64,000 nt of DNA from Neptunicoccus cionae (GTDB lineage Bacteria; Pseudomonadota; Alphaproteobacteria; Rhodobacterales; Rhodobacteraceae), in NCBI RefSeq assembly GCF_014643735.1, contig NZ_BMKA01000002.1:1-64000 (forward strand), in the 5' to 3' direction. Both the position numbers and the translations under genes were made by a program. The notes under the pieces were generated by a model, which was given only the letters and a program-made list of their open reading frames with translations, did no database searches and was not told the DNA's origin. Shown here piece by piece: positions 1 to 64,000 of this stretch; position 1 is the first letter of the stretch; every line of letters starts with the position of its first letter.

Positions 1-296
1 AAACCGACCTTCCTGTGCGCTTGCATGGTTTCTCTGCCGTTGCTTGATCTTGATTGGATCATCGCCGTTCGCCACAATCCGCCGCACATCATGGGCCGCT
101 TTCCGCGCTTCTGCGAGAGTCAGGAGGGGATAGGAGCCGAGCCCCATCTCGCGCTGGCGACCGAACAGCGAGAACCGGAATGTCCATTGTGCCTGCCGTC
201 TTTCCTCTTAAACAACCATAAGCCCTGTCCGTCGCAATGTTTGCCAGGCGACAGGGACTTTAACTGTGCGACTGTAAAGAAATTCGATTTTGCCAT
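1..296 (-). pseudogene. Tyrosine integrase, N-terminal fragment, frameshifted
   Basis: Reading the minus strand from an ATG at 296, which has a good GGAGG ribosome site about 8 bases upstream, gives a start like MAKSNFFTVAQLKSLSPGKH and then DGQGLWLFKRKDGRH. This is the usual arm-type DNA-binding domain (DUF4102 class) of phage and island integrases. Near position 190 the frame breaks. The rest of the domain (QWTFRFSLFGRQREMGLGSY, then PLLTLAEARKAAHDVRRIV) continues in another frame to the window edge. The gene is cut at the left border, so the catalytic domain is not visible. It differs from the integrase at 39097-40128, which lacks this domain. A sequencing error could mimic the frameshift. 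It implies a second mobile element to the left. Confidence 0.75.
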
Positions 297-448
297 AAGG
301 GTACCTCCGAAATATCTACAAACGCAGATGGCACTGCCCGGAAACTTCCGGACCGCGCTGAGACGCTACCGCACTCTTATTAAAGCACGATTTAAATCTC
401 AGAGCGTTCGTGAAAGCGCTTGATACGAAGGATATACCCCTCCGGCGG

Positions 449-497
449 GAGTATTTAAAGAAAATGGAGCCGAGGCTTCAATGTTCCCCAAATACTC
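449..497. repeat. Inverted repeat built from two GAGTATTT motifs
   Basis: The left arm (449-471) starts GAGTATTTAAAGAAAATGGA. The right arm (474-497), read on the minus strand, starts GAGTATTTGGGGAACATTGA. The two arms match at most positions and can form a long imperfect hairpin. The minus-strand copy lies just after the stop of the dioxygenase gene at 510, and a third copy follows the stop of the HlyD gene (19111-19130). A role at transcript 3' ends is inferred from that placement only. Confidence 0.5.
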
Positions 498-509
498 ATG
501 CTTTATCCC

Positions 510-1352
510 CTAGCGTGGCGGCGCTGCGCTGAACGTTGTTCGGTAAAGCAAGCGGCGCGCCCCATCGTAATCGTTCGTGGCGTAGTGCAGCGACATCCGG
601 TTGTCCCACACCGCAACATCGCCGGCTTGCCATTTCAGGCGGCAGGAAAAGTCAGGGCGGGTGGCGTGTTTATACAACGCCTCAAGGATTGGTGCGCTTT
701 CAGCCTCGTTCATGCCGCTTAGGCGGGTGGTGTAGATCGGATTCACAAATAACGCTTTGCGTCCGTCTGATCCGGTAATCACCGCTGGATGACTTATCTC
801 GCGATCTGCCGCGGGATCGCCGCGCACCATTTTGATTGAGGCACCCGAGCGGGTTTCTTCCGGCGGAGCATGTTTTACCCCATAAGGTTTACCCACATGG
901 ATGGCATCCCGCCCGTGGATGAGCGCCTTTAAATCCGCAGGCAGGCTGTCATATGCCGCCACTTGGGAAGACCAGACCGTATCACCGCCGACGTCCGGAA
1001 TTTCAACTGCATTCAGGACCGACCCTGCAGGCGGGTTTTTCAGAAAGGAGAAATCGGAATGCCACTCGCCACCGAACACGCCGCCGGTTTTTTCTGAGGC
1101 TTCTTTCAGAACTGCTATTACTTCCGGCTCACCTTCCATCGGGGTGACATAGGGCAGCTGCATCGCTGGGCCGAACACTCTATTCAGCCGTTTTTGATCT
1201 TCGATGGTCAGGAACTGGCCGCGCAGCACAATCATTTGATGGGCGGCAAGTGCGGCGCGCAAGCCCTCTGTTATGTCAGAAGAAATCGGCTGCTTCAGAT
1301 CGAGTCCCGAAATTTCAGCGCCCATAAAGCCTGTCAGTTTGCGGATCTGCAT
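510..1352 (-). CDS. TauD/TfdA-family Fe(II)/2-oxoglutarate dioxygenase
   Basis: The 280-residue protein matches the length of TauD-type oxygenases, which couple 2-oxoglutarate decarboxylation to hydroxylation of a sulfonated, aromatic or amine substrate in the cytoplasm. The iron-binding triad is visible: His98 and Asp100 in the EWHSDFSF motif and His256 in MSLHYATNDY. An arginine (Arg267 or Arg271) sits where the 2-oxoglutarate carboxylate is bound. The substrate cannot be told; no sulfonate transporter lies nearby, so taurine is only one option. The gene starts 18 bases after the DUF1523 gene and is probably the last gene of the long minus-strand unit, although its function does not obviously fit that unit. 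Confidence 0.88.
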   Translation of the reverse strand: MQIRKLTGFMGAEISGLDLKQPISSDITEGLRAALAAHQMIVLRGQFLTIEDQKRLNRVFGPAMQLPYVTPMEGEPEVIAVLKEASEKTGGVFGGEWHSDFSFLKNPPAGSVLNAVEIPDVGGDTVWSSQVAAYDSLPADLKALIHGRDAIHVGKPYGVKHAPPEETRSGASIKMVRGDPAADREISHPAVITGSDGRKALFVNPIYTTRLSGMNEAESAPILEALYKHATRPDFSCRLKWQAGDVAVWDNRMSLHYATNDYDGARRLLYRTTFSAAPPR

Positions 1353-1370
1353 TTGTTCTGTCCTCCGCTG

Positions 1371-2033
1371 TTACCCAAACCAGCTTTTGAACCAGGCCCG
1401 CACGCCGCCTCTGGCGCGGCCGACATCCTCGCCCGCTTCGGCTGCACGGGCTTCAACAGCATCCCAGCGTTCTTCGATCTGGGCGAGTGCGGGGTCAATC
1501 TTGCGCCGTTTGAAGCGCTGGATCAGCCTGTAAAAGCCAAGCATGAACAGGCCTATCACAGCATAAATCACAAAGTTTGACCACGGGATAATCCGCTCTT
1601 CGGGGCCGGACACATCCCAGATTGTCACCGCATTGGGATAAATCGACAGATACTCATTGCGCCATCCGTAGTGTTTTATTGCCACCCATTCCGGTGCCGC
1701 GCGGGTCGACACCCTGTCGTCCGCTTCGGCGTGCAGGTTCGAGCTGTCCAGTTTGAAATACCAAGGCCAGCCAAATCCGGTGTCCTCGTTGCGAAACACC
1801 ATGACCTTGCCGTCGGGATAAACAGTGTTAATCAGCCGCAAATCACGGTTAACGCCTTCGTTATTACCGCTGTCGGTCTGGGCATAAAAGATCCGGTTCC
1901 ATTTGGAAAAATCCTGCCGGATGATCTCGGTCCCTGTCACACGGACAATGTCGCGCTGCGGCAACGTGTAATGCAGGAATGCAAAGACCAGTGCGATCAA
2001 AACAACCCAGAAACCCCATTTGAACCAGCGCAT
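1371..2033 (-). CDS. DUF1523-family membrane protein
   Basis: This 220-residue protein has one hydrophobic segment at about residues 7-25 and another at about 150-170. Between them is a hydrophilic domain with TGTEIIRQDFSKW and DTGFGWPWYFKLDSS. The charged C-terminal tail has a short amphipathic helix and ends in WFKSWFG. I recognise it as DUF1523, a family typical of alphaproteobacteria with no established function; the middle domain probably faces the periplasm. It lies 10 bases after the 89-residue membrane protein gene and is probably co-transcribed with it. Confidence 0.75.
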   Translation of the reverse strand: MRWFKWGFWVVLIALVFAFLHYTLPQRDIVRVTGTEIIRQDFSKWNRIFYAQTDSGNNEGVNRDLRLINTVYPDGKVMVFRNEDTGFGWPWYFKLDSSNLHAEADDRVSTRAAPEWVAIKHYGWRNEYLSIYPNAVTIWDVSGPEERIIPWSNFVIYAVIGLFMLGFYRLIQRFKRRKIDPALAQIEERWDAVEARAAEAGEDVGRARGGVRAWFKSWFG

Positions 2034-2043
2034 ACGGCCATCC

Positions 2044-2313
2044 TCACATAAAATTCGTCACATAAAGCATCACGATCACCAGAATGACCGGAATAACGTA
2101 AACGCCCCAGATCAGCTTGCGCCGGAGCGATCCTTCATAGGCTTTCAACCCGTCCTCTATGAACTGTTCACGGGGGCCGGGATGCTCTGCGCCTTCGTCA
2201 AACTGTTTTTCCAGTTTCTCACGCCGCACAGAACGAGAGTACCATGACAGACAGATGTAGACGATTGTCATCAAAAACAAGCCGATAATGCTTAATCTCA
2301 CCCATCCGAACAT
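2044..2313 (-). CDS. Small protein with two membrane segments
   Basis: This 89-residue protein has hydrophobic stretches at about residues 6-24 and 68-87. They flank a charged central region (REKLEKQFDEGAEHPGPREQ). I do not recognise a family. The gene begins only 4 bases after the preceding gene ends and is followed closely by the DUF1523 gene, so translational coupling in an operon is likely. The charged middle probably lies on one face of the inner membrane. Confidence 0.7.
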   Translation of the reverse strand: MFGWVRLSIIGLFLMTIVYICLSWYSRSVRREKLEKQFDEGAEHPGPREQFIEDGLKAYEGSLRRKLIWGVYVIPVILVIVMLYVTNFM

Positions 2314-2317
2314 TGAA

Positions 2318-3754
2318 CTATCTCCGTTTTACTGCCCCCCAAGGGCCAACCCGTTGCACTATATCGCGGTCATCTTCGTCGAAATCGTCATCATCATCGT
2401 CGTCGTCATCCTCGCGGCGACGGCCCCAAGGCTGTTCCACGGGCTTGCGCTTTTGTGCGGCGCGGGCCGGTGCGGGTTCTTCCATTGCGGGTTCATGGCC
2501 GAATAGCTCTTCCCGCGCGCCTGCCTTATCCATCATATACTCCGATGCAAGATACTCTGCCACATAGTCTTTCTTGGCATCTGACCATCCGGCATAGGTG
2601 CGATAGAACGCTTCCTTATGGCAGATGAACAACTGGCGCACATCCAGCGGCGCGAGTTCCGCCAGAAGCATGTTCACCAGATCCTTATCGGCGTGATCAC
2701 TGGCCCGCAGCGTGTAGAAATAGGCCGGATGTTCCGACGTAATCCGCGGCCAGTCCCCCTGCCCCCGCGCCCATTGCCACAAGAGATAGAGCCCTTCATA
2801 TTCGCGCGGCAGATGTTTGAGATTGCGCCGCGCCAGCTGGCGTAGGGCACGCCGGTCGGGATTTTCAACACTCTCGCCCAGTTCAGCGGCGGTATCCACG
2901 ACGATAAAATCAAGCTTTTGTTGCAGGATCGCCGCCACATCCCGCCCCCGTGCCGAGGTGATCGGTTCTACCAGATTATTCGCTGCAAGGAACGTGGCGA
3001 TGTCATTGCGCTGGGTGAAATCCATCGCATATTCCACATCCCAATCCGACACATCCTCTATGTCTTGCGTTGAAATCACAGCCGCCTCATCAAGATCGCG
3101 GAACACATAAAGCCCGCCGAAGTGAGAGGTGTAGAAGTTGCGCTGTTCAAAGCTATTATGGGTGAACACCACCGGATTGCGGGTGATATCGCCGGTTTTT
3201 TTGCCGATCTCGATCATTTCCGCGATCAAAACATCGTCCCACCAAGCGTCATTCTCTTGCAGGAACCGATCAATCTTGCCTTGCAGGATTTTACCATCCT
3301 CAACCGTGGAAGCTGTGGTGTCTGCCTCAACCTCTATCCGGCGGATGGCCAGCAGGTCATTGGGGCGCTCCACCGAAAAAACAGAGTTCACCAGCTCTCC
3401 CGCAACAGCGTCCTTGGCCGTCAGGGCGAACAGTTGGGCCTCGTTTTCGTCCATCCAGCGGCGCAGGATACTGCGAGAGGTCGAGAACTTCGCATTCAGC
3501 AGCGGCGCGGTTTTCTGCTCGGTCGACAGCACGATAAACTGCCGGTTACAGCCGTTGGGGTTCAGGTAGTGATCATCGCCAAATTCATCCCCGATTTCAG
3601 GGGAATAGCCGGAAATATCCACATGAAAATCCGTCAGGGCTGTGCGACGCCCCGTCAGATGTTCCAGCGCACGATTGTAGCGCTCCACCAAAGTGGGGGA
3701 GCGCACCTCAAACAGGTTCCCGAACATCAACCCCCGACGAACAAGACGCATCAT
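2318..3754 (-). CDS. Conserved-type protein of unknown function with Asp-rich tail, AAA+ partner
   Basis: The 478-residue protein has no membrane segment or signal peptide. The body contains FHVDISGYSPEIGDEFGDDH near residue 45 and LNPNGCNRQFIVLS shortly after. The C-terminus is low-complexity: an Ala/Pro/Glu stretch and then a run of nine Asp followed by FDEDDRD. I know of no assigned activity. It follows the AAA+ ATPase gene by 79 bases, and that gap holds an 18-bp palindrome. An adaptor or substrate role for the ATPase is inferred from position alone. The first ATG is used; a second start ten codons in (MFGNLFEV) is nearly as plausible. Confidence 0.72.
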   Translation of the reverse strand: MMRLVRRGLMFGNLFEVRSPTLVERYNRALEHLTGRRTALTDFHVDISGYSPEIGDEFGDDHYLNPNGCNRQFIVLSTEQKTAPLLNAKFSTSRSILRRWMDENEAQLFALTAKDAVAGELVNSVFSVERPNDLLAIRRIEVEADTTASTVEDGKILQGKIDRFLQENDAWWDDVLIAEMIEIGKKTGDITRNPVVFTHNSFEQRNFYTSHFGGLYVFRDLDEAAVISTQDIEDVSDWDVEYAMDFTQRNDIATFLAANNLVEPITSARGRDVAAILQQKLDFIVVDTAAELGESVENPDRRALRQLARRNLKHLPREYEGLYLLWQWARGQGDWPRITSEHPAYFYTLRASDHADKDLVNMLLAELAPLDVRQLFICHKEAFYRTYAGWSDAKKDYVAEYLASEYMMDKAGAREELFGHEPAMEEPAPARAAQKRKPVEQPWGRRREDDDDDDDDDFDEDDRDIVQRVGPWGAVKRR

Positions 3755-3771
3755 GTCAGAACACCCCGTAG

Positions 3772-3789
3772 GTCGGGCTTAAGCCCGAC
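3772..3789. repeat. 18-bp perfect palindrome between two operon genes
   Basis: GTCGGGCTTAAGCCCGAC is self-complementary over its full length and sits in the 79-bp gap between the AAA+ gene and the next gene. Its form resembles dispersed REP-like palindromes. It could act as a transcript-stability or partial termination element that lowers expression of the downstream genes. Confidence 0.55.
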
Positions 3790-3833
3790 ACCCTCCGTGA
3801 CAGAAGACAGCACACAAATCTCAAGAAAAACCC

Positions 3834-5780
3834 TCACCCCTTCCCCTCCAGATACCGCCGCTTGGCTTCTTCGTTGCGGCCGAACTCCCGCACCATATTT
3901 TCGATCGCCACCTCATCGGATTTATCCGCATAGCGGAATTCGGAATCGGCGTAGCGGTTGATTTCCTGAATGACCATTTCAACGGTGACCGGTTGGGCCA
4001 GTTCGGCAATCATCGCTTTTTTGGTATCGTAATCTTTTGCCAAAAACAGCCCGGTGTCTTCCATCCATTCGTCCGGCAGTTCAAAGTCCATCGCGCGGAC
4101 TTTGACGGCGTCCGTGATGTTCTTGATCGCGCGTCCGGTAAAGCGGGGGTCGGCTTCCTGAATGCCTTTCAGGTAGGTGCCGAGCTTGGCAATCGTGTCG
4201 AGCGCACCGATTTCGGAAGACACACGGTCAAACACATTCAGCAGCCCTGCCTCATGGGGTTTGGCATGGCTTTCGTAGCTGGCCGCGACTGCTTTTTCGA
4301 TCTGTTGGGCCGCGAACAGGTCGTGCTCTCCTGTGGGGATCTCATGGTTCTTGCCCATCAACAGATGCAGGATGTCGATGTAATCGTCCCGCGTTTGTGG
4401 ACCGTCCACCAAAAACCGCGCGCCGGCCCGTTGGCGCAGGGCGTCGTCCACGTTTTCGGGATAGTTCGAAAACATGCCAAAGGTACAATTCCCGCGCACC
4501 ACAGTGTTTGCGCCTGCGAAACTTTCCATCAGGACTGCCGTAATTTCCAACTGCCCCGCCGAGGATTGCCTGTCCCCCCGCTTACCGGCAAGCTGGTCGA
4601 TGTCATCAATCGTCCCAAAGCCGATGACCTTGGGATCAATCACATTGTTGATAAATGCCTTGGCGTTCTGGGCCGACTTCCCCTGATAACTGTCAATGGA
4701 ATCAGTGCTGAGATTCTGATAGCGAAAAGCATAACCCGCATTGGTGCAGTAATCGTTAATCATCCCCGCCATCATCTGGATCAGCGTGGTTTTCCCCGTT
4801 CCGGGCGCACCGTCCCCCATGAAGGTAAAGATAAATCCGCCCAGTTCGGCGAAGGGATTAAGCCTGCGATCAAAGTCATAGGCCATCAGCATTTTGGCCA
4901 ATTTCATTGCCTGATATTTGGCGATATGGTTGCCGACAACCTCGTTCGGTTTCTTGAACGTCATGGTCAGTTTGGTTGATTTCGCCTTATGGCTGGCAGC
5001 AAATCCGTTGATCTCAAAATCGTCAGCCTCCACGCGGTAGGACACGTTTTCAAACGCCTCCAACCGTGGCAGGGACCCCGCCCGCAGCGCGACCTTTTCC
5101 ATCAGCTTTTCGCAGAATGCCTGCACCACATGGACCACGCCCGCTTCATCCTTGGCAAACAGGGCAAGGTCTTGATCCAGCTCCCACAAAGCGCCGTGCA
5201 GGGCGAGTTGCGGATTATCGGTCAGGACCTCTTCGACTTCGCCAATATCCACAGAAGTCTCCCCTTCCGCAGAGGCGATCGGGGCGACAAGATAGGCGGC
5301 CATATTGGCGAAAACATGTAAGGAAATCGCGGCAGAACCCGCCAGCAACTCGCCAAATTCAGCCTTCTTCGCAGGGGGCAACGCACCGGCCAGATTGTCT
5401 TTCAACAGGGCGGACAGACCTGTCTGATCTGCAAACTGGTCGCTGACAACATGGGCCACCGCCAGCGCGCGGCGCAGTGCCTGTAACACCGTTGCCTGCT
5501 TGGGAGAGGTCAGCGGATCGCTTTCATCCGCGCCTTCGATCCGTTCAATCAGATGCACACCTTCGGGGCGCGCGGTAGAGCGTGTCACCAGCCCCGGCGT
5601 GGTGGAGCGGAACCGCCGCCGTGTGCCGATGCCACTGGATCGCTCTTGCTGGGGCGCGGTTTCGCGCTTTTGGGCCAGCCGCGGTGTGTGGTCAAACCCG
5701 TCCAGCATCGCCACAGCTGCATCGTATTTGCCGAGGATCAATTCCTCTTTCAATTCCATTAAATTGCCGGTTTCATTCAT
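3834..5780 (-). CDS. AAA+ family ATPase of an uncharacterised operon
   Basis: The 648-residue protein has an N-terminal region of about 300 residues, with an Arg-rich low-complexity stretch near 35-75. A single AAA+ module follows: Walker A GAPGTGKT at 324-331, a Walker-B-like strand with two acidic residues (IGFGTIDDID, 386-395), and DDALRQRAGARF near 445-456 carrying candidate sensor or arginine-finger residues. The C-terminus is a small helical domain. It is probably an oligomeric cytoplasmic ATPase that remodels a protein or membrane-bound partner. It starts 18 bases after the 372-residue gene. No protease, nuclease or MoxR-linked VWA protein lies beside it, so the usual pairings do not explain it. 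Confidence 0.8.
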   Translation of the reverse strand: MNETGNLMELKEELILGKYDAAVAMLDGFDHTPRLAQKRETAPQQERSSGIGTRRRFRSTTPGLVTRSTARPEGVHLIERIEGADESDPLTSPKQATVLQALRRALAVAHVVSDQFADQTGLSALLKDNLAGALPPAKKAEFGELLAGSAAISLHVFANMAAYLVAPIASAEGETSVDIGEVEEVLTDNPQLALHGALWELDQDLALFAKDEAGVVHVVQAFCEKLMEKVALRAGSLPRLEAFENVSYRVEADDFEINGFAASHKAKSTKLTMTFKKPNEVVGNHIAKYQAMKLAKMLMAYDFDRRLNPFAELGGFIFTFMGDGAPGTGKTTLIQMMAGMINDYCTNAGYAFRYQNLSTDSIDSYQGKSAQNAKAFINNVIDPKVIGFGTIDDIDQLAGKRGDRQSSAGQLEITAVLMESFAGANTVVRGNCTFGMFSNYPENVDDALRQRAGARFLVDGPQTRDDYIDILHLLMGKNHEIPTGEHDLFAAQQIEKAVAASYESHAKPHEAGLLNVFDRVSSEIGALDTIAKLGTYLKGIQEADPRFTGRAIKNITDAVKVRAMDFELPDEWMEDTGLFLAKDYDTKKAMIAELAQPVTVEMVIQEINRYADSEFRYADKSDEVAIENMVREFGRNEEAKRRYLEGKG

Positions 5781-5798
5781 TGTCTCAAAATCCTGTCG

Positions 5799-6917
5799 TC
5801 AATTGTAACTGGCCACGCGCCCGCCAGAGCCCACAACATATTTGCGCACATTGCGCATGCCTGCCGGATCGCGGTCTTTCAGCACCTGATAGGCCCGCTG
5901 CGGCAGGATGAGCGAGCGGTTCTGCTCGGTCGCGCCGGTCAGTTCGCCGCGATCTTCCAGATTGAAAATCTCCCGCTGGGCCACGGAAAACCACCCCGTC
6001 TTTTCCTGCGTCACCGTTTTTGACCAAAGGGTTTCCACTGTCCATGCCAGCGCCCAGTCCATGCCCTCCTGCCCTGCCGTTTCCGCCAGTACATCGCGCA
6101 GCGGTCCGGTTTGTTCGGTATAAGCGTGGGAATACATCGGCCCAATATGGATGCGGCGCAGCTTTTTGGGGTGCAGGTCGTCGAAATCCTGATCAAAGCC
6201 GGTGGCAATCGTCACCAGTTTCAGACCCGACACCGCCTGTGCCATCAGATGCGCCTGAACCTGCGGCCAGCGTCGATCATCGTGCACCAGTGCTGTGCGC
6301 CCCGAATCCTCTAGCTCCATCATATAGACTGCAGGCAAGTTGGTCTGGCTGTCATAGCTCGCCCAGTGCAAAAGATAGCGCCGCCGGTCATCGTCGATAC
6401 TGCCCCGCCAGATCGCCTGCGGGTCATTGCCCGCAAAAAACAAATCCCGCCCCGCCAGTGCTTCGTAATAGAGCCGTTGTGACAGTGCGTATTGCAGCGC
6501 CGTCGGATGGGATTGTTCGTTCAGGATATGGCGCACCATCGCCTTTTTGATCTCGTCGGGCGACTGAGAGGCCTTGAGATGATGTTCCACGTTCAGCGCG
6601 TCATTGGCCATTTGCAACAGTTCCTGAAACACCGGAAAGCCGCTTTCCTGCCGGTCTACAGACATGCCGTTGGGCAAGGCGCCCGACACCCGCCACGTCA
6701 TCAGATATTTGTAGGACAGCGCCGAGAACGTGTGACTTAATCGAGAGAGGTAATCCTTGATGATCTCCGCCTCGCCGTGGGCAACCAGCCCGTCGTTTCG
6801 CGACAAGTCGGTGACCCGCTCCAGATGGGCGATGATCTTCTCGAACTTCGCGAAATAGCGCCGCGTGCGGGCCGCGCCTTCCAGATATTCGTGATCAAGC
6901 GTCAGATCGGCATTCAT
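5799..6917 (-). CDS. Protein of unknown function in the AAA+ operon
   Basis: This 372-residue soluble protein opens with a helical region rich in His, Arg and Glu (residues 1-60). A mixed alpha/beta region follows with blocks such as LLHWASYDSQTNLPAVYMME and HPKKLRRIHIGPMYSHAYTE. It ends YVVGSGGRVASYN. I recognise no catalytic motif, signal peptide or membrane segment. It lies between the coiled-coil and AAA+ genes with gaps of 27 and 18 bases, so it is very likely made with them. It may be a dedicated partner of the ATPase, by context only. Confidence 0.72.
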   Translation of the reverse strand: MNADLTLDHEYLEGAARTRRYFAKFEKIIAHLERVTDLSRNDGLVAHGEAEIIKDYLSRLSHTFSALSYKYLMTWRVSGALPNGMSVDRQESGFPVFQELLQMANDALNVEHHLKASQSPDEIKKAMVRHILNEQSHPTALQYALSQRLYYEALAGRDLFFAGNDPQAIWRGSIDDDRRRYLLHWASYDSQTNLPAVYMMELEDSGRTALVHDDRRWPQVQAHLMAQAVSGLKLVTIATGFDQDFDDLHPKKLRRIHIGPMYSHAYTEQTGPLRDVLAETAGQEGMDWALAWTVETLWSKTVTQEKTGWFSVAQREIFNLEDRGELTGATEQNRSLILPQRAYQVLKDRDPAGMRNVRKYVVGSGGRVASYN

Positions 6918-6944
6918 GCAAACAGCCCCGCGACGATCCTGTTT

Positions 6945-8021
6945 TTACGCGCCATAAAGGTTCTTGTCGTGTTTCTCGACAATCTTTTCAAAACGCCGTG
7001 CAAACCGCTCGTCAGATTTAGCCTTCTCTTCCAGCACCTTACGGGCGAACACCATGTGGTCTTCGTGCTTTTCCATCATCTCGGCCATGCGCTGGTTCGT
7101 AGCCGAGCCAATCGCCGCCATCGCGGTTTGGGCTTCTTGATCGGTCTGCACGCCGATTTCGTTAATCTTATGGGCCACATCCTGCTGCTGCGCAGTTTTC
7201 AAGGATTTCGTCAGCGCATCATACAACACCACCCGCTGTTTCGTGTCCGTTTGCAGCTTGTTGATCAACACCATTTGGGTCGCAGCCTGATTTTGCAGAC
7301 TGTCCACCCAGGATTTGCCCTTTTCGATATAGCGTTCCAGCGTCTGGGAATTCGCCAGTTTCACCTGCTCGGCCTGTGCCAGCTCGTTATACTTGGCATT
7401 AAGCGCAGCCAGTTCGCTTTCCAACTTGGTGCGCGCGGCGGCGTCCTGCTCCATCGAGATTTTGTTCTCGAGTTCGATAATGCTCGGGTCCATCGCCAGC
7501 AAATCCGCTTTAATCTGCTCCAGCTCGCCAACCACAGCTTCCCGTTCTGTCAGGGTCTCCTGCAAATTGCCTTCCACCCGCGTCTTGTGTTCGTTCAGAA
7601 CCGCAAGCTGGCTTTGTAACAGGTTCACAATCACATCGGATTTGGAAATCAGGTCCTGCAATTTGTCGTCGATACTGGCCGTGCGCATCCGTTCCTGTCG
7701 CAGGCTTTCCGACCGCCCCTTGGAGAATATCCCCACAAAGGTTTCCCAGCCGGTTTTCGTCCGCATCGCGTCGAAATCCTGACTGAAAGCAGCCGTCACA
7801 TCGTCCAGCCCCATGATCAGTTCGGCAATATTCGCATTCATCGCGTCAGAGTGCGCATGCACATCGTCCAGCGAGGCATTCTCTATATCAATAGAGATAT
7901 CATCGCCGGTTTTCATCTTATCCTGCGCCTGTTCCAGCTTGGAGGACATTTCCGAGATTTTAGACTGCGCCGCCTCCACTTGTGCCTGAGATTCCCTGAT
8001 CTGCGCGTCAAAATCTGCCAT
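6945..8021 (-). CDS. Coiled-coil protein resembling TelA (toxic anion resistance)
   Basis: The start at 8021 is chosen because AAAGGG lies about 6 bases upstream; an alternative TTG at 8036 would add five residues. The 358-residue protein is almost wholly helical with long heptad-like runs (about 10-45 and 120-230) and no signal or membrane segment. The middle (WETFVGIFSKGRSESLRQER, then a helical bundle with LLQSQLAVLNEHKTRVEG) and the later TLERYIEKGKSWVDSLQNQA block recall the TelA family. TelA-like proteins occur with stress and tellurite genes but their mechanism is unclear. It is first in the minus-strand unit with the AAA+ ATPase. The TelA assignment is moderate. Confidence 0.68.
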   Translation of the reverse strand: MADFDAQIRESQAQVEAAQSKISEMSSKLEQAQDKMKTGDDISIDIENASLDDVHAHSDAMNANIAELIMGLDDVTAAFSQDFDAMRTKTGWETFVGIFSKGRSESLRQERMRTASIDDKLQDLISKSDVIVNLLQSQLAVLNEHKTRVEGNLQETLTEREAVVGELEQIKADLLAMDPSIIELENKISMEQDAAARTKLESELAALNAKYNELAQAEQVKLANSQTLERYIEKGKSWVDSLQNQAATQMVLINKLQTDTKQRVVLYDALTKSLKTAQQQDVAHKINEIGVQTDQEAQTAMAAIGSATNQRMAEMMEKHEDHMVFARKVLEEKAKSDERFARRFEKIVEKHDKNLYGA

Positions 8022-8267
8022 TGTAAACCCTTTCAAAAACGTCTTGTTTCACTCTACCTAAGGAGCATAGTCTTCAATTATAATAGTTTTGCGGCGATTT
8101 ATCGGAATTGTCGAGCATTTCGCATCCTACAGGAGGAAATTGCCTCTGTTGCCCCGCTGAAACAGCGTGATATAATCAAGACCAGAGGACGACCTCTCCG
8201 GCATATCTCCCTGCCGGTCAGACCTTCCAAAGGGACGACCCTTTTCTAGAAAACAAAGGGATATCCC

Positions 8268-8696
8268 ATGCGCACCACTTTTGATCGAATCCGGCAAGCG
8301 ATCCTGTTCGAAGGCGTCGCTCTTGTCATTCTTGTGACTGTTGGAATGGTTTTTCTGGACCTTACGCTGGCCGGGATTGGCGTCATCGCAGTGGCAGGGT
8401 CGGTGATCGCTACCGTGCTAAATTACGTCTATAACCTTCTGTTCGATCTGGCACTGACACGCCAAACCGGCAGCGCCGAGAAATCGCTCCACGCCCGCGT
8501 CATCCACACGCTCGGATTTGAGATCTCTATGTTGTTGTTAATGCTGCCCTTTGTGATGTGGTGGCTGGACCTGACCTTCGTGCACGCCCTTTTGTTCGAT
8601 ATGTCGTTCACGCTGTTTTACCTGTTCTACACCTTCGCTTTCACTTGGGCTTATGACCGGATTTTCCCCGCGCCAGCCCCGATCAGCGGCTATTAA
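8268..8696 (+). CDS. PACE-family efflux protein
   Basis: The 142-residue protein has four hydrophobic helices arranged as two similar pairs. Each pair opens with a related motif: RIRQAILFEG near residues 8-16 and RVIHTLGFE in the middle. This is the tandem transmembrane-pair layout of the proteobacterial antimicrobial compound efflux (PACE/AceI) family, which exports biocides such as chlorhexidine using the proton gradient. Glu15 sits where the essential acidic residue of AceI lies. The gene follows about 246 bases without a gene. It is monocistronic or read with the dehydrogenase gene 110 bases on. Length and topology fit; the substrate is unknown. Confidence 0.85.
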   Translation: MRTTFDRIRQAILFEGVALVILVTVGMVFLDLTLAGIGVIAVAGSVIATVLNYVYNLLFDLALTRQTGSAEKSLHARVIHTLGFEISMLLLMLPFVMWWLDLTFVHALLFDMSFTLFYLFYTFAFTWAYDRIFPAPAPISGY

Positions 8697-8806
8697 CCGG
8701 ACCGCAATCGCCTTTGGCAGTTCAAAGCCGCTTTGCGGCCTTGCCCTTAGGGCAGAAATCGTGTCACCTCGCCGCGAAAATGAACATGTTACCGGAGGAA
8801 CCCCGC

Positions 8807-10282
8807 ATGCTTGATAAAACCGATTTGAAGAACCTTTTGAACGATCCATCCCTCCTATGCTCTCAGGCGTATGTGGCGGGTGAATGGGTTGACGCAGACA
8901 GCGGCGCCACCTTTGAAGTTAAGAACCCTGCCCGCGGCGATGTACTGACCACGCTGCCGGACCTTGGCATCGACGAAGTGAAACGCGCGATTGATGCAGC
9001 GCAAGGCGCACAAAAAGACTGGGCCGCACGCACCGGCAAGGACCGCGCTGCGATCCTGCGCAAATGGTACGATCTGATGGTGGAAAACGCCGACGATCTG
9101 GGCCGCATCCTGACCGCAGAAATGGGCAAACCCTTTGCCGAAGGCCGTGGGGAAATCCTGTACGGTGCCTCCTTCATCGAATGGTTCGGCGAAGAAGCCA
9201 AACGCAATTACGGCGAAACCATTCCGGGCCACCAACCGGACAAACGGATCACCGTCATCAAACAACCGGTTGGCGTTGTGGCCTCTATCACGCCGTGGAA
9301 CTTCCCCAACGCGATGATCGCCCGCAAGGTCGCGCCCGCACTGGCCGTTGGGTGTACATTCGTTGCGCGCCCCGCCAAAGAAACCCCGCTCTCCGCACTC
9401 GCCATGGCGCTGCTGGCAGAACGGGCTGGCGTGCCGTCTGGCGTGTTCTCGGTCGTGACAAATTCCCGCGCGCCCATCATCGGTAAAGAATTCTGCGACA
9501 ACCCCATCGTGCGCAAGCTGACCTTCACAGGCTCCACCGAAGTGGGCCGCATTCTGATGGAACAGGCCGCAGGGCAGATCATGAAAACATCGATGGAATT
9601 GGGCGGCAACGCTCCGTTTATCGTATTTGACGATGCCGACCTCGACAAAGCGGTCGAGGGCGCGATGATCTCCAAGTACCGCAACAACGGTCAAACCTGC
9701 GTTTGCGCCAACCGGATCTACGTCCAAGCTGGCGTCTATGATGCCTTCGCCGAAAAACTCGCCGCGGCTGTGGCTGACATGAACGTAGGCGACGGTCTGG
9801 ATGATGGAGTATCGGTTGGCCCGCTGATTTCTGAAGATGCAGTGGAAAAAGTGGAAGAGCACATCAAAGACGCCACCGACAAAGGCGCTAAAATCGTGGC
9901 TGGCGGCAAACGGCACGCTCTTGGCGGCACCTTTTTTGAGCCAACAATCCTGACCGGCGTCACATCCGACATGATGGTCACAAACGACGAGACCTTCGGC
10001 CCCGTTGCCCCCCTGTTCAAATTCGATACAGAAGAAGAAGTGGTTGCCGCCGCAAACGACACGATCTTCGGTCTGGCGTCCTATTTCTACTCCAACGACC
10101 TGTCCCGCGTACACCGCGTTCAGGAAGCGCTGGAATATGGTATGGTCGGCGTGAACACTGGCCTGATCTCAACCGAACTCGCCCCGTTTGGCGGCGTCAA
10201 ACAATCGGGCATCGGGCGCGAAGGCTCCCGCCACGGCACCGAAGATTACCTCGAGATGAAATACATCTGCACCTCGATCTAA
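8807..10282 (+). CDS. gabD: NAD(P)-dependent succinate-semialdehyde dehydrogenase
   Basis: The start at 8807 is preferred over the upstream ATG at 8714 because ACCGGAGGAA lies just before it and the protein then begins like its family (MLDKTDLKNLLNDPSLLC). The 491-residue enzyme oxidises succinate semialdehyde to succinate in 4-aminobutyrate breakdown. Visible are the PWNFP cofactor motif near 163-167, FTGSTEVG near 240-247, Glu264 in MELGGN and catalytic Cys298 in GQTCVCANR. A second Cys at 300 is common in GabD-type enzymes and can give redox control. The ending GREGSRHGTEDYLEMKYICT is typical. A terminator follows directly. Related glutarate-semialdehyde dehydrogenase activity is possible. 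Confidence 0.9.
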   Translation: MLDKTDLKNLLNDPSLLCSQAYVAGEWVDADSGATFEVKNPARGDVLTTLPDLGIDEVKRAIDAAQGAQKDWAARTGKDRAAILRKWYDLMVENADDLGRILTAEMGKPFAEGRGEILYGASFIEWFGEEAKRNYGETIPGHQPDKRITVIKQPVGVVASITPWNFPNAMIARKVAPALAVGCTFVARPAKETPLSALAMALLAERAGVPSGVFSVVTNSRAPIIGKEFCDNPIVRKLTFTGSTEVGRILMEQAAGQIMKTSMELGGNAPFIVFDDADLDKAVEGAMISKYRNNGQTCVCANRIYVQAGVYDAFAEKLAAAVADMNVGDGLDDGVSVGPLISEDAVEKVEEHIKDATDKGAKIVAGGKRHALGGTFFEPTILTGVTSDMMVTNDETFGPVAPLFKFDTEEEVVAAANDTIFGLASYFYSNDLSRVHRVQEALEYGMVGVNTGLISTELAPFGGVKQSGIGREGSRHGTEDYLEMKYICTSI

Positions 10283-10302
10283 TCGAACGGCAAATGCAAA
10301 AC

Positions 10303-10335
10303 AAAAACCGCGTCTTCATCGGCGCGGTTTTTTTT
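10303..10335 (+). terminator. Rho-independent terminator after gabD
   Basis: AAAAACCGCG and CGCGGTTTTT form a 10-bp stem around a loop of about ten bases, followed by a T run. It lies 20 bases after the gabD stop codon. Confidence 0.85.
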
Positions 10336-10382
10336 GTCTGCTTGCTTATTACGTCCCTAAACCGGTTGAGGACATCACACTC

Positions 10383-10571
10383 TTATGCGTTCTTTGCTTT
10401 ATACTCGTCGAGCAGCGCGGAGATTTCGGCAGGGCTTTCCCGAACATCATAGGTGATACCGCCGCCCAAAACGATCAGCGCACCAGTGCCGGTTGCGCCT
10501 GTAATCGCCGCTTGCAGGCTTGTGACCCCGACCATGATGGTCTTCCCGTTTTCCAACGTCAAATTTATCAT
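10383..10571 (-). CDS. Small hypothetical protein
   Basis: This 62-residue protein begins MINLTLENGKTIMV. A Gly/Ala-rich centre is followed by GGGITYDVRESPAEISALLD. The pattern of short strands, a glycine-rich turn and a C-terminal helix recalls the FlbD-like small proteins, but the match is too weak to name. It stands alone, convergent with gabD across the terminator. The start has only a weak GGGACAG ribosome site. Confidence 0.55.
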   Translation of the reverse strand: MINLTLENGKTIMVGVTSLQAAITGATGTGALIVLGGGITYDVRESPAEISALLDEYKAKNA

Positions 10572-10731
10572 TCTGTCTGTCCCGTTCGTTTTAGGTCATA
10601 GAGCGTAAAGCTGGTAGGAGGGTCAACCCCGCCAGCGGTTCAAGCATAGACCAAACGGATCATTTGCCAGTGGTATGCAGCCTGCCTGTCACACCTTTGC
10701 AGTTCTGACAGGCATGTACGCAGAAAATGTA

Positions 10732-11370
10732 CTACAGGTTTATGGAAGCCCACACTGCTGCAAGTGCACGGTTTTTACACCCGATTTTCAGGAATGAAGA
10801 ACGAAGGTGTGATTTGACCGTTGCCTCGGCGATCCCGAGATCGAGCGCAATCGCCTTGTTCGAGGCCCCGACAGCGATCAGTTTAAGTACCCGCTTTTCA
10901 CGTTCAGACAAGGAGGCGACGATATTGCTGTCCTGATGGCCTTCCGCCAAACCCGTCTCTAGCAGTTCGGATGGCTTAACCTTGTGAATAGCATCGCGGC
11001 TGATTGAGGCCGAAATGGTGAATCCCTCGCTCACCATAGTAACAGCGCTTAGAAACGCTTCTGACGAGCTCCCTTCAGGAATAATCGCTGCAACGAAATT
11101 GTTGAAGTCGGCAAAATACCCTTCCAACTGCTCGCTCTTGGGCACCAGAATTATCTTAAGGTTCGCAGTTGCCTGACGCAGCATATCGATATCTGTTCTC
11201 GCCGCGATGACGGAAGCCGGATCATGTAAGATCACAATATCCCCGTCACGCGTAGAGCCGATTGCACTCGCGCTTTCACACACTGTTTTCACTTGTTGGC
11301 TGCGCGACTCCAGAATTGTGGCTATCATGTCGCGAAGCAAGTGATTTTTGGAAACAACAAAAATCGACAT
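10732..11370 (-). CDS. LuxR-type regulator with receiver-like N-terminus
   Basis: The ATG at 11370 is used; a GTG three codons upstream is possible. The protein of about 212 residues has an N-terminal half with a receiver-like fold (SIFVVSKNHLLRDMIATILE). That half lacks the usual run of acidic residues and the clear phospho-acceptor Asp pattern, so it may be a non-phosphorylated pseudo-receiver. The C-terminal GerE-type helix-turn-helix is clear (LSEREKRVLKLIAVGASNKA, then AEATVKSHLRSSFLKIG). It is divergent from the second LuxR-type gene across 447 bases containing two dyads. Control of the RTX/exporter genes downstream is inferred from position. Confidence 0.82.
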   Translation of the reverse strand: MSIFVVSKNHLLRDMIATILESRSQQVKTVCESASAIGSTRDGDIVILHDPASVIAARTDIDMLRQATANLKIILVPKSEQLEGYFADFNNFVAAIIPEGSSSEAFLSAVTMVSEGFTISASISRDAIHKVKPSELLETGLAEGHQDSNIVASLSEREKRVLKLIAVGASNKAIALDLGIAEATVKSHLRSSFLKIGCKNRALAAVWASINL

Positions 11371-11470
11371 CCCACACACCGTTCAAAAAAATGAAATTCG
11401 TAAGAAATTATTGAATTTTTATTAAAGTTAGCTTGTACCGAATTTATTGAAAAATCAAGGTTCTAACGCC

Positions 11471-11498
11471 GAAATCGAGAGCCTAACGCTTCGATTTC
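11471..11498. promoter_or_regulatory. Inverted repeat, candidate operator
   Basis: GAAATCGA (11471-11478) and TCGATTTC (11491-11498) are exact reverse complements separated by 12 bases. They lie about 100 bases upstream of the minus-strand LuxR-type gene. The short word CTAACGC also occurs on both sides (from 11463 and 11483). Regulator identity is unknown. Confidence 0.4.
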
Positions 11499-11631
11499 AC
11501 GATTGTGATTTTTGGGAGTGTGCCAGAAAAAATGCGGCTTATTAACCGTTTAGTAGCTTTTCTGTGTAGCGAATCGGAGCCCTTCTCACACAACTTTGAC
11601 GATATTTTTTGGTTAGGCGTCAGAGCTGGCT

Positions 11632-11647
11632 TAATCCAAATGGATTA
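11632..11647. promoter_or_regulatory. 16-bp dyad, candidate LuxR-type operator
   Basis: TAATCCAAATGGATTA has two 7-bp complementary arms around a 2-base centre, about 170 bases upstream of the plus-strand LuxR-type gene. The surrounding 447-bp region (11371-11817) is A+T-rich and contains no convincing ORF. It most likely holds the promoters of both divergent regulator genes. Confidence 0.45.
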
Positions 11648-11817
11648 GTCCTCTCGGCCAGTTTCGCAACCATAGGTTTTATAAGTTTTAACCCGTCCCG
11701 AGCGAATCAAGCGAACCGACTAGGTCGTGTGCGCCGAGGATTCGAACAAGCGCTGTGGTATAGTCGATGAATAGTTAATGTAGATTTTGACATTTATATG
11801 ACCAGAGGGAGGTTAAA

Positions 11818-12855
11818 ATGAATGTTTATTGTAGCCCCACCCACGCGGGGGGGGTAATTAAACAGTCGGACAAGTTCAGTCGGACAATGTTAGAGTTCTC
11901 AGACGCAGCAATTGCTCATGTGCGTCACGGTGAAGATAAGATAGTTCTCTCCACGCATTTTTATGAATCTGATGATCAACCAGACGCCATCATGTCGGCG
12001 GGCGCAGTTCTGCGTCCGGGGCGGCAGATCAGATTTGCTTCGAAAGAAGCGGGTGGATCTGACAGCTCGGCCATGAAAGAGCATATCTCCAAATCGTTAA
12101 CAGGATCTAAAGGCGCGCGCTGGCACGTTTACGAGTCCTGTTTCGCGGACGGTTCAATCGACTATATAGAAGTGCTCCAATCGCGGGGCAGATCGCCCGC
12201 GAATTCTGAAAAACACCTTCAGCACATCTGGCCCCTGCTTCGGGAAGACTGCCTGTCCGAAATCTTGACCGACACTGGGAAGTTCGTTGACGATGCGCTG
12301 TTGTGGATCATCAACGACAAGATCGCTTCTGCGGTGTTGGTTCTGGATCAGAGTTGCCGGTTGGTTCGCGCAAATACCGCCGGATACGAACTGCTGAAAG
12401 TGCAAAACATTCTGCGCTCTCGCGGGGACGGGATTTGTTGCAGCAATAGTACGGACACCGCCCACTTGCGCAAGCTGGTGAAAGAGTGCGCCGTTAGCTC
12501 CACATCCAACGGCATGGAAAAGATCCTGATGTTGGAAAATAAATCCGCGCAAAGCCTGTCTCTTTTGTCTCTGCGAAAATTCGAAAGCGGTCCGGGTGCC
12601 ACGATGGTGATTGCGATGCTCCCCGCACCGCCTGACCCCAAAAGGATCGTGATGCTTGCGCGGGAAATGGGTCTTACCAAAGCCGAAGCGCGTATCGCGT
12701 CTTTGATGCAGCTTGGGATGTCCAACCGGGAGATGGCAATTAAAGCCAAATTGACCGAACAAACCTGCAGCACTTACTCAAAGCGAGTTTTGAGCAAGTT
12801 GAACGTCAATTGCCGTGCAGAAATGGCGCAGCTTTTGACATGGCAAGCAGGTTGA
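11818..12855 (+). CDS. LuxR-family transcriptional regulator
   Basis: The 345-residue protein carries a C-terminal helix-turn-helix of the LuxR type (GLTKAEARIASLMQLGMSNR, then EMAIKAKLTEQTCSTYSKRV). The middle contains a PAS-like block (AVLVLDQSCRLVRANTAGYE LLKV region). The N-terminal 130 residues are of unknown type. This architecture suggests a cytoplasmic sensor-regulator. AGGGAGGTT lies just before the ATG. It is followed after 10 bases by a membrane-anchored protein gene and then the RTX gene, so it is a good candidate for their regulator, but no binding data exist. Confidence 0.82.
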   Translation: MNVYCSPTHAGGVIKQSDKFSRTMLEFSDAAIAHVRHGEDKIVLSTHFYESDDQPDAIMSAGAVLRPGRQIRFASKEAGGSDSSAMKEHISKSLTGSKGARWHVYESCFADGSIDYIEVLQSRGRSPANSEKHLQHIWPLLREDCLSEILTDTGKFVDDALLWIINDKIASAVLVLDQSCRLVRANTAGYELLKVQNILRSRGDGICCSNSTDTAHLRKLVKECAVSSTSNGMEKILMLENKSAQSLSLLSLRKFESGPGATMVIAMLPAPPDPKRIVMLAREMGLTKAEARIASLMQLGMSNREMAIKAKLTEQTCSTYSKRVLSKLNVNCRAEMAQLLTWQAG

Positions 12856-12865
12856 GGAGAGAGCG

Positions 12866-13426
12866 ATGAACCATATTAACCAAAGAGCTACGAAGAACGC
12901 CACAGCAGTTGAACCTGAGATGAAGCCACGGCAAAACCCCGAGGTGAAACCAAGACAGAGCCTCGGCACCAAGCTCAACGGGTACTCCGAAACCGAAGCG
13001 AAAATCTTGCAAGGCTTTCTGGTCGCGGGCGAAAAGCCGATTGCCAAGCGCGAGGACGTGATCGAGCTTTACAACCGCATGGTCACATTACTACGCGCCC
13101 TGAATGAAAGCCTGACCGAGAAGCAAGACGGCCGTTCCAAACAAGAGCGTATCCATCTGGAGAGCCGCTTCGATCAAATCGACGGAGCCGTGAACAGCAT
13201 GGAGGGAGCATTGCGCATCGAACTCGCGCCACTTCTGAGCCAGGTTGTAGAGGAGCAGTTTGAACGTCACGCCAAGGTTAAAGCAAAAAAACCAAGGGCA
13301 ATTCTAAGCAAAATTTCCTTGATAGCAGTCGGTTTGGCAGCAGGAATTTTGTGGTCGGATGTCATCCTGTCCGAAGCTCAAAATGTGTCCGCATTTATCC
13401 AGGGATACTTTGTTAATAAATTTTAA
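12866..13426 (+). CDS. Hypothetical protein with C-terminal membrane anchor
   Basis: This 186-residue protein has a basic, Pro/Lys-rich start (MKPRQNPEVKPRQSLGTK). A helical region with coiled-coil character spans about 55-145. A single hydrophobic segment (SLIAVGLAAGILWSDVIL) near 152-170 leaves a short tail. It starts 10 bases after the LuxR-type gene with GGAGAGAG upstream, so the two are probably translationally coupled. The layout suggests a cytoplasmic domain held at the inner membrane. No known family is recognised. Confidence 0.68.
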   Translation: MNHINQRATKNATAVEPEMKPRQNPEVKPRQSLGTKLNGYSETEAKILQGFLVAGEKPIAKREDVIELYNRMVTLLRALNESLTEKQDGRSKQERIHLESRFDQIDGAVNSMEGALRIELAPLLSQVVEEQFERHAKVKAKKPRAILSKISLIAVGLAAGILWSDVILSEAQNVSAFIQGYFVNKF

Positions 13427-13430
13427 TTTT

Positions 13431-13446
13431 GCCCCGAAAAGGGGGC
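13431..13446 (+). terminator. Weak hairpin after the anchor protein gene
   Basis: GCCCC and GGGGGC pair around GAAAA a few bases after the stop codon at 13426. There is no clear T run, so it may be only a partial terminator or RNA-stability element. The remaining bases to the RTX gene carry its promoter and a strong AGGAGG ribosome site. Confidence 0.35.
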
Positions 13447-13596
13447 AGTTTGGCTTCGTAATTTCTGCTGAACTGAACTTACAACGCAGATTTTGAGCGT
13501 TCTAGTAGCTGGTTATTTTCAGCGCAATCAAACGGTTATTGTGAGACGTCAATTATTTCAATCTTACATTAACCTTATCAATTAGGAGGTTAAATT

Positions 13597-15819
13597 ATGT
13601 CAACTGATCCAAGAGTATGGCCCGAATGCGAGCCGGAATGCATTATCAATCTGGACAAACCATTTAACAACCAAGTTACGGGAACAGGGTCCCACGGCGA
13701 TGAGTTCGTAGACCTGAATCTCACCGGGTCTCCGGACAATTATGATCTGGGCTCCGGCGATGACAGCGCGGTTGGGAACGAAAACAACAACATTATCGAC
13801 GGCGAAGACGGCTGCGACACAATTCTGGGTAATGGCGGTGACGATAAAATCCTCGGCGGCGGCCATAACGATGTGCTGGTCGGTGGCAATGGCGCCACGG
13901 TCTGGGGCGGCCCTTTCGCAGCTGTAGACGGTTCAATTGATAACGACTACATCGACGGCGAAACCGGAGATGACACGATTTACGGCGAAAACGGCGACGA
14001 CCAGATCAAAGGCGGCGAAGGCGACGACGAGATCTACGGCGGCAATGGCGACGACGTGATGATCGGTGACGACGGCGACGACCTGTCCCTGGATGACGGC
14101 AACGATGAAATGTACGGCGGCGCTGGCGATGACTGTATGGCTGGCGAAGGCGGCGATGACTGCATGTTCGGCGGCACTGGCGAAGACGTCATGTACGGCA
14201 ACGAAGGCGACGACGGCATGTCAGGTGGCGACGATGATGACCGTATGACCGGTGGTCTTGGCGACGACTTCATGACTGGGGACGATGGCAACGACGAAAT
14301 GTACGGTGACATCCGCCAAGGCAATGCCACTGATCTGGACACCGGCTCTGACACATGGGGCGGCAAGAAAGTCGACTTCCGCGGTGGCAGTGACTGCATG
14401 TACGGTGGCAACGGCGAAGACATCATGGATGGCGGCGCTAAGGCTGACATTATGTTCGGCGGCGCTGACGAGGATCTGATGTTTGGTGGCCGTGGCGCTG
14501 ATCAAATGTCTGGCGGGTCGGCTGACGACTCTATGCAGGGTGACGGCGGACGCGACTGGATGAAAGGCGGCTCGGGCGACGACTACATGCGCGGCGGTTC
14601 CAAAGGCGACACCATTTATGGTGACCACGCTGAAGGCAAAGACCCACTCTGTGAAGGCGACGACTGCATCGATACTCCGCGGGAAATTGACGAGGGAGAA
14701 GAAGGTTGCGATCTGATCCACGGTGGTGCTGGTCACGACAAAATCTACGGTGAAGGCAATCACGACAGCCTTTATGGTGGAACCGGTCGCGACAAGATGT
14801 ACGGCGGCGAAGGTGACGACGTCATGCATGGCGATGACGACAATGACATGATGTGCGGTGACGACGGCGACGACGAGATGTACGGCGGTCACGGCGACGA
14901 TGTCATGAAGGGCAACAAAGGCGACGACTGGATGTCCGGCGGCGACGGCAACGATAAGATGTCAGGCCATCAGGACAACGACACCATGCACGGCGACGAC
15001 GGCAACGACGATATGTCGGGTGGCGAGGGCAACGACTGGATGTCAGGTGGCAACGACAACGACGCTATGTTCGGCGACGAAGGCGACGACACCATGTTCG
15101 GTGACGACGGCAACGACCGTATGTCTGGTGGTTCCGGTGAAGACAAGATGTCCGGTGGCGAAGGCGATGATGCCATGAGCGGCGGCGATGATAACGACGT
15201 TATGCATGGTGACAACGGCGACGACTGGATGGGTGGTGACGACGGAAATGACACCATTTACGGCGGCGACGGCAACGATGATCTAGAAGGCAACGAAGGC
15301 GACGACCACCTTTATGGTGGTGCAGACGACGACCTGCTTACCGGTGGCGTTGGCGACGATGTCCTCGACGGTGGCTTTGATGAAGACATCATCATCGGCG
15401 GTGAGGGCGACGATGTCCTGACCGGTGGTTCTGACAAGGATATCTTTGTTATCGACCTGACTTGGGACGGCGCCAGCTTTGTCTCTGCGGATGGCCATGA
15501 CACAGTGACCGACTTCACAATGTCCGGCGACAACGATGTTCTGACGTACCGCATTAACGACCTGACCGGTTCTGCATCAGACAGCGATCTGTTCGACGCT
15601 CTGGAAGCGGCTACATCGGTCGTGGACAATGGAACCGACACCACTGTTGCAGTGGGTGGATCCACAGTCGATCTGCTGGGCGTATCAACAGGGGTCGTCA
15701 CTCCGTTCACAGTGTTTGATCACTTGGGCAACGATGCGGATGGCTTTGTTGGGGTCGGCATCAACGGCTACTCGCAGGGGAACTACCTCTATGAAGCTGT
15801 CGATATTGTGATCGTCTAA
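13597..15819 (+). CDS. RTX calcium-binding repeat protein, Met-rich, type I secreted
   Basis: AGGAGG precedes the ATG. The 740-residue protein is mostly tandem nonapeptide repeats of the GGxGxDxxx kind from about residue 60 to 620. Such repeats form calcium-bound parallel beta-rolls outside the cell. In most repeats the hydrophobic slot is Met (GDDVMYGNEGDD, GNDKMSGHQDND, GEDKMSGGEGDD) instead of the usual Leu/Ile. About ten Cys occur (for example DDCMAG, DDCMFGG, MMCGDD), which is unusual for type I substrates. Two spacers interrupt the array, near 240-265 and 345-375. The C-terminal 120 residues carry the non-repeat secretion domain (DKDIFVIDLTWDG region). No enzymatic domain is seen; a structural surface or biofilm protein is likely. 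Confidence 0.9.
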   Translation: MSTDPRVWPECEPECIINLDKPFNNQVTGTGSHGDEFVDLNLTGSPDNYDLGSGDDSAVGNENNNIIDGEDGCDTILGNGGDDKILGGGHNDVLVGGNGATVWGGPFAAVDGSIDNDYIDGETGDDTIYGENGDDQIKGGEGDDEIYGGNGDDVMIGDDGDDLSLDDGNDEMYGGAGDDCMAGEGGDDCMFGGTGEDVMYGNEGDDGMSGGDDDDRMTGGLGDDFMTGDDGNDEMYGDIRQGNATDLDTGSDTWGGKKVDFRGGSDCMYGGNGEDIMDGGAKADIMFGGADEDLMFGGRGADQMSGGSADDSMQGDGGRDWMKGGSGDDYMRGGSKGDTIYGDHAEGKDPLCEGDDCIDTPREIDEGEEGCDLIHGGAGHDKIYGEGNHDSLYGGTGRDKMYGGEGDDVMHGDDDNDMMCGDDGDDEMYGGHGDDVMKGNKGDDWMSGGDGNDKMSGHQDNDTMHGDDGNDDMSGGEGNDWMSGGNDNDAMFGDEGDDTMFGDDGNDRMSGGSGEDKMSGGEGDDAMSGGDDNDVMHGDNGDDWMGGDDGNDTIYGGDGNDDLEGNEGDDHLYGGADDDLLTGGVGDDVLDGGFDEDIIIGGEGDDVLTGGSDKDIFVIDLTWDGASFVSADGHDTVTDFTMSGDNDVLTYRINDLTGSASDSDLFDALEAATSVVDNGTDTTVAVGGSTVDLLGVSTGVVTPFTVFDHLGNDADGFVGVGINGYSQGNYLYEAVDIVIV

Positions 15820-15831
15820 TCAACAAGAGAT

Positions 15832-15870
15832 GGGGTGGCATGACAGCAGACGTCTTGCCATCCCCGATTT
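15832..15870 (+). terminator. Attenuating hairpin between RTX gene and exporter
   Basis: GGGGTGGCA (15832-15840) pairs with TGCCATCCCC (15856-15865) with one bulged base, followed by GATTTT. Such intercistronic hairpins commonly give high substrate and low exporter expression in type I secretion operons. Confidence 0.6.
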
Positions 15871-15967
15871 TGGCCCAAGATTTTCTAAGCGGGCCATCCC
15901 TCGGCGGACTTGGAATACTCTTGGGTCAAAATTGTAATTTAGTGTTGTATTTAAAGAAGGCAAAATC

Positions 15968-17716
15968 ATGGGGTCAAAAAAGGTATTTTCAGGGCAGCGT
16001 GGCTTAATTACAGCTATCTTTCTGGCCAGCGTGTTTATCAATCTTCTGGTATTAACGGCACCGCTTTACATGCTTCAGCTGTTCTCCCGTGTTATGTCTT
16101 CGGGAAACGTCAACACAATGATCATGCTAACGATCGGAGCGGCAATCGCTCTGATCTTTTTTCTTGCGTTTGATACAATCCGCCAGCGGCTTGCGGCCCG
16201 TCTGGGCACACGGCTAGAGGGCAACCACGGCCCGAGCGTCCTGCACGGTCTGGTCACGGCGACCAACCCGAATGATACGCAAGGGGCCCGCCCCGTCCGC
16301 GACCTTCAGGAGATACGGGCATTTGTTAACAGTGCGGCGTTTATCGCCCTGTTAGATGCGCCTTGGTCCCTGCTGTTTGTCGGAGTAATTTTTCTGTTTC
16401 ACCCCGTTCTGGGGATAATCGCGACCATTGGGCTTTTGTTTTTGTTCGGTCTCGGGATCATCAGCGAGCTGGTCAGCCGCGAACCGACCGAAGCTGCCAG
16501 TGATGCAGAACAAAAGGCGTCAGGCACCATTGAGGAGATGCTGCGCAACGCCGAGGTGGTCCGTTCTATGGGTAAAGCACCGGCGCTAATCCAGCGCTGG
16601 AAGAAAGAAACATTCGTCGCGATGGTATTTGGCGCTGTTGCCACGGATCGCATCGCTTTGCTTACTTCATTTGCCAAGATGACCCGCATGGCGCTTCAGA
16701 TCGCTTTGCTGGGCGGTGGTGTCCTGCTGGTTATTCAGGGGCAATTGTCACCTGGTATGATGATCGCCAGTTCGATCCTTTTGGGGCGCGCTGCGGCACC
16801 GGTAGAACAATCCATCGCAGGATGGCGCCAGTTTTCGCAGGCACGCCTTGCGATGCGCCGCTTGAATGCGCTGTTCGCCTCTCAGAAAGAGGCCGCGCAA
16901 ACGATGGACCTGCCAGAGCCGAACGCCCGCCTGTCCGTTGAAAACGCGACGGTGGTTGTGGCCAACAAACAGGCACCGCTGCTGCTGGATGTTTCTTTTG
17001 AACTTCGTCCGGGCGATGCGCTCGGAATCATCGGGCCAAGCGGGGCTGGCAAAACCTCTCTGGCGCGCGCACTGGTAGGGTTGCAACCCTTGTCGCGGGG
17101 CTACATTCGGGTTGATGACGCGGCCCTGACGGACTGGCCAGTGGATCAGATCGGGCAATACATAGGGTTCCTGCCCCAGCGTGTAGAACTCTTTCAGGGC
17201 ACCGTGGCGGAAAACATCGCCATGATGGACGAAGAGGCTTCCCCGTCAGCGGTTGTTGAAGCCGCCAAACGGGCAAGCATACACGAGCTGATCCTGTCGC
17301 TTCCTGCCGGTTACAACACACAAGTGGGACTTCGCGGAGAGTTGTTATCCGCAGGTCAGCGGCAGCGTATCGGACTGGCCCGCGCTTTCTTTGGCGACCG
17401 GCGGATCATCGTCATGGACGAACCGAATGCCAACCTTGACCCCGACGGAGAGGAAGCCCTGTCCCAAGCGGTGCAAAATGCAACAGATCGCGGCTGCATC
17501 GTCATTCTGATCACCCACCGCATGAGCATCCTGCGCGGCGTTAGCCACGCCGGCATCATGCAGGACGGGCGAATGGTTCGCTTCGGCGCATCCAAGTCGG
17601 TGCTGGACAGCATGGTCTCACCCCTGTCGAACAAAACCACCGACGACCCGAAAGTCGCGGTTCTGAAACCCCGCAAAATCATTAAACGGACTGTGAAAAC
17701 CGGAGGCGCCAAATGA
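15968..17716 (+). CDS. Type I secretion ABC transporter (PrtD-like)
   Basis: The 582-residue protein has an N-terminal membrane domain of about six helices (residues 12-300). A nucleotide-binding domain follows with Walker A GPSGAGKT, signature LSAGQRQRIGLAR and Walker B IIVMDEPNANLD, then the ITHRMS switch His. There is no N-terminal peptidase domain, which places it with PrtD/LapB-free exporters of RTX proteins. Its stop overlaps the HlyD-like gene start (ATGA). Together with that adaptor and an outer-membrane TolC channel it should export the RTX protein encoded just upstream. A long basic tail (residues 560-582) is an extension of no known role. Confidence 0.92.
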   Translation: MGSKKVFSGQRGLITAIFLASVFINLLVLTAPLYMLQLFSRVMSSGNVNTMIMLTIGAAIALIFFLAFDTIRQRLAARLGTRLEGNHGPSVLHGLVTATNPNDTQGARPVRDLQEIRAFVNSAAFIALLDAPWSLLFVGVIFLFHPVLGIIATIGLLFLFGLGIISELVSREPTEAASDAEQKASGTIEEMLRNAEVVRSMGKAPALIQRWKKETFVAMVFGAVATDRIALLTSFAKMTRMALQIALLGGGVLLVIQGQLSPGMMIASSILLGRAAAPVEQSIAGWRQFSQARLAMRRLNALFASQKEAAQTMDLPEPNARLSVENATVVVANKQAPLLLDVSFELRPGDALGIIGPSGAGKTSLARALVGLQPLSRGYIRVDDAALTDWPVDQIGQYIGFLPQRVELFQGTVAENIAMMDEEASPSAVVEAAKRASIHELILSLPAGYNTQVGLRGELLSAGQRQRIGLARAFFGDRRIIVMDEPNANLDPDGEEALSQAVQNATDRGCIVILITHRMSILRGVSHAGIMQDGRMVRFGASKSVLDSMVSPLSNKTTDDPKVAVLKPRKIIKRTVKTGGAK

Positions 17717-19083
17717 CCCGTTCTTCAATAATAGCAGCTAAAGAAAATCCGGTTGGGCTGGTTGATCGTATGCCATCCAACAAGGTGAATGTCGTGCCAC
17801 CCACCCGCGTGCGAGGGCTGGTCCTGACGCTCGGTTTTCTTAGTCTGGGATTGTTTGGCGGCCTTGGATCATGGGCGGCGATTGCTCCGCTGCGCACTGC
17901 GATTGTTGCCTCTGGTGAATTCAAGGTACTCGGCGACCGCCAGATCGTGCAACATCTGGAAGGCGGCATCGTTTCAGGCATATTTGTGCAAGAAGGCGGC
18001 GTGGTCAAAGAAGGCGATCTGCTTGCCACTCTACAAGACACACGGGTGAAAGCCCAATTGGGGATTCTACGTGGACAACTTGCAAGTGCGCTCGCACAAG
18101 AGATCCGCAGCGCTGCTGAATTCTCACAGTTGGACGCACTGGAACTAACCGAAGAGTTTACCCACCTGATAGAAGAAGATCCCTCTATGATAGAGGTCTT
18201 CAACACGCAAAAGAACATTTTTGACTCCAACATGCGAAGCGACGCAGGACAAGAGGCGATCCTGCAGGACCGTATCAACCAGCTCGACGAGCAAATAGAC
18301 GGCACGATGCGCCGCGTGAAATCTCTGGAACAACAGATGGAGCTGGTGGCCAGCGAGACCAAAGACCTGACCGAACTGTTTGAAAAAGGTCTCGTGACCA
18401 AAGGGCGTTATGTGAACCGGCTTCAAGCAGAGTCCCAGATCTTTGGCGACCTTGGAACGACAGAGGCGCAGGTGCAAAGCCTGCTTCAACAGAAATCGGA
18501 AATTCGCGAACGTGTAATCCATGTACGCCGCGAGCGTATGCGGATTGTAACTGCCGAGCGTCAGGCGATTCAGGATCGGGTTTATGATATCCGCCAACGT
18601 ATCGCTGCCATGCTTGATGTGCGCGAACGTCTGTCAATCAGGGCACCGATTTCAGGTCGTATCGTGGGTTTGGATATAAACACCATCGGCGAAGTCATCG
18701 AAAGCGGGCAGAAGCTGCTCGATATCGTTCCGGCCGACAGCAGTTTTTTCATCGAAGCGCGGGTCCGCCCCAGTGACATCGACGAAGTTGTCACAGGCGG
18801 GGAGGCGCGGGTGCGCCTGACGGCCTACAGTTTTCGCACCACGCCAGTGGTCACTGGAACCGTAACGAATGTCTCGGCGGACAGCTTTGTGGATGAAACG
18901 GATGGTTCGTCTTATTACAACATCACGGTTCTTGTGCCTGATGAGAAGCTTAAAGATATGGCGAATGTGGATATTGTTCCAGGAATGCCTGCTCAGGTTC
19001 TGGTTTCAACCGGAGAGCAGACGCTTCTGACGTATATGCTTGATCCGGTGATCGGTGGTTTGGGGACGGCCTTTACGCCGTAA
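17713..19083 (+). CDS. HlyD-family membrane fusion protein (PrtE-like)
   Basis: The 456-residue protein has a short cytoplasmic N-terminus and one membrane helix near residues 37-60. A lipoyl/barrel-sandwich segment contains VASGEFKVLGDRQIVQHLEG, and a long coiled coil spans about 120-300. The second lipoyl half and beta-barrel follow (IRAPISGRIVGLDINTIGEV, then VVTGGEARVRLTAYSFRT). This is the periplasmic adaptor of type I secretion. It starts inside the stop of the ABC gene, which indicates tight coupling. The outer-membrane partner is not in this operon; the TolC-type gene at 34343-35758 is the only candidate in the window. Confidence 0.92.
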   Translation: MTRSSIIAAKENPVGLVDRMPSNKVNVVPPTRVRGLVLTLGFLSLGLFGGLGSWAAIAPLRTAIVASGEFKVLGDRQIVQHLEGGIVSGIFVQEGGVVKEGDLLATLQDTRVKAQLGILRGQLASALAQEIRSAAEFSQLDALELTEEFTHLIEEDPSMIEVFNTQKNIFDSNMRSDAGQEAILQDRINQLDEQIDGTMRRVKSLEQQMELVASETKDLTELFEKGLVTKGRYVNRLQAESQIFGDLGTTEAQVQSLLQQKSEIRERVIHVRRERMRIVTAERQAIQDRVYDIRQRIAAMLDVRERLSIRAPISGRIVGLDINTIGEVIESGQKLLDIVPADSSFFIEARVRPSDIDEVVTGGEARVRLTAYSFRTTPVVTGTVTNVSADSFVDETDGSSYYNITVLVPDEKLKDMANVDIVPGMPAQVLVSTGEQTLLTYMLDPVIGGLGTAFTP

Positions 19084-19110
19084 CGGCCCGAACACTGCGG
19101 CGCGGGTGAT

Positions 19111-19130
19111 GAGTATTTAAGGAACATTGA
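19111..19130 (+). repeat. Copy of the GAGTATTT 3'-end motif
   Basis: GAGTATTTAAGGAACATTGA lies 28 bases after the HlyD stop codon and matches the motif in the inverted repeat at 449-497. The placement after a stop codon is the same as for the dioxygenase gene. Confidence 0.45.
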
Positions 19131-19156
19131 ATCGGGAACGAGTGCGCCGTTGAACG

Positions 19157-19990
19157 TCACCGCGCCAGACCAGCGACGAAATCGGCGACTTCATGAGCGT
19201 GGACTTCGGCGGCGCGGACGAGGTTATCAAAATGCCCGACCATCGTAGTGATCGAATGGGTCGCGTTAAGCAGCAAGTAGATTTCACCAGCGTAAATCGC
19301 CACGCGCTGGTACCCAAAGATGGTATAGGCCATCGAAAATCGCGCGCTCCCGTCAAACAGATAAAGGCGGAAGCCGGGATAGAGTTCTCGTAACAATTGT
19401 TCCATATGGGCAAGTTGGTTCTGCCGTTGCACCCGTGACAGACCGGACCAGACGCCGTGACCTGCGGCAAAGCTTTGCAATGTTTGCAGGGGCATCGCCA
19501 CTTCCATATCGGTTTCTGGCAGACGGGCATAGTCCCGACGGTAGCCATCCTGCAAGCGCTGGCTGTCATCCTCTACCGCTGCGGTGCGATGTTCGTATTG
19601 TGCAATCGGAGCATCGCGCAACAGGTCTGGCAGACCCGCTGGAACATAGCGAATTTTGGTGCCCAGTGCTTCTTCGTGCCACTGCACCAGCGGAGATCGG
19701 TCAAGACTGTCAGCACCTCCTGCGATCTCTAGCATGTCGCGTGTTGCCGTGGTGACCCCGCGGTCTTCCGACAGGCCGAGCAACCAGTCCACCGACACCT
19801 GATGGGTACGGGCCAACGCGACCAGCGTGTCCGCGCGTGGCAACCGTGCCCCCGCCCCGCCCAACAACTGGGACAATGCCGAACGGTCAATCCCGAGTTG
19901 GGCCGCAAAAGCGGACTGGCGCAAACCGCTTTGGCGGTGGAGATCGCCAAGGCGCGCGCGAAAGATATCTGATGTTTCCCTACGATCCAT
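19157..19990 (-). CDS. XRE-family transcriptional regulator
   Basis: The ATG at 19990 is preferred to a TTG four codons upstream. The 277-residue protein has an N-terminal Cro/CI-type helix-turn-helix (residues about 8-72: RARLGDLHRQSGLRQSAFAA, then IDRSALSQLLGG). A C-terminal domain of some 180 residues probably binds a ligand or partner (GFRLYLFDGSARFSMAYTIF). It is divergent from the fatty acid desaturase gene across about 116 bases, so control of that gene is a reasonable inference. The ligand is unknown. Confidence 0.8.
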   Translation of the reverse strand: MDRRETSDIFRARLGDLHRQSGLRQSAFAAQLGIDRSALSQLLGGAGARLPRADTLVALARTHQVSVDWLLGLSEDRGVTTATRDMLEIAGGADSLDRSPLVQWHEEALGTKIRYVPAGLPDLLRDAPIAQYEHRTAAVEDDSQRLQDGYRRDYARLPETDMEVAMPLQTLQSFAAGHGVWSGLSRVQRQNQLAHMEQLLRELYPGFRLYLFDGSARFSMAYTIFGYQRVAIYAGEIYLLLNATHSITTMVGHFDNLVRAAEVHAHEVADFVAGLAR

Positions 19991-20106
19991 GATTACTTTC
20001 AACAGATTTGGTGACTAAAAACAACAGAACCTTTGTTTTGTTACAGTTCTCTCGTTGTTCGTGCGTCCGCCGCTGATTTAAATCCTTTAAAAACAGAAGG
20101 TTTTAG

Positions 20107-21030
20107 ATGCAAACTACAGTTTCCCAAAGAACCGCCCGCATAGAATGGCCAACCTTGAGCCTTATTTTACTGACCTACGGCTCGTGGTTGTTTATCGGCG
20201 CGACAGTTTACCCGTACTTTCCCTCAATCGCGCTGTTCTTGCTGGCGATCCTGAACGCGCTTCATTCGTCACTGGTGCATGAAGCACTCCATGGCCACCC
20301 GACCCGAAATCGCATCCTGAACGAGATGCTGGTGACGGCGAACCCCGGTTTGATCTGGCCCTACCGCCGCTATCGCACCATGCACCTGCGTCATCACGCG
20401 GACGAACGGTTGACCGATCCTTTTGACGATCCTGAAAGTTATTACCGCGCCCAAAGGTATTATGCGGGATTGCCCCAATGGGTGCAGCGCGTGCTGGGCT
20501 GGTCGAACACGCTGCTTGGGCGGTTGATCCTTGGCCCGCCTCTGTCAATGTTTGCCCTGATTACCAGCGATCTTAAGGCCCTGCGAGAGGGGCAACCGGG
20601 CGTGGCCAAAGCGTGGTGTCTACACGGGCTTGGACTGGTGCCGGTCCTGTTTTGCCTTATCTATCTGTTTCATATTCCGGTATGGCTGTACCTTATGACA
20701 GCATGCTGGGGAGGGGCTGCGCTGATTTCCTTGCGCACGTTTGCAGAGCACCAATGGCACGAAACACCTGAAGGGCGCACCATAATCGTTGAGAAATCGC
20801 CGTTCAGTTTTTTGTTTCTCAACAACAACCTGCACCTCGTACATCATAAAATCCCGACAGCGCCGTGGTATCGGTTGCCCGCCCTCTATGCGCAGGACAA
20901 GGCCTATTGGAACGGGTTGAACCACGGGTATGTCTTTCCAAATTACTGGAAATTGCTCCGAACCTATGCTCTGATAGCCAAAGAACCCGTTGTTCATCCC
21001 GCCTGGCACCAAAGCAAGGACGCAGAGTGA
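20107..21030 (+). CDS. Membrane fatty acid desaturase
   Basis: The 307-residue protein has the three histidine clusters of di-iron membrane desaturases: HEALHGH (58-64), HLRHH (93-97) and HLVHH (243-247), plus EHQWH near 214-218. Several hydrophobic stretches (about 15-55, 135-155, 172-205) would place it in the inner membrane. Such enzymes introduce a double bond into acyl lipids or hydroxylate carotenoid-like substrates using O2. The substrate is not evident. A PhnD-like gene overlaps its stop codon, and an XRE regulator is divergent, which suggests a regulated two-gene unit. Confidence 0.87.
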   Translation: MQTTVSQRTARIEWPTLSLILLTYGSWLFIGATVYPYFPSIALFLLAILNALHSSLVHEALHGHPTRNRILNEMLVTANPGLIWPYRRYRTMHLRHHADERLTDPFDDPESYYRAQRYYAGLPQWVQRVLGWSNTLLGRLILGPPLSMFALITSDLKALREGQPGVAKAWCLHGLGLVPVLFCLIYLFHIPVWLYLMTACWGGAALISLRTFAEHQWHETPEGRTIIVEKSPFSFLFLNNNLHLVHHKIPTAPWYRLPALYAQDKAYWNGLNHGYVFPNYWKLLRTYALIAKEPVVHPAWHQSKDAE

Positions 21031-21758
21031 CCCGATACCGCGCAGCCCTACCCATGTATGACCTGCCTGAATATAAGGCGGAAACGGACGCGCTTTGGCA
21101 AAACATTCTGGCCGGATTGCACAAACGGGGCGCGGATTTGCTGGTGGATTTTTACCGGCCCGAAACCGATCACGATGCGGAAGAACTGCTGGCCCACCCC
21201 CGATTATTGCTGTCCCAGACTTGCTGGGGGCCGATTTCCTGCGGGGTAGCGCCGGATTTACATATCCTCGCCCAGCCGGATTATTCGGATTGTACAGGGG
21301 GTCAGGGACCGCTCTACCGCTCTGCTGTGATCACAACCGGTAAGGGCATCAATACCAACCCGCCACAGGATCGCAAAGCGGCGCTGCCGGTTGAGGCGTT
21401 ACAGGGCAAACGGCTGGCCTTTAACGACCGTGCGTCCCTTTCGGGTTATCTGTCGATCACCGCAGACATGACAGCCGCCACCAAGCAGCGCAAGGCGTTC
21501 TACAGTCACGGGGAACATTCCAGCAGTCATCGCCATTCAGTGCAGATGGTGGCCGAGGGCAAAGCGGATGTGGCAGCTATTGACTGTCGCACATGGGCCA
21601 TGCTGCAAAGCTGTGAGCCTGCGGCCAAGCAAGTGCATGTGATCGGCTGGACGCAAGCGCGCAAGGGGCTGCCCTATGTCTGCAGCCCGAAAATCGCGCC
21701 GGAGTTGCAGGCGATCCTGTCAGAAACCCTACAGGAACTTGGCGCGCACGCTGTTTGA
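21027..21758 (+). CDS. PhnD/SBP-like protein without signal peptide
   Basis: The GTG at 21027 overlaps the desaturase stop (GTGA), giving a 243-residue protein that starts VTRYRAALPMYDLPEYKAET. An open frame runs further upstream, but that lies inside the desaturase gene. The body resembles phosphate/phosphonate ABC binding proteins (GPLYRSAVITTGKGI; GKRLAFNDRASLSGY; EGKADVAAIDCRTWAMLQS). No signal peptide is present, so it is probably cytoplasmic and not a periplasmic transporter part. Its ligand is unknown; translational coupling to the desaturase suggests a linked role. Confidence 0.75.
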   Translation: MTRYRAALPMYDLPEYKAETDALWQNILAGLHKRGADLLVDFYRPETDHDAEELLAHPRLLLSQTCWGPISCGVAPDLHILAQPDYSDCTGGQGPLYRSAVITTGKGINTNPPQDRKAALPVEALQGKRLAFNDRASLSGYLSITADMTAATKQRKAFYSHGEHSSSHRHSVQMVAEGKADVAAIDCRTWAMLQSCEPAAKQVHVIGWTQARKGLPYVCSPKIAPELQAILSETLQELGAHAV

Positions 21759-22241
21759 TTATCCCCCGACCCGCAAACATGTGGTGGAGCCTGTGGCGTA
21801 GAGCTTGCCGTTCTCCACACCGCGCAATTCTGCATCGGCCACACCGGTTGCACGTCCGACATGGCTCGCCACGCTAACGGCTTCCACCTCCATGCCTTCT
21901 GGCACAGGGCGGACGATATTCACTTTATATTCCAGCGTTGTATAAAGCTCGCCCTTGCCGGATTTCGACATGATCGCGCAGGCCATCGCACTGTCCAAAA
22001 TTGCGCCGTACCAGCCCCCGTGGGTGGTTCCACCAGGGTTGAAAGCCGCGTATTTTGGGATGCCACGAAACACAGCACGCCCGAACTCGACAGCTTCCAG
22101 ACGGAAATTCATCAACCCTGCGATGGGCGGGGCCGCGACCTCGCCGTCCAGTGTTTTTTGCAGGTATTCCAGTCCCGTCCATTCCTTTTGCTCCGGTCCG
22201 GGCAGATCGTCAGGGGTTTTGGCGTATTTCAAGTCGCGCAT
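21759..22241 (-). CDS. PaaI-family hotdog thioesterase
   Basis: The 160-residue protein matches the hotdog acyl-CoA thioesterase fold. It has GRAVFRGIPKYAAFNPGGTT, then HGGWYGAILDSAMACAIMS, in which the HGG motif and following acidic residue are the usual active-site region. It would hydrolyse a CoA thioester in the cytoplasm; the acyl group is unknown. It is convergent with the PhnD-like gene with no gap between stop codons. It is probably monocistronic. Confidence 0.82.
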   Translation of the reverse strand: MRDLKYAKTPDDLPGPEQKEWTGLEYLQKTLDGEVAAPPIAGLMNFRLEAVEFGRAVFRGIPKYAAFNPGGTTHGGWYGAILDSAMACAIMSKSGKGELYTTLEYKVNIVRPVPEGMEVEAVSVASHVGRATGVADAELRGVENGKLYATGSTTCLRVGG

Positions 22242-22314
22242 GGCAAAAGGCTCTCCGGTTGGTTGTGACCAAACCGTAGAGCCTTGATAACCATTGCTTC
22301 AAGCGTTCAACCGC

Positions 22315-23187
22315 TCAGGCAGAGGCTTGCAGTTCCAAATGACGTGGCGTTCTTCCGATGGCGCGGCAAACGTCCGCTGTCAGGGTCGGATCGTTCAGCG
22401 TGTAAAAGTGCAGACCGTCCACCCCTTCGCGCAGCAAGGTATCGCAGGCTTCGGTGCAAATGGCAGTCGCGAACAGGCGCTCGGTGTCTGCAGCCGCGGC
22501 ATGGCGGAAGCCTTCTTCCATCCAGTAAGGGATCGGGATCGCGCAAGGGGCCGCGAATTTCTTGGTTTTGGCCCAGTTTTCGATGGGCAGCACGCCCGGA
22601 ATAATCGGTTGCGTGATGCCAGCGGCAACGCAACGGTCACGGAAACGCAGGAAATCCTCAACCTCGAAGAAAAACTGCGAAATCGCGCGATCCGCGCCCG
22701 CATCGAACTTCGCCTTCAGGTGATCCACATCGGATGTGTCGCTGGTGGCGTCAGGGTGACGGTTGGGATAAGCGCCCACCGCGATGTCAAAGTTACCCAG
22801 ATCAGCCAGCGCCTTCACCAATTCAACCGAACCGGCGAACCCGTCTTTCACAGGCTGGAAACCGGCTTCGGGATCAGAGGCATCGCCGCGCAGTGCAACA
22901 ACACGGCGCACGCCCTTGGCGGCATACCCCCGTGCCACAGACAGGGTTTCTTCACGGGTGGCATCCACACAGGTCAGATGACCCGCCACTGGCATACCGT
23001 AGTTCTGGGCAATCACACCGGCTGCTGAACAGGTCAAATCCCGCGTCGATCCACCGGCACCATATGTAATAGAGACAAAATCCGGATCGAAGACTTGCAG
23101 CGTTTCGACCGCAGACCACAGCCGGAAACTGGCCGCCAGCGATTTGGGCGGGAAAAATTCGAAGGACAGTTCAAAATCTTTGGTCAT
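22315..23187 (-). CDS. metF: Methylenetetrahydrofolate reductase
   Basis: The ATG at 23187 is chosen; a GTG lies one codon before. The 290-residue flavoprotein reduces 5,10-methylene-THF to 5-methyl-THF for methionine synthesis. Family motifs are clear: SFEFFPPKS at the N-terminus, DFVSITYGAGGSTRD, HLTCVDATREET, VALRGDAS and EFFFEVEDF-like SQFFFEVEDFLRF, and the final PTLTADVCRAIG. The length is normal. A LysR gene is divergent and the shared region contains a MetR-type site, so methionine-linked control is likely. Confidence 0.93.
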   Translation of the reverse strand: MTKDFELSFEFFPPKSLAASFRLWSAVETLQVFDPDFVSITYGAGGSTRDLTCSAAGVIAQNYGMPVAGHLTCVDATREETLSVARGYAAKGVRRVVALRGDASDPEAGFQPVKDGFAGSVELVKALADLGNFDIAVGAYPNRHPDATSDTSDVDHLKAKFDAGADRAISQFFFEVEDFLRFRDRCVAAGITQPIIPGVLPIENWAKTKKFAAPCAIPIPYWMEEGFRHAAAADTERLFATAICTEACDTLLREGVDGLHFYTLNDPTLTADVCRAIGRTPRHLELQASA

Positions 23188-23236
23188 CACGGGCGCTTTC
23201 TATTGTGTTGTCAGTAAAAGATAGAAGTTTGCAACT

Positions 23237-23249
23237 TGAAGCAAATTCA
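23237..23249. promoter_or_regulatory. MetR-type binding site
   Basis: TGAAGCAAATTCA fits the TGAA-N5-TTCA consensus of MetR. It lies 50 bases upstream of metF and 43 bases upstream of the divergent LysR-family gene. Confidence 0.65.
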
Positions 23250-23291
23250 TATTTCTAATAATAATAACGCGGATCATTCATATAGGCTGTC

Positions 23292-24206
23292 ATGTACCTC
23301 GAATTTCGCCACCTCCGTTCCATCCGCGCCATTCACCAGCAAGGCGGGCTCGCCCGCGCGGCCGAAGTGCTGAACGTCACTCAATCCGCCCTGTCCCACC
23401 AGATCAAAGCGCTGGAAGAACAGGTCGGGATGGAGCTGTTTCTGCGGCGTTCCAAACCACTGAAACTGTCCAAGGCGGGGCACAAACTGCTGCAACTCGC
23501 CGATAAGGTCCTGCCCCAGATCGACGCGCTGGAACAGGATTTTGCAGAGCTGATTACCGGCAAATCGGGCCGGATGCACATCGCTATTGAATGTCATGCC
23601 TGTTTTGAATGGCTGTTCCCTGTGCTGGAAGATTTCCGCAAAAGCTGGCCCAATGTGGATGTGGACATCCGCCCCGGACTGGCGTTCGATGCCCTGCCCG
23701 CCCTGCAACGGGAAGAGGTCGATCTGGTCGTCTCTGCCGACCCTGAAACCATTGATGGCGTTGAATTTATTCCCCTGTTCGACTACGCGCCCACCTTCGT
23801 TTGCGCACGTTCCCATCCGCTCGCCGCCAAACCGTTTGTAGAGGCTGAGGATTTCCGCGACGAGGTTCTGATCACCTATCCGGTAGAAAAATCCCGCCTT
23901 GATGCCTTCACCCAATTGCTGACACCGGCGCGGGTTGAACCCCGCTCCATCCGGCAGGTGGAATTGACGGCGGTGATCATGCTGCTGGTCGCGTCGGGGC
24001 GCGGGGTAAGCGTGCTGCCCGATTGGGTGATTGCCGAGGAGAAATACGGCCACGATTTCGTCGCGCGTCCGATTACCGAACACGGACTGACCCGCAGGCT
24101 CTATGCTGCGATACGCACCAGCGAAGTGGACAACGCCTATATGCGGGATTTCGTGATGATCACGCGAGACCGGCAGGCCGATGCCGATAATCCGCAAGTG
24201 GCCTGA
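23292..24206 (+). CDS. metR: LysR-family regulator, probably MetR
   Basis: The 304-residue protein has the LysR winged helix-turn-helix (LARAAEVLNVTQSALSHQIK, residues about 17-36) and a two-lobed effector domain. MetR-like features are the start MYLEFRHLRSIRAIHQQGGL, and IECHACFEWLFPVLEDFRKS in the effector domain. MetR activates metE, metF and related genes with homocysteine as co-effector. Its divergence from metF across a MetR-type box supports the name. The paralogous LysR at 50812 is clearly of another subgroup. Confidence 0.85.
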   Translation: MYLEFRHLRSIRAIHQQGGLARAAEVLNVTQSALSHQIKALEEQVGMELFLRRSKPLKLSKAGHKLLQLADKVLPQIDALEQDFAELITGKSGRMHIAIECHACFEWLFPVLEDFRKSWPNVDVDIRPGLAFDALPALQREEVDLVVSADPETIDGVEFIPLFDYAPTFVCARSHPLAAKPFVEAEDFRDEVLITYPVEKSRLDAFTQLLTPARVEPRSIRQVELTAVIMLLVASGRGVSVLPDWVIAEEKYGHDFVARPITEHGLTRRLYAAIRTSEVDNAYMRDFVMITRDRQADADNPQVA

Positions 24207-24281
24207 AAAACGTCCGAATCCCCTTGGCAATAGGCAGGTCAGCGCCTAAACAGCAAAATTCCACCACCAAGGATGCACCCC

Positions 24282-25076
24282 ATGTCGCAAATGTCTGCCA
24301 ATATGAACATTATGATCAAAGCCGCCCGTCGGGCTGGCCGGTCCCTGATGCGCGATTTCGGCGAGGTGGAGCACCTTCAGGTCAGCGCCAAAGGTCCAGG
24401 GGATTTCGTTTCCCGCGCAGATCTTAAGGCGGAAGAGATCCTCAAAGAGGAACTGATGGAAGCCCGCCCGAACTATGGTTGGCTGGCAGAGGAAAGCAAG
24501 GAAATCGCCGGCGAGGATCCGACCCGTCGCTGGATCGTAGATCCGCTGGATGGCACCACCAACTTCCTGCACGGTCTGCCCCATTGGGCGATCTCTATCG
24601 GATTGGAACATAAGGGCGAAATCGTCGCCGCTGTGATCTTCAACCCTGCGGGCGAAGAACTGTTCGCGGCGGAAAAAGGGGCCGGTGCATGGCTCAACGA
24701 CCGTCGCCTGCGGGTGTCTGGGCGCCGTGAAATGATCGAGATGATCTTTGCGACCGGCTTGCCTTTCGGGGGCCGCGCGGACCTGCCGGAAACATTGCAA
24801 GACCTGGCCCGTATCCTTCCCGGATGTGCCGGTGTCCGCCGCTGGGGCGCTGCTGCGCTCGATCTGGCTTACGTGGCTGCGGGGCGTTACGATGGTTTCT
24901 GGGAACGCCGCCTGAACGCTTGGGATGTGGCCGCAGGTATCCTTCTGGTGAAAGAGGCCGGTGGATTCGTGCAAAGCATCACCCCCGAAGGCAACCCGAT
25001 AGAGGATGGCACAATCATCGCCTCCAACGATCAGGTGTTCGACCGTTTCGCCAAACTGGTGCGCAACCCGAAATAA
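24282..25076 (+). CDS. suhB: Inositol monophosphatase family protein (SuhB-like)
   Basis: AAGGA lies 8 bases before the ATG at 24282, so this start is preferred over an ATG three codons upstream. The roughly 264-residue enzyme shows the metal-binding motifs of the family: ESKEIAGEDPTRRWIVDPLD then GTTNFLHGLPHW, and NAWDVAAGILLVKEAGG near the C-terminus. It hydrolyses inositol-1-phosphate and similar sugars using Mg2+. In bacteria SuhB also modulates transcription antitermination; which role matters here is unknown. It is followed by a terminator shared with the convergent ygfZ gene. Confidence 0.9.
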   Translation: MSQMSANMNIMIKAARRAGRSLMRDFGEVEHLQVSAKGPGDFVSRADLKAEEILKEELMEARPNYGWLAEESKEIAGEDPTRRWIVDPLDGTTNFLHGLPHWAISIGLEHKGEIVAAVIFNPAGEELFAAEKGAGAWLNDRRLRVSGRREMIEMIFATGLPFGGRADLPETLQDLARILPGCAGVRRWGAAALDLAYVAAGRYDGFWERRLNAWDVAAGILLVKEAGGFVQSITPEGNPIEDGTIIASNDQVFDRFAKLVRNPK

Positions 25077-25084
25077 TCGTGGAA

Positions 25085-25100
25085 GCGGGGTTTACCCCGC
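25085..25100. terminator. Bidirectional hairpin between suhB and ygfZ
   Basis: GCGGGGT and ACCCCGC form a 7-bp stem with a 2-base loop. It overlaps the ygfZ stop codon and lies 9 bases after the suhB stop. There is no T run, so efficiency is uncertain. Confidence 0.5.
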
Positions 25101-25844
25101 CTCCCGCAGGGTGACCGTTGCGTCACCCGCTTGCATGTCCCCCTTCACCCGATCAAACCGCAGATAGGCAATCCCCTGCCCCCCGCTTTGGGTGTAAAGG
25201 GTGCCGACCGCTTTGCCATCACAGCGCAACTCTGTCCCGACGGGGGCCGTTCCATCCACGTTGACCGTGGCCAGCCCCTTGCGCAACTCGGTTTTGTGCT
25301 TCATCCGCGCGGTCACTTCCTGCCCCACATAACATCCCTTGCGGAAATCCACGCCGTTCAGCCGCTCAAACCCGCACTCCAGAATAAAAGACCCGTCCGC
25401 GATCAACTCGATATCCGTCTGCGGCACACAATGGGCAACGCGCAGCGCGTCCCAGTCGGTTTCATCCCCGTCCTGCGCGTCCTGTGAATACATGCGCCAG
25501 CCAAGTGAAGGATGACGCGGATCGGCCAGCGCTCCTTCAAGCGCTTCGCCCACGCCGCGATGCACGAACAGTTCGGCGTCTGCAATCCCCACATCGGCCC
25601 GCAGCTTGTACATGGTCAGCCGTTGCACCAGCGCATCGGAACGGCCTGCGTCCACATCCAGCAAAATACTCTCGCCGTCGGCGGCAAGAAAGAAGTCGAA
25701 CAGATACTTCCCCTGCGGCGTCAGAAGCGCAGCATAGACGAGCCCGCGCTCAAGTCCCTTCAAGTCATTTGTCACCAGATCATTCAAAAATCGCGCCCGG
25801 TCGGCTCCGGTAATACGCAATACGCGGCGTGTTTCCTCACTCAT
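25092..25844 (-). CDS. ygfZ: Folate-binding YgfZ/GcvT-like protein
   Basis: The 250-residue protein carries the YgfZ signature KGCYVGQEVTARM near residues 168-180, with the Cys used in Fe-S related chemistry. The N-terminal block is also family-like (ITGADRARFLNDLVTNDLKG). YgfZ proteins bind tetrahydrofolate and help maintain certain Fe-S enzymes. The length is slightly short, as is common in alphaproteobacteria. It stands alone between suhB (convergent) and the glycosyltransferase gene (divergent). Confidence 0.88.
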   Translation of the reverse strand: MSEETRRVLRITGADRARFLNDLVTNDLKGLERGLVYAALLTPQGKYLFDFFLAADGESILLDVDAGRSDALVQRLTMYKLRADVGIADAELFVHRGVGEALEGALADPRHPSLGWRMYSQDAQDGDETDWDALRVAHCVPQTDIELIADGSFILECGFERLNGVDFRKGCYVGQEVTARMKHKTELRKGLATVNVDGTAPVGTELRCDGKAVGTLYTQSGGQGIAYLRFDRVKGDMQAGDATVTLREAG

Positions 25845-25937
25845 GGCATCACATCCTTCAAATTTGGTCGCCCTATGGCGGTTAACAGTTTATGTAGCTT
25901 GCAGACCCGACCGTGACCAGAACCATTCCGACACCCC

Positions 25938-26621
25938 ATGACCGCACCAATCACCGTTATTATCCCGACCTTGAATTCCGCCCCTACCCTAGGCCCGACA
26001 CTGGCGAGCCTTTACGACGGGATGACAGCAGGTCTTGTGCATCAGGTGATCTTCGCGGATGGAGGCTCTACGGACGGGATAGAAAAAATCGCCGAAGAAA
26101 CCGGAGCAGAGCTGCATATCTCTGCAGCGGGGCGCGGCACGCAAATGGCAGAGACCGCCAGATTGGCCACAACCCCGTGGCTGCTGTTTCTCCATAGCGA
26201 CACAGTCCTGAGCGATAACTGGACGGCAGTTGTGCGCAGGCATGTCGAAAATTCTGACACCGCAGGATATTTCCAACTGCGATTTGACGCAAACGGACTG
26301 GCCCCCGGTGTTGTCGCAGGATGGGCAAACCTGCGCGCGCGCCTGTTCGCCCTGCCCTACGGCGATCAAGGCCTGCTCCTCCCCACCAGTCTTTATAACA
26401 AAGCGGGCGGCTTTCCAGAAATCCCCTTGATGGAAGACGTAGCACTCGCCCGCAAATTACGCGGCCAGCTCACCGCGCTTCAAGCCACCGCGACCACAAG
26501 CGCGCAGAAATACCGCAAACAGGGCTGGCTGAAACGGGGCAGCAGTAACCTTGTTACCCTGTCGCTTTACTTTCTGGGACGCTCTCCGGAAAAGCTGGCC
26601 CAGCGCTACAGACAAGGCTGA
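25938..26621 (+). CDS. Family 2 glycosyltransferase (TIGR04283-like)
   Basis: The 227-residue protein starts with the GT-A nucleotide-binding strand (ITVIIPTLNSAPTLGPTLAS), followed by FADGGSTDG and the metal-binding LFLHSDTVLS. Later come LPYGDQGLLLPTSLYNKAGG and PLMEDVALARKL, both typical of this subgroup. It transfers a sugar to an unknown acceptor, often in envelope or carotenoid-type pathways. No membrane segment is seen except weak C-terminal hydrophobicity. The start follows about 90 bases after the divergent ygfZ start. Confidence 0.85.
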   Translation: MTAPITVIIPTLNSAPTLGPTLASLYDGMTAGLVHQVIFADGGSTDGIEKIAEETGAELHISAAGRGTQMAETARLATTPWLLFLHSDTVLSDNWTAVVRRHVENSDTAGYFQLRFDANGLAPGVVAGWANLRARLFALPYGDQGLLLPTSLYNKAGGFPEIPLMEDVALARKLRGQLTALQATATTSAQKYRKQGWLKRGSSNLVTLSLYFLGRSPEKLAQRYRQG

Positions 26622-26670
26622 CCCTTCTTCTGGCCTGAAATATCCCGGGGTGAATGCGCGCCAGCGCAAA

Positions 26671-26683
26671 GGGGCAGCGCCCC
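26671..26683. terminator. Short GC hairpin between convergent genes
   Basis: GGGGC and GCCCC pair around AGC in the gap between the glycosyltransferase and ABC transporter stop codons. It is part of a G+C-rich stretch beginning at 26638 (ATATCCCGGGGTGAATGCGC) that looks like a dispersed 3'-end element. Confidence 0.4.
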
Positions 26684-26702
26684 GTTGCATCCTTAACAGT
26701 CC

Positions 26703-28574
26703 CTACAACGGATTATTCGTGTTACCCATCCCCACAAAACGGCTGACCATTTCCATCAATCCGCGTTTGCGTTTGCGGGACGCAAAGGAACGGGGTCGTT
26801 TGCGCTTGCCCCCTTCGGCCTTCATATCAAATTGCAAATTGAACAGGTCTGCATAAATCCCGCCCCGTTCCAGCAATTCTTCATGGGTGCCCTGATCCAC
26901 AATTCGCCCCTGATCCATCACAACGATCTGATCCGCATCAAGAATAGTCGCCAAACGGTGCGCAATCACCAAAGTCGTGCGGCCTTGCGACAAGGCGTCC
27001 AACCCTTTGCGGATCGCTGCCTCGGATTCCGCATCCAGTGCGGATGTGGGCTCGTCCAGCAACAGGATCGGCGCATCCCGCAACATGGCGCGCGCGATAG
27101 ACAAGCGCTGACGCTCGCCGCCGGAGAAGCTGGATTTCGACGGATCAATCCGCGTGTCATACCCCTGAGGCAGGGCGCTGATAAACTCATCCGCAGCGGC
27201 GGCTTTGGCGGCTTCAATACAGGCCTCGCGCGTGGCACCCTCCCGACCGAAACCGATGTTTTCCAGCACGGTGCCCGTCAACAGAACGCTATCTTGACTA
27301 ACCACTGAAATCTGGTTGCGCAGCGCGGTTATCTGATGCTCTGTCAGGTCGTGACCGTCGATTAGAATATGGCCCTCGCTTGCATCAAACAATCGGGGCA
27401 ATAGGTTGAAAATAGTGGATTTCCCCGCACCGGATCGCCCTACAAACGCATATGTCTTACCAGCCGCAATATTAAGATTGATGTCATGCAGTGCGGCGTA
27501 CCCATCGGGGTAGGTGAAGCCCACATTACGAAACTCTATATGCCCTTCGGGTTTGCTGCCGTCGGGATAAGTGAACGTCCCGTCTGCGATATCGTTTTTG
27601 GTGTCAAACAGCGCATAGACCCGCTCCAGTGCGGCCATGCCTTGCAGGCCTACCGCGTAAGCCCCGCCGAGTTTGCGCGCAGGGTTGGTGGCCACGCCCA
27701 GTGCGGTGATCAAGCCGATGAACCCCGCCAGATCAATCGCACCGGATTGCATCCGCCAAGCCACCAGAAACAGCAGCACGGCGATGGCGATCCCTGCCAG
27801 CACTTCGATCATCGGCGTAATCAGCGCCTGCCATTTCACCAGCGAAATGCGCAAGCCGACCAGCTTGTCAAACACTGTGTTCGAGGTTTTCTTCAGCGAT
27901 TCTTCCAACTGATAGGTCCGCACCATGCGAATGCCGGTCAGGCCTTCGTTTACGGATTCCGTCATATGGGCGATTTCACTTTGGGTGTTGGAGGATATCC
28001 GCCGGATGCGGGCCCCCGCGATGCCAATCGGTCCGAACGCCAGCGCAAAGACCAGCACCAGCCCGATGGCCATCGCCCAATCAATCGACAGCATCACGAC
28101 GATTGCAGCGATCAGCGTCAGCACATCCCGCACTGAACCGAACACTGTGATCGAGGCCTGCCGCGCCAGTTCGATATCAGCCGAGAACCGCGCAGCCAGT
28201 GCCGCAGGGGCTTCGGCCAGCAGATAGGCCAAATCCATATAGACCAGCCTGTCATACATGAATTTCTGCATATCCGCCTGCACGCGGCTAAGCACACGGT
28301 TTTGCACCACCTGTTGCAGGTAATGGGCAATCCCTTTGCTTAGGGTCAGTGCGATGATCCCTGCCGGTCCCCACCAGATGACGCTGGCATCCTTGTGTTC
28401 CAGCGCGGAGATTACCCACTCCATGAACTTCGCATAGCCCGCAGTAGACAGCGCCACGACCAGCATAAAGACAGATGCCAAAAGCATTTTTGGCCAGTGA
28501 GGTGCCAGCCACTCCCGCCAGAGGCGGCCATAGGCGGCACGTGCATTCAACTGCGGTGTATCAGCTTCGCTCAT
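26703..28574 (-). CDS. ABC exporter, fused membrane and ATPase domains (MsbA-like)
   Basis: The start at 28574 is preferred because AAGG lies just upstream and the protein then has the normal length (about 623 residues). Six membrane helices fall within about 35-330. The nucleotide-binding domain has Walker A VGRSGAGKST, signature SFSGGERQRLSIARA, Walker B ILLLDEPTSALD and the switch IAHRL. It belongs with lipid and drug exporters of the MsbA group; a lipid A or glycolipid flippase role is plausible. The tail is very basic (RKRPRSFASRKRKRG). It is convergent with the glycosyltransferase gene. Confidence 0.88.
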   Translation of the reverse strand: MSEADTPQLNARAAYGRLWREWLAPHWPKMLLASVFMLVVALSTAGYAKFMEWVISALEHKDASVIWWGPAGIIALTLSKGIAHYLQQVVQNRVLSRVQADMQKFMYDRLVYMDLAYLLAEAPAALAARFSADIELARQASITVFGSVRDVLTLIAAIVVMLSIDWAMAIGLVLVFALAFGPIGIAGARIRRISSNTQSEIAHMTESVNEGLTGIRMVRTYQLEESLKKTSNTVFDKLVGLRISLVKWQALITPMIEVLAGIAIAVLLFLVAWRMQSGAIDLAGFIGLITALGVATNPARKLGGAYAVGLQGMAALERVYALFDTKNDIADGTFTYPDGSKPEGHIEFRNVGFTYPDGYAALHDINLNIAAGKTYAFVGRSGAGKSTIFNLLPRLFDASEGHILIDGHDLTEHQITALRNQISVVSQDSVLLTGTVLENIGFGREGATREACIEAAKAAAADEFISALPQGYDTRIDPSKSSFSGGERQRLSIARAMLRDAPILLLDEPTSALDAESEAAIRKGLDALSQGRTTLVIAHRLATILDADQIVVMDQGRIVDQGTHEELLERGGIYADLFNLQFDMKAEGGKRKRPRSFASRKRKRGLMEMVSRFVGMGNTNNPL

Positions 28575-28760
28575 AGAGACCTTTGTATTTTGCGGCCACT
28601 GGCCTGCGGGCCGACCTTGTACCATCTGCACCCCTGCTGTCCATGCCCTGCTTGCATCAGCCGTTTTTGCCCCTTCTACAGTCGGGCCCAGTTTGCTTTT
28701 GACCTTTCACAAAGGCAGGAGTACCCATTTGCCTGAATATCTCTTGAGAAAGCTTTCTAC

Positions 28761-29957
28761 ATGTCGCTCAATTTCGGTCGCACCCAGCTGTCTATCCCCG
28801 GACCATCTGTCATCCCCGACCGCGTGTTGAACGCAATGCATCGTCCCTCCCCCAATATTTACGAGGGGGAATTGATTGATATGACGGCGAGCCTTTACCC
28901 CGATCTCAAAACAGTTGCTCAAACAAGTCACAACGCAGCGATCTATATCGCAAACGGGCATGGGGCATGGGAGGCGGCTTTGGCGAACAGTTGTTCGCGG
29001 GGCGACAAGATCCTTGTGCTGGTGACCGGACGCTTTGGTCAGGGCTGGGCAGATACCGCCAAGGGCATGGGAATAGAGGTCGAAACGCTGGATTTCGGAA
29101 TGCAGGACGATGCAGACCCGCAAAAGCTGTGCGAGCGGCTGAAGGCAGACCGCGCTCATGAGATCAAAGGCGTGTTTACGGTGCAGACCGATACGGCATC
29201 GTCGGTGCAGAACAACATTCCCGCGCTGCGCAAAGCCATTGACGAGGCGCGGCATCCTGCGCTGTTCTATGTGGATTGCATCGCTTCTCTGGGATGTGAC
29301 CGGCACGAAATGGACGCTTGGGGCGTCGATATTATGGTGACGGGCTGTCAAAAGGGTCTGATGACGCCGGCAGGCATGTCCTTTGTGTTTTACAACGACA
29401 AGGCCGCAGCGGTGCAGTCCAAGGCGGATCTTGTGACGAACTACTGGGACTGGCACCCTCGCGCCAATCCGGAACGGTTTTACCAGCAGTTCGGCGGCAC
29501 TGCCCCGACACACCACTTGTTCGGCCTGCGCGAAGCACTGGACATGCTGGTGAAAGAAGAGGGCATCAAACAAGCCTGGGCGCGGCATGAAACCTGCGCA
29601 CGTGCGGTTTGGGCAGCGGTTGAAAGCTGGAATTGTCTGCGCCTGAATATCTCCGATCCGGCCAAACGATCCCATGCGGTAACCACAGTACGGTCGGACG
29701 GAGACGAATGTGGCCGCTTGCGCCACTGGTGTGAACATCAGGGTGGATTAACGCTGGGCATCGGGCTTGGTTTTGCCGAAAAAGGGGAACCCGGCTGGGA
29801 CAGCGTGTTGCGCATTGCCCATATGGGGCACCTCAATCCGGTGATGCTGATGGGTGCGCTTGGCACGATGGATACGGGGCTGAAGGCCCTTGGTATTCCG
29901 CACGGCAGCGGCGCGCTTGACGCAGCAAGCGCAGTGCTGGCGCAACATCACGCTTAG
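28761..29957 (+). CDS. Class V PLP aminotransferase (serine/alanine-glyoxylate type)
   Basis: The 398-residue protein begins like serine- and alanine-glyoxylate aminotransferases (SIPGPSVIPDRVLNAMHRPS). Lys198 in GCQKGLMTPAGMSF is the PLP Schiff-base residue, and Asp172 in FYVDCIASLG pairs with the ring nitrogen. NGHGAWEAAL near 65-74 binds the phosphate. It probably converts glyoxylate and serine or alanine to glycine and a keto acid. In methylotrophs the serine cycle uses such enzymes, but no other serine-cycle genes are seen here, so photorespiration-like glyoxylate removal is equally possible. Confidence 0.85.
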   Translation: MSLNFGRTQLSIPGPSVIPDRVLNAMHRPSPNIYEGELIDMTASLYPDLKTVAQTSHNAAIYIANGHGAWEAALANSCSRGDKILVLVTGRFGQGWADTAKGMGIEVETLDFGMQDDADPQKLCERLKADRAHEIKGVFTVQTDTASSVQNNIPALRKAIDEARHPALFYVDCIASLGCDRHEMDAWGVDIMVTGCQKGLMTPAGMSFVFYNDKAAAVQSKADLVTNYWDWHPRANPERFYQQFGGTAPTHHLFGLREALDMLVKEEGIKQAWARHETCARAVWAAVESWNCLRLNISDPAKRSHAVTTVRSDGDECGRLRHWCEHQGGLTLGIGLGFAEKGEPGWDSVLRIAHMGHLNPVMLMGALGTMDTGLKALGIPHGSGALDAASAVLAQHHA

Positions 29958-30092
29958 GAAACGGCACGGCTCCCGCGCTAATCAAGCCGGGGGCCCTTAA
30001 AAAACCGCAACGTTTCTGCGCCTTTGCCCTAGACCTGACCGCGATAAGGGATACCCTTACAGTAACGACTTTTCTGCAAAGGCCAGTGCTCC

Positions 30093-32387
30093 ATGAACAC
30101 CCCGTTTTCCAAGTTTGGCATTTCCCAATCTGCCGCCCGCGTCGAAGATGTCCGTCTGCTGACCGGACATGGCCGCTATACGGACGATATCGCTCCGGAA
30201 GGGGCGTTGCATATGTATGTGCTACGCGCGCAGATGGCCCATGCCACCCTGACCGGCATCGATACCGAAGCGGCGAAATCCGCCCCCGGCGTGCGCGGGG
30301 TCTATCTGGCGGCAGATCTGGACGGCGTGATGGAAAATTCCATGACCGCCATTCCGGTGAAAAACCTTGATGGCAGCACCGCCGCAGTGCCCCACCGCCC
30401 TGCCCTTGCCATTAACCGCGTTCGCTTCGTCGGGGAGGCCATCGCGGTGATTGTGGCGGACACCCTGCAACAGGCCCGTGATGCGGCGGAAACGATCCTT
30501 GTGGACTATGATGATCTTCCCACGTCGATGGCCCTTGAATTTGGCGGGCCGGAAATACACCCCGATGCGCCGGAAAACCTCGCCTATGATTGGGGTCACG
30601 GGGATGCGGAGGCCACCGAAGCGGCGTTTCAATCAGCCGCCCATCAGGTAAAACTGCGGGTCCATTCCAACCGCGTGATCGCAAATTCGATGGAGCCGCG
30701 CGCCTGTTATGCCGAAATGGAAGGCGACCGTCTGCACGTCTGTTTTTCCGGTCAGGGTGTTTGGGGCGTGAAGCGGCATTTGGCAGGGTCTTTCAACCTC
30801 GCGCCTGAAGAGATCCGCGTGACCAACCCCGATGTGGGTGGTGGTTTTGGTATGAAGGTCCATGCCTATCCTGAATACCTGCTTGCAGCCTTTGCAACCA
30901 AAACGCTCGGCCAGCCGGTGCGCTGGACACCGGATCGCAGTGAATCCATGTTAACGGACAATGCCTGCCGTGATCTTTATTCCGACGCACAAGCAGCCTT
31001 TGACGAAAACTACAAACTGGTGGCCCTGCGCGTGAATGCGGTATCGAACCTTGGGGCTTACAGTTCCGGTTTCGGGCAGAATATCCAGTCCGAACTGGCG
31101 CTTAAGGTGTTCCCCGGTGTGTACGACGTGCAGACCGCATATTTCGGGGTGCGGGGGATTTACACCAACACAACGCCGGTAGACGCGTATAGGGGGGCCG
31201 GACGGCCCGAGGCAATTTACGTGCTGGAGCGTTTGTTCGACCATGCCGCACGCACCTTTCAGATGGACCCGTCAGAATTGCGTCGCCGCAGCTTTATCCG
31301 CGCGGATCAGATGCCCTATAAAACCGCCGCCGGAGAGCTTTATGACGTCGGCGATTTTGACCGCGTGCTGACGCGCGCAGAGACCGAAGCCGATGTCGCG
31401 GGCTTTCCCGCCCGTCAACAAGACAGTGTCGCAAAGGGGAAGCTGCGCGGTCTCGGCTTATGTTTTTATATCGAAAGCATCCTTGGCGCACCCAAGGAGA
31501 CCACGCGGATCGAATTTGCCGAAGATGGGCAATTGAACCTTTATGTTGGCACGCAAAGCAACGGTCAGGGCCATGAAACCGCTTATACCCAGTTGCTGTG
31601 CGAAAAGACCGGATGGAATCCCGCCAAAGTGCGCATCATTCAGGGCGACAGTGATGCGATTCCGACTGGGGGCGGCACAGGCGGGTCACGCTCTGTCACC
31701 ATGCAGGGCAATTCCATCTATAAAACCTCCGATCTGATGATCAAAAGGCTGAAACCGCTGGCCAGTGACGAGCTGGAGGTCAATCCACAGGATGTAGCCT
31801 TTGAAAAAGGTGCTTTCGCTATCGTGGGAACCGACCGCCGGATCACCCTGCCTGAAGTCGTAGAGAAAGCACGCAAAACCGGACAGCAGGACTTGCTGGA
31901 TCATTCGGTTGAATACGATCTCCCCGCCCGCAGCTACCCTAACGGTGCCCATTTCTGCGAGGTGGAAGTCGATCCGCAAACCGGTCATACGCAGGTGGTG
32001 AAATATACGATCGTGGATGACTTCGGCCTGCTGATCAATCCGATGCTGGCCGAAGGGCAGGTTCACGGCGGTGTGGTTCAGGGCATCGGTCAGGCCATAA
32101 CCGAGAACGCGGTTTACGACGACAGCGGCCAGCTTCTGACCGGCAGCTTCATGGATTACGGGATGCCCCGTGCCAGTGATATTCCCACGATGGCGTTCCA
32201 CACCGAACTGGTGCCCTCCACAGCCAATGAAATCGGCATGAAAGGCTGCGGCGAGGCTGGAACCGTTGGGGCAATGGCCGCAGTGATGAACGCGGTTCAG
32301 GACGCGCTTTGGGATCGCGGGGTCCGGCAGGTTGATATGCCCGTCACCCCGCTGCGGATGTGGGAATGGCTGCAACAGGCAAAGTAA
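30093..32387 (+). CDS. Molybdenum hydroxylase large subunit (form-II CoxL-like)
   Basis: The 764-residue protein is a xanthine dehydrogenase-family molybdopterin-binding subunit. The active-site loop reads AYRGAGR (365-371). That motif marks form II, not the AYRCSFR of proven CO dehydrogenase, so CO oxidation should not be assumed. The catalytic Glu is Glu721 in GCGEAGT. PDVGGGFGMKVHAYPEY and other cofactor contacts are present. The usual FAD (CoxM) and 2Fe-2S (CoxS) subunit genes are not adjacent, so the protein must use partners encoded elsewhere or stand alone. The substrate is unknown; aldehydes or N-heterocycles are typical. Confidence 0.88.
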   Translation: MNTPFSKFGISQSAARVEDVRLLTGHGRYTDDIAPEGALHMYVLRAQMAHATLTGIDTEAAKSAPGVRGVYLAADLDGVMENSMTAIPVKNLDGSTAAVPHRPALAINRVRFVGEAIAVIVADTLQQARDAAETILVDYDDLPTSMALEFGGPEIHPDAPENLAYDWGHGDAEATEAAFQSAAHQVKLRVHSNRVIANSMEPRACYAEMEGDRLHVCFSGQGVWGVKRHLAGSFNLAPEEIRVTNPDVGGGFGMKVHAYPEYLLAAFATKTLGQPVRWTPDRSESMLTDNACRDLYSDAQAAFDENYKLVALRVNAVSNLGAYSSGFGQNIQSELALKVFPGVYDVQTAYFGVRGIYTNTTPVDAYRGAGRPEAIYVLERLFDHAARTFQMDPSELRRRSFIRADQMPYKTAAGELYDVGDFDRVLTRAETEADVAGFPARQQDSVAKGKLRGLGLCFYIESILGAPKETTRIEFAEDGQLNLYVGTQSNGQGHETAYTQLLCEKTGWNPAKVRIIQGDSDAIPTGGGTGGSRSVTMQGNSIYKTSDLMIKRLKPLASDELEVNPQDVAFEKGAFAIVGTDRRITLPEVVEKARKTGQQDLLDHSVEYDLPARSYPNGAHFCEVEVDPQTGHTQVVKYTIVDDFGLLINPMLAEGQVHGGVVQGIGQAITENAVYDDSGQLLTGSFMDYGMPRASDIPTMAFHTELVPSTANEIGMKGCGEAGTVGAMAAVMNAVQDALWDRGVRQVDMPVTPLRMWEWLQQAK

Positions 32388-32449
32388 GCCTTAAGCAGTC
32401 AGAACAATAAGGGACGAAACCAATAGAAACAGCCGGAGGCAGGCAACGG

Positions 32450-33547
32450 ATGACACGGGACAACGACACAGAGGGCCTTTGGGGCAAACTGGTCGCGCGG
32501 CTAAAGTCCACGCTGCGGTTTCCCCGCCGAACGGAATTGCCGCCCCCGCCCCTGCGCGAGCCTAAATCCCACATCGTCATTATTGACGGAACCCAAAGCC
32601 GCCTGCACGAAGGCGAAGAAACCAACGCAGGGCTGCTTTATAAGCTGTTGCAGGAAACCCATGATCCACGAAGATCAACGCTCTGGTATCATCCGGGCAT
32701 TCAGGGCCACGGCTTTCGCAACTGGGTAACGATTGCCTCTGGTTGGGGGATCAACCAGCTTATCTTTGACGGCTACGCCCAGCTTGCCGCGCAATACCAG
32801 CCGGGTGACAGGATTTACCTGTTCGGCTATTCCCGAGGCGCCTATGCTGTGCGGTCTATTGCGGGGATGATCGGGCGCGTGGGGCTGGTTCGGCAAACCA
32901 ATGTGACCAAAGCCAACTTGCGTTTTGCCTTCCGACTTTATGAATCCCAGTCCACCGCTCAGGCCCGCGCCGCGTTCAAATCAATCCATTGCCACGGCGA
33001 CACCCCGATAGAGATGATCGGGGTCTGGGATACTGTGAAGGCACTTGGCATTCAATACCCGCTGCTGACCTATCTGGCCCCGATGGCGACAGAGTTTCAC
33101 AACACCAGCATCGGCGGGTCCGTTAAAGCGGGGTATCACGCACTGGCGCTGGATGAAGACCGCCGCGCCTATGCCCCCGTGATGTGGGACACCGAAGACG
33201 GCTGGTCCGGCCATCTGGAGCAGGTCTGGTTTCGTGGCGCCCACGGCGATGTGGGCGGGCACGTGTTTCGCTATCCAAGCGCGCGACCACTTGCCAACAT
33301 CCCGCTGGTCTGGATGTGCGACAAGGCCGAAGACCACGGGCTAACCCTGCCCGAAGGCTGGAAATCCCGCTTTCCCACCGACCGTAACGCCCCTGCAATG
33401 GGCGCAAAGGCCGGTATTGGAAAGTTCTTCCTGCTGCGCGCACCCCGCGTGCTTGGCCAGAAACCCGGAGAGGCCATGCACATCTCGACCGGATCGTCGC
33501 GCCCGCTCTCTACCTATAGTGAAGCAGCAACAGCCTCTGGCGTATAA
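32450..33547 (+). CDS. DUF2235 alpha/beta-hydrolase-like protein
   Basis: The 365-residue protein has the DUF2235 start (HIVIIDGTQSRLHEGEETNA) and the nucleophile elbow GYSRGA with Ser128. A conserved WDTVKALG and the FRGAHGDVGGH motif provide the likely Asp and His. These proteins are predicted lipases or esterases, and some are type VI secretion effectors. No type VI genes or signal peptide are seen here, so a cytoplasmic housekeeping role is as likely. GGAGG precedes the ATG by about 15 bases. It lies 62 bases after the molybdenum subunit gene. Confidence 0.8.
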   Translation: MTRDNDTEGLWGKLVARLKSTLRFPRRTELPPPPLREPKSHIVIIDGTQSRLHEGEETNAGLLYKLLQETHDPRRSTLWYHPGIQGHGFRNWVTIASGWGINQLIFDGYAQLAAQYQPGDRIYLFGYSRGAYAVRSIAGMIGRVGLVRQTNVTKANLRFAFRLYESQSTAQARAAFKSIHCHGDTPIEMIGVWDTVKALGIQYPLLTYLAPMATEFHNTSIGGSVKAGYHALALDEDRRAYAPVMWDTEDGWSGHLEQVWFRGAHGDVGGHVFRYPSARPLANIPLVWMCDKAEDHGLTLPEGWKSRFPTDRNAPAMGAKAGIGKFFLLRAPRVLGQKPGEAMHISTGSSRPLSTYSEAATASGV

Positions 33548-33638
33548 CCTGCTTTTCGCAAGGTCTGCGTTGCAGCCCCTTGACGATTGTGGCACTACAC
33601 GATTCAACTAGACGCAATTCCAGCATGAAGGCTTTGCC

Positions 33639-34295
33639 ATGACCGACTTCACTGCAGCCCGCACCACAATGGTGGACTGTCAGGTCCGCCCGTCCGATGT
33701 GACCAAATACCCGATCATTGACGCACTTCTGACGGTCGAGCGCGAGGAATTCGTGCCAACAGCAAAACGGGGCATCGCCTATATGGGCGAGCATATCGAT
33801 CTGGCGCCTAACCGCGTTCTGCTGGAACCGCGCACTTTTGCCAAAATGCTCGACGTGGCGAACATCCAACCAAACGAACTGGTTCTGGATCTGGGGTGCG
33901 GCTTTGGCTACTCCAGCGCGGTGATCGCACGCATGGCAGAAGCTGTGGTTGCGATCGAACCGGATGAAAAAATGGCCAGCGAAGCGGCTGAACTGCTGTC
34001 AAGCAGCGGTGTAGACAATGTTATGGTCGAACAGGGCGAACTGATTGATGGCGCCCCGAAACACGGTCCCTATTGTGTCATCATGTTGGAAGGTGCCGCC
34101 GAGCAAATCCCTGCCGCCATCACCGACCAACTCAAACCCGGCGGCCGGATCATCGCGATCCGCCAGTCCGGCAACACCGGTCATTGCAAGATCGGGTATA
34201 AACACGACCACGGCATCGACTGGCGCAATGCGTTTGACGCAACCGCCCCGATCTTGCCGGGGTTCAACAAAGAGCAAGAATTCACCTTCGGCTAG
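33639..34295 (+). CDS. pcm: Protein-L-isoaspartate O-methyltransferase family
   Basis: The 218-residue protein has the SAM-binding motif I (LVLDLGCGFGYSSAVIARM, about 85-103), followed by acidic motif II. The N-terminal block FTAARTTMVDCQVRPSDVTK is typical of the family in this group. It methylates L-isoaspartyl residues to allow repair of aged proteins, although in many alphaproteobacteria these relatives lack proof of that activity. It is followed by tolC after 47 bases, an arrangement common in this family of bacteria. Confidence 0.82.
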   Translation: MTDFTAARTTMVDCQVRPSDVTKYPIIDALLTVEREEFVPTAKRGIAYMGEHIDLAPNRVLLEPRTFAKMLDVANIQPNELVLDLGCGFGYSSAVIARMAEAVVAIEPDEKMASEAAELLSSSGVDNVMVEQGELIDGAPKHGPYCVIMLEGAAEQIPAAITDQLKPGGRIIAIRQSGNTGHCKIGYKHDHGIDWRNAFDATAPILPGFNKEQEFTFG

Positions 34296-34342
34296 GTGGA
34301 GGGGTGTCCGCGCGAGCGGCCGCCATATAAACAGGACATAGC

Positions 34343-35758
34343 ATGTTTGGACGCCTTAAACGAACCGGTATCGCAGTAGCGATCACTCTCTCGGCCCTCC
34401 CTTCCCATGCGACGACACTCGCTGACGCGCTGGCGCAGGCCTATCAGACCAACCCCCAAATCCTCGCCCAGCAGGCGGCACTTCGGGCGACGGATGAAGG
34501 CGTGATTTCGGCGCGGGCGAACCTGCTACCGACCCTGACACAAACCCTGAGTATCAGCAAAACCAACAATCTCAACCTGCCCAGCCAGTCAATTCTCACG
34601 GGCGCCCCGACCCGCAAGGCCACCACCTTCTGGAACCACAACACCGAGCTGACCATCCAGCTGTTTGATGGTGGCGCTGACCGTCTGGGCGTTGAAGCCG
34701 CCCGCATGTCTGTTCTAGCCGGACGTCAGGCCCTGCGAGAGTTGGAACAGATCATTCTATTCAACACAGTACAGGCCTTTATGAATGTGCGCCGCGACCA
34801 GCAGTTTGTCCGGCTCGCGCAGAATAACGTGCGTGTGCTCGGAGAGCAGGTTCGCGCAGCTAAAGACCGGTTTGCCGTTGGCGAAGTGACCCGCACCGAT
34901 GTTGCACAGGCCGAAGCCCGCCTTGCCGCCGCCCGCTCTCAGCTTGAAACAAATCGCGGGAATTTGCGGCTTTCCGAAAGCGCCTATACCGCTGTTGTGG
35001 GCACACCGCCCCGCGATCTGCGCAATCCACCGCCAGCGCCTGTCCTGCCTAGCTCTGCCGCCAAGGCTGAAGCGGTTGCCCTGCGCAAACACCCCCGCGT
35101 GATGCAAGCCCAGTTCAACGCAAAAGCCGCAGAACTGACCGCTGAGTCCACCACCAAAAACCGCCACCCGCAAGTTTTCGGTTCTGTCGATTACGACTTT
35201 GGCGCGCGGGCCGGCAGCGGTGAACTGTCTACCGACGAACTTACAGCCCGCATTGTCGGGCAATGGACCCTGTATCAGGGTGGCCGTCTGGACAGTAACC
35301 GCCGCCGCGATGTGGCTTTGTTGCAGCAAGCGCTGTCGAATGTGCAGCAGTCCGGCTATCTGACCCGTCAGGGCCTGCGCGATGCCTATACCACCTGGCA
35401 GGTTGCCAGCGCCTCCATTCAGTCGAACCGCCAGCAGGTCCGTGCGGCCCAAGTGGCCTTTGATGGCGTACGCGAAGAAGCTAAACTTGGCGCACGCACC
35501 ACGCTTGATGCTTTGGACGCAGAGCAAGAATTACTCTCTGCGCGCTCCCAGCTTGTCACTGCAATCCGGGATCAATACGTGGCCCAGTATCAGGTCCTCG
35601 CAGAGATGGGTTTGCTTACAGCAGAACATCTGGGCCTTGGCGTTCCGATCTACAATCCGGACGTGAACGCCGCCGCATCCAACCGCCATCAACTTGGCAT
35701 TCTGGGTGACAAACGCATCAAACTCTTTGACAAGCTGAAAAAAAGAAAGGGCAACTGA
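34343..35758 (+). CDS. tolC: TolC-family outer membrane channel
   Basis: The 471-residue protein has a signal peptide (cleavage likely near residue 23 after PSHA) and begins the mature part with TLADALAQAYQTNPQILAQQ. Two repeats of long helices and beta strands follow, as in TolC (second repeat begins around KAEAVALRKHPRVMQAQFNA). It forms the outer-membrane duct for type I secretion and multidrug efflux. The window's only type I exporter (15968-19083) lacks its own channel gene, so TolC is the likely partner. It lies between pcm and the PopZ-like gene. Confidence 0.9.
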   Translation: MFGRLKRTGIAVAITLSALPSHATTLADALAQAYQTNPQILAQQAALRATDEGVISARANLLPTLTQTLSISKTNNLNLPSQSILTGAPTRKATTFWNHNTELTIQLFDGGADRLGVEAARMSVLAGRQALRELEQIILFNTVQAFMNVRRDQQFVRLAQNNVRVLGEQVRAAKDRFAVGEVTRTDVAQAEARLAAARSQLETNRGNLRLSESAYTAVVGTPPRDLRNPPPAPVLPSSAAKAEAVALRKHPRVMQAQFNAKAAELTAESTTKNRHPQVFGSVDYDFGARAGSGELSTDELTARIVGQWTLYQGGRLDSNRRRDVALLQQALSNVQQSGYLTRQGLRDAYTTWQVASASIQSNRQQVRAAQVAFDGVREEAKLGARTTLDALDAEQELLSARSQLVTAIRDQYVAQYQVLAEMGLLTAEHLGLGVPIYNPDVNAAASNRHQLGILGDKRIKLFDKLKKRKGN

Positions 35759-35828
35759 CAGTTAGTCAGTAGTTGCCCGAATCCACGTTCGCCAGTAAAC
35801 TCCGAGCCGAGGCAAAAGGAGTGGATAA

Positions 35829-36959
35829 ATGTCCGAAACAGGCAGAAAGATGGACGTTGAAGACGTCCTATCGTCTATCCGCAGGCTCGTATCAGAAGAG
35901 GCGCGCAGCGCTCCGGACACGAAAACCCCTGCGGCATCCCAGAAACCAACCGTTGCAGAAACGCGACAGGACGATGCCCCGAAAGGGCCTGACAAGCTGG
36001 TGCTGACACCGTCTCTGCGGGTCAGTGAAGCACTTTCTCCGACACCAGTTGCAGCGGAAATCGAACAACGCATTGCGGATATTGAATCCCTTGTTATGGC
36101 CGAAGCTGTGGAATCCTCAAAAGAAGAGATCGCCCGCGCTGTAGAACTGCAGGATACGGACGAAGACGAGGATTATCACGACGATCCGGCCACCCAAATG
36201 GCAGAGCTGGTCGGCGCCCACACCCAGCGCCCCCAAACCTATGCGCAACCCGTTCCCCGAACCGAGCCCACACCCGAGCAGCACACTGCCGCCGAAAGTG
36301 CGCTGGAACGGCTGGACCTGCCCGAGCGGGAATCCCCCCGCAAAGAGCCGCCTCTGTCAGCCAATATCGCCGGAGCCCCCCGTCAGGAGCCGGTAGAAGA
36401 GACAGCGTCCCATGCGTTCACAGAAAAAACAAAAGACTCCGGCCCTAAACCGGAAGACGCCCCTGTCAGCGAAATGATGGAAGGGCTTGTCAGCTTTGAC
36501 TTCGTCGAGGCCGAAGCCCCAGAAGAAGACGATCTGGATGGTTTTGACACCGACGCCCTTGCGGATGCGGATGATACGTCAGACGAAACCGAGAACTTCC
36601 CGACGCACTCTCCCTTTCCAGCGCAGGAAGATCAGGAAGAGCCAGCGACAGAGGAACCCCCGCAAGCCGAAGGTCTCACAGCAACAATCGTAGAGCGCCC
36701 GGAGCCAACACCCGAACCGACAGCACAGCCCGATCCAGCCCCAAACCGCCCCCATGCGGACAGCGCATTGTTCGACGAACCCGTTGATTATACCGAAGGG
36801 GAAGACGGTTTCCTTGATGAAGAAGCCCTGCGCGAAATGGTTTCTGACATGGTCCGCTCTGAATTGCAGGGGGAATTGGGCGACCGGATCACCCGCAATG
36901 TGCGCAAACTGGTGCGGCGTGAAATCCACCGCGCCCTCGCCTCGCGGGAGTTTGAATAA
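35829..36959 (+). CDS. DUF2497/PopZ-like acidic protein
   Basis: The 376-residue protein starts with a short helix (VEDVLSSIRRLVSEE, residues about 10-24) that matches the N-terminal motif of PopZ/DUF2497 proteins. The long middle (25-320) is disordered-looking, rich in Pro, Glu, Asp, Thr and Ala. The C-terminus (LREMVSDMVRSELQGELGDR, then ITRNVRKLVRREIHRALASR) resembles the oligomerising helices of PopZ. PopZ organises the cell pole in Caulobacter. A similar scaffold role is inferred, not shown; the acidic middle is much longer than in Caulobacter PopZ. It follows tolC by 70 bases and is monocistronic or co-transcribed with it. Confidence 0.7.
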   Translation: MSETGRKMDVEDVLSSIRRLVSEEARSAPDTKTPAASQKPTVAETRQDDAPKGPDKLVLTPSLRVSEALSPTPVAAEIEQRIADIESLVMAEAVESSKEEIARAVELQDTDEDEDYHDDPATQMAELVGAHTQRPQTYAQPVPRTEPTPEQHTAAESALERLDLPERESPRKEPPLSANIAGAPRQEPVEETASHAFTEKTKDSGPKPEDAPVSEMMEGLVSFDFVEAEAPEEDDLDGFDTDALADADDTSDETENFPTHSPFPAQEDQEEPATEEPPQAEGLTATIVERPEPTPEPTAQPDPAPNRPHADSALFDEPVDYTEGEDGFLDEEALREMVSDMVRSELQGELGDRITRNVRKLVRREIHRALASREFE

Positions 36960-36972
36960 AACTTTAATTTTG

Positions 36973-37008
36973 CGGCACGGGGGCCGTTTTGCCTTTGTCC
37001 CCGTGCCG
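36973..37008. terminator. Bidirectional terminator between PopZ-like gene and cobQ
   Basis: CGGCACGGGG (36973-36982) and CCCCGTGCCG (36999-37008) form a perfect 10-bp stem with a 16-base loop. It lies between two convergent genes, with an A/T-rich flank on the left only. Confidence 0.7.
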
Positions 37009-37017
37009 ATTTACGGT

Positions 37018-38481
37018 TCAGTCCGGCTCTGCCACATCTGCCGCCAACATCCAGATCATCTCTACATCCAGATGGGCCTCAATGTGATCAGCCAGCGCGT
37101 CTAGCGTTTCATCCACCACATCTTCGTACACCAGATTGCCAGGCGTCACCCCCATCGTCGCAAGATAGCCGCGCCGGAATTCATCCGCGATGAACAATCC
37201 GTGCACATAGCACCCCCGCACCAACCCGTCCGCCGACGTCGCCCCCTCTTCGCGCCCGTCAATCTCAAGCCACGGGCGTCCGCAGTCTGGTCCCGAAGTC
37301 TCACCAATGTGGATTTCATAGCCCGAAACCCCAGACCCCGAGCCAATGTCGCTGCCAACCACAGAAGCAAGCCGCTTGTGCGGGGTCATTAGAGTTGTCA
37401 CATTGAGCAACCCCAATCCCTGAACTTGACCCGCTGGTCCTTCGATGCCGTCAGGGTCCATAACTGTTTGCCCCAGCATCTGATAGCCGCCACAGATCCC
37501 AAGTACCTGTTTGCCCCGCTCTACGTGGCTCATCAGGTCGGCGTCCCAGCCTTGCTCGCGCAGGAAAGCCAGATCGCCGATGGTGGATTTGGTGCCCGGA
37601 ATCAACACTAGATCCGCATCAGACGGCAATCTCTGCCCCGGCTCTACGATCACCACAGACACGCCCGGTTCCAGCTTCAGCGGGTCGAGATCGTCAAAAT
37701 TCGCAATGCGCGACAGTTTCGGAACCGCAATCTTGAACGCCCCTTCGCCGCCGCTGTCAATGTCAGCAGCATCCTCGGCAGGCAGCTTTCCGGCGTCCTT
37801 AAACCACGGCAAAACCCCAAGTCCGTGCCATCCGGTGTGATCCACCGCGATTTGAAGCCCTTCGTCAAACAAGGTCGGATCGCCGCGAAATTTGTTAATC
37901 AGGAACCCTTTGATCAGCGCGTTATCATCTGCGTCCAGCAACACATGGGTGCCCACCAACTGCGCTAACACTCCGCCTCGATCGATGTCGCCAGTCAGAA
38001 TCACCGGCACATCTGCAGCCCGCGCAAATCCCATGTTGGCAATGTCCCCCTTGCGCAGATTAACCTCCGCGGGGCTGCCAGCACCTTCTACAAGCACAAG
38101 ATCCGCATGGGCGCAGAGCCGGTGAAAGCTTTCCAGCACCCGAGGCATCAGTTGCGCCTTCATCTTTCCGTAATCTCTGGCCTTTAGGGTGGTCACACGT
38201 TTGCCCTGAACCACCACTTGCGCGCCGGTTTCCGTTTCGGGCTTCAGAAGGACGGGATTCATATCTGTGTGGGGCTGCACCTTGCAGGCCCGCGCCTGTA
38301 ATGCTTGGGCACGGCCGATCTCTCCACCGTCCATCGTGACAGCGGCGTTATTGCTCATGTTTTGGGGCTTGAAGGGCAGAACCTTCAATCCCCGCCGCAC
38401 AAAAGCGCGGCACAAACCGGCCACGATCATGGACTTTCCGACGTTCGACCCAGCCCCCTGGATCATAATGGACTTCGCCAT
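37018..38481 (-). CDS. cobQ: Adenosylcobyric acid synthase
   Basis: The 487-residue protein amidates side chains b, d, e and g of adenosylcobyrinic a,c-diamide in B12 synthesis. The N-terminal P-loop-like domain is clear ([20 protein letters not shown]), then [20 protein letters not shown]. The C-terminal class I glutaminase domain has the catalytic Cys in [10 protein letters not shown] and a later His/Glu pair. The length is normal. No other cobalamin gene lies adjacent, so it is a scattered pathway gene here. No cobalamin riboswitch motif was found upstream. Confidence 0.93.
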
Positions 38482-38954
38482 CCCTCACCCTATTGTCCCC
38501 GCCGCAGGCTGAAATCTGCGGCGTACCCGATGCAATTTTAGATCTGTCAGAACACAACAACCACCGCCTTCCCAAATCGGAACACAGCAGCCCTGCAAAC
38601 AGCCCTCATGGGAATTTATAACAGATTATCCAAAGTATTGCCTGTAGTTTTGGCACAGGTTTGTTCACGGAACGTCAACAAAAAGGAAATGCGGCCTGCC
38701 CCGCATCCGGTTTCAGACACAATCGGAAAACAAACCCTCATTCCTGCCGCAATTGGCGATCCGAAACCCAAATCCTCCCCCTTGCCCCCAGCCAACGGCA
38801 TAACGCCTCACCAGAAAGCGTCGTTCAAACCCGAGATCACAAAGCTGCGCCCCAATCACAAAACCGCACTAGACAACCCTCAGAAAAACCGCAATAAGGC
38901 CCCAGAACGAAGACAAAAGCGGGTGAGCACATCACACACCCGCCCCGTTCAATA
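38482..38954. other. 473-bp gap upstream of cobQ and tRNA-Cys
   Basis: No convincing gene was found. ORFs of 60-115 codons occur on both strands but are basic, low-complexity and lack ribosome sites. The region contains the hairpin at 38500-38523 and presumably the promoters of cobQ (minus) and tRNA-Cys (plus). Confidence 0.5.
38500..38523. repeat. 8-bp stem hairpin upstream of cobQ
   Basis: CGCCGCAG and CTGCGGCG are exact complements around an 8-base loop, about 20 bases before the cobQ start codon. It could fold in the cobQ leader RNA and affect translation, but it does not resemble a B12 riboswitch. Confidence 0.45.
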
Positions 38955-39028
38955 GGCGAGTTGGCGGAGTGGTGACGCAGCGGATTGCAAATCCGTGTAC
39001 ACCGGTTCGATTCCGGTACTCGCCTCCA
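38955..39028 (+). tRNA. tRNA-Cys (GCA)
   Basis: The 74-base gene folds as a standard cloverleaf. The acceptor stem is GGCGAGT with ACTCGCC, the anticodon stem CGGATT around anticodon GCA, and the T arm contains GGTTCGATTCC. The CCA end is encoded. Its 3' 47 bases are the left attachment site of the island; integration left the tRNA gene whole. Confidence 0.95.
38982..39028. repeat. Left attachment site (attL) within tRNA-Cys
   Basis: The 47 bases from the anticodon stem to the CCA end are identical to 58372-58418. The sequence diverges immediately on both sides of the repeat, as expected for an integrase crossover identity block. Confidence 0.9.
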
Positions 39029-39096
39029 ATAAAATCAATGACTTGCGTCATCCCAACTCTCCTTCACTGCCATTTTTGAAACAACCGTTGAAACTT

Positions 39097-40128
39097 TCAC
39101 GTTTCGGTCTTGCTTCGTTCCATTTGGTTTCTTGCCTCTTGAGCGCGCTTCGCGAGCTCTCTTTGCCGGATCGGCCCACCGTACTTTTTCAGCATCTCAA
39201 CGCCTGAGTGACCTGTGACAGCCTTGACCATCTCGTCATCACATCCTGCCAGATACAGCTCGATCGTCGCGTTTTTCCTTAGCCCGTGCGTTTTGTAGTA
39301 GCTCGCCTTCTCGTGCTTCATCTTCCTTTTGATGGTACGCATTTCCTCGGCAACGATACGGTAGCTCACTGGTCGACCCTTCGCGTTGATCACAACAGTG
39401 CCGTCTGTTCGCGCGATGCCTTCGAGATGGGTTTTCAGTCGGTTGGTAAGCGGGATCCACAACGGCTTGTCGGTTTTACCCTGCGTAAAATCGAAACCTT
39501 CATCGGAAAAGTGCTCCCACTTCATCTTCACGACATCGCCAATGCGTTGGCCTGTACCAACGCAAAGCTCGTAAACCAGCCGCGCCCTCTTTGAAGCCAG
39601 CGCTTCGAACTCGGCACGAACATCGTCTGGCCAAGGCTCCCAGCCGTCGCTCTGCTGCTTAAAGAGCGGGATGCCCTTCGCCGGGTTGCCATGCTCTTTC
39701 TTGATAAAGCCAATCAATCGCGCGTGGTTCATCAAGACGACCATGACCTGAACGAGATAGTTGGCTTGCCTCCAATGATCCGCATTGGCGCGGTGCAGTT
39801 CGTAAATGTGATGGGTTTCGATCCTGGCCGGGTCTTTCTCGGCCCAGATCTCACGAATGTGGCTGATGTACCGCCGATAGTCGGATCTCGTCCGGGGCTT
39901 CAGCTTCTTGTAGGCGTCACTCTCGTAATAGCTAAGAATCAGCGCTTCAAAATTGCGCCTCACCGGCGCAGGCGCTGGCTTTCCCTTCAGCAGTCGATTG
40001 TAGTGATCCCAAAATTCCGGCGTGCCCGCTTCCTCGTGCATCATGACGGAGATACCACGCGACCGCCGGATGAACCGAAGGTATCCTCTGTCATTGTAGA
40101 CGTATTTTGGCAGGCTCTTGCGGGTCAT
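39097..40128 (-). CDS. int: Tyrosine-type site-specific integrase
   Basis: The 343-residue protein has a core-binding SAM-like domain (about 55-145) and a catalytic domain with the full set of residues: Arg195 (GTGQRIGD), His281 and Arg284 (HGLRK), His307 (TGHS) and Tyr316 (KKYGG). The N-terminal arm domain is short. It would integrate and excise the island at tRNA-Cys. Its 3' end lies 68 bases from the tRNA. Its start overlaps the stop of a 63-codon gene, so the two are translated together. Confidence 0.92.
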   Translation of the reverse strand: MTRKSLPKYVYNDRGYLRFIRRSRGISVMMHEEAGTPEFWDHYNRLLKGKPAPAPVRRNFEALILSYYESDAYKKLKPRTRSDYRRYISHIREIWAEKDPARIETHHIYELHRANADHWRQANYLVQVMVVLMNHARLIGFIKKEHGNPAKGIPLFKQQSDGWEPWPDDVRAEFEALASKRARLVYELCVGTGQRIGDVVKMKWEHFSDEGFDFTQGKTDKPLWIPLTNRLKTHLEGIARTDGTVVINAKGRPVSYRIVAEEMRTIKRKMKHEKASYYKTHGLRKNATIELYLAGCDDEMVKAVTGHSGVEMLKKYGGPIRQRELAKRAQEARNQMERSKTET

Positions 40129-40316
40129 TCGCCCATTCTCAAATCACTATTGAGGAAGTCGTCTACTGCCTCGGCCGCCACCATGTTGGCGTCAACGATG
40201 ACGCTGCCATCGGGTTTGATCTCGAACTTCGCGCGTTGCCAACCTGCCTCCCGCGCCTCGCGGATAAAGGCCGAGGCCGCTTGTTTCGCTTTCGTCTGTG
40301 CACTTGCTTTGGTCAT
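40125..40316 (-). CDS. Small protein coupled to the integrase
   Basis: The 63-residue protein starts MTKASAQTKAKQAASAFIRE, has a helix, then KFEIKPDGSVIVDANMVAAE and an acidic end. Its stop overlaps the integrase ATG by four bases (ATGA), which implies co-translation. It could be an excisionase-like or integrase-associated factor, but no winged-helix or MerR pattern is evident, so this is only context. AGAGAGGTGTT lies before the ATG. Confidence 0.7.
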   Translation of the reverse strand: MTKASAQTKAKQAASAFIREAREAGWQRAKFEIKPDGSVIVDANMVAAEAVDDFLNSDLRMGE

Positions 40317-40340
40317 AGTACCAACACCTCTCTCACTGGG

Positions 40341-40535
40341 TTAACAACGCGCATTATCGACCTGATCCATAATGATATTTCCAATTTCTCCAGGTGTAGA
40401 GCGCCTGTCCTTTGCCGCGCGAATGGCGCGGATCACTTCAGAATTCTGGGAGTTGCCGTTGCGATCGGACTCCGCCTTGATCCACTCTTTGAGCTCTTGC
40501 GGAAGCCGAAGCTGCATTGGTTTACGACTGTTCAT
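40341..40535 (-). CDS. Arc-type ribbon-helix-helix regulator
   Basis: GGAGG lies about 10 bases before the ATG at 40535, which is preferred to a start eight codons upstream. The 64-residue protein has the ribbon-helix-helix pattern: a strand (KPMQLRLPQ), a first helix (ELKEWIKAESDRNG) and a second helix (SQNSEVIRAIRAA). It probably binds DNA as a dimer and controls its own promoter and the integrase genes downstream. It is divergent from a second Arc-type gene across a dyad-rich spacer. Confidence 0.8.
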   Translation of the reverse strand: MNSRKPMQLRLPQELKEWIKAESDRNGNSQNSEVIRAIRAAKDRRSTPGEIGNIIMDQVDNARC

Positions 40536-40568
40536 GAAACGCCTCCAGGTTGAAATCACAACCTGTTA

Positions 40569-40619
40569 GTGGCACTTAGCCATTATTGCGTCGATCGAAT
40601 TTTATGGCACAGTGCCACC
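40569..40619. promoter_or_regulatory. Dyad operator between divergent Arc-type genes
   Basis: TGGCACAGTGCCA, just before the plus-strand ATG, is a perfect 6-1-6 palindrome. A distant half-site GTGGCACT lies about 40 bases to the left and is the exact complement of AGTGCCAC. The arrangement fits autoregulation of one or both ribbon-helix-helix genes. Confidence 0.6.
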
Positions 40620-40934
40620 ATGTCAGAACAAGGTGCTCAAAATCAGGACAAGTTCATCGTGCGGCTGCCGGACGGCCTGCGCGATCGTATACGCCTCGCA
40701 GCCGAGGCCAACCACCGCAGTATGAATGCTGAGGTCGTTGCCCTCCTCGAAGAAAACTATCCGGCTCCTGTGCCGGAAAAATTGGATGACCCCGCCGCGC
40801 GGTTGCTCTTCTGGCTTGCCAAACGCATCCGCCGGAGAAACCCTCAGCCTGGAACGCCTAGGGACAAACAAGCCGCCCTCTATGAGCGCATTGCGGGCGA
40901 TATCGCGGAACGTATGAAAGACATCGGCGAATAG
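40620..40934 (+). CDS. Arc-type ribbon-helix-helix protein
   Basis: The ATG at 40620 is chosen over an upstream GTG because it follows the operator and gives a typical start. The 104-residue protein has an Arc domain (DKFIVRLPDGLRDRIRLAAE then ANHRSMNAEVVALLEENYPA). A basic linker (KRIRRRNPQPGTPR) and a C-terminal helix follow. It is probably a repressor of mobile-element genes, paired with the divergent small Arc protein. Confidence 0.82.
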   Translation: MSEQGAQNQDKFIVRLPDGLRDRIRLAAEANHRSMNAEVVALLEENYPAPVPEKLDDPAARLLFWLAKRIRRRNPQPGTPRDKQAALYERIAGDIAERMKDIGE

Positions 40935-40936
40935 CC

Positions 40937-41578
40937 TTAGTAGGCCACCCACTCATATCCGTGGTTACCTTCGTGATCTTCCCATTCCACGCCAACACCT
41001 CGTCGCCAATTTGATGACGAACAGCGCCGTGACGGCAGAACCCATTGCGGGGAAGCCGCTGGTGTCGTGCGTTGCCAGCCAAATTCGCCCTGCGTGCCGT
41101 AGGTTCCGAGGCGCATGTTGTAACTCTCAGAACAATCATCGTCGCGCCCGCCTTTGCGATGGCTGTAGTACCGAACATCCCAGACTCGGATCGAGCGCAC
41201 AAAATCGAATTCCAGACCACTGATGTCGATATCGGCACCGTCTTCGACCACCTGTGCCAGAATGATGTGGCCGAGCATTTGACCATTTTGGTTGCAGGCC
41301 TCCCAGACTTTAGGATCAATACTTTGCAACGGCGCGCGCTCAGAAACACCCATCGGGCAGCGCCAGATCTGCAACGGCGGCTCAATCGGCCAGAGCGTAA
41401 TCCTGCGGATAAACACGGCGCGGGCATGGGCACCGTCTGCTGACGCGGGCCACCCACCAGCCAGGCAAAGCAGAATGGCGCAGTCAACCTGATAGGCTTT
41501 TGCCGCTTGTGGAGCCACGGTTGAAAGCAAAGCCAAAGCAACTCCGGCAGTCCAATTCCTGATAAGTTTGCACCGCAT
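40937..41578 (-). CDS. Secreted protein with TrbM-like Cys motif
   Basis: The 213-residue protein has a signal peptide (hydrophobic core about 12-24, cleavage near AAKA at 25-28). The mature start VDCAILLCLAGGWPAS resembles the Cys-containing opening of TrbM-type conjugation proteins. Later it has APLQSIDPKVWEACNQNG and a helix followed by strands. The rest is unlike TrbM as far as I can tell. Such proteins occur in plasmids and integrative elements of this bacterial group. It is convergent with the Arc gene with 2 bases between. Function unknown; the TrbM link is weak. Confidence 0.65.
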   Translation of the reverse strand: MRCKLIRNWTAGVALALLSTVAPQAAKAYQVDCAILLCLAGGWPASADGAHARAVFIRRITLWPIEPPLQIWRCPMGVSERAPLQSIDPKVWEACNQNGQMLGHIILAQVVEDGADIDISGLEFDFVRSIRVWDVRYYSHRKGGRDDDCSESYNMRLGTYGTQGEFGWQRTTPAASPQWVLPSRRCSSSNWRRGVGVEWEDHEGNHGYEWVAY

Positions 41579-41736
41579 ATCAATAAATACCTTTTGATTA
41601 CATTACCTCAGTATTGATACACTGGCTCCAACCTCAACCTTCACACCATATGCGAGCATAGGGTTTATGATGTTCGCGCGCGTTTTGTGGAATATATTCC
41701 GTAGAGCGGTTCTTGTGATCTGGCCGAATACAGGCC

Positions 41737-41949
41737 ATGAAATTACGGGAACAAGTAGGGTTAAATATCCGGAATCTAAGAAATTCCAGAGGGTTGAGCC
41801 AAGAACAATTAGCATTAGCTGCCGACCTGGATCGTAGCTACATCAGCGAGATCGAACTCGCGAAATTCTCAGCATCGATCGATGTTCTGGAGCGGATGGC
41901 CCATGCTCTCGACATCGCTCCCAAGGAACTGTTTAACGAGAGGGGCTAG
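41737..41949 (+). CDS. Small XRE-family regulator
   Basis: The 70-residue protein is a bare Cro/CI helix-turn-helix: VGLNIRNLRNSRGLSQEQLA, then DLDRSYISEIELAKFSASID. It lacks an effector domain and so resembles restriction-control or island-control repressors. A small gene begins 2 bases after its stop. About 160 bases upstream have no gene and hold its promoter. Confidence 0.85.
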   Translation: MKLREQVGLNIRNLRNSRGLSQEQLALAADLDRSYISEIELAKFSASIDVLERMAHALDIAPKELFNERG

Positions 41950-41951
41950 TT

Positions 41952-42152
41952 TTGCCCGAACTTGAGAGTGTTCGCACGACGGCCGAAGCCATCGGTCGCA
42001 TTACGTGTATCAAGACTGGCGAAGAAATCGGTCTGCTGTATCAGTGGGATAACGGCGACACGCAGGCCGCGTTGCACGAAGACGGCCTGCTTCGATCGAC
42101 AATCTGCCCAGAGCGACATGAAGTACCGGACCTTGGTGCAAATCGGGGCTAA
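41952..42152 (+). CDS. Small protein coupled to the XRE gene
   Basis: This 66-residue protein begins with TTG 2 bases after the XRE stop codon, with no ribosome site of its own, so coupling by re-initiation is likely. It reads AEAIGRITCIKTGEEIGLLY then QWDNGDTQAALHEDG. This strand-rich pattern is reminiscent of small proteins found after such regulators in other elements. The function is unknown. The 299 bases that follow contain no convincing gene. Confidence 0.5.
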   Translation: MPELESVRTTAEAIGRITCIKTGEEIGLLYQWDNGDTQAALHEDGLLRSTICPERHEVPDLGANRG

Positions 42153-42451
42153 GGGCCGGAATGAGCCCATTCTGTGAGTTTGATTTTCTCGCTGCGCGTT
42201 CGCAGCACATATTTTGCCGCACGCATCATCTATAGTACGACAATGCAGCGAGAAGAGCTGCCATTCGCGCCAGGCGCAGCGAGACTTCTTCAGGCAAGAA
42301 ATGAGCGGTGGGACAAAGGGTGAATTCGCTGCGTTTGCATCAAGGTCTGCAATCTCGAGTAACCGGCCACACGTATGCAGCCGGTCATTCGATTTTACCG
42401 ATCCTTGAGGAAATTTTCAGCTCGGCTCCGCTTCACCGGGAGCTGGAATGT

Positions 42452-43630
42452 TCAGCCGGTCTCACCAAATCCTTTCGGTACTGGCAGATCAGGCAAGGTT
42501 GCCGCTCGTTTTTGCATGGCCCGCCCGATAACTACACGGCTGATTTCGGTTGTCCCGTCCACAATCCGCAGCATTTGTGCGAGGCGGGACAAACGGTCCA
42601 GACCATAAGGCTGCAGCAGCCCCATGCCACCCAACACTTGCGTACAGGTGTTCGCAGCCTTCACTGCGGCATCTGGCACAAACCGTTTGGCATGAGCGGC
42701 CATCAGAGGGCCTTCGGGCGTGCCAAGGGATTCTGCCGCCTTTCGATAAAGCAGCTTGGAGGCTTCAAGATCGGTTGCAACCTCACCCAGCATCCACTGG
42801 ATCCCGTCCAGATCGAGGTTCTTGCCACCAAACATCTTGCGGTTCTTGGAATAGGACAGCGCCGTATCTAATGCAGCTTGCATCAATCCACAGCATCCTG
42901 ACGCAATCGAAACGCGGGCAATATCGATCGCCATGAGTGAGCCTTGCAGGCCCTGGCCAATGGGCAGGATGATATTGTCTTCGCTCACCACGACTTTGTC
43001 CATGTACATCTCGGCCAGAGGCAGGAAGTTGTAGGACGGGGTGTCGTAGAGCGGACCAAAGCTGAGGCCCGGAGTGTCGGCCGGGATGGCAATCATCGCC
43101 ATATCCTTGTGGCCGGGTTCATTGCTGGTCTTGACCACCGTGAAATAGATATCAGCCTCGGTCGCCAAGCTGACCCATGCCTTCACACCGCTGATCGTCC
43201 AAGTGCCGTCATCATTGATCACAGCCCGCGAATACATGTTTGTTGCGTCCGACCCCGATTGCGGTTCGGTCAGTGCAAAGTTCGCCAGCTTGCGGCCAGA
43301 GGTCAGATCCCGTGCCCATTTTTCCTTGAAGGCATCTGTGCCATAACCGCAGCCCGCGAAGGTGCAGATGTTATGCATCGACAGGGCAAAGGCATAGGCA
43401 CCATCGCCCAGTCCCAGTTGTTCGTAGACCTGAATGCCCTCTGAAAGGGGCAAGCCTTGGCCGCCAAACTCTTCGGGGGCGTAGAGCCCCGTCAGGCCAG
43501 CGGCCCCGGCTTTGTCCGACGCATCACGGGGCCATGTCTTCGCGGCGTTCCAGGCGTCCACATTGGGCAGGATGACCTGCTCGGCGTGGTCGCGTGCGGC
43601 TTGGAGTATGGTGGCGAGTTTGTCTGACAT
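42452..43630 (-). CDS. Acyl-CoA dehydrogenase
   Basis: The start at 43630 follows AAAAGGA by 8 bases; the longer frame from 43672 is rejected. The 392-residue flavoprotein has the N-terminal helical domain, the FAD-binding [11 protein letters not shown] and the C-terminal QVLGGMGL block. It introduces a 2,3 double bond into an acyl-CoA. At the place of the usual catalytic Glu (YEGT in the medium-chain enzyme) the sequence is VDGTTEI with Asp358. It lies downstream of the AraC-type gene on the same strand. Its likely place is the first oxidation of the CoA-activated substrate of the island pathway. Confidence 0.88.
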
Positions 43631-43824
43631 TGGTCGGTCCTTTTGTGAGCGGCTCTTTTCACATGACGCCACACTTCAGCACCTGCTGAGCAGGCAGCGG
43701 GTCAAGCTTCTAGAGGAGAACCAGGTGAGAACGCCATCTATTGCGCAAGATCTAGCAGGAGAAAATTCTTCGCTCTATCTCGTGCGCTGACAGATCATTG
43801 TCCAAAAGTGACAAAACAGGCGCT

Positions 43825-44844
43825 TTACGTCTGCATCCTGCGATACGAACTGGGGGTGCTGCCGGTCCAGCGTTGAAAGGCCCGGTGAAAATTGGCAGCA
43901 GAGGAAAAGCCGACATCATGTGCGATGGCCTCGACGCTTTTGCGTCCCGCCTGCAGGTCGCGGATCGCGATGTCGCGCCGCAGGGCATCCTTGATCGCCT
44001 GAAACGAGTTCCCATCCGCTTGCAACCTGCGGATCAGGGTGCGCGGCGTCATGTGCATTGCGGATGCTGTCTGGGTCAGGGTCGCCGCGTCCCATCCCGT
44101 TTGGCCCAGATAAGTGCGCACCCGCAGCGATTGGGTGTGCTCGCGCGAAGAGGTGAAAATCCAGTCCCGGGGCGCGTTTTGCAAAAACCGGTCAAGATCA
44201 GATGTGCTACGCGCTTGCACAGGGCCCAGAGCGTTCGGGGAGAAGGAGATCGCAGTGGCGGGTTGGCCAAACTGAAAGGGTGCGGGAAAGATAATCGCGT
44301 AATCCTGATTAAAGTCCGGGCGATCAAACGCGAAATCAACGGCTTTAACCGGAACCTCATGCCCTGAAAGCCAAGACATGAGCCCGTGGGCAAGTTTGAG
44401 GATCAGCATGTGGCCAAACCGTTGTACAGGTGCATCTGTTTGCGGGTTCAGGCTCAGTGTGAGGGCGCTGTCAGTGTCATCCAGATCAAACTGATAGTCA
44501 TCCAGCAGCAAATTCCAGAAGGTCGAAAACCGGTAGAGTGCCGAAGAAAGAGACGTGGCTTCTCTGACAGTCGTCAGAAGATGTTGTAAGGCACGCGGTC
44601 GCACGGGTCTGCTCCAAAGCCCCATCATCACATCGCCGGTCTCGACAGCGGCAAGTTGATAGAGACAGACAATCTGATCCAGCGTGACGCGACCATTCGG
44701 CGCGCGCGTATCCGCGTTCAGACCGGACCGGCTAAGCAGCGACGCCATCTGCGCCTCTGGGCACAGGGCACGCAGCGCCGCCAGCCAGTCATCGACAAAC
44801 TGGCTGGAAACGGTGGAAAGGATCGTTGGCGTGACATTGGTCAT
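43825..44844 (-). CDS. AraC-family regulator (Arabinose_bd/OruR type)
   Basis: The 339-residue protein has an N-terminal sensing domain of the OruR/GbdR-like kind (residues about 20-200) and a C-terminal pair of helix-turn-helix motifs (DAATLTQTASAMHMTPRTLI and EAIAHDVGFSSAANFHRAFQ). The latter ends in RWTGSTPSSYRR, typical of AraC. It sits between the thiolase and acyl-CoA dehydrogenase genes, all on the minus strand, and probably controls one or both. The ligand is unknown. Confidence 0.87.
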   Translation of the reverse strand: MTNVTPTILSTVSSQFVDDWLAALRALCPEAQMASLLSRSGLNADTRAPNGRVTLDQIVCLYQLAAVETGDVMMGLWSRPVRPRALQHLLTTVREATSLSSALYRFSTFWNLLLDDYQFDLDDTDSALTLSLNPQTDAPVQRFGHMLILKLAHGLMSWLSGHEVPVKAVDFAFDRPDFNQDYAIIFPAPFQFGQPATAISFSPNALGPVQARSTSDLDRFLQNAPRDWIFTSSREHTQSLRVRTYLGQTGWDAATLTQTASAMHMTPRTLIRRLQADGNSFQAIKDALRRDIAIRDLQAGRKSVEAIAHDVGFSSAANFHRAFQRWTGSTPSSYRRMQT

Positions 44845-44973
44845 AACGCCTCAGGAGGTACCACCAATTCCGGTTTACATGAAACACAGCACATGCAGAT
44901 GGCGGCCTTCGCAGATGACAGAATGTCAATGTCTCAACCAGATAACGCTCTGCTTGAACTCATTTCAGTGTGG

Positions 44974-46158
44974 TCAGGCGACTTCGAACAGTGCTGCGGC
45001 GCCCATGCCTCCGCCGACACACATGGAGGTCACCACGTATTTCACGCCACGACGCCTCCCCTCAATCAGAGCATGCCCGACTTGTCTCGCACCTGTCATG
45101 CCGTAGGGGTGGCCAATCGATATCGCACCGCCGTTCACGTTGTAGATTTCGGGATCGATCCCAAGATGGTCACGGCAATACAGAACCTGGCAGGCAAAGG
45201 CTTCGTTAAGCTCCCAAAGGCCGATGTCTTCGATGCGAAGACCTGCATTCTTCAGCAGCTTTGGAATTGCAAAGATCGGGCCGACCCCCATCTCTTCCGG
45301 TGCGTTTCCTGCAACAGCCATGCCGCGATAAATACCCAGCGGTGTGAGACCCTGTTGCTCAGCCATTTTGCCTTCCATGAGCACACAAGCCGAGGCCCCG
45401 TCAGAAAGCTGGCTTGCGTTTCCGGCAGTGATCAGTCCTCCTTCGACAACCGGGTTCAATGCCCCGAGTGTTTCGGCCGTCGTACCCGGCCGGTTGCCCT
45501 CGTCTTTTGACAAGGTCACCTCTTCCACGGTTTCCTCTCCGGTTTCGCGGTTCTTGACCCGCTTAATCGCAGTGATCGGGACGATCTCATCTTCAAACGC
45601 ACCAGCCGCCTGAGCCCGGGCGGTCCGACCTTGCGAAAGTGCGGCGTATTCATCCTGGACGTCGCGGCTGATCCCATAGGTCCGCGCCACATTTTCCGCC
45701 GTCATCAGCATCGGCATGTAGGCATGCTCAGATTGGGCGATAACGTTTGGATCTTTCTCATCGCCCGCCCATTTCAGATAAGCATTCTGCAGGGCGGAAA
45801 TATTTTCCTGCCCGCCCGCCACGGCAACGTTCTGACCATCCACAATGACCTGCTTTGCAGCCGTCGCAATGGCCATCAACCCGGAGGAACATTGCCTGTC
45901 GATCGTCTGTCCTGCCACCGTATTGGGAAGGCCAGCCGCCAGCGCCGACAAACGGGCGACATTCATGCCTGCTGTCCCCGCTGTAAGGACCGATCCGATG
46001 ACGACATCTTCGATCGTACCGGGGTCCACGCCTGCACGTTCAACCGCGTGCTGAATGGCGTGCCCCATCATGGTAGGGGATTTGATGTTGTTCAGCGCAC
46101 CTTTGAAGGCAACCCCAATAGGAGTTCGTGCGGTTGAGACGATAACGGCTTCTCTCAT
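44974..46158 (-). CDS. Acetyl-CoA acyltransferase (thiolase)
   Basis: The 394-residue enzyme has all thiolase active-site elements: nucleophile Cys in DRQCSSG (near 88), His in GGAISIGHPYGMTGARQ, and the second Cys in SMCVGGGMGA. It cleaves 3-oxoacyl-CoA with CoA to acetyl-CoA and a shortened acyl-CoA. Its start overlaps the stop of the hydratase/dehydrogenase gene by four bases (ATGA), so both are produced together. It is the last gene of the four-gene run from the acyl-CoA synthetase. Confidence 0.93.
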   Translation of the reverse strand: MREAVIVSTARTPIGVAFKGALNNIKSPTMMGHAIQHAVERAGVDPGTIEDVVIGSVLTAGTAGMNVARLSALAAGLPNTVAGQTIDRQCSSGLMAIATAAKQVIVDGQNVAVAGGQENISALQNAYLKWAGDEKDPNVIAQSEHAYMPMLMTAENVARTYGISRDVQDEYAALSQGRTARAQAAGAFEDEIVPITAIKRVKNRETGEETVEEVTLSKDEGNRPGTTAETLGALNPVVEGGLITAGNASQLSDGASACVLMEGKMAEQQGLTPLGIYRGMAVAGNAPEEMGVGPIFAIPKLLKNAGLRIEDIGLWELNEAFACQVLYCRDHLGIDPEIYNVNGGAISIGHPYGMTGARQVGHALIEGRRRGVKYVVTSMCVGGGMGAAALFEVA

Positions 46159-48275
46159 GATGTTTCCTTTTTGGCATCAAAATACGCGGTAAGTGTCACG
46201 CCCGAGGTTGCGAGTTCTTCCAACAATGGCGCAGGCGTGAACCACATCTCGCCATAGGCACCAAGCGACTGCCGATAGTGGGTCATGCGTTCCAGAATCT
46301 GGCTCAATCCAATCTCATCGGCATAGTGCATCGGGCCGCCGCGCCAGTTTGGGAAGCCATAGCCATTGACCCAGATCAGGTCGCAATCACCCGGGCGCGT
46401 TGCAATTCCCTCTTCAAGGATCAAGAAGCCCTCGTTGATCAGGGGGAACAGACAACGCTCAAGGATTTCCTGATCGTCGATGTCCCTGCGCTTCACGCCA
46501 TGCAGGTCCGCCAGCTCGGAACTGATTTGAACCATCTCTGGGTCTTCGACCCGTGTCCGCCCCTCGTAGACATAGCTTCCTCGCCCGGTTTTCTGACCCA
46601 GTCGGCCTAGTTCAAACAACCTGTCCTGCACAGCTTGGTATGTCGGGTCATGCGCGATTTCACTACGCCGTTCCTGACGCACGCGGGCGCCCACATCGAC
46701 ACCGGCCAGATCCGCCATTGCGTGAATACCCATGGCCATGCCGAAGTTCTCAAGGACGTCATCCACCTGTTTCGGCGTCGCCCCCTCAAGAAGCAGACGA
46801 GACCCTTCGCGAAAGTATGGCTCCAGCATCCGGTTTCCAACAAAGCCGTAGCACACGCCAACCGTGACAGGGAGCTTTCGGATCTTCTTTGCGACCGTGA
46901 TTGCCGTTGCAATGACATCGGGAGCGGTCTTGGCGCCCCGCACCACCTCTAGCAAGCGCATGACGTTCGCCGGGCTAAAGAAATGGAGACCAATCACATC
47001 CTCCGGGCGTGACGTGACTGCGGCGATTTCATCAAGATCCAACGTCGATGTGTTTGAGGCCAGTATCGCGCCAGGTTTGGCGTGTAGGTCTAACGCTTCG
47101 AAAATCTGGCGTTTGACATTCATGCTTTCAAACGCCGCTTCAATGATCAGGTCGACCTTCGCAAGGTCTGCATAGCTGAGCGTCCCAGTGGCGTTGGCGG
47201 CGATTGCCTCTGCCCGATCGGCACTGAGCCGCCCTTTTTGAGCCGCACGCTGGAAATGCTCCCGGACCTTTTCCAGCCCCTGTTCGGGCGCGCCTTGCGT
47301 AGTTTCAAGAAGCGTGACCGGATATCCCGCCTGCAGAAAGGCGATGGCAATGCCGCGCCCCATTGTTCCCGCGCCGATCACGGCGACCGAAGCAATGTCA
47401 CGTGGTCGGTCCGCACGGGTAACACCGGGAACCTTGTTGCATTCACGCTCCGCAAAGAACAGGTGTCGGCCCGCGCGCGATTGAGGTGTACCGAGCAGTT
47501 CGGCGAAACCTGCCTTCTCTTGTGCCAGCCCCTCGGCCAGCGGCATTTCGCACGCGGCCTCGATGGACACCAAACATCGTTCAGGGGCGACAAGGTTTTT
47601 GGACGTGTGCGCTATCTGGTCTCGGAAACCCGTCAGATATCCCTTCGGATCAGGGTGTGTGACGGTCATATCCGCGCAACTGCGTTTCGGATCGCCCTTT
47701 TGGCTGACACGGGTGGCGAAACCCAAAACATGCGCGCGAAAATCCTGGTCGTTCTCAAATAGTGCGTCGACCAGCCCACAAGACAGGGCATATTCGCCTT
47801 TCACGGGATCACCTGAGAGGATCATTTGCGTTGCCGCTTCCAGACCGGCAATCCGGGGTAGTCGTTGGGTGCCACCGGCACCAGGCAGCAGCCCCAGTTT
47901 GATCTCAGGTAGGCCCATCACGGCATCCGGCGTGGCGACACGGTAATCACAGGCAAGCGCGATCTCCAGCGCACCACCCATAGCGGGACCTGCTATCGCG
48001 GCGATAATGGGTTTATTGCTGGTTTCAATCGTTACACACAGGTCTGGCAGGTCCGGCTTGTCCCAAACTGCCCCGGTACGGAACTCGACGATGTCAGCGC
48101 CGCTGCAAAAGAGCGGCAGAGCCGAGCATAGAACGATAGCTTTGACCTGTTCATCGGCGTCCAACTCGTGGATGGCCGAGGAAAGCGCCTGCCGCATCTT
48201 CAGGCCAAGAGCGTTAACTGGCGGGGCATTCAGCTCAATGAAAGCGACACCCTCGGTGTGTTTAATGGAAATCAT
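46155..48275 (-). CDS. Enoyl-CoA hydratase/3-hydroxyacyl-CoA dehydrogenase fusion (FadB-like)
   Basis: The start at 48275 gives a 706-residue protein that begins like its family (MISIKHTEGVAFIELNAPPV). The longer frame to 48353 would run into the cupin gene. The hydratase half has both catalytic Glu (MGGALEIAL and GLPEIKLGLLPGAGG) and the oxyanion-hole Gly. The NAD-binding half starts at SVAVIGAGTMGRGIAIAF and has HFFSP with the catalytic His. It hydrates the enoyl-CoA and oxidises the 3-hydroxy product. It begins 11 bases after the cupin gene and overlaps the thiolase start. Confidence 0.92.
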   Translation of the reverse strand: MISIKHTEGVAFIELNAPPVNALGLKMRQALSSAIHELDADEQVKAIVLCSALPLFCSGADIVEFRTGAVWDKPDLPDLCVTIETSNKPIIAAIAGPAMGGALEIALACDYRVATPDAVMGLPEIKLGLLPGAGGTQRLPRIAGLEAATQMILSGDPVKGEYALSCGLVDALFENDQDFRAHVLGFATRVSQKGDPKRSCADMTVTHPDPKGYLTGFRDQIAHTSKNLVAPERCLVSIEAACEMPLAEGLAQEKAGFAELLGTPQSRAGRHLFFAERECNKVPGVTRADRPRDIASVAVIGAGTMGRGIAIAFLQAGYPVTLLETTQGAPEQGLEKVREHFQRAAQKGRLSADRAEAIAANATGTLSYADLAKVDLIIEAAFESMNVKRQIFEALDLHAKPGAILASNTSTLDLDEIAAVTSRPEDVIGLHFFSPANVMRLLEVVRGAKTAPDVIATAITVAKKIRKLPVTVGVCYGFVGNRMLEPYFREGSRLLLEGATPKQVDDVLENFGMAMGIHAMADLAGVDVGARVRQERRSEIAHDPTYQAVQDRLFELGRLGQKTGRGSYVYEGRTRVEDPEMVQISSELADLHGVKRRDIDDQEILERCLFPLINEGFLILEEGIATRPGDCDLIWVNGYGFPNWRGGPMHYADEIGLSQILERMTHYRQSLGAYGEMWFTPAPLLEELATSGVTLTAYFDAKKETS

Positions 48276-48286
48276 GTTCGGAAACC

Positions 48287-48973
48287 TTAATTCGAAAGTT
48301 TGGCAAGATCCTGTTCGACTTCTGTCCAGTCGTCGAAATGGATCACGTTGCACGGTGAATTCACGTTCTCGAGCCAGACAAAGACCGAGATGAAAGGCTG
48401 GTTATAGACCCGGGTGGCGTGGGGCTCGCCCGCAGCGTTCCAGATAAGTGATCCAGCCGGATAATCCTGCCAGTCACGGGTGCCAAACCGCCAACCAGAT
48501 TTCTCGGACAGGTTCAGGTACAGCTCTGGCGCGTCGTGGTTGTGGTCCCGATACAACGTCCGTGGACTCAGCATGAAAATGCCAAGGCTGAAATCGGGAT
48601 GGTGGCGCCCACATGCGTCCGGCCCGATCAGCAGAGTATGTAGGTTACACTTTGTGTATCCCTCGCCTAATTCGGCTCCGGGGGGATAGAATTGGGCGTT
48701 GTCTTCGCGCCAGATCAGATCATCTTTGGCGGCTTTCAGACAACGTGCGATTTCCTGCAATTCGGGGGCTGCAATCCCGGCGATGGCGTTCTTCAGAACC
48801 TCATCGTGCCGGGTTCCTTGGGGAGGTAAATCAATGAGCCGCTCGTCGGACAGGTCCATGGCTGCCAGCTTGTCCAACGTCAGATCAACGCCGCGTGTGG
48901 CAGCTCTGCGCGCTTGCAGATAGGTGACAATGGAATGAATAAGCGCCTGAATACGGCGTTGCTTGTCTGTCAT
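48287..48973 (-). CDS. DddQ/DddL-like cupin (DMSP lyase family)
   Basis: The 228-residue protein has a C-terminal cupin that resembles DMSP lyases of the DddQ/DddL type. The first metal motif is HNHDAPELY (HxHxxxExY) and the second is GEPHATRV with the third His. Flanking blocks such as IFMLSPRTLYRDHNHDAPEL and DWQDYPAGSLIWNAAGEPH follow the same order as DddQ. DMSP lyases cleave dimethylsulfoniopropionate to dimethylsulfide and acrylate. The family contains members without proven DMSP activity, and the beta-oxidation context suggests a different or wider substrate. The gene overlaps the acyl-CoA synthetase stop by four bases. The lyase name is an inference. Confidence 0.75.
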   Translation of the reverse strand: MTDKQRRIQALIHSIVTYLQARRAATRGVDLTLDKLAAMDLSDERLIDLPPQGTRHDEVLKNAIAGIAAPELQEIARCLKAAKDDLIWREDNAQFYPPGAELGEGYTKCNLHTLLIGPDACGRHHPDFSLGIFMLSPRTLYRDHNHDAPELYLNLSEKSGWRFGTRDWQDYPAGSLIWNAAGEPHATRVYNQPFISVFVWLENVNSPCNVIHFDDWTEVEQDLAKLSN

Positions 48974-50595
48974 GATTTTAAGTCCGCGCGCGTTGAAATA
49001 TCTTTCCGCACGAGTTTCTTGTCGAGCTTACCGACGCTGGTCTTAGGTAGGCGGTCGACAAAGATTATCTCGTCTGGAACTGCCCATTTTGAGATCTCGC
49101 CTGCGTCAACCCGCGACTGGATTTCTTCCATGACTCTCAAGCGCACAATATCCGGATCGGCATCCTTTGCGGCTTGAGCGACCAACACTGGCCGCTCGCC
49201 CCACTTCACGTGCGGCAGCCCGATCGCGGCGACGTCCTCAACGCCGCTACAAGACGATGCTATGTTTTCCAGTGCCAGCGAGGAAATCCATTCGCCGCCG
49301 GTCTTGATCACATCCTTGAGGCGGTCAGTAATCTGCAACGACCCATTCTCGCGGATATACCCAACATCCCCGGTATGCAGATACCCACCGTCCCAAAGTT
49401 CATCCGAGGCTTGCGCATTATCCAGATAGCCTTGTGTCAACCAGGGAGCCCGAGCAACAACTTCACCGGTTGTTTCACCGTCATGCGGAACGTCTTTCAT
49501 ATCCGGTGTCACAACACGAAGGTCGACAAGCGGGCCGGGAAAGCCGGTTTGCGCCTGCACCTCTGGATCATCGCTGGACAAGTTTGCCACTGTCAGAAAT
49601 GGACAGGTTTCGGACATCCCATAGGCCGCATGCAAGGATATGCCTGCCGCCGCCGCCCGGTCCTGCAAATTGCGCGGCAAAGCGGCCCCGCCAATGATCA
49701 CTTTCCATCTGTCCTGGTCAATTTGTGGGCAGCCCGGATGGTCGAGCACCATTGACAGAACCGTGGGCACGCAGTGGGAAAAGGTGACGTTTTCGTCGGC
49801 AATCAATCGCAAGATTGTGTCAGGGTCATATCGACCGGGATAGACCTGACGCAGTCCCAGCATCGTTGCGGCATATGGAAATCCCCAGCCGTGGACGTGA
49901 AACAAGGGCGTAAGCGGCATGTAGACGTCGCCGCGATGAAATCCGGCATTCCCGGGCCACGCGCCGAAACCAGCGATCAGGCCCAACGTGTGAAGGACCA
50001 ACTGCCGATGTGAATAGCTCACCCCTTTGGGATTGCCTGTGGTCCCGGTCGTATAAAACAACGTTGCGGTTTGGTTTTCATCGAAGTCCGGGAAGTCAAA
50101 GCTGCCTGAGGCCTCGCCTATCCACTCTTCATATCCTTCACCGTCGCCAATCGGCACAATGATGATGTCCCGATCAAAGCCCGGCTTGATATCATCAATG
50201 AGTGGCATGAAATCGCGGTGCACGATGATCAGATCCGATTTGCCGTGGTTGATCGTATAAAGAACCTGGGCAGGAGATAGACGGACGTTGATCGTAAAAA
50301 GGGACGCGCCCATCATCGGGATCGCGAAAAAACACTCAAGATAACGGTGCGTATCCCAATCCATGACACCGACGCGCATGCCCTCATGTATCCCGCTGGC
50401 CTTTAGAGAATTGGCAAGTTGGCGCACGCGTTTGCCCAAGTCCGCGTAGCTCAGTCGCATTTCGGTGCCGCTGACGATCTCTTGGCTGGCTGACGCGAGC
50501 TGGGATCCGGCCAGCAAGTGTTTAATCAGCAAAGGATAGCCATATGCATTTGGCGAAGGTGAAAGTGGTGGCATTAAGGTGGAATCCCATAGCAT
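48970..50595 (-). CDS. AMP-forming acyl-CoA synthetase
   Basis: The 541-residue protein has the motifs of ANL-family ligases: TLFYTTGTTGNPKGVSYSH (ATP-binding P-loop), the AAYGMSETCPF core and DRLKDVIKTGGEWISS, then a C-terminal Lys in KTSVGKLDKK. It resembles medium-chain fatty-acyl and methylmercaptopropionate (DmdB-like) ligases. It would activate the imported acid as a CoA ester at the start of the island pathway. The start at 50595 is uncertain; an in-frame ATG at 50574 gives a more typical N-terminus. Its promoter region is shared with the divergent LysR gene. Confidence 0.88.
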   Translation of the reverse strand: MLWDSTLMPPLSPSPNAYGYPLLIKHLLAGSQLASASQEIVSGTEMRLSYADLGKRVRQLANSLKASGIHEGMRVGVMDWDTHRYLECFFAIPMMGASLFTINVRLSPAQVLYTINHGKSDLIIVHRDFMPLIDDIKPGFDRDIIIVPIGDGEGYEEWIGEASGSFDFPDFDENQTATLFYTTGTTGNPKGVSYSHRQLVLHTLGLIAGFGAWPGNAGFHRGDVYMPLTPLFHVHGWGFPYAATMLGLRQVYPGRYDPDTILRLIADENVTFSHCVPTVLSMVLDHPGCPQIDQDRWKVIIGGAALPRNLQDRAAAAGISLHAAYGMSETCPFLTVANLSSDDPEVQAQTGFPGPLVDLRVVTPDMKDVPHDGETTGEVVARAPWLTQGYLDNAQASDELWDGGYLHTGDVGYIRENGSLQITDRLKDVIKTGGEWISSLALENIASSCSGVEDVAAIGLPHVKWGERPVLVAQAAKDADPDIVRLRVMEEIQSRVDAGEISKWAVPDEIIFVDRLPKTSVGKLDKKLVRKDISTRADLKS

Positions 50596-50641
50596 CTTTA
50601 TCTGCTAATCTGGCATTTCTCACCCAGTCGAAGAATTGAAA

Positions 50642-50667
50642 GAAATTTCCTTTCATCAAGAAATTCT
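50642..50667. promoter_or_regulatory. Dyad-rich stretch between LysR gene and catabolic operon
   Basis: GAAATTTC at 50642-50649 is a perfect palindrome, GAAATTC recurs at 50661-50667, and GAAAG/CTTTC arms flank it. It lies between the divergent start codons (50595 and 50812), where LysR-type regulators usually bind. No clear T-N11-A was selected. Confidence 0.35.
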
Positions 50668-50811
50668 AACCGATCACATCGCGCCGCGAATTGCGTGCTA
50701 CCCCCGGACAGGTTATGAAAAAGAGTATCAATACCCTGCTATATTCGCGCCCGTCGTCGGATAATTCTTCTTGAGGGTAAGCAGAGTTGGTTTCATCAAG
50801 GAGATGCAGCA

Positions 50812-51735
50812 ATGACCACTCACATGCCCACGCTGGTTTCACTGCGCGCTTTTGAGGCAGTGGCGCGTCACAAGAGCTTCCGAAAGGCCGCTGACGAGAT
50901 TTGTGTGACGCACGCGGCAGTCAGCCACCAGGTCAAAGCATTGGAAACATCAATCGGCGTTAAACTACTGGAACGCACAAGCCGTTCGGTCGAACTGACA
51001 CCGGCCGGGGAGCAATATTACCCGCCGGTCCGCGAGCACATTCAGGGCATTATCAAAGCCACACGGCGCATCCAGACACCTGAGGAACCGGACGTGTTGC
51101 TCGTTCAGTCCTACGCAAGTTTCAATACAATGTGGCTTCAGCCCAGATTGGCAGACTTTCTTCAGGATAATCCGGACACACGCGTGCGCATCGTCTCTAC
51201 CTTTGAAGACGGTGATTATGACATGCACCGGTTCGATGTGGGCGTGTTCAATGCACCACCATTTGACAAACGGTTTGACTATAGCCCGTTGTTCGAAACC
51301 GATATCTACCCGGTATGTGCTCCGGAGGCCTTGAAAACCGCAAGCGGTGGAATGCCGCTGGAAGAGCTCAGAAATTTCCTGCTGTTGAGTGTCCCAAGCA
51401 CATGGAATGAGCCGGATGACTGGGACTGTTGGTTGGATGCGGCAGGCTTAGATCGCGAAACCATGAAATTTGGCTCAATCTTCGATAACTACCCTCTTGT
51501 CCGCGAAGCCGTTTTGAACAACCACGGAATGAGCATCTCAAGGGCACCGTTTTGCACGCGTGATCTTGAAAGGGGGCGTTTGGTCAGACCGTTCGACATT
51601 TCGGTGCCAGAGCCAGGTCGCTGGTATCTGGCGACGCAAAAAGAACGTGTACCCAACCCAAAGCTCGATACGTTTGTGGACTGGCTGTTCGAACAGATCG
51701 AGGCCGACCCAACCATGCGGTTCTTCCGGGCTTAA
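50812..51735 (+). CDS. LysR-family regulator (GcvA-like)
   Basis: The 307-residue protein has an N-terminal winged helix (MPTLVSLRAFEAVARHKSFR then KAADEICVTHAAVSHQVKAL) and a GcvA-subgroup effector domain. AAGGAG lies 9 bases before the ATG. It is divergent from the acyl-CoA synthetase operon and convergent with the ABC importer operon, so it is well placed to control the catabolic genes. The effector is unknown. Confidence 0.87.
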   Translation: MTTHMPTLVSLRAFEAVARHKSFRKAADEICVTHAAVSHQVKALETSIGVKLLERTSRSVELTPAGEQYYPPVREHIQGIIKATRRIQTPEEPDVLLVQSYASFNTMWLQPRLADFLQDNPDTRVRIVSTFEDGDYDMHRFDVGVFNAPPFDKRFDYSPLFETDIYPVCAPEALKTASGGMPLEELRNFLLLSVPSTWNEPDDWDCWLDAAGLDRETMKFGSIFDNYPLVREAVLNNHGMSISRAPFCTRDLERGRLVRPFDISVPEPGRWYLATQKERVPNPKLDTFVDWLFEQIEADPTMRFFRA

Positions 51736-51763
51736 TCTGTTGAATTCCAGCTCGGCCATCAGC

Positions 51764-51783
51764 GCGCGTCAGGACTGACGCGC
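51764..51783. terminator. Hairpin between the LysR gene and proV-like gene
   Basis: GCGCGTCAG and CTGACGCGC form a perfect 9-bp stem with a 2-base loop. It overlaps the proV-like stop codon at 51769 and lies 29 bases after the LysR stop. It lacks a T run. Confidence 0.5.
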
Positions 51784-52827
51784 ACCGGCCTTGGATGCGA
51801 CGCGAGGGACAAGAGCGCGAACCAGTTCGGTCATATCCAGTGTGCCGACCGTCTGCTCCCCATCTTTGACGATATAAGCGTGTGACGTATCCCCGCCGGA
51901 CCGAGCGATCATGCTTTCGAGCGTGTCGTTCACGTCCACTTCGCCATGGGCATCTGCGGGCACTTTGTCACCCCCAAGTGGGGTCATAACCGAGCGCACC
52001 CGCAGAACCCGTGCGCGGTTGATGTCGCTCACGAAGTCTTCGATGTAGGGATCACTCGGGTTCAGCAGGATGTGCTGCGGCTCGCCCTGTTGCACGACAA
52101 AGCCGTCCTTCAGGATCACAAGGTGATCGGCCAGCTTCAGCGCCTCATCAAGATCGTGAGTGATGAAAATGATGGTCTTGTGCAGCTCTTTTTGCAACTC
52201 GAGCAGCAGGTCCTGCATGTCGGTCCGGATCAGCGGGTCAAGGGCCGAGAACGCCTCGTCCATCAGCATGATCGGTGTGTTTGCACTCAGCGCCCGGGCA
52301 ATGCCCACCCGCTGCTGCATCCCACCAGACAACTGCGCTGGATAATGGTTCTCAAACCCGCTCAGACCGACGCGGTCCAGCCATTTCGCGGCTTCGCGGT
52401 CGCAGGTGGCCTCGTCTTCGCCACGCACCGACAAGGGCATGCCTGCATTCTTCAGCACGGTCTTGTGCGGCAATAACGCGAACTTCTGGAACACCATCGA
52501 CATCTTTTCCTGTCGAGCATGGCGCAACCCGTCCTCGGACAGTTGCATCACGTCCTCACCCTGCACGATGATCTCGCCCGCAGTGGGTTCGATCAACCGG
52601 TTCAGGTGGCGGATCAGAGTAGATTTCCCAGAGCCGGACAGGCCCATGACCACTGTGATTTCCCCCGCCTGCATATCGACGTTGATATTGTTGAGCCCCA
52701 ACACGTGCCCGTGCTGCGCCAGCAATTCTTCCTTGCCCATGCCTCCTTTGACATGCTGCAACACGTCCTTGTCGCGGGCGCCAAATATTTTATAGAGCCC
52801 GGACAGGCGGACCATTGGTTGTGTCAT
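51769..52827 (-). CDS. Betaine-type ABC importer ATPase (ProV/OpuAA-like)
   Basis: The 352-residue protein has an N-terminal extension characteristic of ProV (MVRLSGLYKIFGARDKDVLQ), Walker A GLSGSGKST, signature LSGGMQQRVGIARAL and Walker B ILMDEAFSALD. The tail (about 280-340) has a reduced CBS-like regulatory region. It energises import of quaternary ammonium or related sulfonium osmolytes such as glycine betaine, carnitine or DMSP. It is the last gene of the three-gene unit and starts 12 bases after the permease gene. Confidence 0.88.
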   Translation of the reverse strand: MTQPMVRLSGLYKIFGARDKDVLQHVKGGMGKEELLAQHGHVLGLNNINVDMQAGEITVVMGLSGSGKSTLIRHLNRLIEPTAGEIIVQGEDVMQLSEDGLRHARQEKMSMVFQKFALLPHKTVLKNAGMPLSVRGEDEATCDREAAKWLDRVGLSGFENHYPAQLSGGMQQRVGIARALSANTPIMLMDEAFSALDPLIRTDMQDLLLELQKELHKTIIFITHDLDEALKLADHLVILKDGFVVQQGEPQHILLNPSDPYIEDFVSDINRARVLRVRSVMTPLGGDKVPADAHGEVDVNDTLESMIARSGGDTSHAYIVKDGEQTVGTLDMTELVRALVPRVASKAGARQS

Positions 52828-52839
52828 TGAACCGGCTCC

Positions 52840-53868
52840 TTAATGTTTGACTTGGGTCTTATCGACCCGTGTGAGAGCTGCCTTGGACACGCGGTCAAGG
52901 ATCACGGCCAGCAGAACAATGCCGATGCCAGCGACGATGCCCACACCCAGTTCAAGGTTTCGGATACCGCGCAACACGTTCACGCCAAGGCCAGGGGCCG
53001 AAACAAGAGAGGCGATCACGACCATGGCAAGGCTCATCATGATGGTCTGGTTGATCCCGGCCATGATGTTCGGCAGCGCCAGCGGCAATTGTACTCGCAT
53101 CAGTTTCTGGCGGTCATTCATGCCAAAGGCATTGGCCGCTTCGATCACGTCCTGATCTACAAGGCGGATGCCCAGATCGGTCAGGCGGATCACCGGGACA
53201 ATCGCGTAAAGGATGATCGCGATCCCATAAAGTTTCGATTCCGTGACCGAGAACAAGAAGATTAGAGGGATCAGGTACACGAAGGTCGGCAGGGTCTGCA
53301 GCAGGTCGAGTAACGGAATCACGCTTTTTTGCAATCGGTCGGATTTCGACATGGCAATACCAATGGGCACACCGAACAGCACCGATATCGTCGTACATAC
53401 AAAGATGATCGACAGAGTCTGCATCGCCACATCGTAGTGGTCTACGACAGCCAGCAGCATAATCGAGACGGCGACAAAGATCGTCACAGGGCGCGAACGC
53501 GAGGCGTACCAGGAAATCGCCACCAGAAGCGGGACCATGATGAACCACGGCATCGCTTCAAACAGCCAAAGTGCGCCATCCAACATCCAGCTCAGTGGTT
53601 GTGTGATCGGGTCCAGAACAGTTTTCAGGACCGGTTTGGCTGCCAGAAACCCTTCTTCGATCCCGTTGGTTACATCGCGCGACTGCCATATGCGGTTGCA
53701 GCTTTCATGCAGATTATCAAACGAGGGAATTGGCATGAGCGGTCCAGAGGCCTCTTCTCCTCCTGCTTGCGCCGCAAGGTCCGCCAGCGAAAGAGGCGCT
53801 TTATCGTCTGACGTGCCACACCATTCGCTCAAACCCAATGCGCTGAATAACTTGTCATAGAAGGCCAT
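52840..53868 (-). CDS. Betaine-type ABC importer permease (ProW-like)
   Basis: The 342-residue protein has a hydrophilic N-terminus of about 85 residues, then several membrane helices and the ABC permease motif EAANAFGMNDRQKLMRVQLP (EAA loop) followed by LALPNIMAGINQTIMMSLAM. The length and N-terminal extension match ProW. No binding domain is fused. It works with the ATPase encoded downstream and the binding protein upstream. Confidence 0.88.
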   Translation of the reverse strand: MAFYDKLFSALGLSEWCGTSDDKAPLSLADLAAQAGGEEASGPLMPIPSFDNLHESCNRIWQSRDVTNGIEEGFLAAKPVLKTVLDPITQPLSWMLDGALWLFEAMPWFIMVPLLVAISWYASRSRPVTIFVAVSIMLLAVVDHYDVAMQTLSIIFVCTTISVLFGVPIGIAMSKSDRLQKSVIPLLDLLQTLPTFVYLIPLIFLFSVTESKLYGIAIILYAIVPVIRLTDLGIRLVDQDVIEAANAFGMNDRQKLMRVQLPLALPNIMAGINQTIMMSLAMVVIASLVSAPGLGVNVLRGIRNLELGVGIVAGIGIVLLAVILDRVSKAALTRVDKTQVKH

Positions 53869-53935
53869 TTATCCCACTTTCCGATCTACTTCAGTGCGTT
53901 AGGGGCATCGCTGAGGATGCCCCTGTCCGTGCAGT

Positions 53936-54907
53936 TTACTGCAGCAATGCGGAAAGTTTGTCGCGCGCAGCATCGTTAAGCCACGCCCCCCAAACATCCT
54001 TGTAGGTCGTCAGAAAGTGCACAGCACCTTCATCGTAGGAGGCATTGTTATCCTCGACCCATGCCAGCGTTTCGCCCATCTGTGCGTTGGTGAAGGACAG
54101 ATTTGTCATCAGCTCAGAGATTTCTGCGTTTTCAGCCATGAATTCCTTGGAAAGAACTGTAACCACTTCACTGCGAGGGAAGGCGCTCATTGCTGGCGTG
54201 TCGCATTCCGCTGTGATGTTGCAGGCGTGCTTTTCAGGGTCATGGGGGCCCATATCGACCAGGGTCATCGGGTATTTGCCCAGTACCGATGTCGGTGCCC
54301 AATAAAAGCCGAACCACGGCTCTTTGTTTTCGTAGGCGGCAGCGATCGAAGCCGCAAGGGTTTCGCCTGATCCATGCACGAAGTTTTCAATGCCTGCATC
54401 AATCAACCCGCCTGCCTTCATCAGGTTGGTGCTGACATTCAGACAAGTCCATCCCTCGGGGCAATTGTGAAAGCGATTTCCGACGAGTTCGGGATTGGCT
54501 GCGATGCCTTCAATTGTTGCCAGTTCCGGATGCTCCTCCACAAGGTAGTTCGGAACAAAGAACCCTGCGACACCGCCATCTGATAGAACTTCGGTCACAG
54601 GAATGATTGCACCTGAGTCAACCAGCCCTTGGTAAGCCGGCGCGCCGTTTGTCCAGATTTCAGTCAGAATATCAGGCTCTCCAGTCTCGGATACGGATGC
54701 CAGCGCGGGGTTGCTCGAGAGCGGAACCGTCGTCACTTCGCAACCATAGCCTTGCTCCATCAGGAACTTCGAGACTGCGGTCACAATTTGCGCTGACCCC
54801 CAATCGGCCTGCATCAGTGATACTTCACCGCAGTCGTCTGCCTGGGCCGCCGAGGCGGTGATTGCCGCAGCAAATAAGCACCCGAGTCCCGTTGAAATCT
54901 TGAACAT
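53936..54907 (-). CDS. Periplasmic betaine-type substrate-binding protein (ProX/OpuAC-like)
   Basis: AAGGAGG lies directly before the ATG at 54907, so the longer frame to 55009 is rejected. The 323-residue protein has a signal peptide ending near AAQA (residue 22) and a mature OpuAC-type domain: VSLMQADWGSAQIVTAVSKF, then ILTEIWTNGAPAYQ. The aromatic residues typical of betaine cages are likely among the Trp and Tyr residues (ADWGSA, TEIWTNG, PWFGFYWAP), but the ligand is not assigned. It contains several Cys, unusual for the family. It is the first gene of the importer unit. Confidence 0.87.
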   Translation of the reverse strand: MFKISTGLGCLFAAAITASAAQADDCGEVSLMQADWGSAQIVTAVSKFLMEQGYGCEVTTVPLSSNPALASVSETGEPDILTEIWTNGAPAYQGLVDSGAIIPVTEVLSDGGVAGFFVPNYLVEEHPELATIEGIAANPELVGNRFHNCPEGWTCLNVSTNLMKAGGLIDAGIENFVHGSGETLAASIAAAYENKEPWFGFYWAPTSVLGKYPMTLVDMGPHDPEKHACNITAECDTPAMSAFPRSEVVTVLSKEFMAENAEISELMTNLSFTNAQMGETLAWVEDNNASYDEGAVHFLTTYKDVWGAWLNDAARDKLSALLQ

Positions 54908-55102
54908 TTCTTTCCTCCTTGTTATCGGCGAAACAGGGACGGAGAAACGCTCCAAGCCAAAATTCGCCTTGTTTGTAGCGATAATTTGTACCGACAGGCC
55001 TATGAGCAAAAAACTGAAAAGAATTTTGAATCATGTACAATTGTTTACAGGTGGAGGGATGACTCCCAACTCAAAACAGCCAGAGCCGCCCTAGCGCTGA
55101 GG

Positions 55103-55300
55103 TCATTCGGTGACTGGGTCGTCATCGCGGCGCGGGAAGGCGACCATTTCGACGTCGGGGAACATGCTGTGTTTGACGTTGATTGAGGTGATGTTGCCGT
55201 TGTCGTCGGTGTTGACGAAGAGGACGCCGCAGCGATCCCAGAAGTTCTTGCCGTCTTTTTCGCCGGATTTGACGTTCAGTTTCAGAGTTTGTGTAGCCAT
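55103..55300 (-). CDS. Small conserved-type mobile-element protein
   Basis: The start at 55300 follows a GAGG site; the longer frame to 55477 is less likely. The 65-residue protein reads MATQTLKLNVKSGEKDGKNF then WDRCGVLFVNTDDNG and ends with acidic residues. Similar small proteins occur in mobile elements of this group, near replication or toxin-antitoxin genes; this is my recollection, not a search result. It might bind single-stranded DNA, but nothing here shows it. The 321 bases that follow contain no gene. Confidence 0.6.
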   Translation of the reverse strand: MATQTLKLNVKSGEKDGKNFWDRCGVLFVNTDDNGNITSINVKHSMFPDVEMVAFPRRDDDPVTE

Positions 55301-55622
55301 CTTTTTGATCCTCACTTTAAGTGTTTCGATGAACATGGCCAAAGTGGGCACCAAGGGACTGTCAGCGAGAAACTTGCCTCGCGAGGAATGCGCTGGCGCA
55401 GGGGAATTTTCTTGTTGAAGCGGGGTTTGTCCCGCGTCTGACACGGCTGCCCGCTTATGTGCAGCAATCAGAAACACGGCGTTGAGGATCTGAGTTTGGC
55501 CATCAATCTCTTGGCTTTTCCGCCAAAACTGGCCTGGAACGCTGAAATTCCTGTATTGGGCCAGCAGATTGCTCTCAGTTAATATGACCTACCGACCATA
55601 AAGCGGAAATATGATCTGCGGA
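55301..55622. other. Gene-free stretch beside hipA
   Basis: No convincing ORF or strong hairpin was seen in this stretch. The region presumably contains the promoter of the small gene at 55103-55300. Confidence 0.4.
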
Positions 55623-56915
55623 TCATACGGCATGAAAGGCAATCGCCCGACGTCGTATGCCAGCAGCAATGGCTTCCGCCAATGGCTGTGGAAACCCATC
55701 CGGCAGGTCTGCTAGTGTCTTGTCCAAGGCGGGTTCAAGCTCTGTAGCGACGCCCGACAAGATCTCTTCCGCTAGCGCCACACCAAAACCTGCCGCCTTC
55801 GCAGCCTGCAGGAAATGACGCGGCACCACCTCGTTGATCCGGTAGTGTCCGTCGACGGCCATCGCGAGGCGCATCCGGTTCTGGCGAATTTGACCGTCAT
55901 CCACGGCTTTTTGGGCACTCAGCACATCGTAGAGCGGGGTCATACGGAAACCGCCGGGGCGCAATGCGATGCTGAAATTCTTAGCGTGCCCGTCTGTCGC
56001 GCCTAAGAGCCAAAACAGCACCTGCGCACGGAAGAACGCGCGCTGATCTGTTTCAGGGTCATCACTACCATTCAGCAATCCGATCCCTTCGGTGATCCCC
56101 GGCCCGCCATCCATTTGGTATTTTTGGCTGGGTGGGACTGTCAGCGCTTGGCATAAGTCTTCTTGCGGGAGGCGGATCAAGCGGCCATCCTTGGTCCAAC
56201 GCCGATCAAACCGCGTCACGACAAGGCTCCGCACGTCTTCAAAATCGGCAATCTCGACCTCCGCCACATCCATGCCCATGGCGCGGCAGAAGCTCATACA
56301 GAAGAACTCGTTCTCGACGCTATCGGACAAATCGATCCCTGCGGGCAGAACACCAAGCTGGGTCTTGAGGATATGGGTTGTTGGGGTGAGCCCTGATGGA
56401 CGGATCCACGCGCCCTCGTGGCGCAACAGCGCGGTTTTCTCCTGCGCCCCTGCGATGGAAATGCGGAAGTCGTCTTCCTCGTCCAAGCCTAGCGGAGCGC
56501 TTGTGAGGTTGCGTAACATATCCGCAATCTGTGCCTCAGATACGGGCTCTCCCTCGAGCGCGGCAAACTCTGGAATCTCACCTAAGACGAATTGCAGGGC
56601 CCCCACGCAATCGCGCCCGATTTTCTCCAGCATGTGCCACGCGTCCGTGCCGCCCGCACGCACCCGTGCGGCAACGCGCTCTCGTATCGCCTGATTGTCC
56701 GGCAGCAGGTTTTCCAAGTAGGCGATCACAGGGCCGCCCTGGTGTGCCTCTTCACGCAAAGGCAGCGAAAGCGAGATGGGCATGGCATGTTCCCATGCCA
56801 ACCATTCCGGGTCATAGGTAAAGCTGATCGCGCCTGAACCAGCGAGACGCAAAGCCCCGACCGACCGCCCGTTCAGAAGCACTTGCATCGTGCCGCTACG
56901 TCCGTGTTTGGCCAT
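55623..56915 (-). CDS. hipA: HipA-family kinase toxin
   Basis: The 430-residue protein has the HipA N-terminal couple domain (VLLNGRSVGALRL), the ISIAGAQEKTALL nucleotide-binding segment near 150, and the kinase core GATDGHAKNFSI with catalytic Asp and Asn. The metal-binding Asp lies in TPLYDVLSA. HipA phosphorylates glutamyl-tRNA synthetase or related targets to arrest growth. Its start overlaps the stop of hipB by one base (TGATG-type). The pair probably helps retain the island. The exact target is unknown. Confidence 0.9.
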   Translation of the reverse strand: MAKHGRSGTMQVLLNGRSVGALRLAGSGAISFTYDPEWLAWEHAMPISLSLPLREEAHQGGPVIAYLENLLPDNQAIRERVAARVRAGGTDAWHMLEKIGRDCVGALQFVLGEIPEFAALEGEPVSEAQIADMLRNLTSAPLGLDEEDDFRISIAGAQEKTALLRHEGAWIRPSGLTPTTHILKTQLGVLPAGIDLSDSVENEFFCMSFCRAMGMDVAEVEIADFEDVRSLVVTRFDRRWTKDGRLIRLPQEDLCQALTVPPSQKYQMDGGPGITEGIGLLNGSDDPETDQRAFFRAQVLFWLLGATDGHAKNFSIALRPGGFRMTPLYDVLSAQKAVDDGQIRQNRMRLAMAVDGHYRINEVVPRHFLQAAKAAGFGVALAEEILSGVATELEPALDKTLADLPDGFPQPLAEAIAAGIRRRAIAFHAV

Positions 56916-57160
56916 CAGAAGATATCCTCAATCTCAAGCGAGCCACCGCGCTCCACCAATCGGAACTCAAGCCCAAGTGCCGCCATGACAGCGAGCACTG
57001 TGGCGAGCTTCGCTCCCGCGTCGCCATTCTCGAGCGACGAAATTGTCGCGACGCGCAAATTCGTACGCGCGCTGATATCGCTTTGGGTCCAGCCGCGCGC
57101 TTTGCGCGTCCGGCGGAGTGCCTCTCCGATTTGCTCGGCCGTTCGTGCTGTGAGGTCCAT
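56915..57160 (-). CDS. hipB: HipB-family antitoxin
   Basis: The 81-residue protein is a Cro/CI helix-turn-helix (TAEQIGEALRRTRKARGWTQ, then SDISARTNLRVATISSLENG) followed by a strand segment and a tail ending LEIEDIF. HipB dimers bind HipA and repress the operon at dyad sites. The three TTACG-N6-CGTAA boxes immediately upstream are strong candidates for those sites. Confidence 0.9.
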   Translation of the reverse strand: MDLTARTAEQIGEALRRTRKARGWTQSDISARTNLRVATISSLENGDAGAKLATVLAVMAALGLEFRLVERGGSLEIEDIF

Positions 57161-57173
57161 GATGTGGCTCCTT

Positions 57174-57189
57174 TTACGGCACAGCGTAA
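57174..57189. promoter_or_regulatory. hip operator box 1
   Basis: TTACGGCACAGCGTAA has perfect 5-bp complementary arms and 6 central bases, 14 bases upstream of the hipB start. It is the first of three equal boxes. Confidence 0.8.
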
Positions 57190-57200
57190 ATTAAAAAGAA

Positions 57201-57216
57201 TTACGCCGCAACGTAA
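57201..57216. promoter_or_regulatory. hip operator box 2
   Basis: TTACGCCGCAACGTAA has the same arms as box 1 and starts exactly 27 bases after it. Confidence 0.8.
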
Positions 57217-57227
57217 ATATCTACTTT

Positions 57228-57243
57228 TTACGCCATAGCGTAA
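57228..57243. promoter_or_regulatory. hip operator box 3
   Basis: TTACGCCATAGCGTAA has the same arms and starts exactly 27 bases after box 2. The identical spacing fits HipB dimers bound cooperatively side by side. Confidence 0.8.
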
Positions 57244-57257
57244 CAATCGAGCTGCAC

Positions 57258-58121
57258 TCACGCTTGCAGTCCCGCCGCGCGCACCTGCTCAGGCGTCACC
57301 AGCTTCGATGCAATTAAGTCCTCGATCTGCCGGTTGGTGATGTGACGACACAAGGGATGGCGCTCGTGGATCCACTCGGTGAGGCTGGCACGACCTTTGG
57401 CTTCGGCCTCTCGCGCTTTCTCGCGATCAGCCCGTATCTGGGCGAGCCCTTTTTCCCAACGTCGCATCTTGAACCAGTTGTCGGAGAAACAGACCTTGCT
57501 GCGCGTGTAGCCCTCGCTTTCCTTGGCATAGGCATTGATCGCTTGCTTCAGGTCATCCGGCTCTACCCCTGCCTTCAAGGCCGCTGCGATCAGGCGCAGA
57601 CTGGTTCGCCGGTCTCGGATCCTGTCCTCGGGATAGGCCGCCAAGATCTTCTCAGCTTCAGAGTCTTCAACCTCCTCCGCCGCCTCGCGCCTGCACGTAG
57701 GTGGTTTATGGATGGTTTTAGGATGGTTTGGGGTCCACCGTGAACCCCGTACCCCGTTCACCGTGGACCCCGTACCGGGTTCAGGCTGGACGGGGTTCAC
57801 AGTGACCCCCGTCTGAATGTCGGGCTCAGCCGTGGGTTCGAGCGCGGCCACGCGTTCCAAAACGATCCGGTAAATGACGGTGTAGCCGTTCTTGCACTGC
57901 CGCCGCCCTGTCTCGATCAGAATGCCTTCGCGCAGGAAGTCGATGATGGTGCGCTTGACGGTGCTCTCGCTGAGCTCTGTGTGGCGCTGGATGGTCCCCT
58001 TGGAGCACCAGATGCCCGAGCCGTCATCGCTCGCTTTATCGGCTAGGAACATGATGATCTGCTTGCGCGCGGCGCTGCCAAAGCGACGCTCTGCGCATTC
58101 GTTTGCGATACGCCAGCTCAT
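57258..58121 (-). CDS. Winged-helix protein of replication-initiator type
   Basis: The 287-residue protein opens with a winged-helix domain (ARKQIIMFLADKASDDGSG, then GTIQRHTELSESTVKRTIID; residues about 20-75) like those of plasmid and phage replication proteins and many HTH_36 members. A Pro/Glu-rich linker and a helical C-terminal half follow (KGRASLTEWIHERHPLCRHI). It is the last gene before the right attachment site. An initiator for autonomous replication of the excised island is possible but not shown. Confidence 0.72.
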   Translation of the reverse strand: MSWRIANECAERRFGSAARKQIIMFLADKASDDGSGIWCSKGTIQRHTELSESTVKRTIIDFLREGILIETGRRQCKNGYTVIYRIVLERVAALEPTAEPDIQTGVTVNPVQPEPGTGSTVNGVRGSRWTPNHPKTIHKPPTCRREAAEEVEDSEAEKILAAYPEDRIRDRRTSLRLIAAALKAGVEPDDLKQAINAYAKESEGYTRSKVCFSDNWFKMRRWEKGLAQIRADREKAREAEAKGRASLTEWIHERHPLCRHITNRQIEDLIASKLVTPEQVRAAGLQA

Positions 58122-58227
58122 TGGACCACCTCACCGGTCAGAAGTCGCGAAAAAGCCGACTGAGCGTTTGCGGAGCGGCAGTGGCCCGTGCTAATGTCTT
58201 TCGAAAGCTGACAGGCTTTTTCTATTT

Positions 58228-58265
58228 GGCCCCGGTTCACAGTTGCCGCTGTGACGGGGCCTTTT
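58228..58265 (+). terminator. Strong hairpin with T run at the island edge
   Basis: GGCCCCG and TCACAG on the left pair with CTGTGA and CGGGGCC on the right with a 2-base bulge, followed by TTTT. It reads on the plus strand in the leader of the minus-strand winged-helix gene. No plus-strand gene precedes it, so a short antisense RNA ending here or an insulator is possible. The rest of 58122-58371 holds no gene. Confidence 0.65.
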
Positions 58266-58371
58266 CCGTTTTGAACCGGCGAACTTGGCTTTGAAACTTT
58301 CGCTTTTTGTTCACCTTTTGTCAGGGGGCATTTTGCACCCCTAAGCCGTTGTTTTTGCTTTATCTCTTTCT

Positions 58372-58418
58372 GGATTGCAAATCCGTGTACACCGGTTCGA
58401 TTCCGGTACTCGCCTCCA
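58372..58418. repeat. Right attachment site (attR)
   Basis: These 47 bases are identical to the 3' part of tRNA-Cys at 38982-39028 and end in the encoded CCA. There is no tRNA 5' half here, so this is the displaced copy made by integration. Confidence 0.9.
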
Positions 58419-58637
58419 TTTGTTTTCAGTGGCTTAGCGGATTTCTTGCGAGCACGAAACTCAAGGTCTAAACATTCTGTATTTGTTCTGTTCGCTTTTG
58501 CTGCGCTTGAATCGCTCTGATCTTTTGGCGAACCTTATTGGTGTAGTGCTGCACCATTGCCGGACTTTGGCCTGTAACAGAATAGCCCCTAGTATTGTAG
58601 GCGCTTTCTTCCCTAATTTTGAGGCAAGGAGGCCGTT

Positions 58638-58874
58638 ATGGGGAAGCCAAAATTCAGTGGAGATTTCAAGCGCGATGCAGTTCATCAGATTGCAGTTCGG
58701 TGGTGCGCAGTTCGTGAGGTTTCAGAGCGGTCAGGCGTCAGCATTTACTCGCTCTACAAATGGATGAAGTTGTATACGAAAGCCGCGTCGCAGGCATCAT
58801 CTGTCGACCATGAAGCTGAGATCGGCGGGCTCAAGCATGAACTGGCGCGGATGACGGAGGAGCGCGATATTTAA
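58638..58874 (+). pseudogene. IS3-family transposase OrfA, truncated end
   Basis: The frame starts MGKPKFSGDFKRDAVHQIAV and contains VREVSERSGVSIYSLYKWMK, the usual OrfA helix-turn-helix. It runs through ARMTEERDI and stops at TAA inside TTTAAAAAAAAGG. Intact relatives continue in this region with LKK and frameshift into OrfB. The run of eight A may be a damaged slippery site. Confidence 0.75.
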
Positions 58875-58987
58875 AAAAAAGGCAGCCGCGCACTGACCGA
58901 CAGGGAAATATGTAGCAATCCCCGAGAGATTACTTCGCCAAGAATGTAAACCTCTCACGCTTGTAAACATGCAGTGCCGGACAACGA

Positions 58988-59455
58988 ATGAAGTACGCGT
59001 TCGTTGCCGAGCATCGCTCCATCTTTTTGGTGCGCCGGATGTGTTGTTGCCTCAACATTCACCCCAGCGGGTTCTAGGCATGGTTTAAGAATAAGTTAAG
59101 TCACAGTGCGCGTGAGGATGCCCGTCAGACAAAGCTCCCCAAGGATGCATGGAAAGACAACGACAAGGTCTATGGGTAGACATTGGCCGGTAGGTGATTG
59201 TATGCAATCACTGCTAGGCGCAAGCTGCATAATGATCTGATGGAATTGGGCGTGACCAGTTGCCCAAACTGGGTCGCAAGGCTGGCCCGTTTGGCAGGGA
59301 TCCGCGCTGGGATCGGCAATACGTTGGATCGGCAGTTTGATATCGCTGAGCCGGATACGGTTTGGATCTCAGATATTACCTACATTAAAACCTACGAGGG
59401 CTTCGTGTACTTAGCTGTGGTTATCGATCTCTATTCGCGCAAGTTGATCGGTTAG
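58988..59455 (+). pseudogene. IS3-family transposase OrfB, degenerate
   Basis: From an ATG at 58988 the frame reads MKYAFVAEHRSIFLVRRMCC and then HPSGF before a TAG where relatives have Tyr. It resumes as AWFKNKLSHSAREDARQTKL and stops again after KVYG. A later frame contains [20 protein letters not shown] and the integrase-core segment [20 protein letters not shown], then stops after KLIG. A segment of some 15 residues between AGIRAGIG and NTLDRQF is missing. It is clearly inactive. Confidence 0.78.
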
Positions 59456-59724
59456 GCGACACAATCACGCCAACTAACCGACCTTGTACTCCAGGCCTTG
59501 CTCACGGCCGTTTGGTGGCGAAAGCCAAAGCGCAAACATGCGAGAAACGACTTGCTGTCGCCCATCGGCTTCGAGAGCAGACAGCAAAACATAAACTAAG
59601 AAGGTGTCTAGTAAACTAGGGACACCTCAAACATGCAGGCTTTGCCCTGCCCTGCAGAAGTTCTGCCTTTTGTAGGGCAGCGCCTGCCGAACGATTAGGC
59701 GACCGGCAGGGAAATTTGCTGGAT

Positions 59725-60765
59725 TTAGCCTTCGCGTACCGCGTCGATCATACGTTTCACATTGTCAGGGTCCGCATCCGGCGTAATCCCGTGGCCGAGG
59801 TTGAAGATATGAGGACCACCAGAAAAGGCTTTGACGATGCGTTTGGTTTCGGACACCAGACGTGGACCGCCTTCAACCAGCAAGGTCTGGTCCAGATTGC
59901 CCTGAACGCAAACAAATGGTTGCAGGTTTTCAACCGCCCAAGCCGCGTCCATCTCGCCGCCGATGGCCAAACCGTCCACTTCGGTGTGTTTGGCATAGGC
60001 GGCATAACCGTCCGGCGCTGCCCCGCGCGGGAAGCCGATGATGGCCAGATCAGGCCAGCGTTCGCGCAGGCGGGACACAATTTTGGCGGTGGGGCGGATG
60101 CAGTATTTCGCATAGGACAACCCGTCGAGCGATCCGGCCCAGCTGTCAAACAGCTTAACCACCTCGGCACCGGCCTCCACCTGTTTGGACAGGTATTGGA
60201 TCGTGGCTTCGGTGATCAGATCAATCAGCTTTTCAAACAGCGCCGTGTTCTCTTTCATCAGCGCATGGGCTGGCCCCTGATCAGGCGTGCCCTGCCCCGC
60301 AATCATGTAGGTCGCCACGGTCCAGGGCGAACCGGCAAAACCGATCAGCGGCACATCTGCTGGCAGGCTTTCGCGAAGGTTGCGGATGGTTTGATAGATC
60401 GGGGACAGGGTCTCGTGAATGTCCTTTGCCGATCCCAGCTTGGCGAAATCCGCCGGTGTAGTAACGGTAGACAACCGTGGTCCCTCGCCCGTGACAAACC
60501 ACAAATCTGCCCCCAGCGCCTGTGGCACCAGCAGGATATCAGCAAACAGGATCGCCGCATCAAAACCGAAACGGCGGATCGGTTGTAGGGTCACTTCGGT
60601 GGCAAGATCAGGGTTGTAGCACAGCGATAGAAAGTCCCCTGCCTGCGCGCGCGTGGCCTTATATTCGGGCAGATACCGCCCTGCCTGACGCATCATCCAG
60701 ATCGGGGGCACCGGCAGGGTTTCCCCGCGCAGTGCACGCAGCAACAACTTGTCTTCTGTTTTCAT
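59725..60765 (-). CDS. hemE: Uroporphyrinogen decarboxylase
   Basis: The 346-residue enzyme decarboxylates uroporphyrinogen III to coproporphyrinogen III in haem and chlorophyll synthesis. The N-terminal signature [20 protein letters not shown] contains the conserved Arg pair. The second signature is [16 protein letters not shown], and Asp in [12 protein letters not shown] binds substrate pyrroles. The length is normal. It is divergent from hemC across 115 bases, a shared promoter region for tetrapyrrole genes. Confidence 0.95.
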
Positions 60766-60880
60766 CGCGCAGCCTTTCGTGCAAACTTGCCCCGCTATAT
60801 CCCGCCCCTGCCCGTTGGGGAACCCGTCCGCGACATTTTCCCGTTTGCTTATGGGGGATCGCGGCCTTAAACCGCAACCT

Positions 60881-61807
60881 ATGACCTATTCTTCTGATAC
60901 CCCGATGAACATTGGCACCCGAGGCTCTCCTCTGGCGCTGGCACAGGCCTATGAAACCCGCGACCGTCTTATGGCCGCGCTGAACCTGCCTGAAACCGCC
61001 TTTAAGGTCCACACGATCAAGACCACTGGCGACCGCGTTCAGGACCGCCCCTTAAGCGAGATCGGCGGCAAGGGCCTGTTTACCAAAGAAATCGAAGAAG
61101 CGATGTTAAGCGGCGCCATCGACATCGCCGTGCATTCCATGAAGGACATGCCTGTCGATCTGCCAGACGGTCTGGTGATTGATTGCATCCTGCCCCGCGA
61201 AGACGTGCGCGACGGTTTTTTGTCGCCCAGCGTGACCGGCATCGCAGAATTGCCCCAAGGGGCTGTCGTGGGAACCTCTTCCCTGCGGCGGCGCGCGCAG
61301 TTGCAACACCGCCGCCCTGACCTGCAAGTGGTTGAATTCCGTGGGAATGTGCAGACCCGACTGCGCAAACTGTCCGAAGGTGTGGCACAGGCGACCTTTC
61401 TGGCGATGGCTGGATTGAAACGTCTTGATATGCCCGCCGATACAGCCACTCCGATTTCGCCCGACGATATGCTGCCCGCAATCGCACAAGGCGCCATTGG
61501 GATCGAACGGCGCAAGGGCGACGAGGCTGCGGCCGCTGCTCTGGCCCTGATCAATGACACTGACACGCAAACCCGACTGTTCGCCGAACGCGCCCTGTTG
61601 CGTGGGCTCGACGGGTCCTGTCAAACACCGATTGCGGGTCTTGCCCTGCTCGACGGCGACCGGATTAAACTGCGAGGCGAAGTGCTGCGCCCCGATGGCA
61701 GCGAAAGCCTAACAGACACCCAATCCGGTGCACGCTCTGACGCCGCGGAGATAGGGGCCGAGATGGCCGCCCGCCTGCGTCCTCGCATGGGAAGCAACTT
61801 TTTCTGA
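60881..61807 (+). CDS. hemC: Porphobilinogen deaminase (hydroxymethylbilane synthase)
   Basis: The start at 60881 is preferred because the sequence then begins [20 protein letters not shown] as in relatives; the frame is open 132 bases further upstream, inside the promoter region. The 308-residue enzyme joins four porphobilinogen units. The cofactor-binding Cys is in [15 protein letters not shown] and the catalytic Asp is in the [13 protein letters not shown] block. It is divergent from hemE and followed by tRNA-Leu after 68 bases. Confidence 0.95.
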
Positions 61808-61875
61808 AAACCGCGCATGGAGACGCTTTACAATCGCGGCCCAAACCGCAATTGTGCGCCTCCAGTCAGCCGGTT

Positions 61876-61961
61876 GCGGGCGTGATGGAATGGTAGACAT
61901 AACAGACTTAAAATCTGTGGGCCTTTGTGCCGTGGGGGTTCGAGTCCCCCCGCCCGCACCA
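61876..61961 (+). tRNA. tRNA-Leu (UAA)
   Basis: The 86-base gene has acceptor arms GCGGGCG and CGCCCGC, anticodon TAA within AGACTTAAAATCT, a long variable arm (GGGCCTTTGTGCC) as in class II tRNAs, the T arm GGTTCGAGTCC and an encoded CCA end. Confidence 0.93.
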
Positions 61962-62143
61962 CTATTATCCTTTTAAAGTTAACCACTTGGCCAGGCATCG
62001 CTGCGATTTAGTTCAAATTGTGGGCGCTTTAGCTTGGTGCGGACGGCATCGGTAAACCTTTGTTAGCACTCTGTCGCTTACTCTGGTTGCAATCAACGTG
62101 GGCCAATGCACCCGCATACACATTGATATGGGCGAACAGGGCG

Positions 62144-62590
62144 ATGCTTCTTGATCGCGACCAAACAGCAGAGCTGCCTTCACCTGTTGGCCCGTCTGTT
62201 CGACCTAACCACAATACCATTCGTGAGCCGGCGCCGCCAAATGGAACAGGCCGTCCCAGCGGACAGACGGTCCTGCAACTGCCTGCGGGAATGATCCTCG
62301 CCTCGGGGGAGCAGGAGCTGTTCAATCACGTAAATCCGAACGATTTCATGTGGACGGGTCATGGCGCGCGGTCGGTTTCCAGAATGATCGTGTTCCAGCG
62401 CCCCTTTCGCGACAAGCCCGATGTCACCTACGGTCTTAGTAGTTTTGACTGCTCTAAGGCCCAAAATCTGCGCTATCGGGTAGATGTGGGCAGGACCGGA
62501 CAGCAAGGGTTTCGCATCACACTTCACATATGGGGGGACACAAAAATTGCCCGCTGCACAATCCGCTGGCAGGCGATAGGCGTCGGTTAA
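62144..62590 (+). CDS. H-type lectin domain protein
   Basis: The ATG at 62144 with AGGG upstream is preferred to a TTG at 62060. The 148-residue protein has a Pro-rich start, then a segment of short strands (VLQLPAGMILASGEQELF). The C-terminal 60 residues (VFQRPFRDKPDVTYGLSSFD, then GFRITLHIWGDTKIARCTIR) match the H-type lectin fold, which binds N-acetylgalactosamine in invertebrate agglutinins. No signal peptide is evident in this frame, so export is uncertain. It is a single gene; function unknown. Confidence 0.72.
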   Translation: MLLDRDQTAELPSPVGPSVRPNHNTIREPAPPNGTGRPSGQTVLQLPAGMILASGEQELFNHVNPNDFMWTGHGARSVSRMIVFQRPFRDKPDVTYGLSSFDCSKAQNLRYRVDVGRTGQQGFRITLHIWGDTKIARCTIRWQAIGVG

Positions 62591-62695
62591 TATTGCGGTG
62601 GAATTGCACTGTCTAAATCCAACCGATGCACACAGGGCGGCACCAACGATGCCGCCCCGCTGTTCTGGTACCGGTTCGATAAACGACCCTTAGCC

Positions 62696-63535
62696 TCAGG
62701 TGATCTTTTTATCGTCCACAATGTCCATAGTGGCCAAACCGCTCTGCCCCAGTTCGACAGAGGCAAACGGACCGCCCAAGCGGGAATGCCCCGGATCGGT
62801 CGGGTCCATTGGCTGTGCATCTTTCAGGATTTCTTCTGCAAACACCTCTGCATTGTCCTTCGGCTTATACCCCAAATGCCGCGCTTTGGTGTTGTCCACT
62901 GGCGCACGGTCATTGTTGGAAACGCCGTAAATCACGCTCCACTCCACAACGGGCGTCTCAATAGCACGGGTCACAAGCTGGATCAGATCATCATAAGACA
63001 GCCAAGTGCCCAAGGCCCGCGCACCAGTTACCTGCGCCGCCGAAAGAATGCGCAGATGGACAGACTCCATCTGGCGTTTTTCCCAATACATCCGGCCCAG
63101 ATCCTCGGTAAAACACTTTGCCAGACCATAGAACGTATCAGGGCGATGGGGCGCATCAACGCCAATATTATCACGGGAAGGATGCATCCCAACCGCATGG
63201 ATCGAACTTGCATAAACGATGCGGCGCACCCCATGCCGATAGCCAGCCTCCCACACATTGTAGGAGCCAACAAAATTCGGACCCCAAATGTCCTCGAACG
63301 GGACTTCATCCACGATTGCGCCGAAATGGATCACCATATCGGCCCCTTCCATCAGCGACTCGACCTCGTCAAATTTGGAGATATCCGCCTGCACAAACCG
63401 TTCGTTCGCGTATAAATTACCAACGCCTTCGGCAATATCCGTAGACACCAGCTCTTCGCACATCTTTGACAGCGGCTCCCGCAGATATGACCCAAGCCGA
63501 CCCGCGGCACCTGTTAAAACCAGTTTTTTCAGCAT
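62696..63535 (-). CDS. NAD-dependent epimerase/dehydratase, uronate dehydrogenase-like
   Basis: AGAGGATAAC precedes the ATG at 63535, which is preferred to an ATG eight codons upstream. The 279-residue protein is a short-chain dehydrogenase of the extended type: LVLTGAAGRLGSYLRE binds NAD, and YASSIHAVG and FYGLAKCFTED provide Ser, Tyr and Lys of the catalytic set. It resembles uronate dehydrogenases, which oxidise glucuronate or galacturonate to the lactone. Other sugar-nucleotide epimerases cannot be excluded. It lies 76 bases after the FAD oxidoreductase gene fragment on the same strand. Confidence 0.8.
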   Translation of the reverse strand: MLKKLVLTGAAGRLGSYLREPLSKMCEELVSTDIAEGVGNLYANERFVQADISKFDEVESLMEGADMVIHFGAIVDEVPFEDIWGPNFVGSYNVWEAGYRHGVRRIVYASSIHAVGMHPSRDNIGVDAPHRPDTFYGLAKCFTEDLGRMYWEKRQMESVHLRILSAAQVTGARALGTWLSYDDLIQLVTRAIETPVVEWSVIYGVSNNDRAPVDNTKARHLGYKPKDNAEVFAEEILKDAQPMDPTDPGHSRLGGPFASVELGQSGLATMDIVDDKKIT

Positions 63536-63610
63536 GTTATCCTCTTTATTCTCATTCACAATTTCGGTTCAGCCGCCACAACAATCACAATGTGTCGTGG
63601 CATCAGCGGA

Positions 63611-64000
63611 TTAGATCACCGCTTTTTCGTCAAAACTCTCGTTATTTTCAATACGGTCAAATCCGAAAGACGCAAGATCAAGCGAACGGTATTCGCTATA
63701 CGTAATCAATTCGGCCACGCCCCGCCCGAGCGCTGGGGATTGTTGCAGCCCGTGGCCCGAAAATCCATTGGCAAATATGAAATTCCCGACGCGGGGATGC
63801 CGCCCGATCACCGCATTCTGGTCAAACGTATTATAGGCGTAATGGCCGACCCAACTGTTTACCAGTTTGATCGCCTCAAATTGGGGAACACGGTTGGCAA
63901 TGGCGGGCCAGACCTTGTTTTCCCACAAAGAATGATCCGCGATAAAATCGTCCGGCAACACGGCAACGTCGTCTTCCGGCTCTGGTGGGCTGCCCGCCAT
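63611..64000 (-). CDS. FAD-dependent oxidoreductase, C-terminal part, cut by window edge
   Basis: The 129 visible residues form the C-terminal end of a DAO-type flavoprotein: WVGHYAYNTFDQNAVIGRHP, then VGNFIFANGFSGHGLQQSPA, which holds the conserved FAD-contacting Gly-rich stretch. The N-terminus and dinucleotide motif lie beyond the right border. It is similar to FOXRED1-like or amino-acid oxidases acting on N-methyl or N-alkyl amines. It is likely co-transcribed with the epimerase gene downstream. Confidence 0.75.
   Translation of the reverse strand: MAGSPPEPEDDVAVLPDDFIADHSLWENKVWPAIANRVPQFEAIKLVNSWVGHYAYNTFDQNAVIGRHPRVGNFIFANGFSGHGLQQSPALGRGVAELITYSEYRSLDLASFGFDRIENNESFDEKAVI

Follow-up and report, generated by a model that had tools for sequence, protein, structure and literature searches.

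A mobile cassette joining a DddQ-like cupin to CoA-route genes in Neptunicoccus cionae, tentatively assigned to a C5 omega-onium acid such as gonyol

DMSP gives rise to dimethyl sulfide (DMS), a climate-active gas. The 64,000-nucleotide stretch of Neptunicoccus cionae DNA analysed here (the window) carries a horizontally mobile cassette that may import and catabolise a salt-protecting, DMSP-like zwitterion; we tentatively infer a C5 omega-onium acid as the substrate, with gonyol as the leading candidate. Comparison across loci shows that the importer, ligase, cupin, fusion and thiolase genes, as annotated from their sequences, make up one regulon-like unit in which an acyl-CoA dehydrogenase is optional. 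An earlier note on this DNA had proposed a mobile cluster joining a betaine-type importer, a DddQ-like cupin and complete beta-oxidation: the mobile cassette, the onium importer, the cupin and the CoA-route genes stand, while complete beta-oxidation as the unit is not supported and gamma-butyrobetaine or carnitine fit poorly as substrates.

Results

The cassette travels on an island in a tRNA gene

A 19.4-kb element sits in the tRNA-Cys gene (38955-39028). The last 47 bp of this gene form attL (38982..39028, plus strand) and recur as a perfect direct repeat at attR, the island end (58372..58418, plus strand), and the island's phage-type tyrosine integrase (39097..40128, minus strand; PF00589, 1e-16) is encoded beside the tRNA gene. 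With the integrase gene next to tRNA-Cys and the 3ʹ end of that gene repeated directly at the far edge, the island has the hallmarks of a tRNA-borne integrative element. When the island was compared with 45 loci by blastn, the cassette limits common to other genera were placed at 42311..55062, or at about 44900-55062 in relatives lacking the acyl-CoA dehydrogenase/AraC pair. Copies of the cassette with approximately 93-94% DNA identity are found across several genera of the Roseobacteraceae, and a Phaeobacter plasmid carries one as well; in ten loci a single block of 93-94% identity runs across nearly all of 42311-55062, and locus L009 matches the island in two blocks of 86% and 94%. Among viral contigs there were 22 pattern matches, none of which encodes a relative. 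The att repeats and integrase at tRNA-Cys, together with this recurrence across genera, bear out the claim that the cluster is mobile.

Gene content and the conserved core

Gene calls and profile matches place ten genes, each of full length, across 42452-54907, with some start codons picked within the longest ORF. On the minus strand, one operon encodes an AMP-binding acyl-CoA ligase (48970..50595; PF00501 1e-67; NF004837 549.9 bits, cut-off 476), a DddQ-type cupin (48287..48973; PF16867 DMSP_lyase, 1.4e-22), an enoyl-CoA hydratase/3-hydroxyacyl-CoA dehydrogenase fusion of the FadB/FadJ type (46155..48275; PF00378, PF02737, PF00725) and a thiolase (acetyl-CoA C-acyltransferase, 44974..46158; PF00108/PF02803; TIGR01930 406.9 bits, cut-off 240.55). 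The ligase and cupin genes share 4 bp, as do the fusion and thiolase genes, and 11 bp separate the cupin from the fusion (counting from the ATG at 48275), so that both the ten genes and their overlapping or nearly touching order are present as claimed. A LysR-type regulator diverges from the operon (50812..51735, plus strand; PF00126/PF03466). The importer genes, all on the minus strand, encode a ProV-type ABC ATPase (51769..52827; PF00005; TIGR01186 331.0 bits, cut-off 326.6), a ProW-type permease (52840..53868; PF00528) and an OpuAC binding protein related to DmpX (53936..54907; PF04069). The fusion keeps both hydratase Glu motifs and the thiolase has the standard motifs around Cys90, His350 and Cys380, all of which we take to be catalytic; genes for the proposed CoA activation, oxidation and thiolysis were thus found by profiles and motifs, the ligase by profile only.

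The survey covered 45 cupin-family loci besides the window (42 genome loci and three plasmids), 35 of them untruncated; the loci are partly non-independent, as one genome bin accounts for both L023 and L039 and another for both L046 and L047, and their genes were called simply as longest ORFs, with some over-long starts. The ligase lies directly upstream of the cupin in 29 of the 35 untruncated loci, the LysR gene is divergent in 27, and the whole core (divergent LysR plus the ligase/cupin/fusion/thiolase operon) is present in 25. Across 198 genomes of one family, ligase and cupin both occur in the same three, adjacent each time, where one of the three is the carrier used as the centre of the draw and scoring covered, for each genome, the seven candidates that ranked best at first look. 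The conserved co-occurrence that the earlier note asked to have surveyed (29/35 for the adjacent pair, 25/35 for the full core) indicates that the arrangement is not due to chance.

The acyl-CoA dehydrogenase is an add-on

The window also holds an acyl-CoA dehydrogenase gene (42452..43630, minus strand; PF00441/PF02770/PF02771), found in 11 of the 35 untruncated loci, and an AraC-family regulator with an Arabinose_bd domain (43825..44844, minus strand; PF12625, PF12833), which is likewise optional and accompanies it (11 loci each). The 25 full-core loci comprise 11 with the dehydrogenase, 10 without it, each extending at least 6.5 kb downstream, and four that end too soon. We therefore dropped it as a core step: among the full-core loci in which this can be told (21), 10 lack it, and no operator-like element lies near it in the window, so complete beta-oxidation as a unit is not upheld. 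The enzyme carries Asp in its IVDGT motif, at a position where Glu is usual in the family. Its best NCBIfam match is acryloyl-CoA reductase, at a score far under the threshold (227.2 bits against a cut-off of 640), and no function was assigned.

An operator-like element links enzymes and importer

A conserved 44-bp operator-like element lies between the LysR and ligase genes, before the ligase-cupin operon (50629..50672, minus strand), and a second copy precedes the importer (55007..55050, minus strand). In the surveyed loci, 29 of 30 importers are preceded by the element of the enzyme operon, swapped importer types among them. For the lone miss (L029), an over-long start call is the likely reason. 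The importer-site background came from 400 random windows, nine of which, scoring at least 25, were dropped as true sites; the six highest values kept (9.2 to 21.0) coincide with scores of real importer sites and were left in. The shuffle threshold, 15.0, is the maximum over 20 mononucleotide shuffles of L034 repeated to 20.9 kb rather than of the 64-kb window. In L034 the element stands directly before the cupin, with no ligase in between. The importer site of L041 scores 13.7, under the shuffle maximum, and no operator-like site was found before its cupin. The solo-cupin loci L023, L024, L026, L031, L032, L035, L039, L042, L043, L044 and L048 showed no operator-like element (best score at most 13.3, likewise under the shuffle maximum). 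Hits in L037 (21.1) and L038 (18.7) lie about 3.7 kb downstream of the cupin at matching spots in a shared gene and were taken as coincidence. The cassette is very probably under LysR control.

The cupin resembles DddQ

The cupin scores 80.6 bits against the PF16867 profile (cut-off 27), and when it was aligned to DddQ (5cu1), its residues Y141, H144, H146, E150, Y152 and H185 matched the six catalytic residues of DddQ, which an excerpt of PMC4437653 names as Tyr120, His123, His125, Glu129, Tyr131 and His163. The cupin thus has the DddQ/DddW metal ligands and catalytic tyrosines, in the pattern H-x-H-x3-E-x-Y ... H together with the Tyr120 counterpart. These six are invariant in a 6-sequence set and in a 47-sequence set, the latter partly by construction, because the scan patterns include all of them except H185. 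The predicted structure (pLDDT 94.9) shares the cupin fold of DddQ and DddW over almost its entire chain: the six best Foldseek hits in the PDB are DMSP-lyase entries (E between 1.8e-13 and 2.1e-12, followed by a hit at 4.2e-8; TM-score by query 0.65-0.69), five of them titled DddQ and the sixth with its title cut off. Profile, residues and predicted fold agree with the claim of a DddQ-like cupin, here a putative lyase. In contrast to DddQ and DddW, it is only 15-19% identical to those structures, is fixed in an operon with a CoA ligase, a fusion and a thiolase, and is usually an extra copy, a second PF16867 cupin being present in 13 of 17 genomes.

Related cupins occupy quite different gene contexts. 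In one clade with 100/99 support, 11 of 30 rows have the cupin without the ligase, some of these loci being short contigs; the tree holds 40 of 47 rows (seven below 180 aa were dropped), with 14 open forks and a long-branch warning. L034 and L041 combine cupin, binding protein and LysR in the absence of a ligase. In a set of 16 genomes (12 solo-cupin, L037 and L038 with ligase-cupin, L036 and L040; many incomplete single-cell or metagenome assemblies), four proved to have a ligase at 70% identity or more and one the full fusion (73%).

The importer is related to DmpX

Among solved structures, RnDmpX (7yle_A; 8.5e-116, 389.8 bits) is the best match to the binding protein. As in DmpXWV, the importer consists of an OpuAC-type binding protein, an ATPase and a permease (PF04069, PF00005, PF00528), and the binding protein keeps the DmpX onium cage, W36, W85, W153 and W203 in the window, with all four Trp in 23 of 23 proteins (window plus 22). 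Unlike DmpX, it has Phe for Tyr200 and Phe/Phe or Phe/Tyr for Trp115/Trp116, each in 22 of 23. The exception is L026, whose binding protein is 32% identical and has Tyr at the Tyr200 position; with L026 left out, Phe is found in 22 of 22 (window plus 21 relatives). Thr64 is mostly Ser and Ala153 mostly Thr or Val. The Glu113 equivalent is present in 22 of 23 and is Ala in the window copy only; since 22 of 22 relatives keep Glu, the change was dropped as a marker of a longer substrate. In a test of the RnDmpX pocket (W35, T64, W84, E113, W152, A153, Y200, W202), the window copy departs at Y200 and E113, and we regard it as a relative of DmpX rather than as DmpX itself. Tyr200 has been reported, in an excerpted account of DmpX, to contact the sulfonium sulfur, and its change to Phe means that the substrate could be an ammonium rather than a sulfonium compound. 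The four-Trp cage and the kinship to DmpX speak for the predicted onium-type importer of the earlier note. Importer types are swapped in some loci (SBP_bac_5 in L021, L022 and L040; in Leisingera, a further protein annotated as an ABC binding protein).

Discussion

A ligase, a 3-hydroxyacyl-CoA dehydrogenase, a thiolase and an onium lyase, with no acyl-CoA dehydrogenase in the core, led us to propose a C5 omega-onium acid, gonyol first: on such a core, the substrate should already bear a 3-hydroxyl group or a double bond, and gonyol does. The DmpX-like importer would take up gonyol (5-dimethylsulfonio-3-hydroxypentanoate) or, where the acyl-CoA dehydrogenase is present, a relative such as 5-aminovalerate betaine. 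The ligase would form the CoA ester of the C5 acid, the fusion would oxidise the 3-hydroxyl to a ketone, and the thiolase would release acetyl-CoA, leaving a three-carbon DMSP-type unit (DMSP-CoA). From this unit, as the CoA ester or after CoA removal, the cupin might beta-eliminate DMS (or trimethylamine), and the hydratase domain, along with an AcuI-type reductase of the host, could process the resulting acryloyl-CoA or acrylate. All 17 isolate genomes that carry the cassette exceed the cut-off for the AcuI-type family TIGR02823, versus 2 of 14 controls.

Gonyol is made from DMSP and acetate (PMC7496086, excerpt) and consumed by marine bacteria (PMC7221440, excerpt), and its catabolism is called not known in an excerpted late-2025 paper (PMC12911362). 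The cassette could be a first genetic candidate for bacterial gonyol catabolism, a somewhat doubtful one, in which synthesis would be reversed through gonyl-CoA and 3-oxo-gonyl-CoA to acetyl-CoA plus DMSP-CoA and would end in a DMS-releasing cupin, possibly acting on the CoA ester. Conversion of DMSP-CoA to acryloyl-CoA and DMS is a known reaction of DddX (PMC8163506, excerpt). DddQ and DddW are described as acting on free DMSP, so the model further assumes that a cupin can cleave a CoA ester, and the excerpts covered contain no report of a cupin lyase with such activity. The main counter-evidence to the gonyol model consists of the solo cupins in other genomes and the Tyr-to-Phe change in the importer pocket. 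Solo cupins, together with the operator-like element before the ligase-less cupin of L034, raise the possibility that the imported acid is itself the cupin's substrate. PMC7221440 (excerpt) describes gonyol consumption by R. pomeroyi DSS-3, Sulfitobacter EE-36, A. faecalis and Halomonas; these strains are not named among the 80 loci kept of 139 confirmed, and thus probably use another route. The same study reports that no DMS is released from gonyol.

In one alternative, which we consider unlikely, the cupin would act first, on an imported beta-onium acid of at least C4, and eliminate its amine or sulfide group, after which the ligase would activate the free enoate and the fusion and thiolase would finish beta-oxidation; an acyl-CoA dehydrogenase would be unneeded because the cupin makes the double bond. 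The ligase-less rows of the cupin clade, the gene sets of L034 and L041, and DddQ-type residues that suit a free carboxylate agree with this order, whereas the common beta-onium acids, DMSP and beta-alanine betaine, would give C3 acrylate, which is useless to a thiolase, and abundant natural beta-onium acids with a chain of C4 or more are not known to us. A plain DMSP/DMSOP cassette is rather unlikely: the cupin would yield acrylate, the ligase acryloyl-CoA and the hydratase domain 3-hydroxypropionyl-CoA, with the other steps as side functions. Such a reading draws on the DddQ fold and residues, the DmpX-like binding protein, the AcuI-type reductase in all 17 of the cassette-bearing isolate genomes, and a DddP-like M24 protein directly upstream of the binding protein-LysR-cupin genes in L041 (we take 4b28 and 4rzy to be DddP structures, and the title of entry 4b29 is in line with this). 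A divergent LysR is shared with dddW as well (PMC4437653, excerpt). The second PF16867 cupin already present in most of these genomes and the Tyr200-to-Phe change count against it, and the co-transcribed dehydrogenase and thiolase are left unexplained. A thiolase acting on a C3 3-oxoacyl-CoA would produce formyl-CoA, to our knowledge not a known route.

Bacterial degradation of carnitine and gamma-butyrobetaine uses an onium importer, CoA activation, hydroxyacyl oxidation and thiolysis, for all of which the cassette has genes, and carnitine, as a 3-hydroxy onium acid, could be processed by ligase, dehydrogenase and thiolase in loci lacking the acyl-CoA dehydrogenase. The four-Trp cage, and Phe at Tyr200 as suited to an ammonium group, fit as well. 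We nevertheless consider catabolism of these compounds to acetyl-CoA and betainyl-CoA, with the cupin as an accessory, improbable: thiolysis of the C4 acids leaves a glycine-betaine unit that has no beta-carbon for elimination, and the cupin, the cassette's most widely kept enzyme, would stand idle, while we know of no DMSP-lyase cupin in those routes. DmpX of R. pomeroyi, moreover, bound little carnitine (PMC10030565, excerpt). With the cupin left without a task, the earlier note's gamma-butyrobetaine and carnitine give way to a C5 omega-onium acid or to elimination by the cupin first, which fit it better. Quite improbable, finally, is a cupin acting as lyase or isomerase on an uncharged acid with the importer as a passenger; the swapped importers and the varied contexts of related cupins would suit it, but the different importer types bear the same operator-like element and the OpuAC-type importer fully keeps its onium cage.

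On the preferred C5 omega-onium reading, the cassette would, like DddD and DddX (PMC8163506, excerpt), couple CoA activation to onium elimination. There, one protein does both, whereas the cassette has a separate AMP-forming ligase and metal cupin, adjoined by chain-shortening enzymes. Literature titles and abstract openings on 5-aminovalerate betaine degradation, beta-alanine betaine lyase, carnitine or butyrobetaine with ligase and thiolase, and DMSP lyase with thiolase held no description of such a cluster, in keeping with the claim of a non-standard arrangement.

Whatever its substrate, the cassette gives genetic access to a subfamily of DMSP-lyase-like cupins, one whose role we found nowhere described, and it shows this trait passing between marine genera. 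The regulon is defined and mobile, and with candidates for substrate, importer, lyase and regulator to hand it opens the question to direct testing. If the gonyol proposal is true, a second algal sulfonium pool would be linked to DMS.

An integrative element carries the cassette

The earlier note had described a mobile cluster at 42452..54907, and profile searches recovered its ten genes intact at those positions. Its island is an integrative element, as seen from a tRNA-Cys repeat and an integrase gene: the last 47 bp of tRNA-Cys form attL (38982-39028) and recur as a perfect copy, attR, at 58372-58418, and the integrase gene (39097-40128) lies within the element. Beyond the att sites, the four proteins examined (CobB/CobQ-like, URO-D, porphobilinogen deaminase and an epimerase-type protein) look chromosomal. 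The island also holds an Arc-type regulator gene (40569-40934), adjoining a 213-aa ORF (40937-41578), and a HipA-like gene (PF07804 and PF13657; 55623-56915) between the cassette and attR. That ORF and those at 55103-55477 (124 aa) and 57258-58121 (287 aa) gave no Pfam match at 0.001.

To follow the cassette elsewhere, the cupin was compared with plasmids by tblastn, which gave 50 records: one at 93.0% identity, on a plasmid of Phaeobacter inhibens P72 that was typed as conjugative, two at 79.7% (both Leisingera plasmids) and 47 under 60%. A contig scan of genomes with cupin alignment confirmed 139 relatives, of which the best 80 were kept; the family studied comprised 42 loci from these (L007-L048, 45-96% identity) and three plasmid loci, 45 in all. 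Island DNA shared a sharply bounded block with these loci, at about 42311-55062 where the acyl-CoA dehydrogenase/AraC pair was present and about 44900-55062 in carriers without it. The block was 93-94% identical in Ruegeria, Shimia, Boseongicola, Pseudaestuariivita, Aliiroseovarius and Phaeobacter, and was broken in two in L009 (86% and 94%). Roseovarius (91%) and Leisingera (81-84%) had the operon-LysR part alone in common with the island, and more distant loci were 68-83% identical. As the shared block is sharp and no neighbouring gene family beyond the cassette recurred in more than 6 of 45 loci, we read it as a mobile cassette that would have used more than one vehicle.

A conserved core and a shared operator-like element

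The genes nearly touch, as had been noted: ligase and cupin overlap by 4 bp, as do the hydratase/dehydrogenase fusion and thiolase, and 11 bp separate cupin from fusion with the fusion start that we chose (48275). Because of this spacing, the four genes very probably form a single transcript. Among the 35 of 45 loci that were untruncated (with 3 kb or more of sequence upstream of the cupin and 3.5 kb or more downstream), the ligase lay directly upstream of the cupin in 29, and the fusion, thiolase and divergent LysR gene were found in 26, 27 and 27, respectively; ligase, fusion, thiolase and LysR occurred together in 25. Cupin and ligase orthologues were present in the same 3 of 198 genomes, drawn from one family and centred on one carrier, and were adjacent in all three.

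Other genes are optional. The orthologous binding protein was found in 19/35 untruncated loci and the acyl-CoA dehydrogenase in 11/35. The proposed complete beta-oxidation did not hold across the family: of the 25 full-core loci, 11 had the dehydrogenase, 10 lacked it over at least 6.5 kb downstream and 4 ended too soon to tell. The catalytic base of acyl-CoA dehydrogenases is usually Glu at the IVDGT motif position; the enzyme at 42452-43630 has Asp in this motif, as in 11/11 loci having the gene, which is split into two ORFs in L011. Where ProXWV was missing, an SBP_bac_5 binding protein was found instead in L021 (by profile test) and in L022 and L040 (by similarity); in Leisingera the importer was replaced by another protein, by annotation an ABC substrate-binding one. 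In pelagic Rhodobacteraceae single-cell or metagenome genomes (L023, L024, L026, L031, L032 and L039), cupins 76-84% identical had no other operon genes adjoining; L026 had a ProXWV set within about 5 kb.

A 44-bp element was common to LysR-ligase intergenic regions. A matrix built from close sites only scored 28.6, 36.0 and 29.5 in the more distant loci L033, L034 and L036, and 31.7 in L040, whereas 20 shuffled sequences of 20.9 kb reached 15.0 at most; in L034 the element stood directly before the cupin, with no ligase there. The second-best site of the whole 64-kb window (17.4, at 55007) preceded the binding-protein gene. Upstream of importers, replaced types included, the element was found in 29/30 regions (4.4 to 30.5), against a background of 391 random windows (median -22.7, 95th percentile -10.4, 99th 14.2) whose top values were scores of real importer sites. 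Since the element precedes both the importer and the enzyme operon, the two look like a single regulon, to which the dehydrogenase/AraC pair does not seem to belong. We infer that LysR binds this element.

Cupin and binding protein

The cupin matched PF16867 (80.6 bits). On alignment to 5cu1, the catalytic residues of DddQ, as named in PMC4437653, correspond to Y141, H144, H146, E150, Y152 and H185. They were invariant in the window, five plasmid relatives and 47/47 rows of a wider alignment chosen by us (the window, 30/42 family genome loci and 16/38 more distant loci), in part by construction for genome loci, as the scan patterns cover all six except H185. The AlphaFold model (mean pLDDT 94.9) had six DMSP-lyase entries as its best PDB matches (E 1.8e-13 to 2.1e-12; next 4.2e-8), five with DddQ in the title and the sixth with an incomplete title. 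From the family match, catalytic residues and structural matches, the cupin is expected to catalyse a metal-dependent beta-elimination with a 3-onium acid as substrate. Of the isolate genomes carrying the cassette, 13/17 encoded one or more additional PF16867 proteins, and 0/14 controls encoded any, so in most cases the cassette cupin comes on top of a resident one.

In 2018 Lei et al. reportedly described a lyase-like cupin family with some members of unknown function. In L048 (7763-14496), a 45%-identical cupin lies beside genes for a membrane FA_hydroxylase and an enolase-superfamily protein, and three more whose products have GATase, GXGXG and Glu_synthase domains, as in N-methylglutamate synthase, hinting at methylamine release. 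Among more distant PF16867 relatives (L004, L055-L086), many in Rhodobacterales had an ABC ATPase about 3 kb upstream; neighbours annotated in Fuscovulum were a polyamine ABC transporter, ring-hydroxylating dioxygenase subunits, an aminomethyltransferase-family protein and an amidohydrolase.

The best solved relative of the binding protein was 7yle (389.8 bits), identified as RnDmpX with bound DMSP from the entry name and agreeing residue numbers in PMC10030565, which gives the pocket as W35, T64, W84, E113, W152, A153, Y200 and W202. All four Trp were kept in 23/23 proteins (the window and 22 others), E113 in all except the window copy, and Y200 was Phe in 22/23. The exception, the distant L026 protein (32%), kept Tyr and the other DmpX residues, save Gly for Ala153. 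With the Trp residues kept and Y200 replaced, the cassette protein probably takes an onium compound and has probably lost the contact to DMSP's sulfur.

Candidate substrates

An enzyme set of ligase, 3-hydroxyacyl-CoA dehydrogenase and thiolase that lacks an acyl-CoA dehydrogenase agrees with a 3-hydroxy acid as substrate; of the known marine onium acids, carnitine and gonyol are of this kind. Carnitine, one of the acids listed earlier, suits this enzyme set, but thiolysis of its derivative yields betainyl-CoA, which leaves a DMSP-type lyase nothing to do. Gonyol is favoured over it, since thiolysis of its derivative would give DMSP-CoA, a natural target for the cupin. DddX is established to convert DMSP-CoA to DMS and acryloyl-CoA (PMC8163506). 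Gonyol is made from DMSP and acetate (PMC7496086); a survey detected it in every haptophyte and dinoflagellate included, and marine bacteria use it (PMC7221440), and it is also found in a marine bacterium (PMC9695272). Its catabolism is stated as not known (PMC12911362), and the parts consulted of the literature mentioning gonyol name no catabolic genes. AcuI-type TIGR02823 proteins exceeded the cut-off in 17/17 isolate cassette genomes versus 2/14 controls. Where the optional dehydrogenase is present, saturated C5 acids could also enter, for example 5-aminovalerate betaine, which is named in papers that also mention algae.

Against a last-acting cupin stand cupins outside the full operon. In the same 100/99-supported clade, 11/30 tree rows had a cupin without ligase, some in short loci. 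Among 16 solo-cupin or partial genomes, a ligase orthologue (about 70% identity) occurred in four (L036, L037, L038 and L040) and the full fusion (73%) in L036, with a hydratase-only version in L040; L037 and L038 kept ligase-cupin, with only distantly related beta-oxidation genes alongside. L041, which has no ligase, combined a cupin with LysR, a binding protein and a DddP-like M24 protein; the best PDB matches of the latter were 4b28 and 4rzy (3e-96), which we take to be DddP structures. In this Granulosicoccaceae genome bin (L041:1-4585), the M24 gene directly precedes those for binding protein, LysR and cupin. These solo cupins, partial loci and the L041 arrangement fit a cupin that can act on the imported acid itself. 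In the binding protein, replacement of Tyr200 by Phe is either neutral or counts against a sulfonium substrate; PMC7221440 reports no DMS release from gonyol, and the gonyol-using strains that it gives were not named among the best 80 of 139 cupin relatives.

A C5 omega-onium acid with the cupin acting last is a tentative reading, somewhat short of probable; gonyol, the first candidate of this kind, is less likely still. Whatever the substrate, the cassette is very likely a mobile regulon in which an onium importer and a DddQ-type lyase are coupled to CoA-dependent cleavage of the chain.
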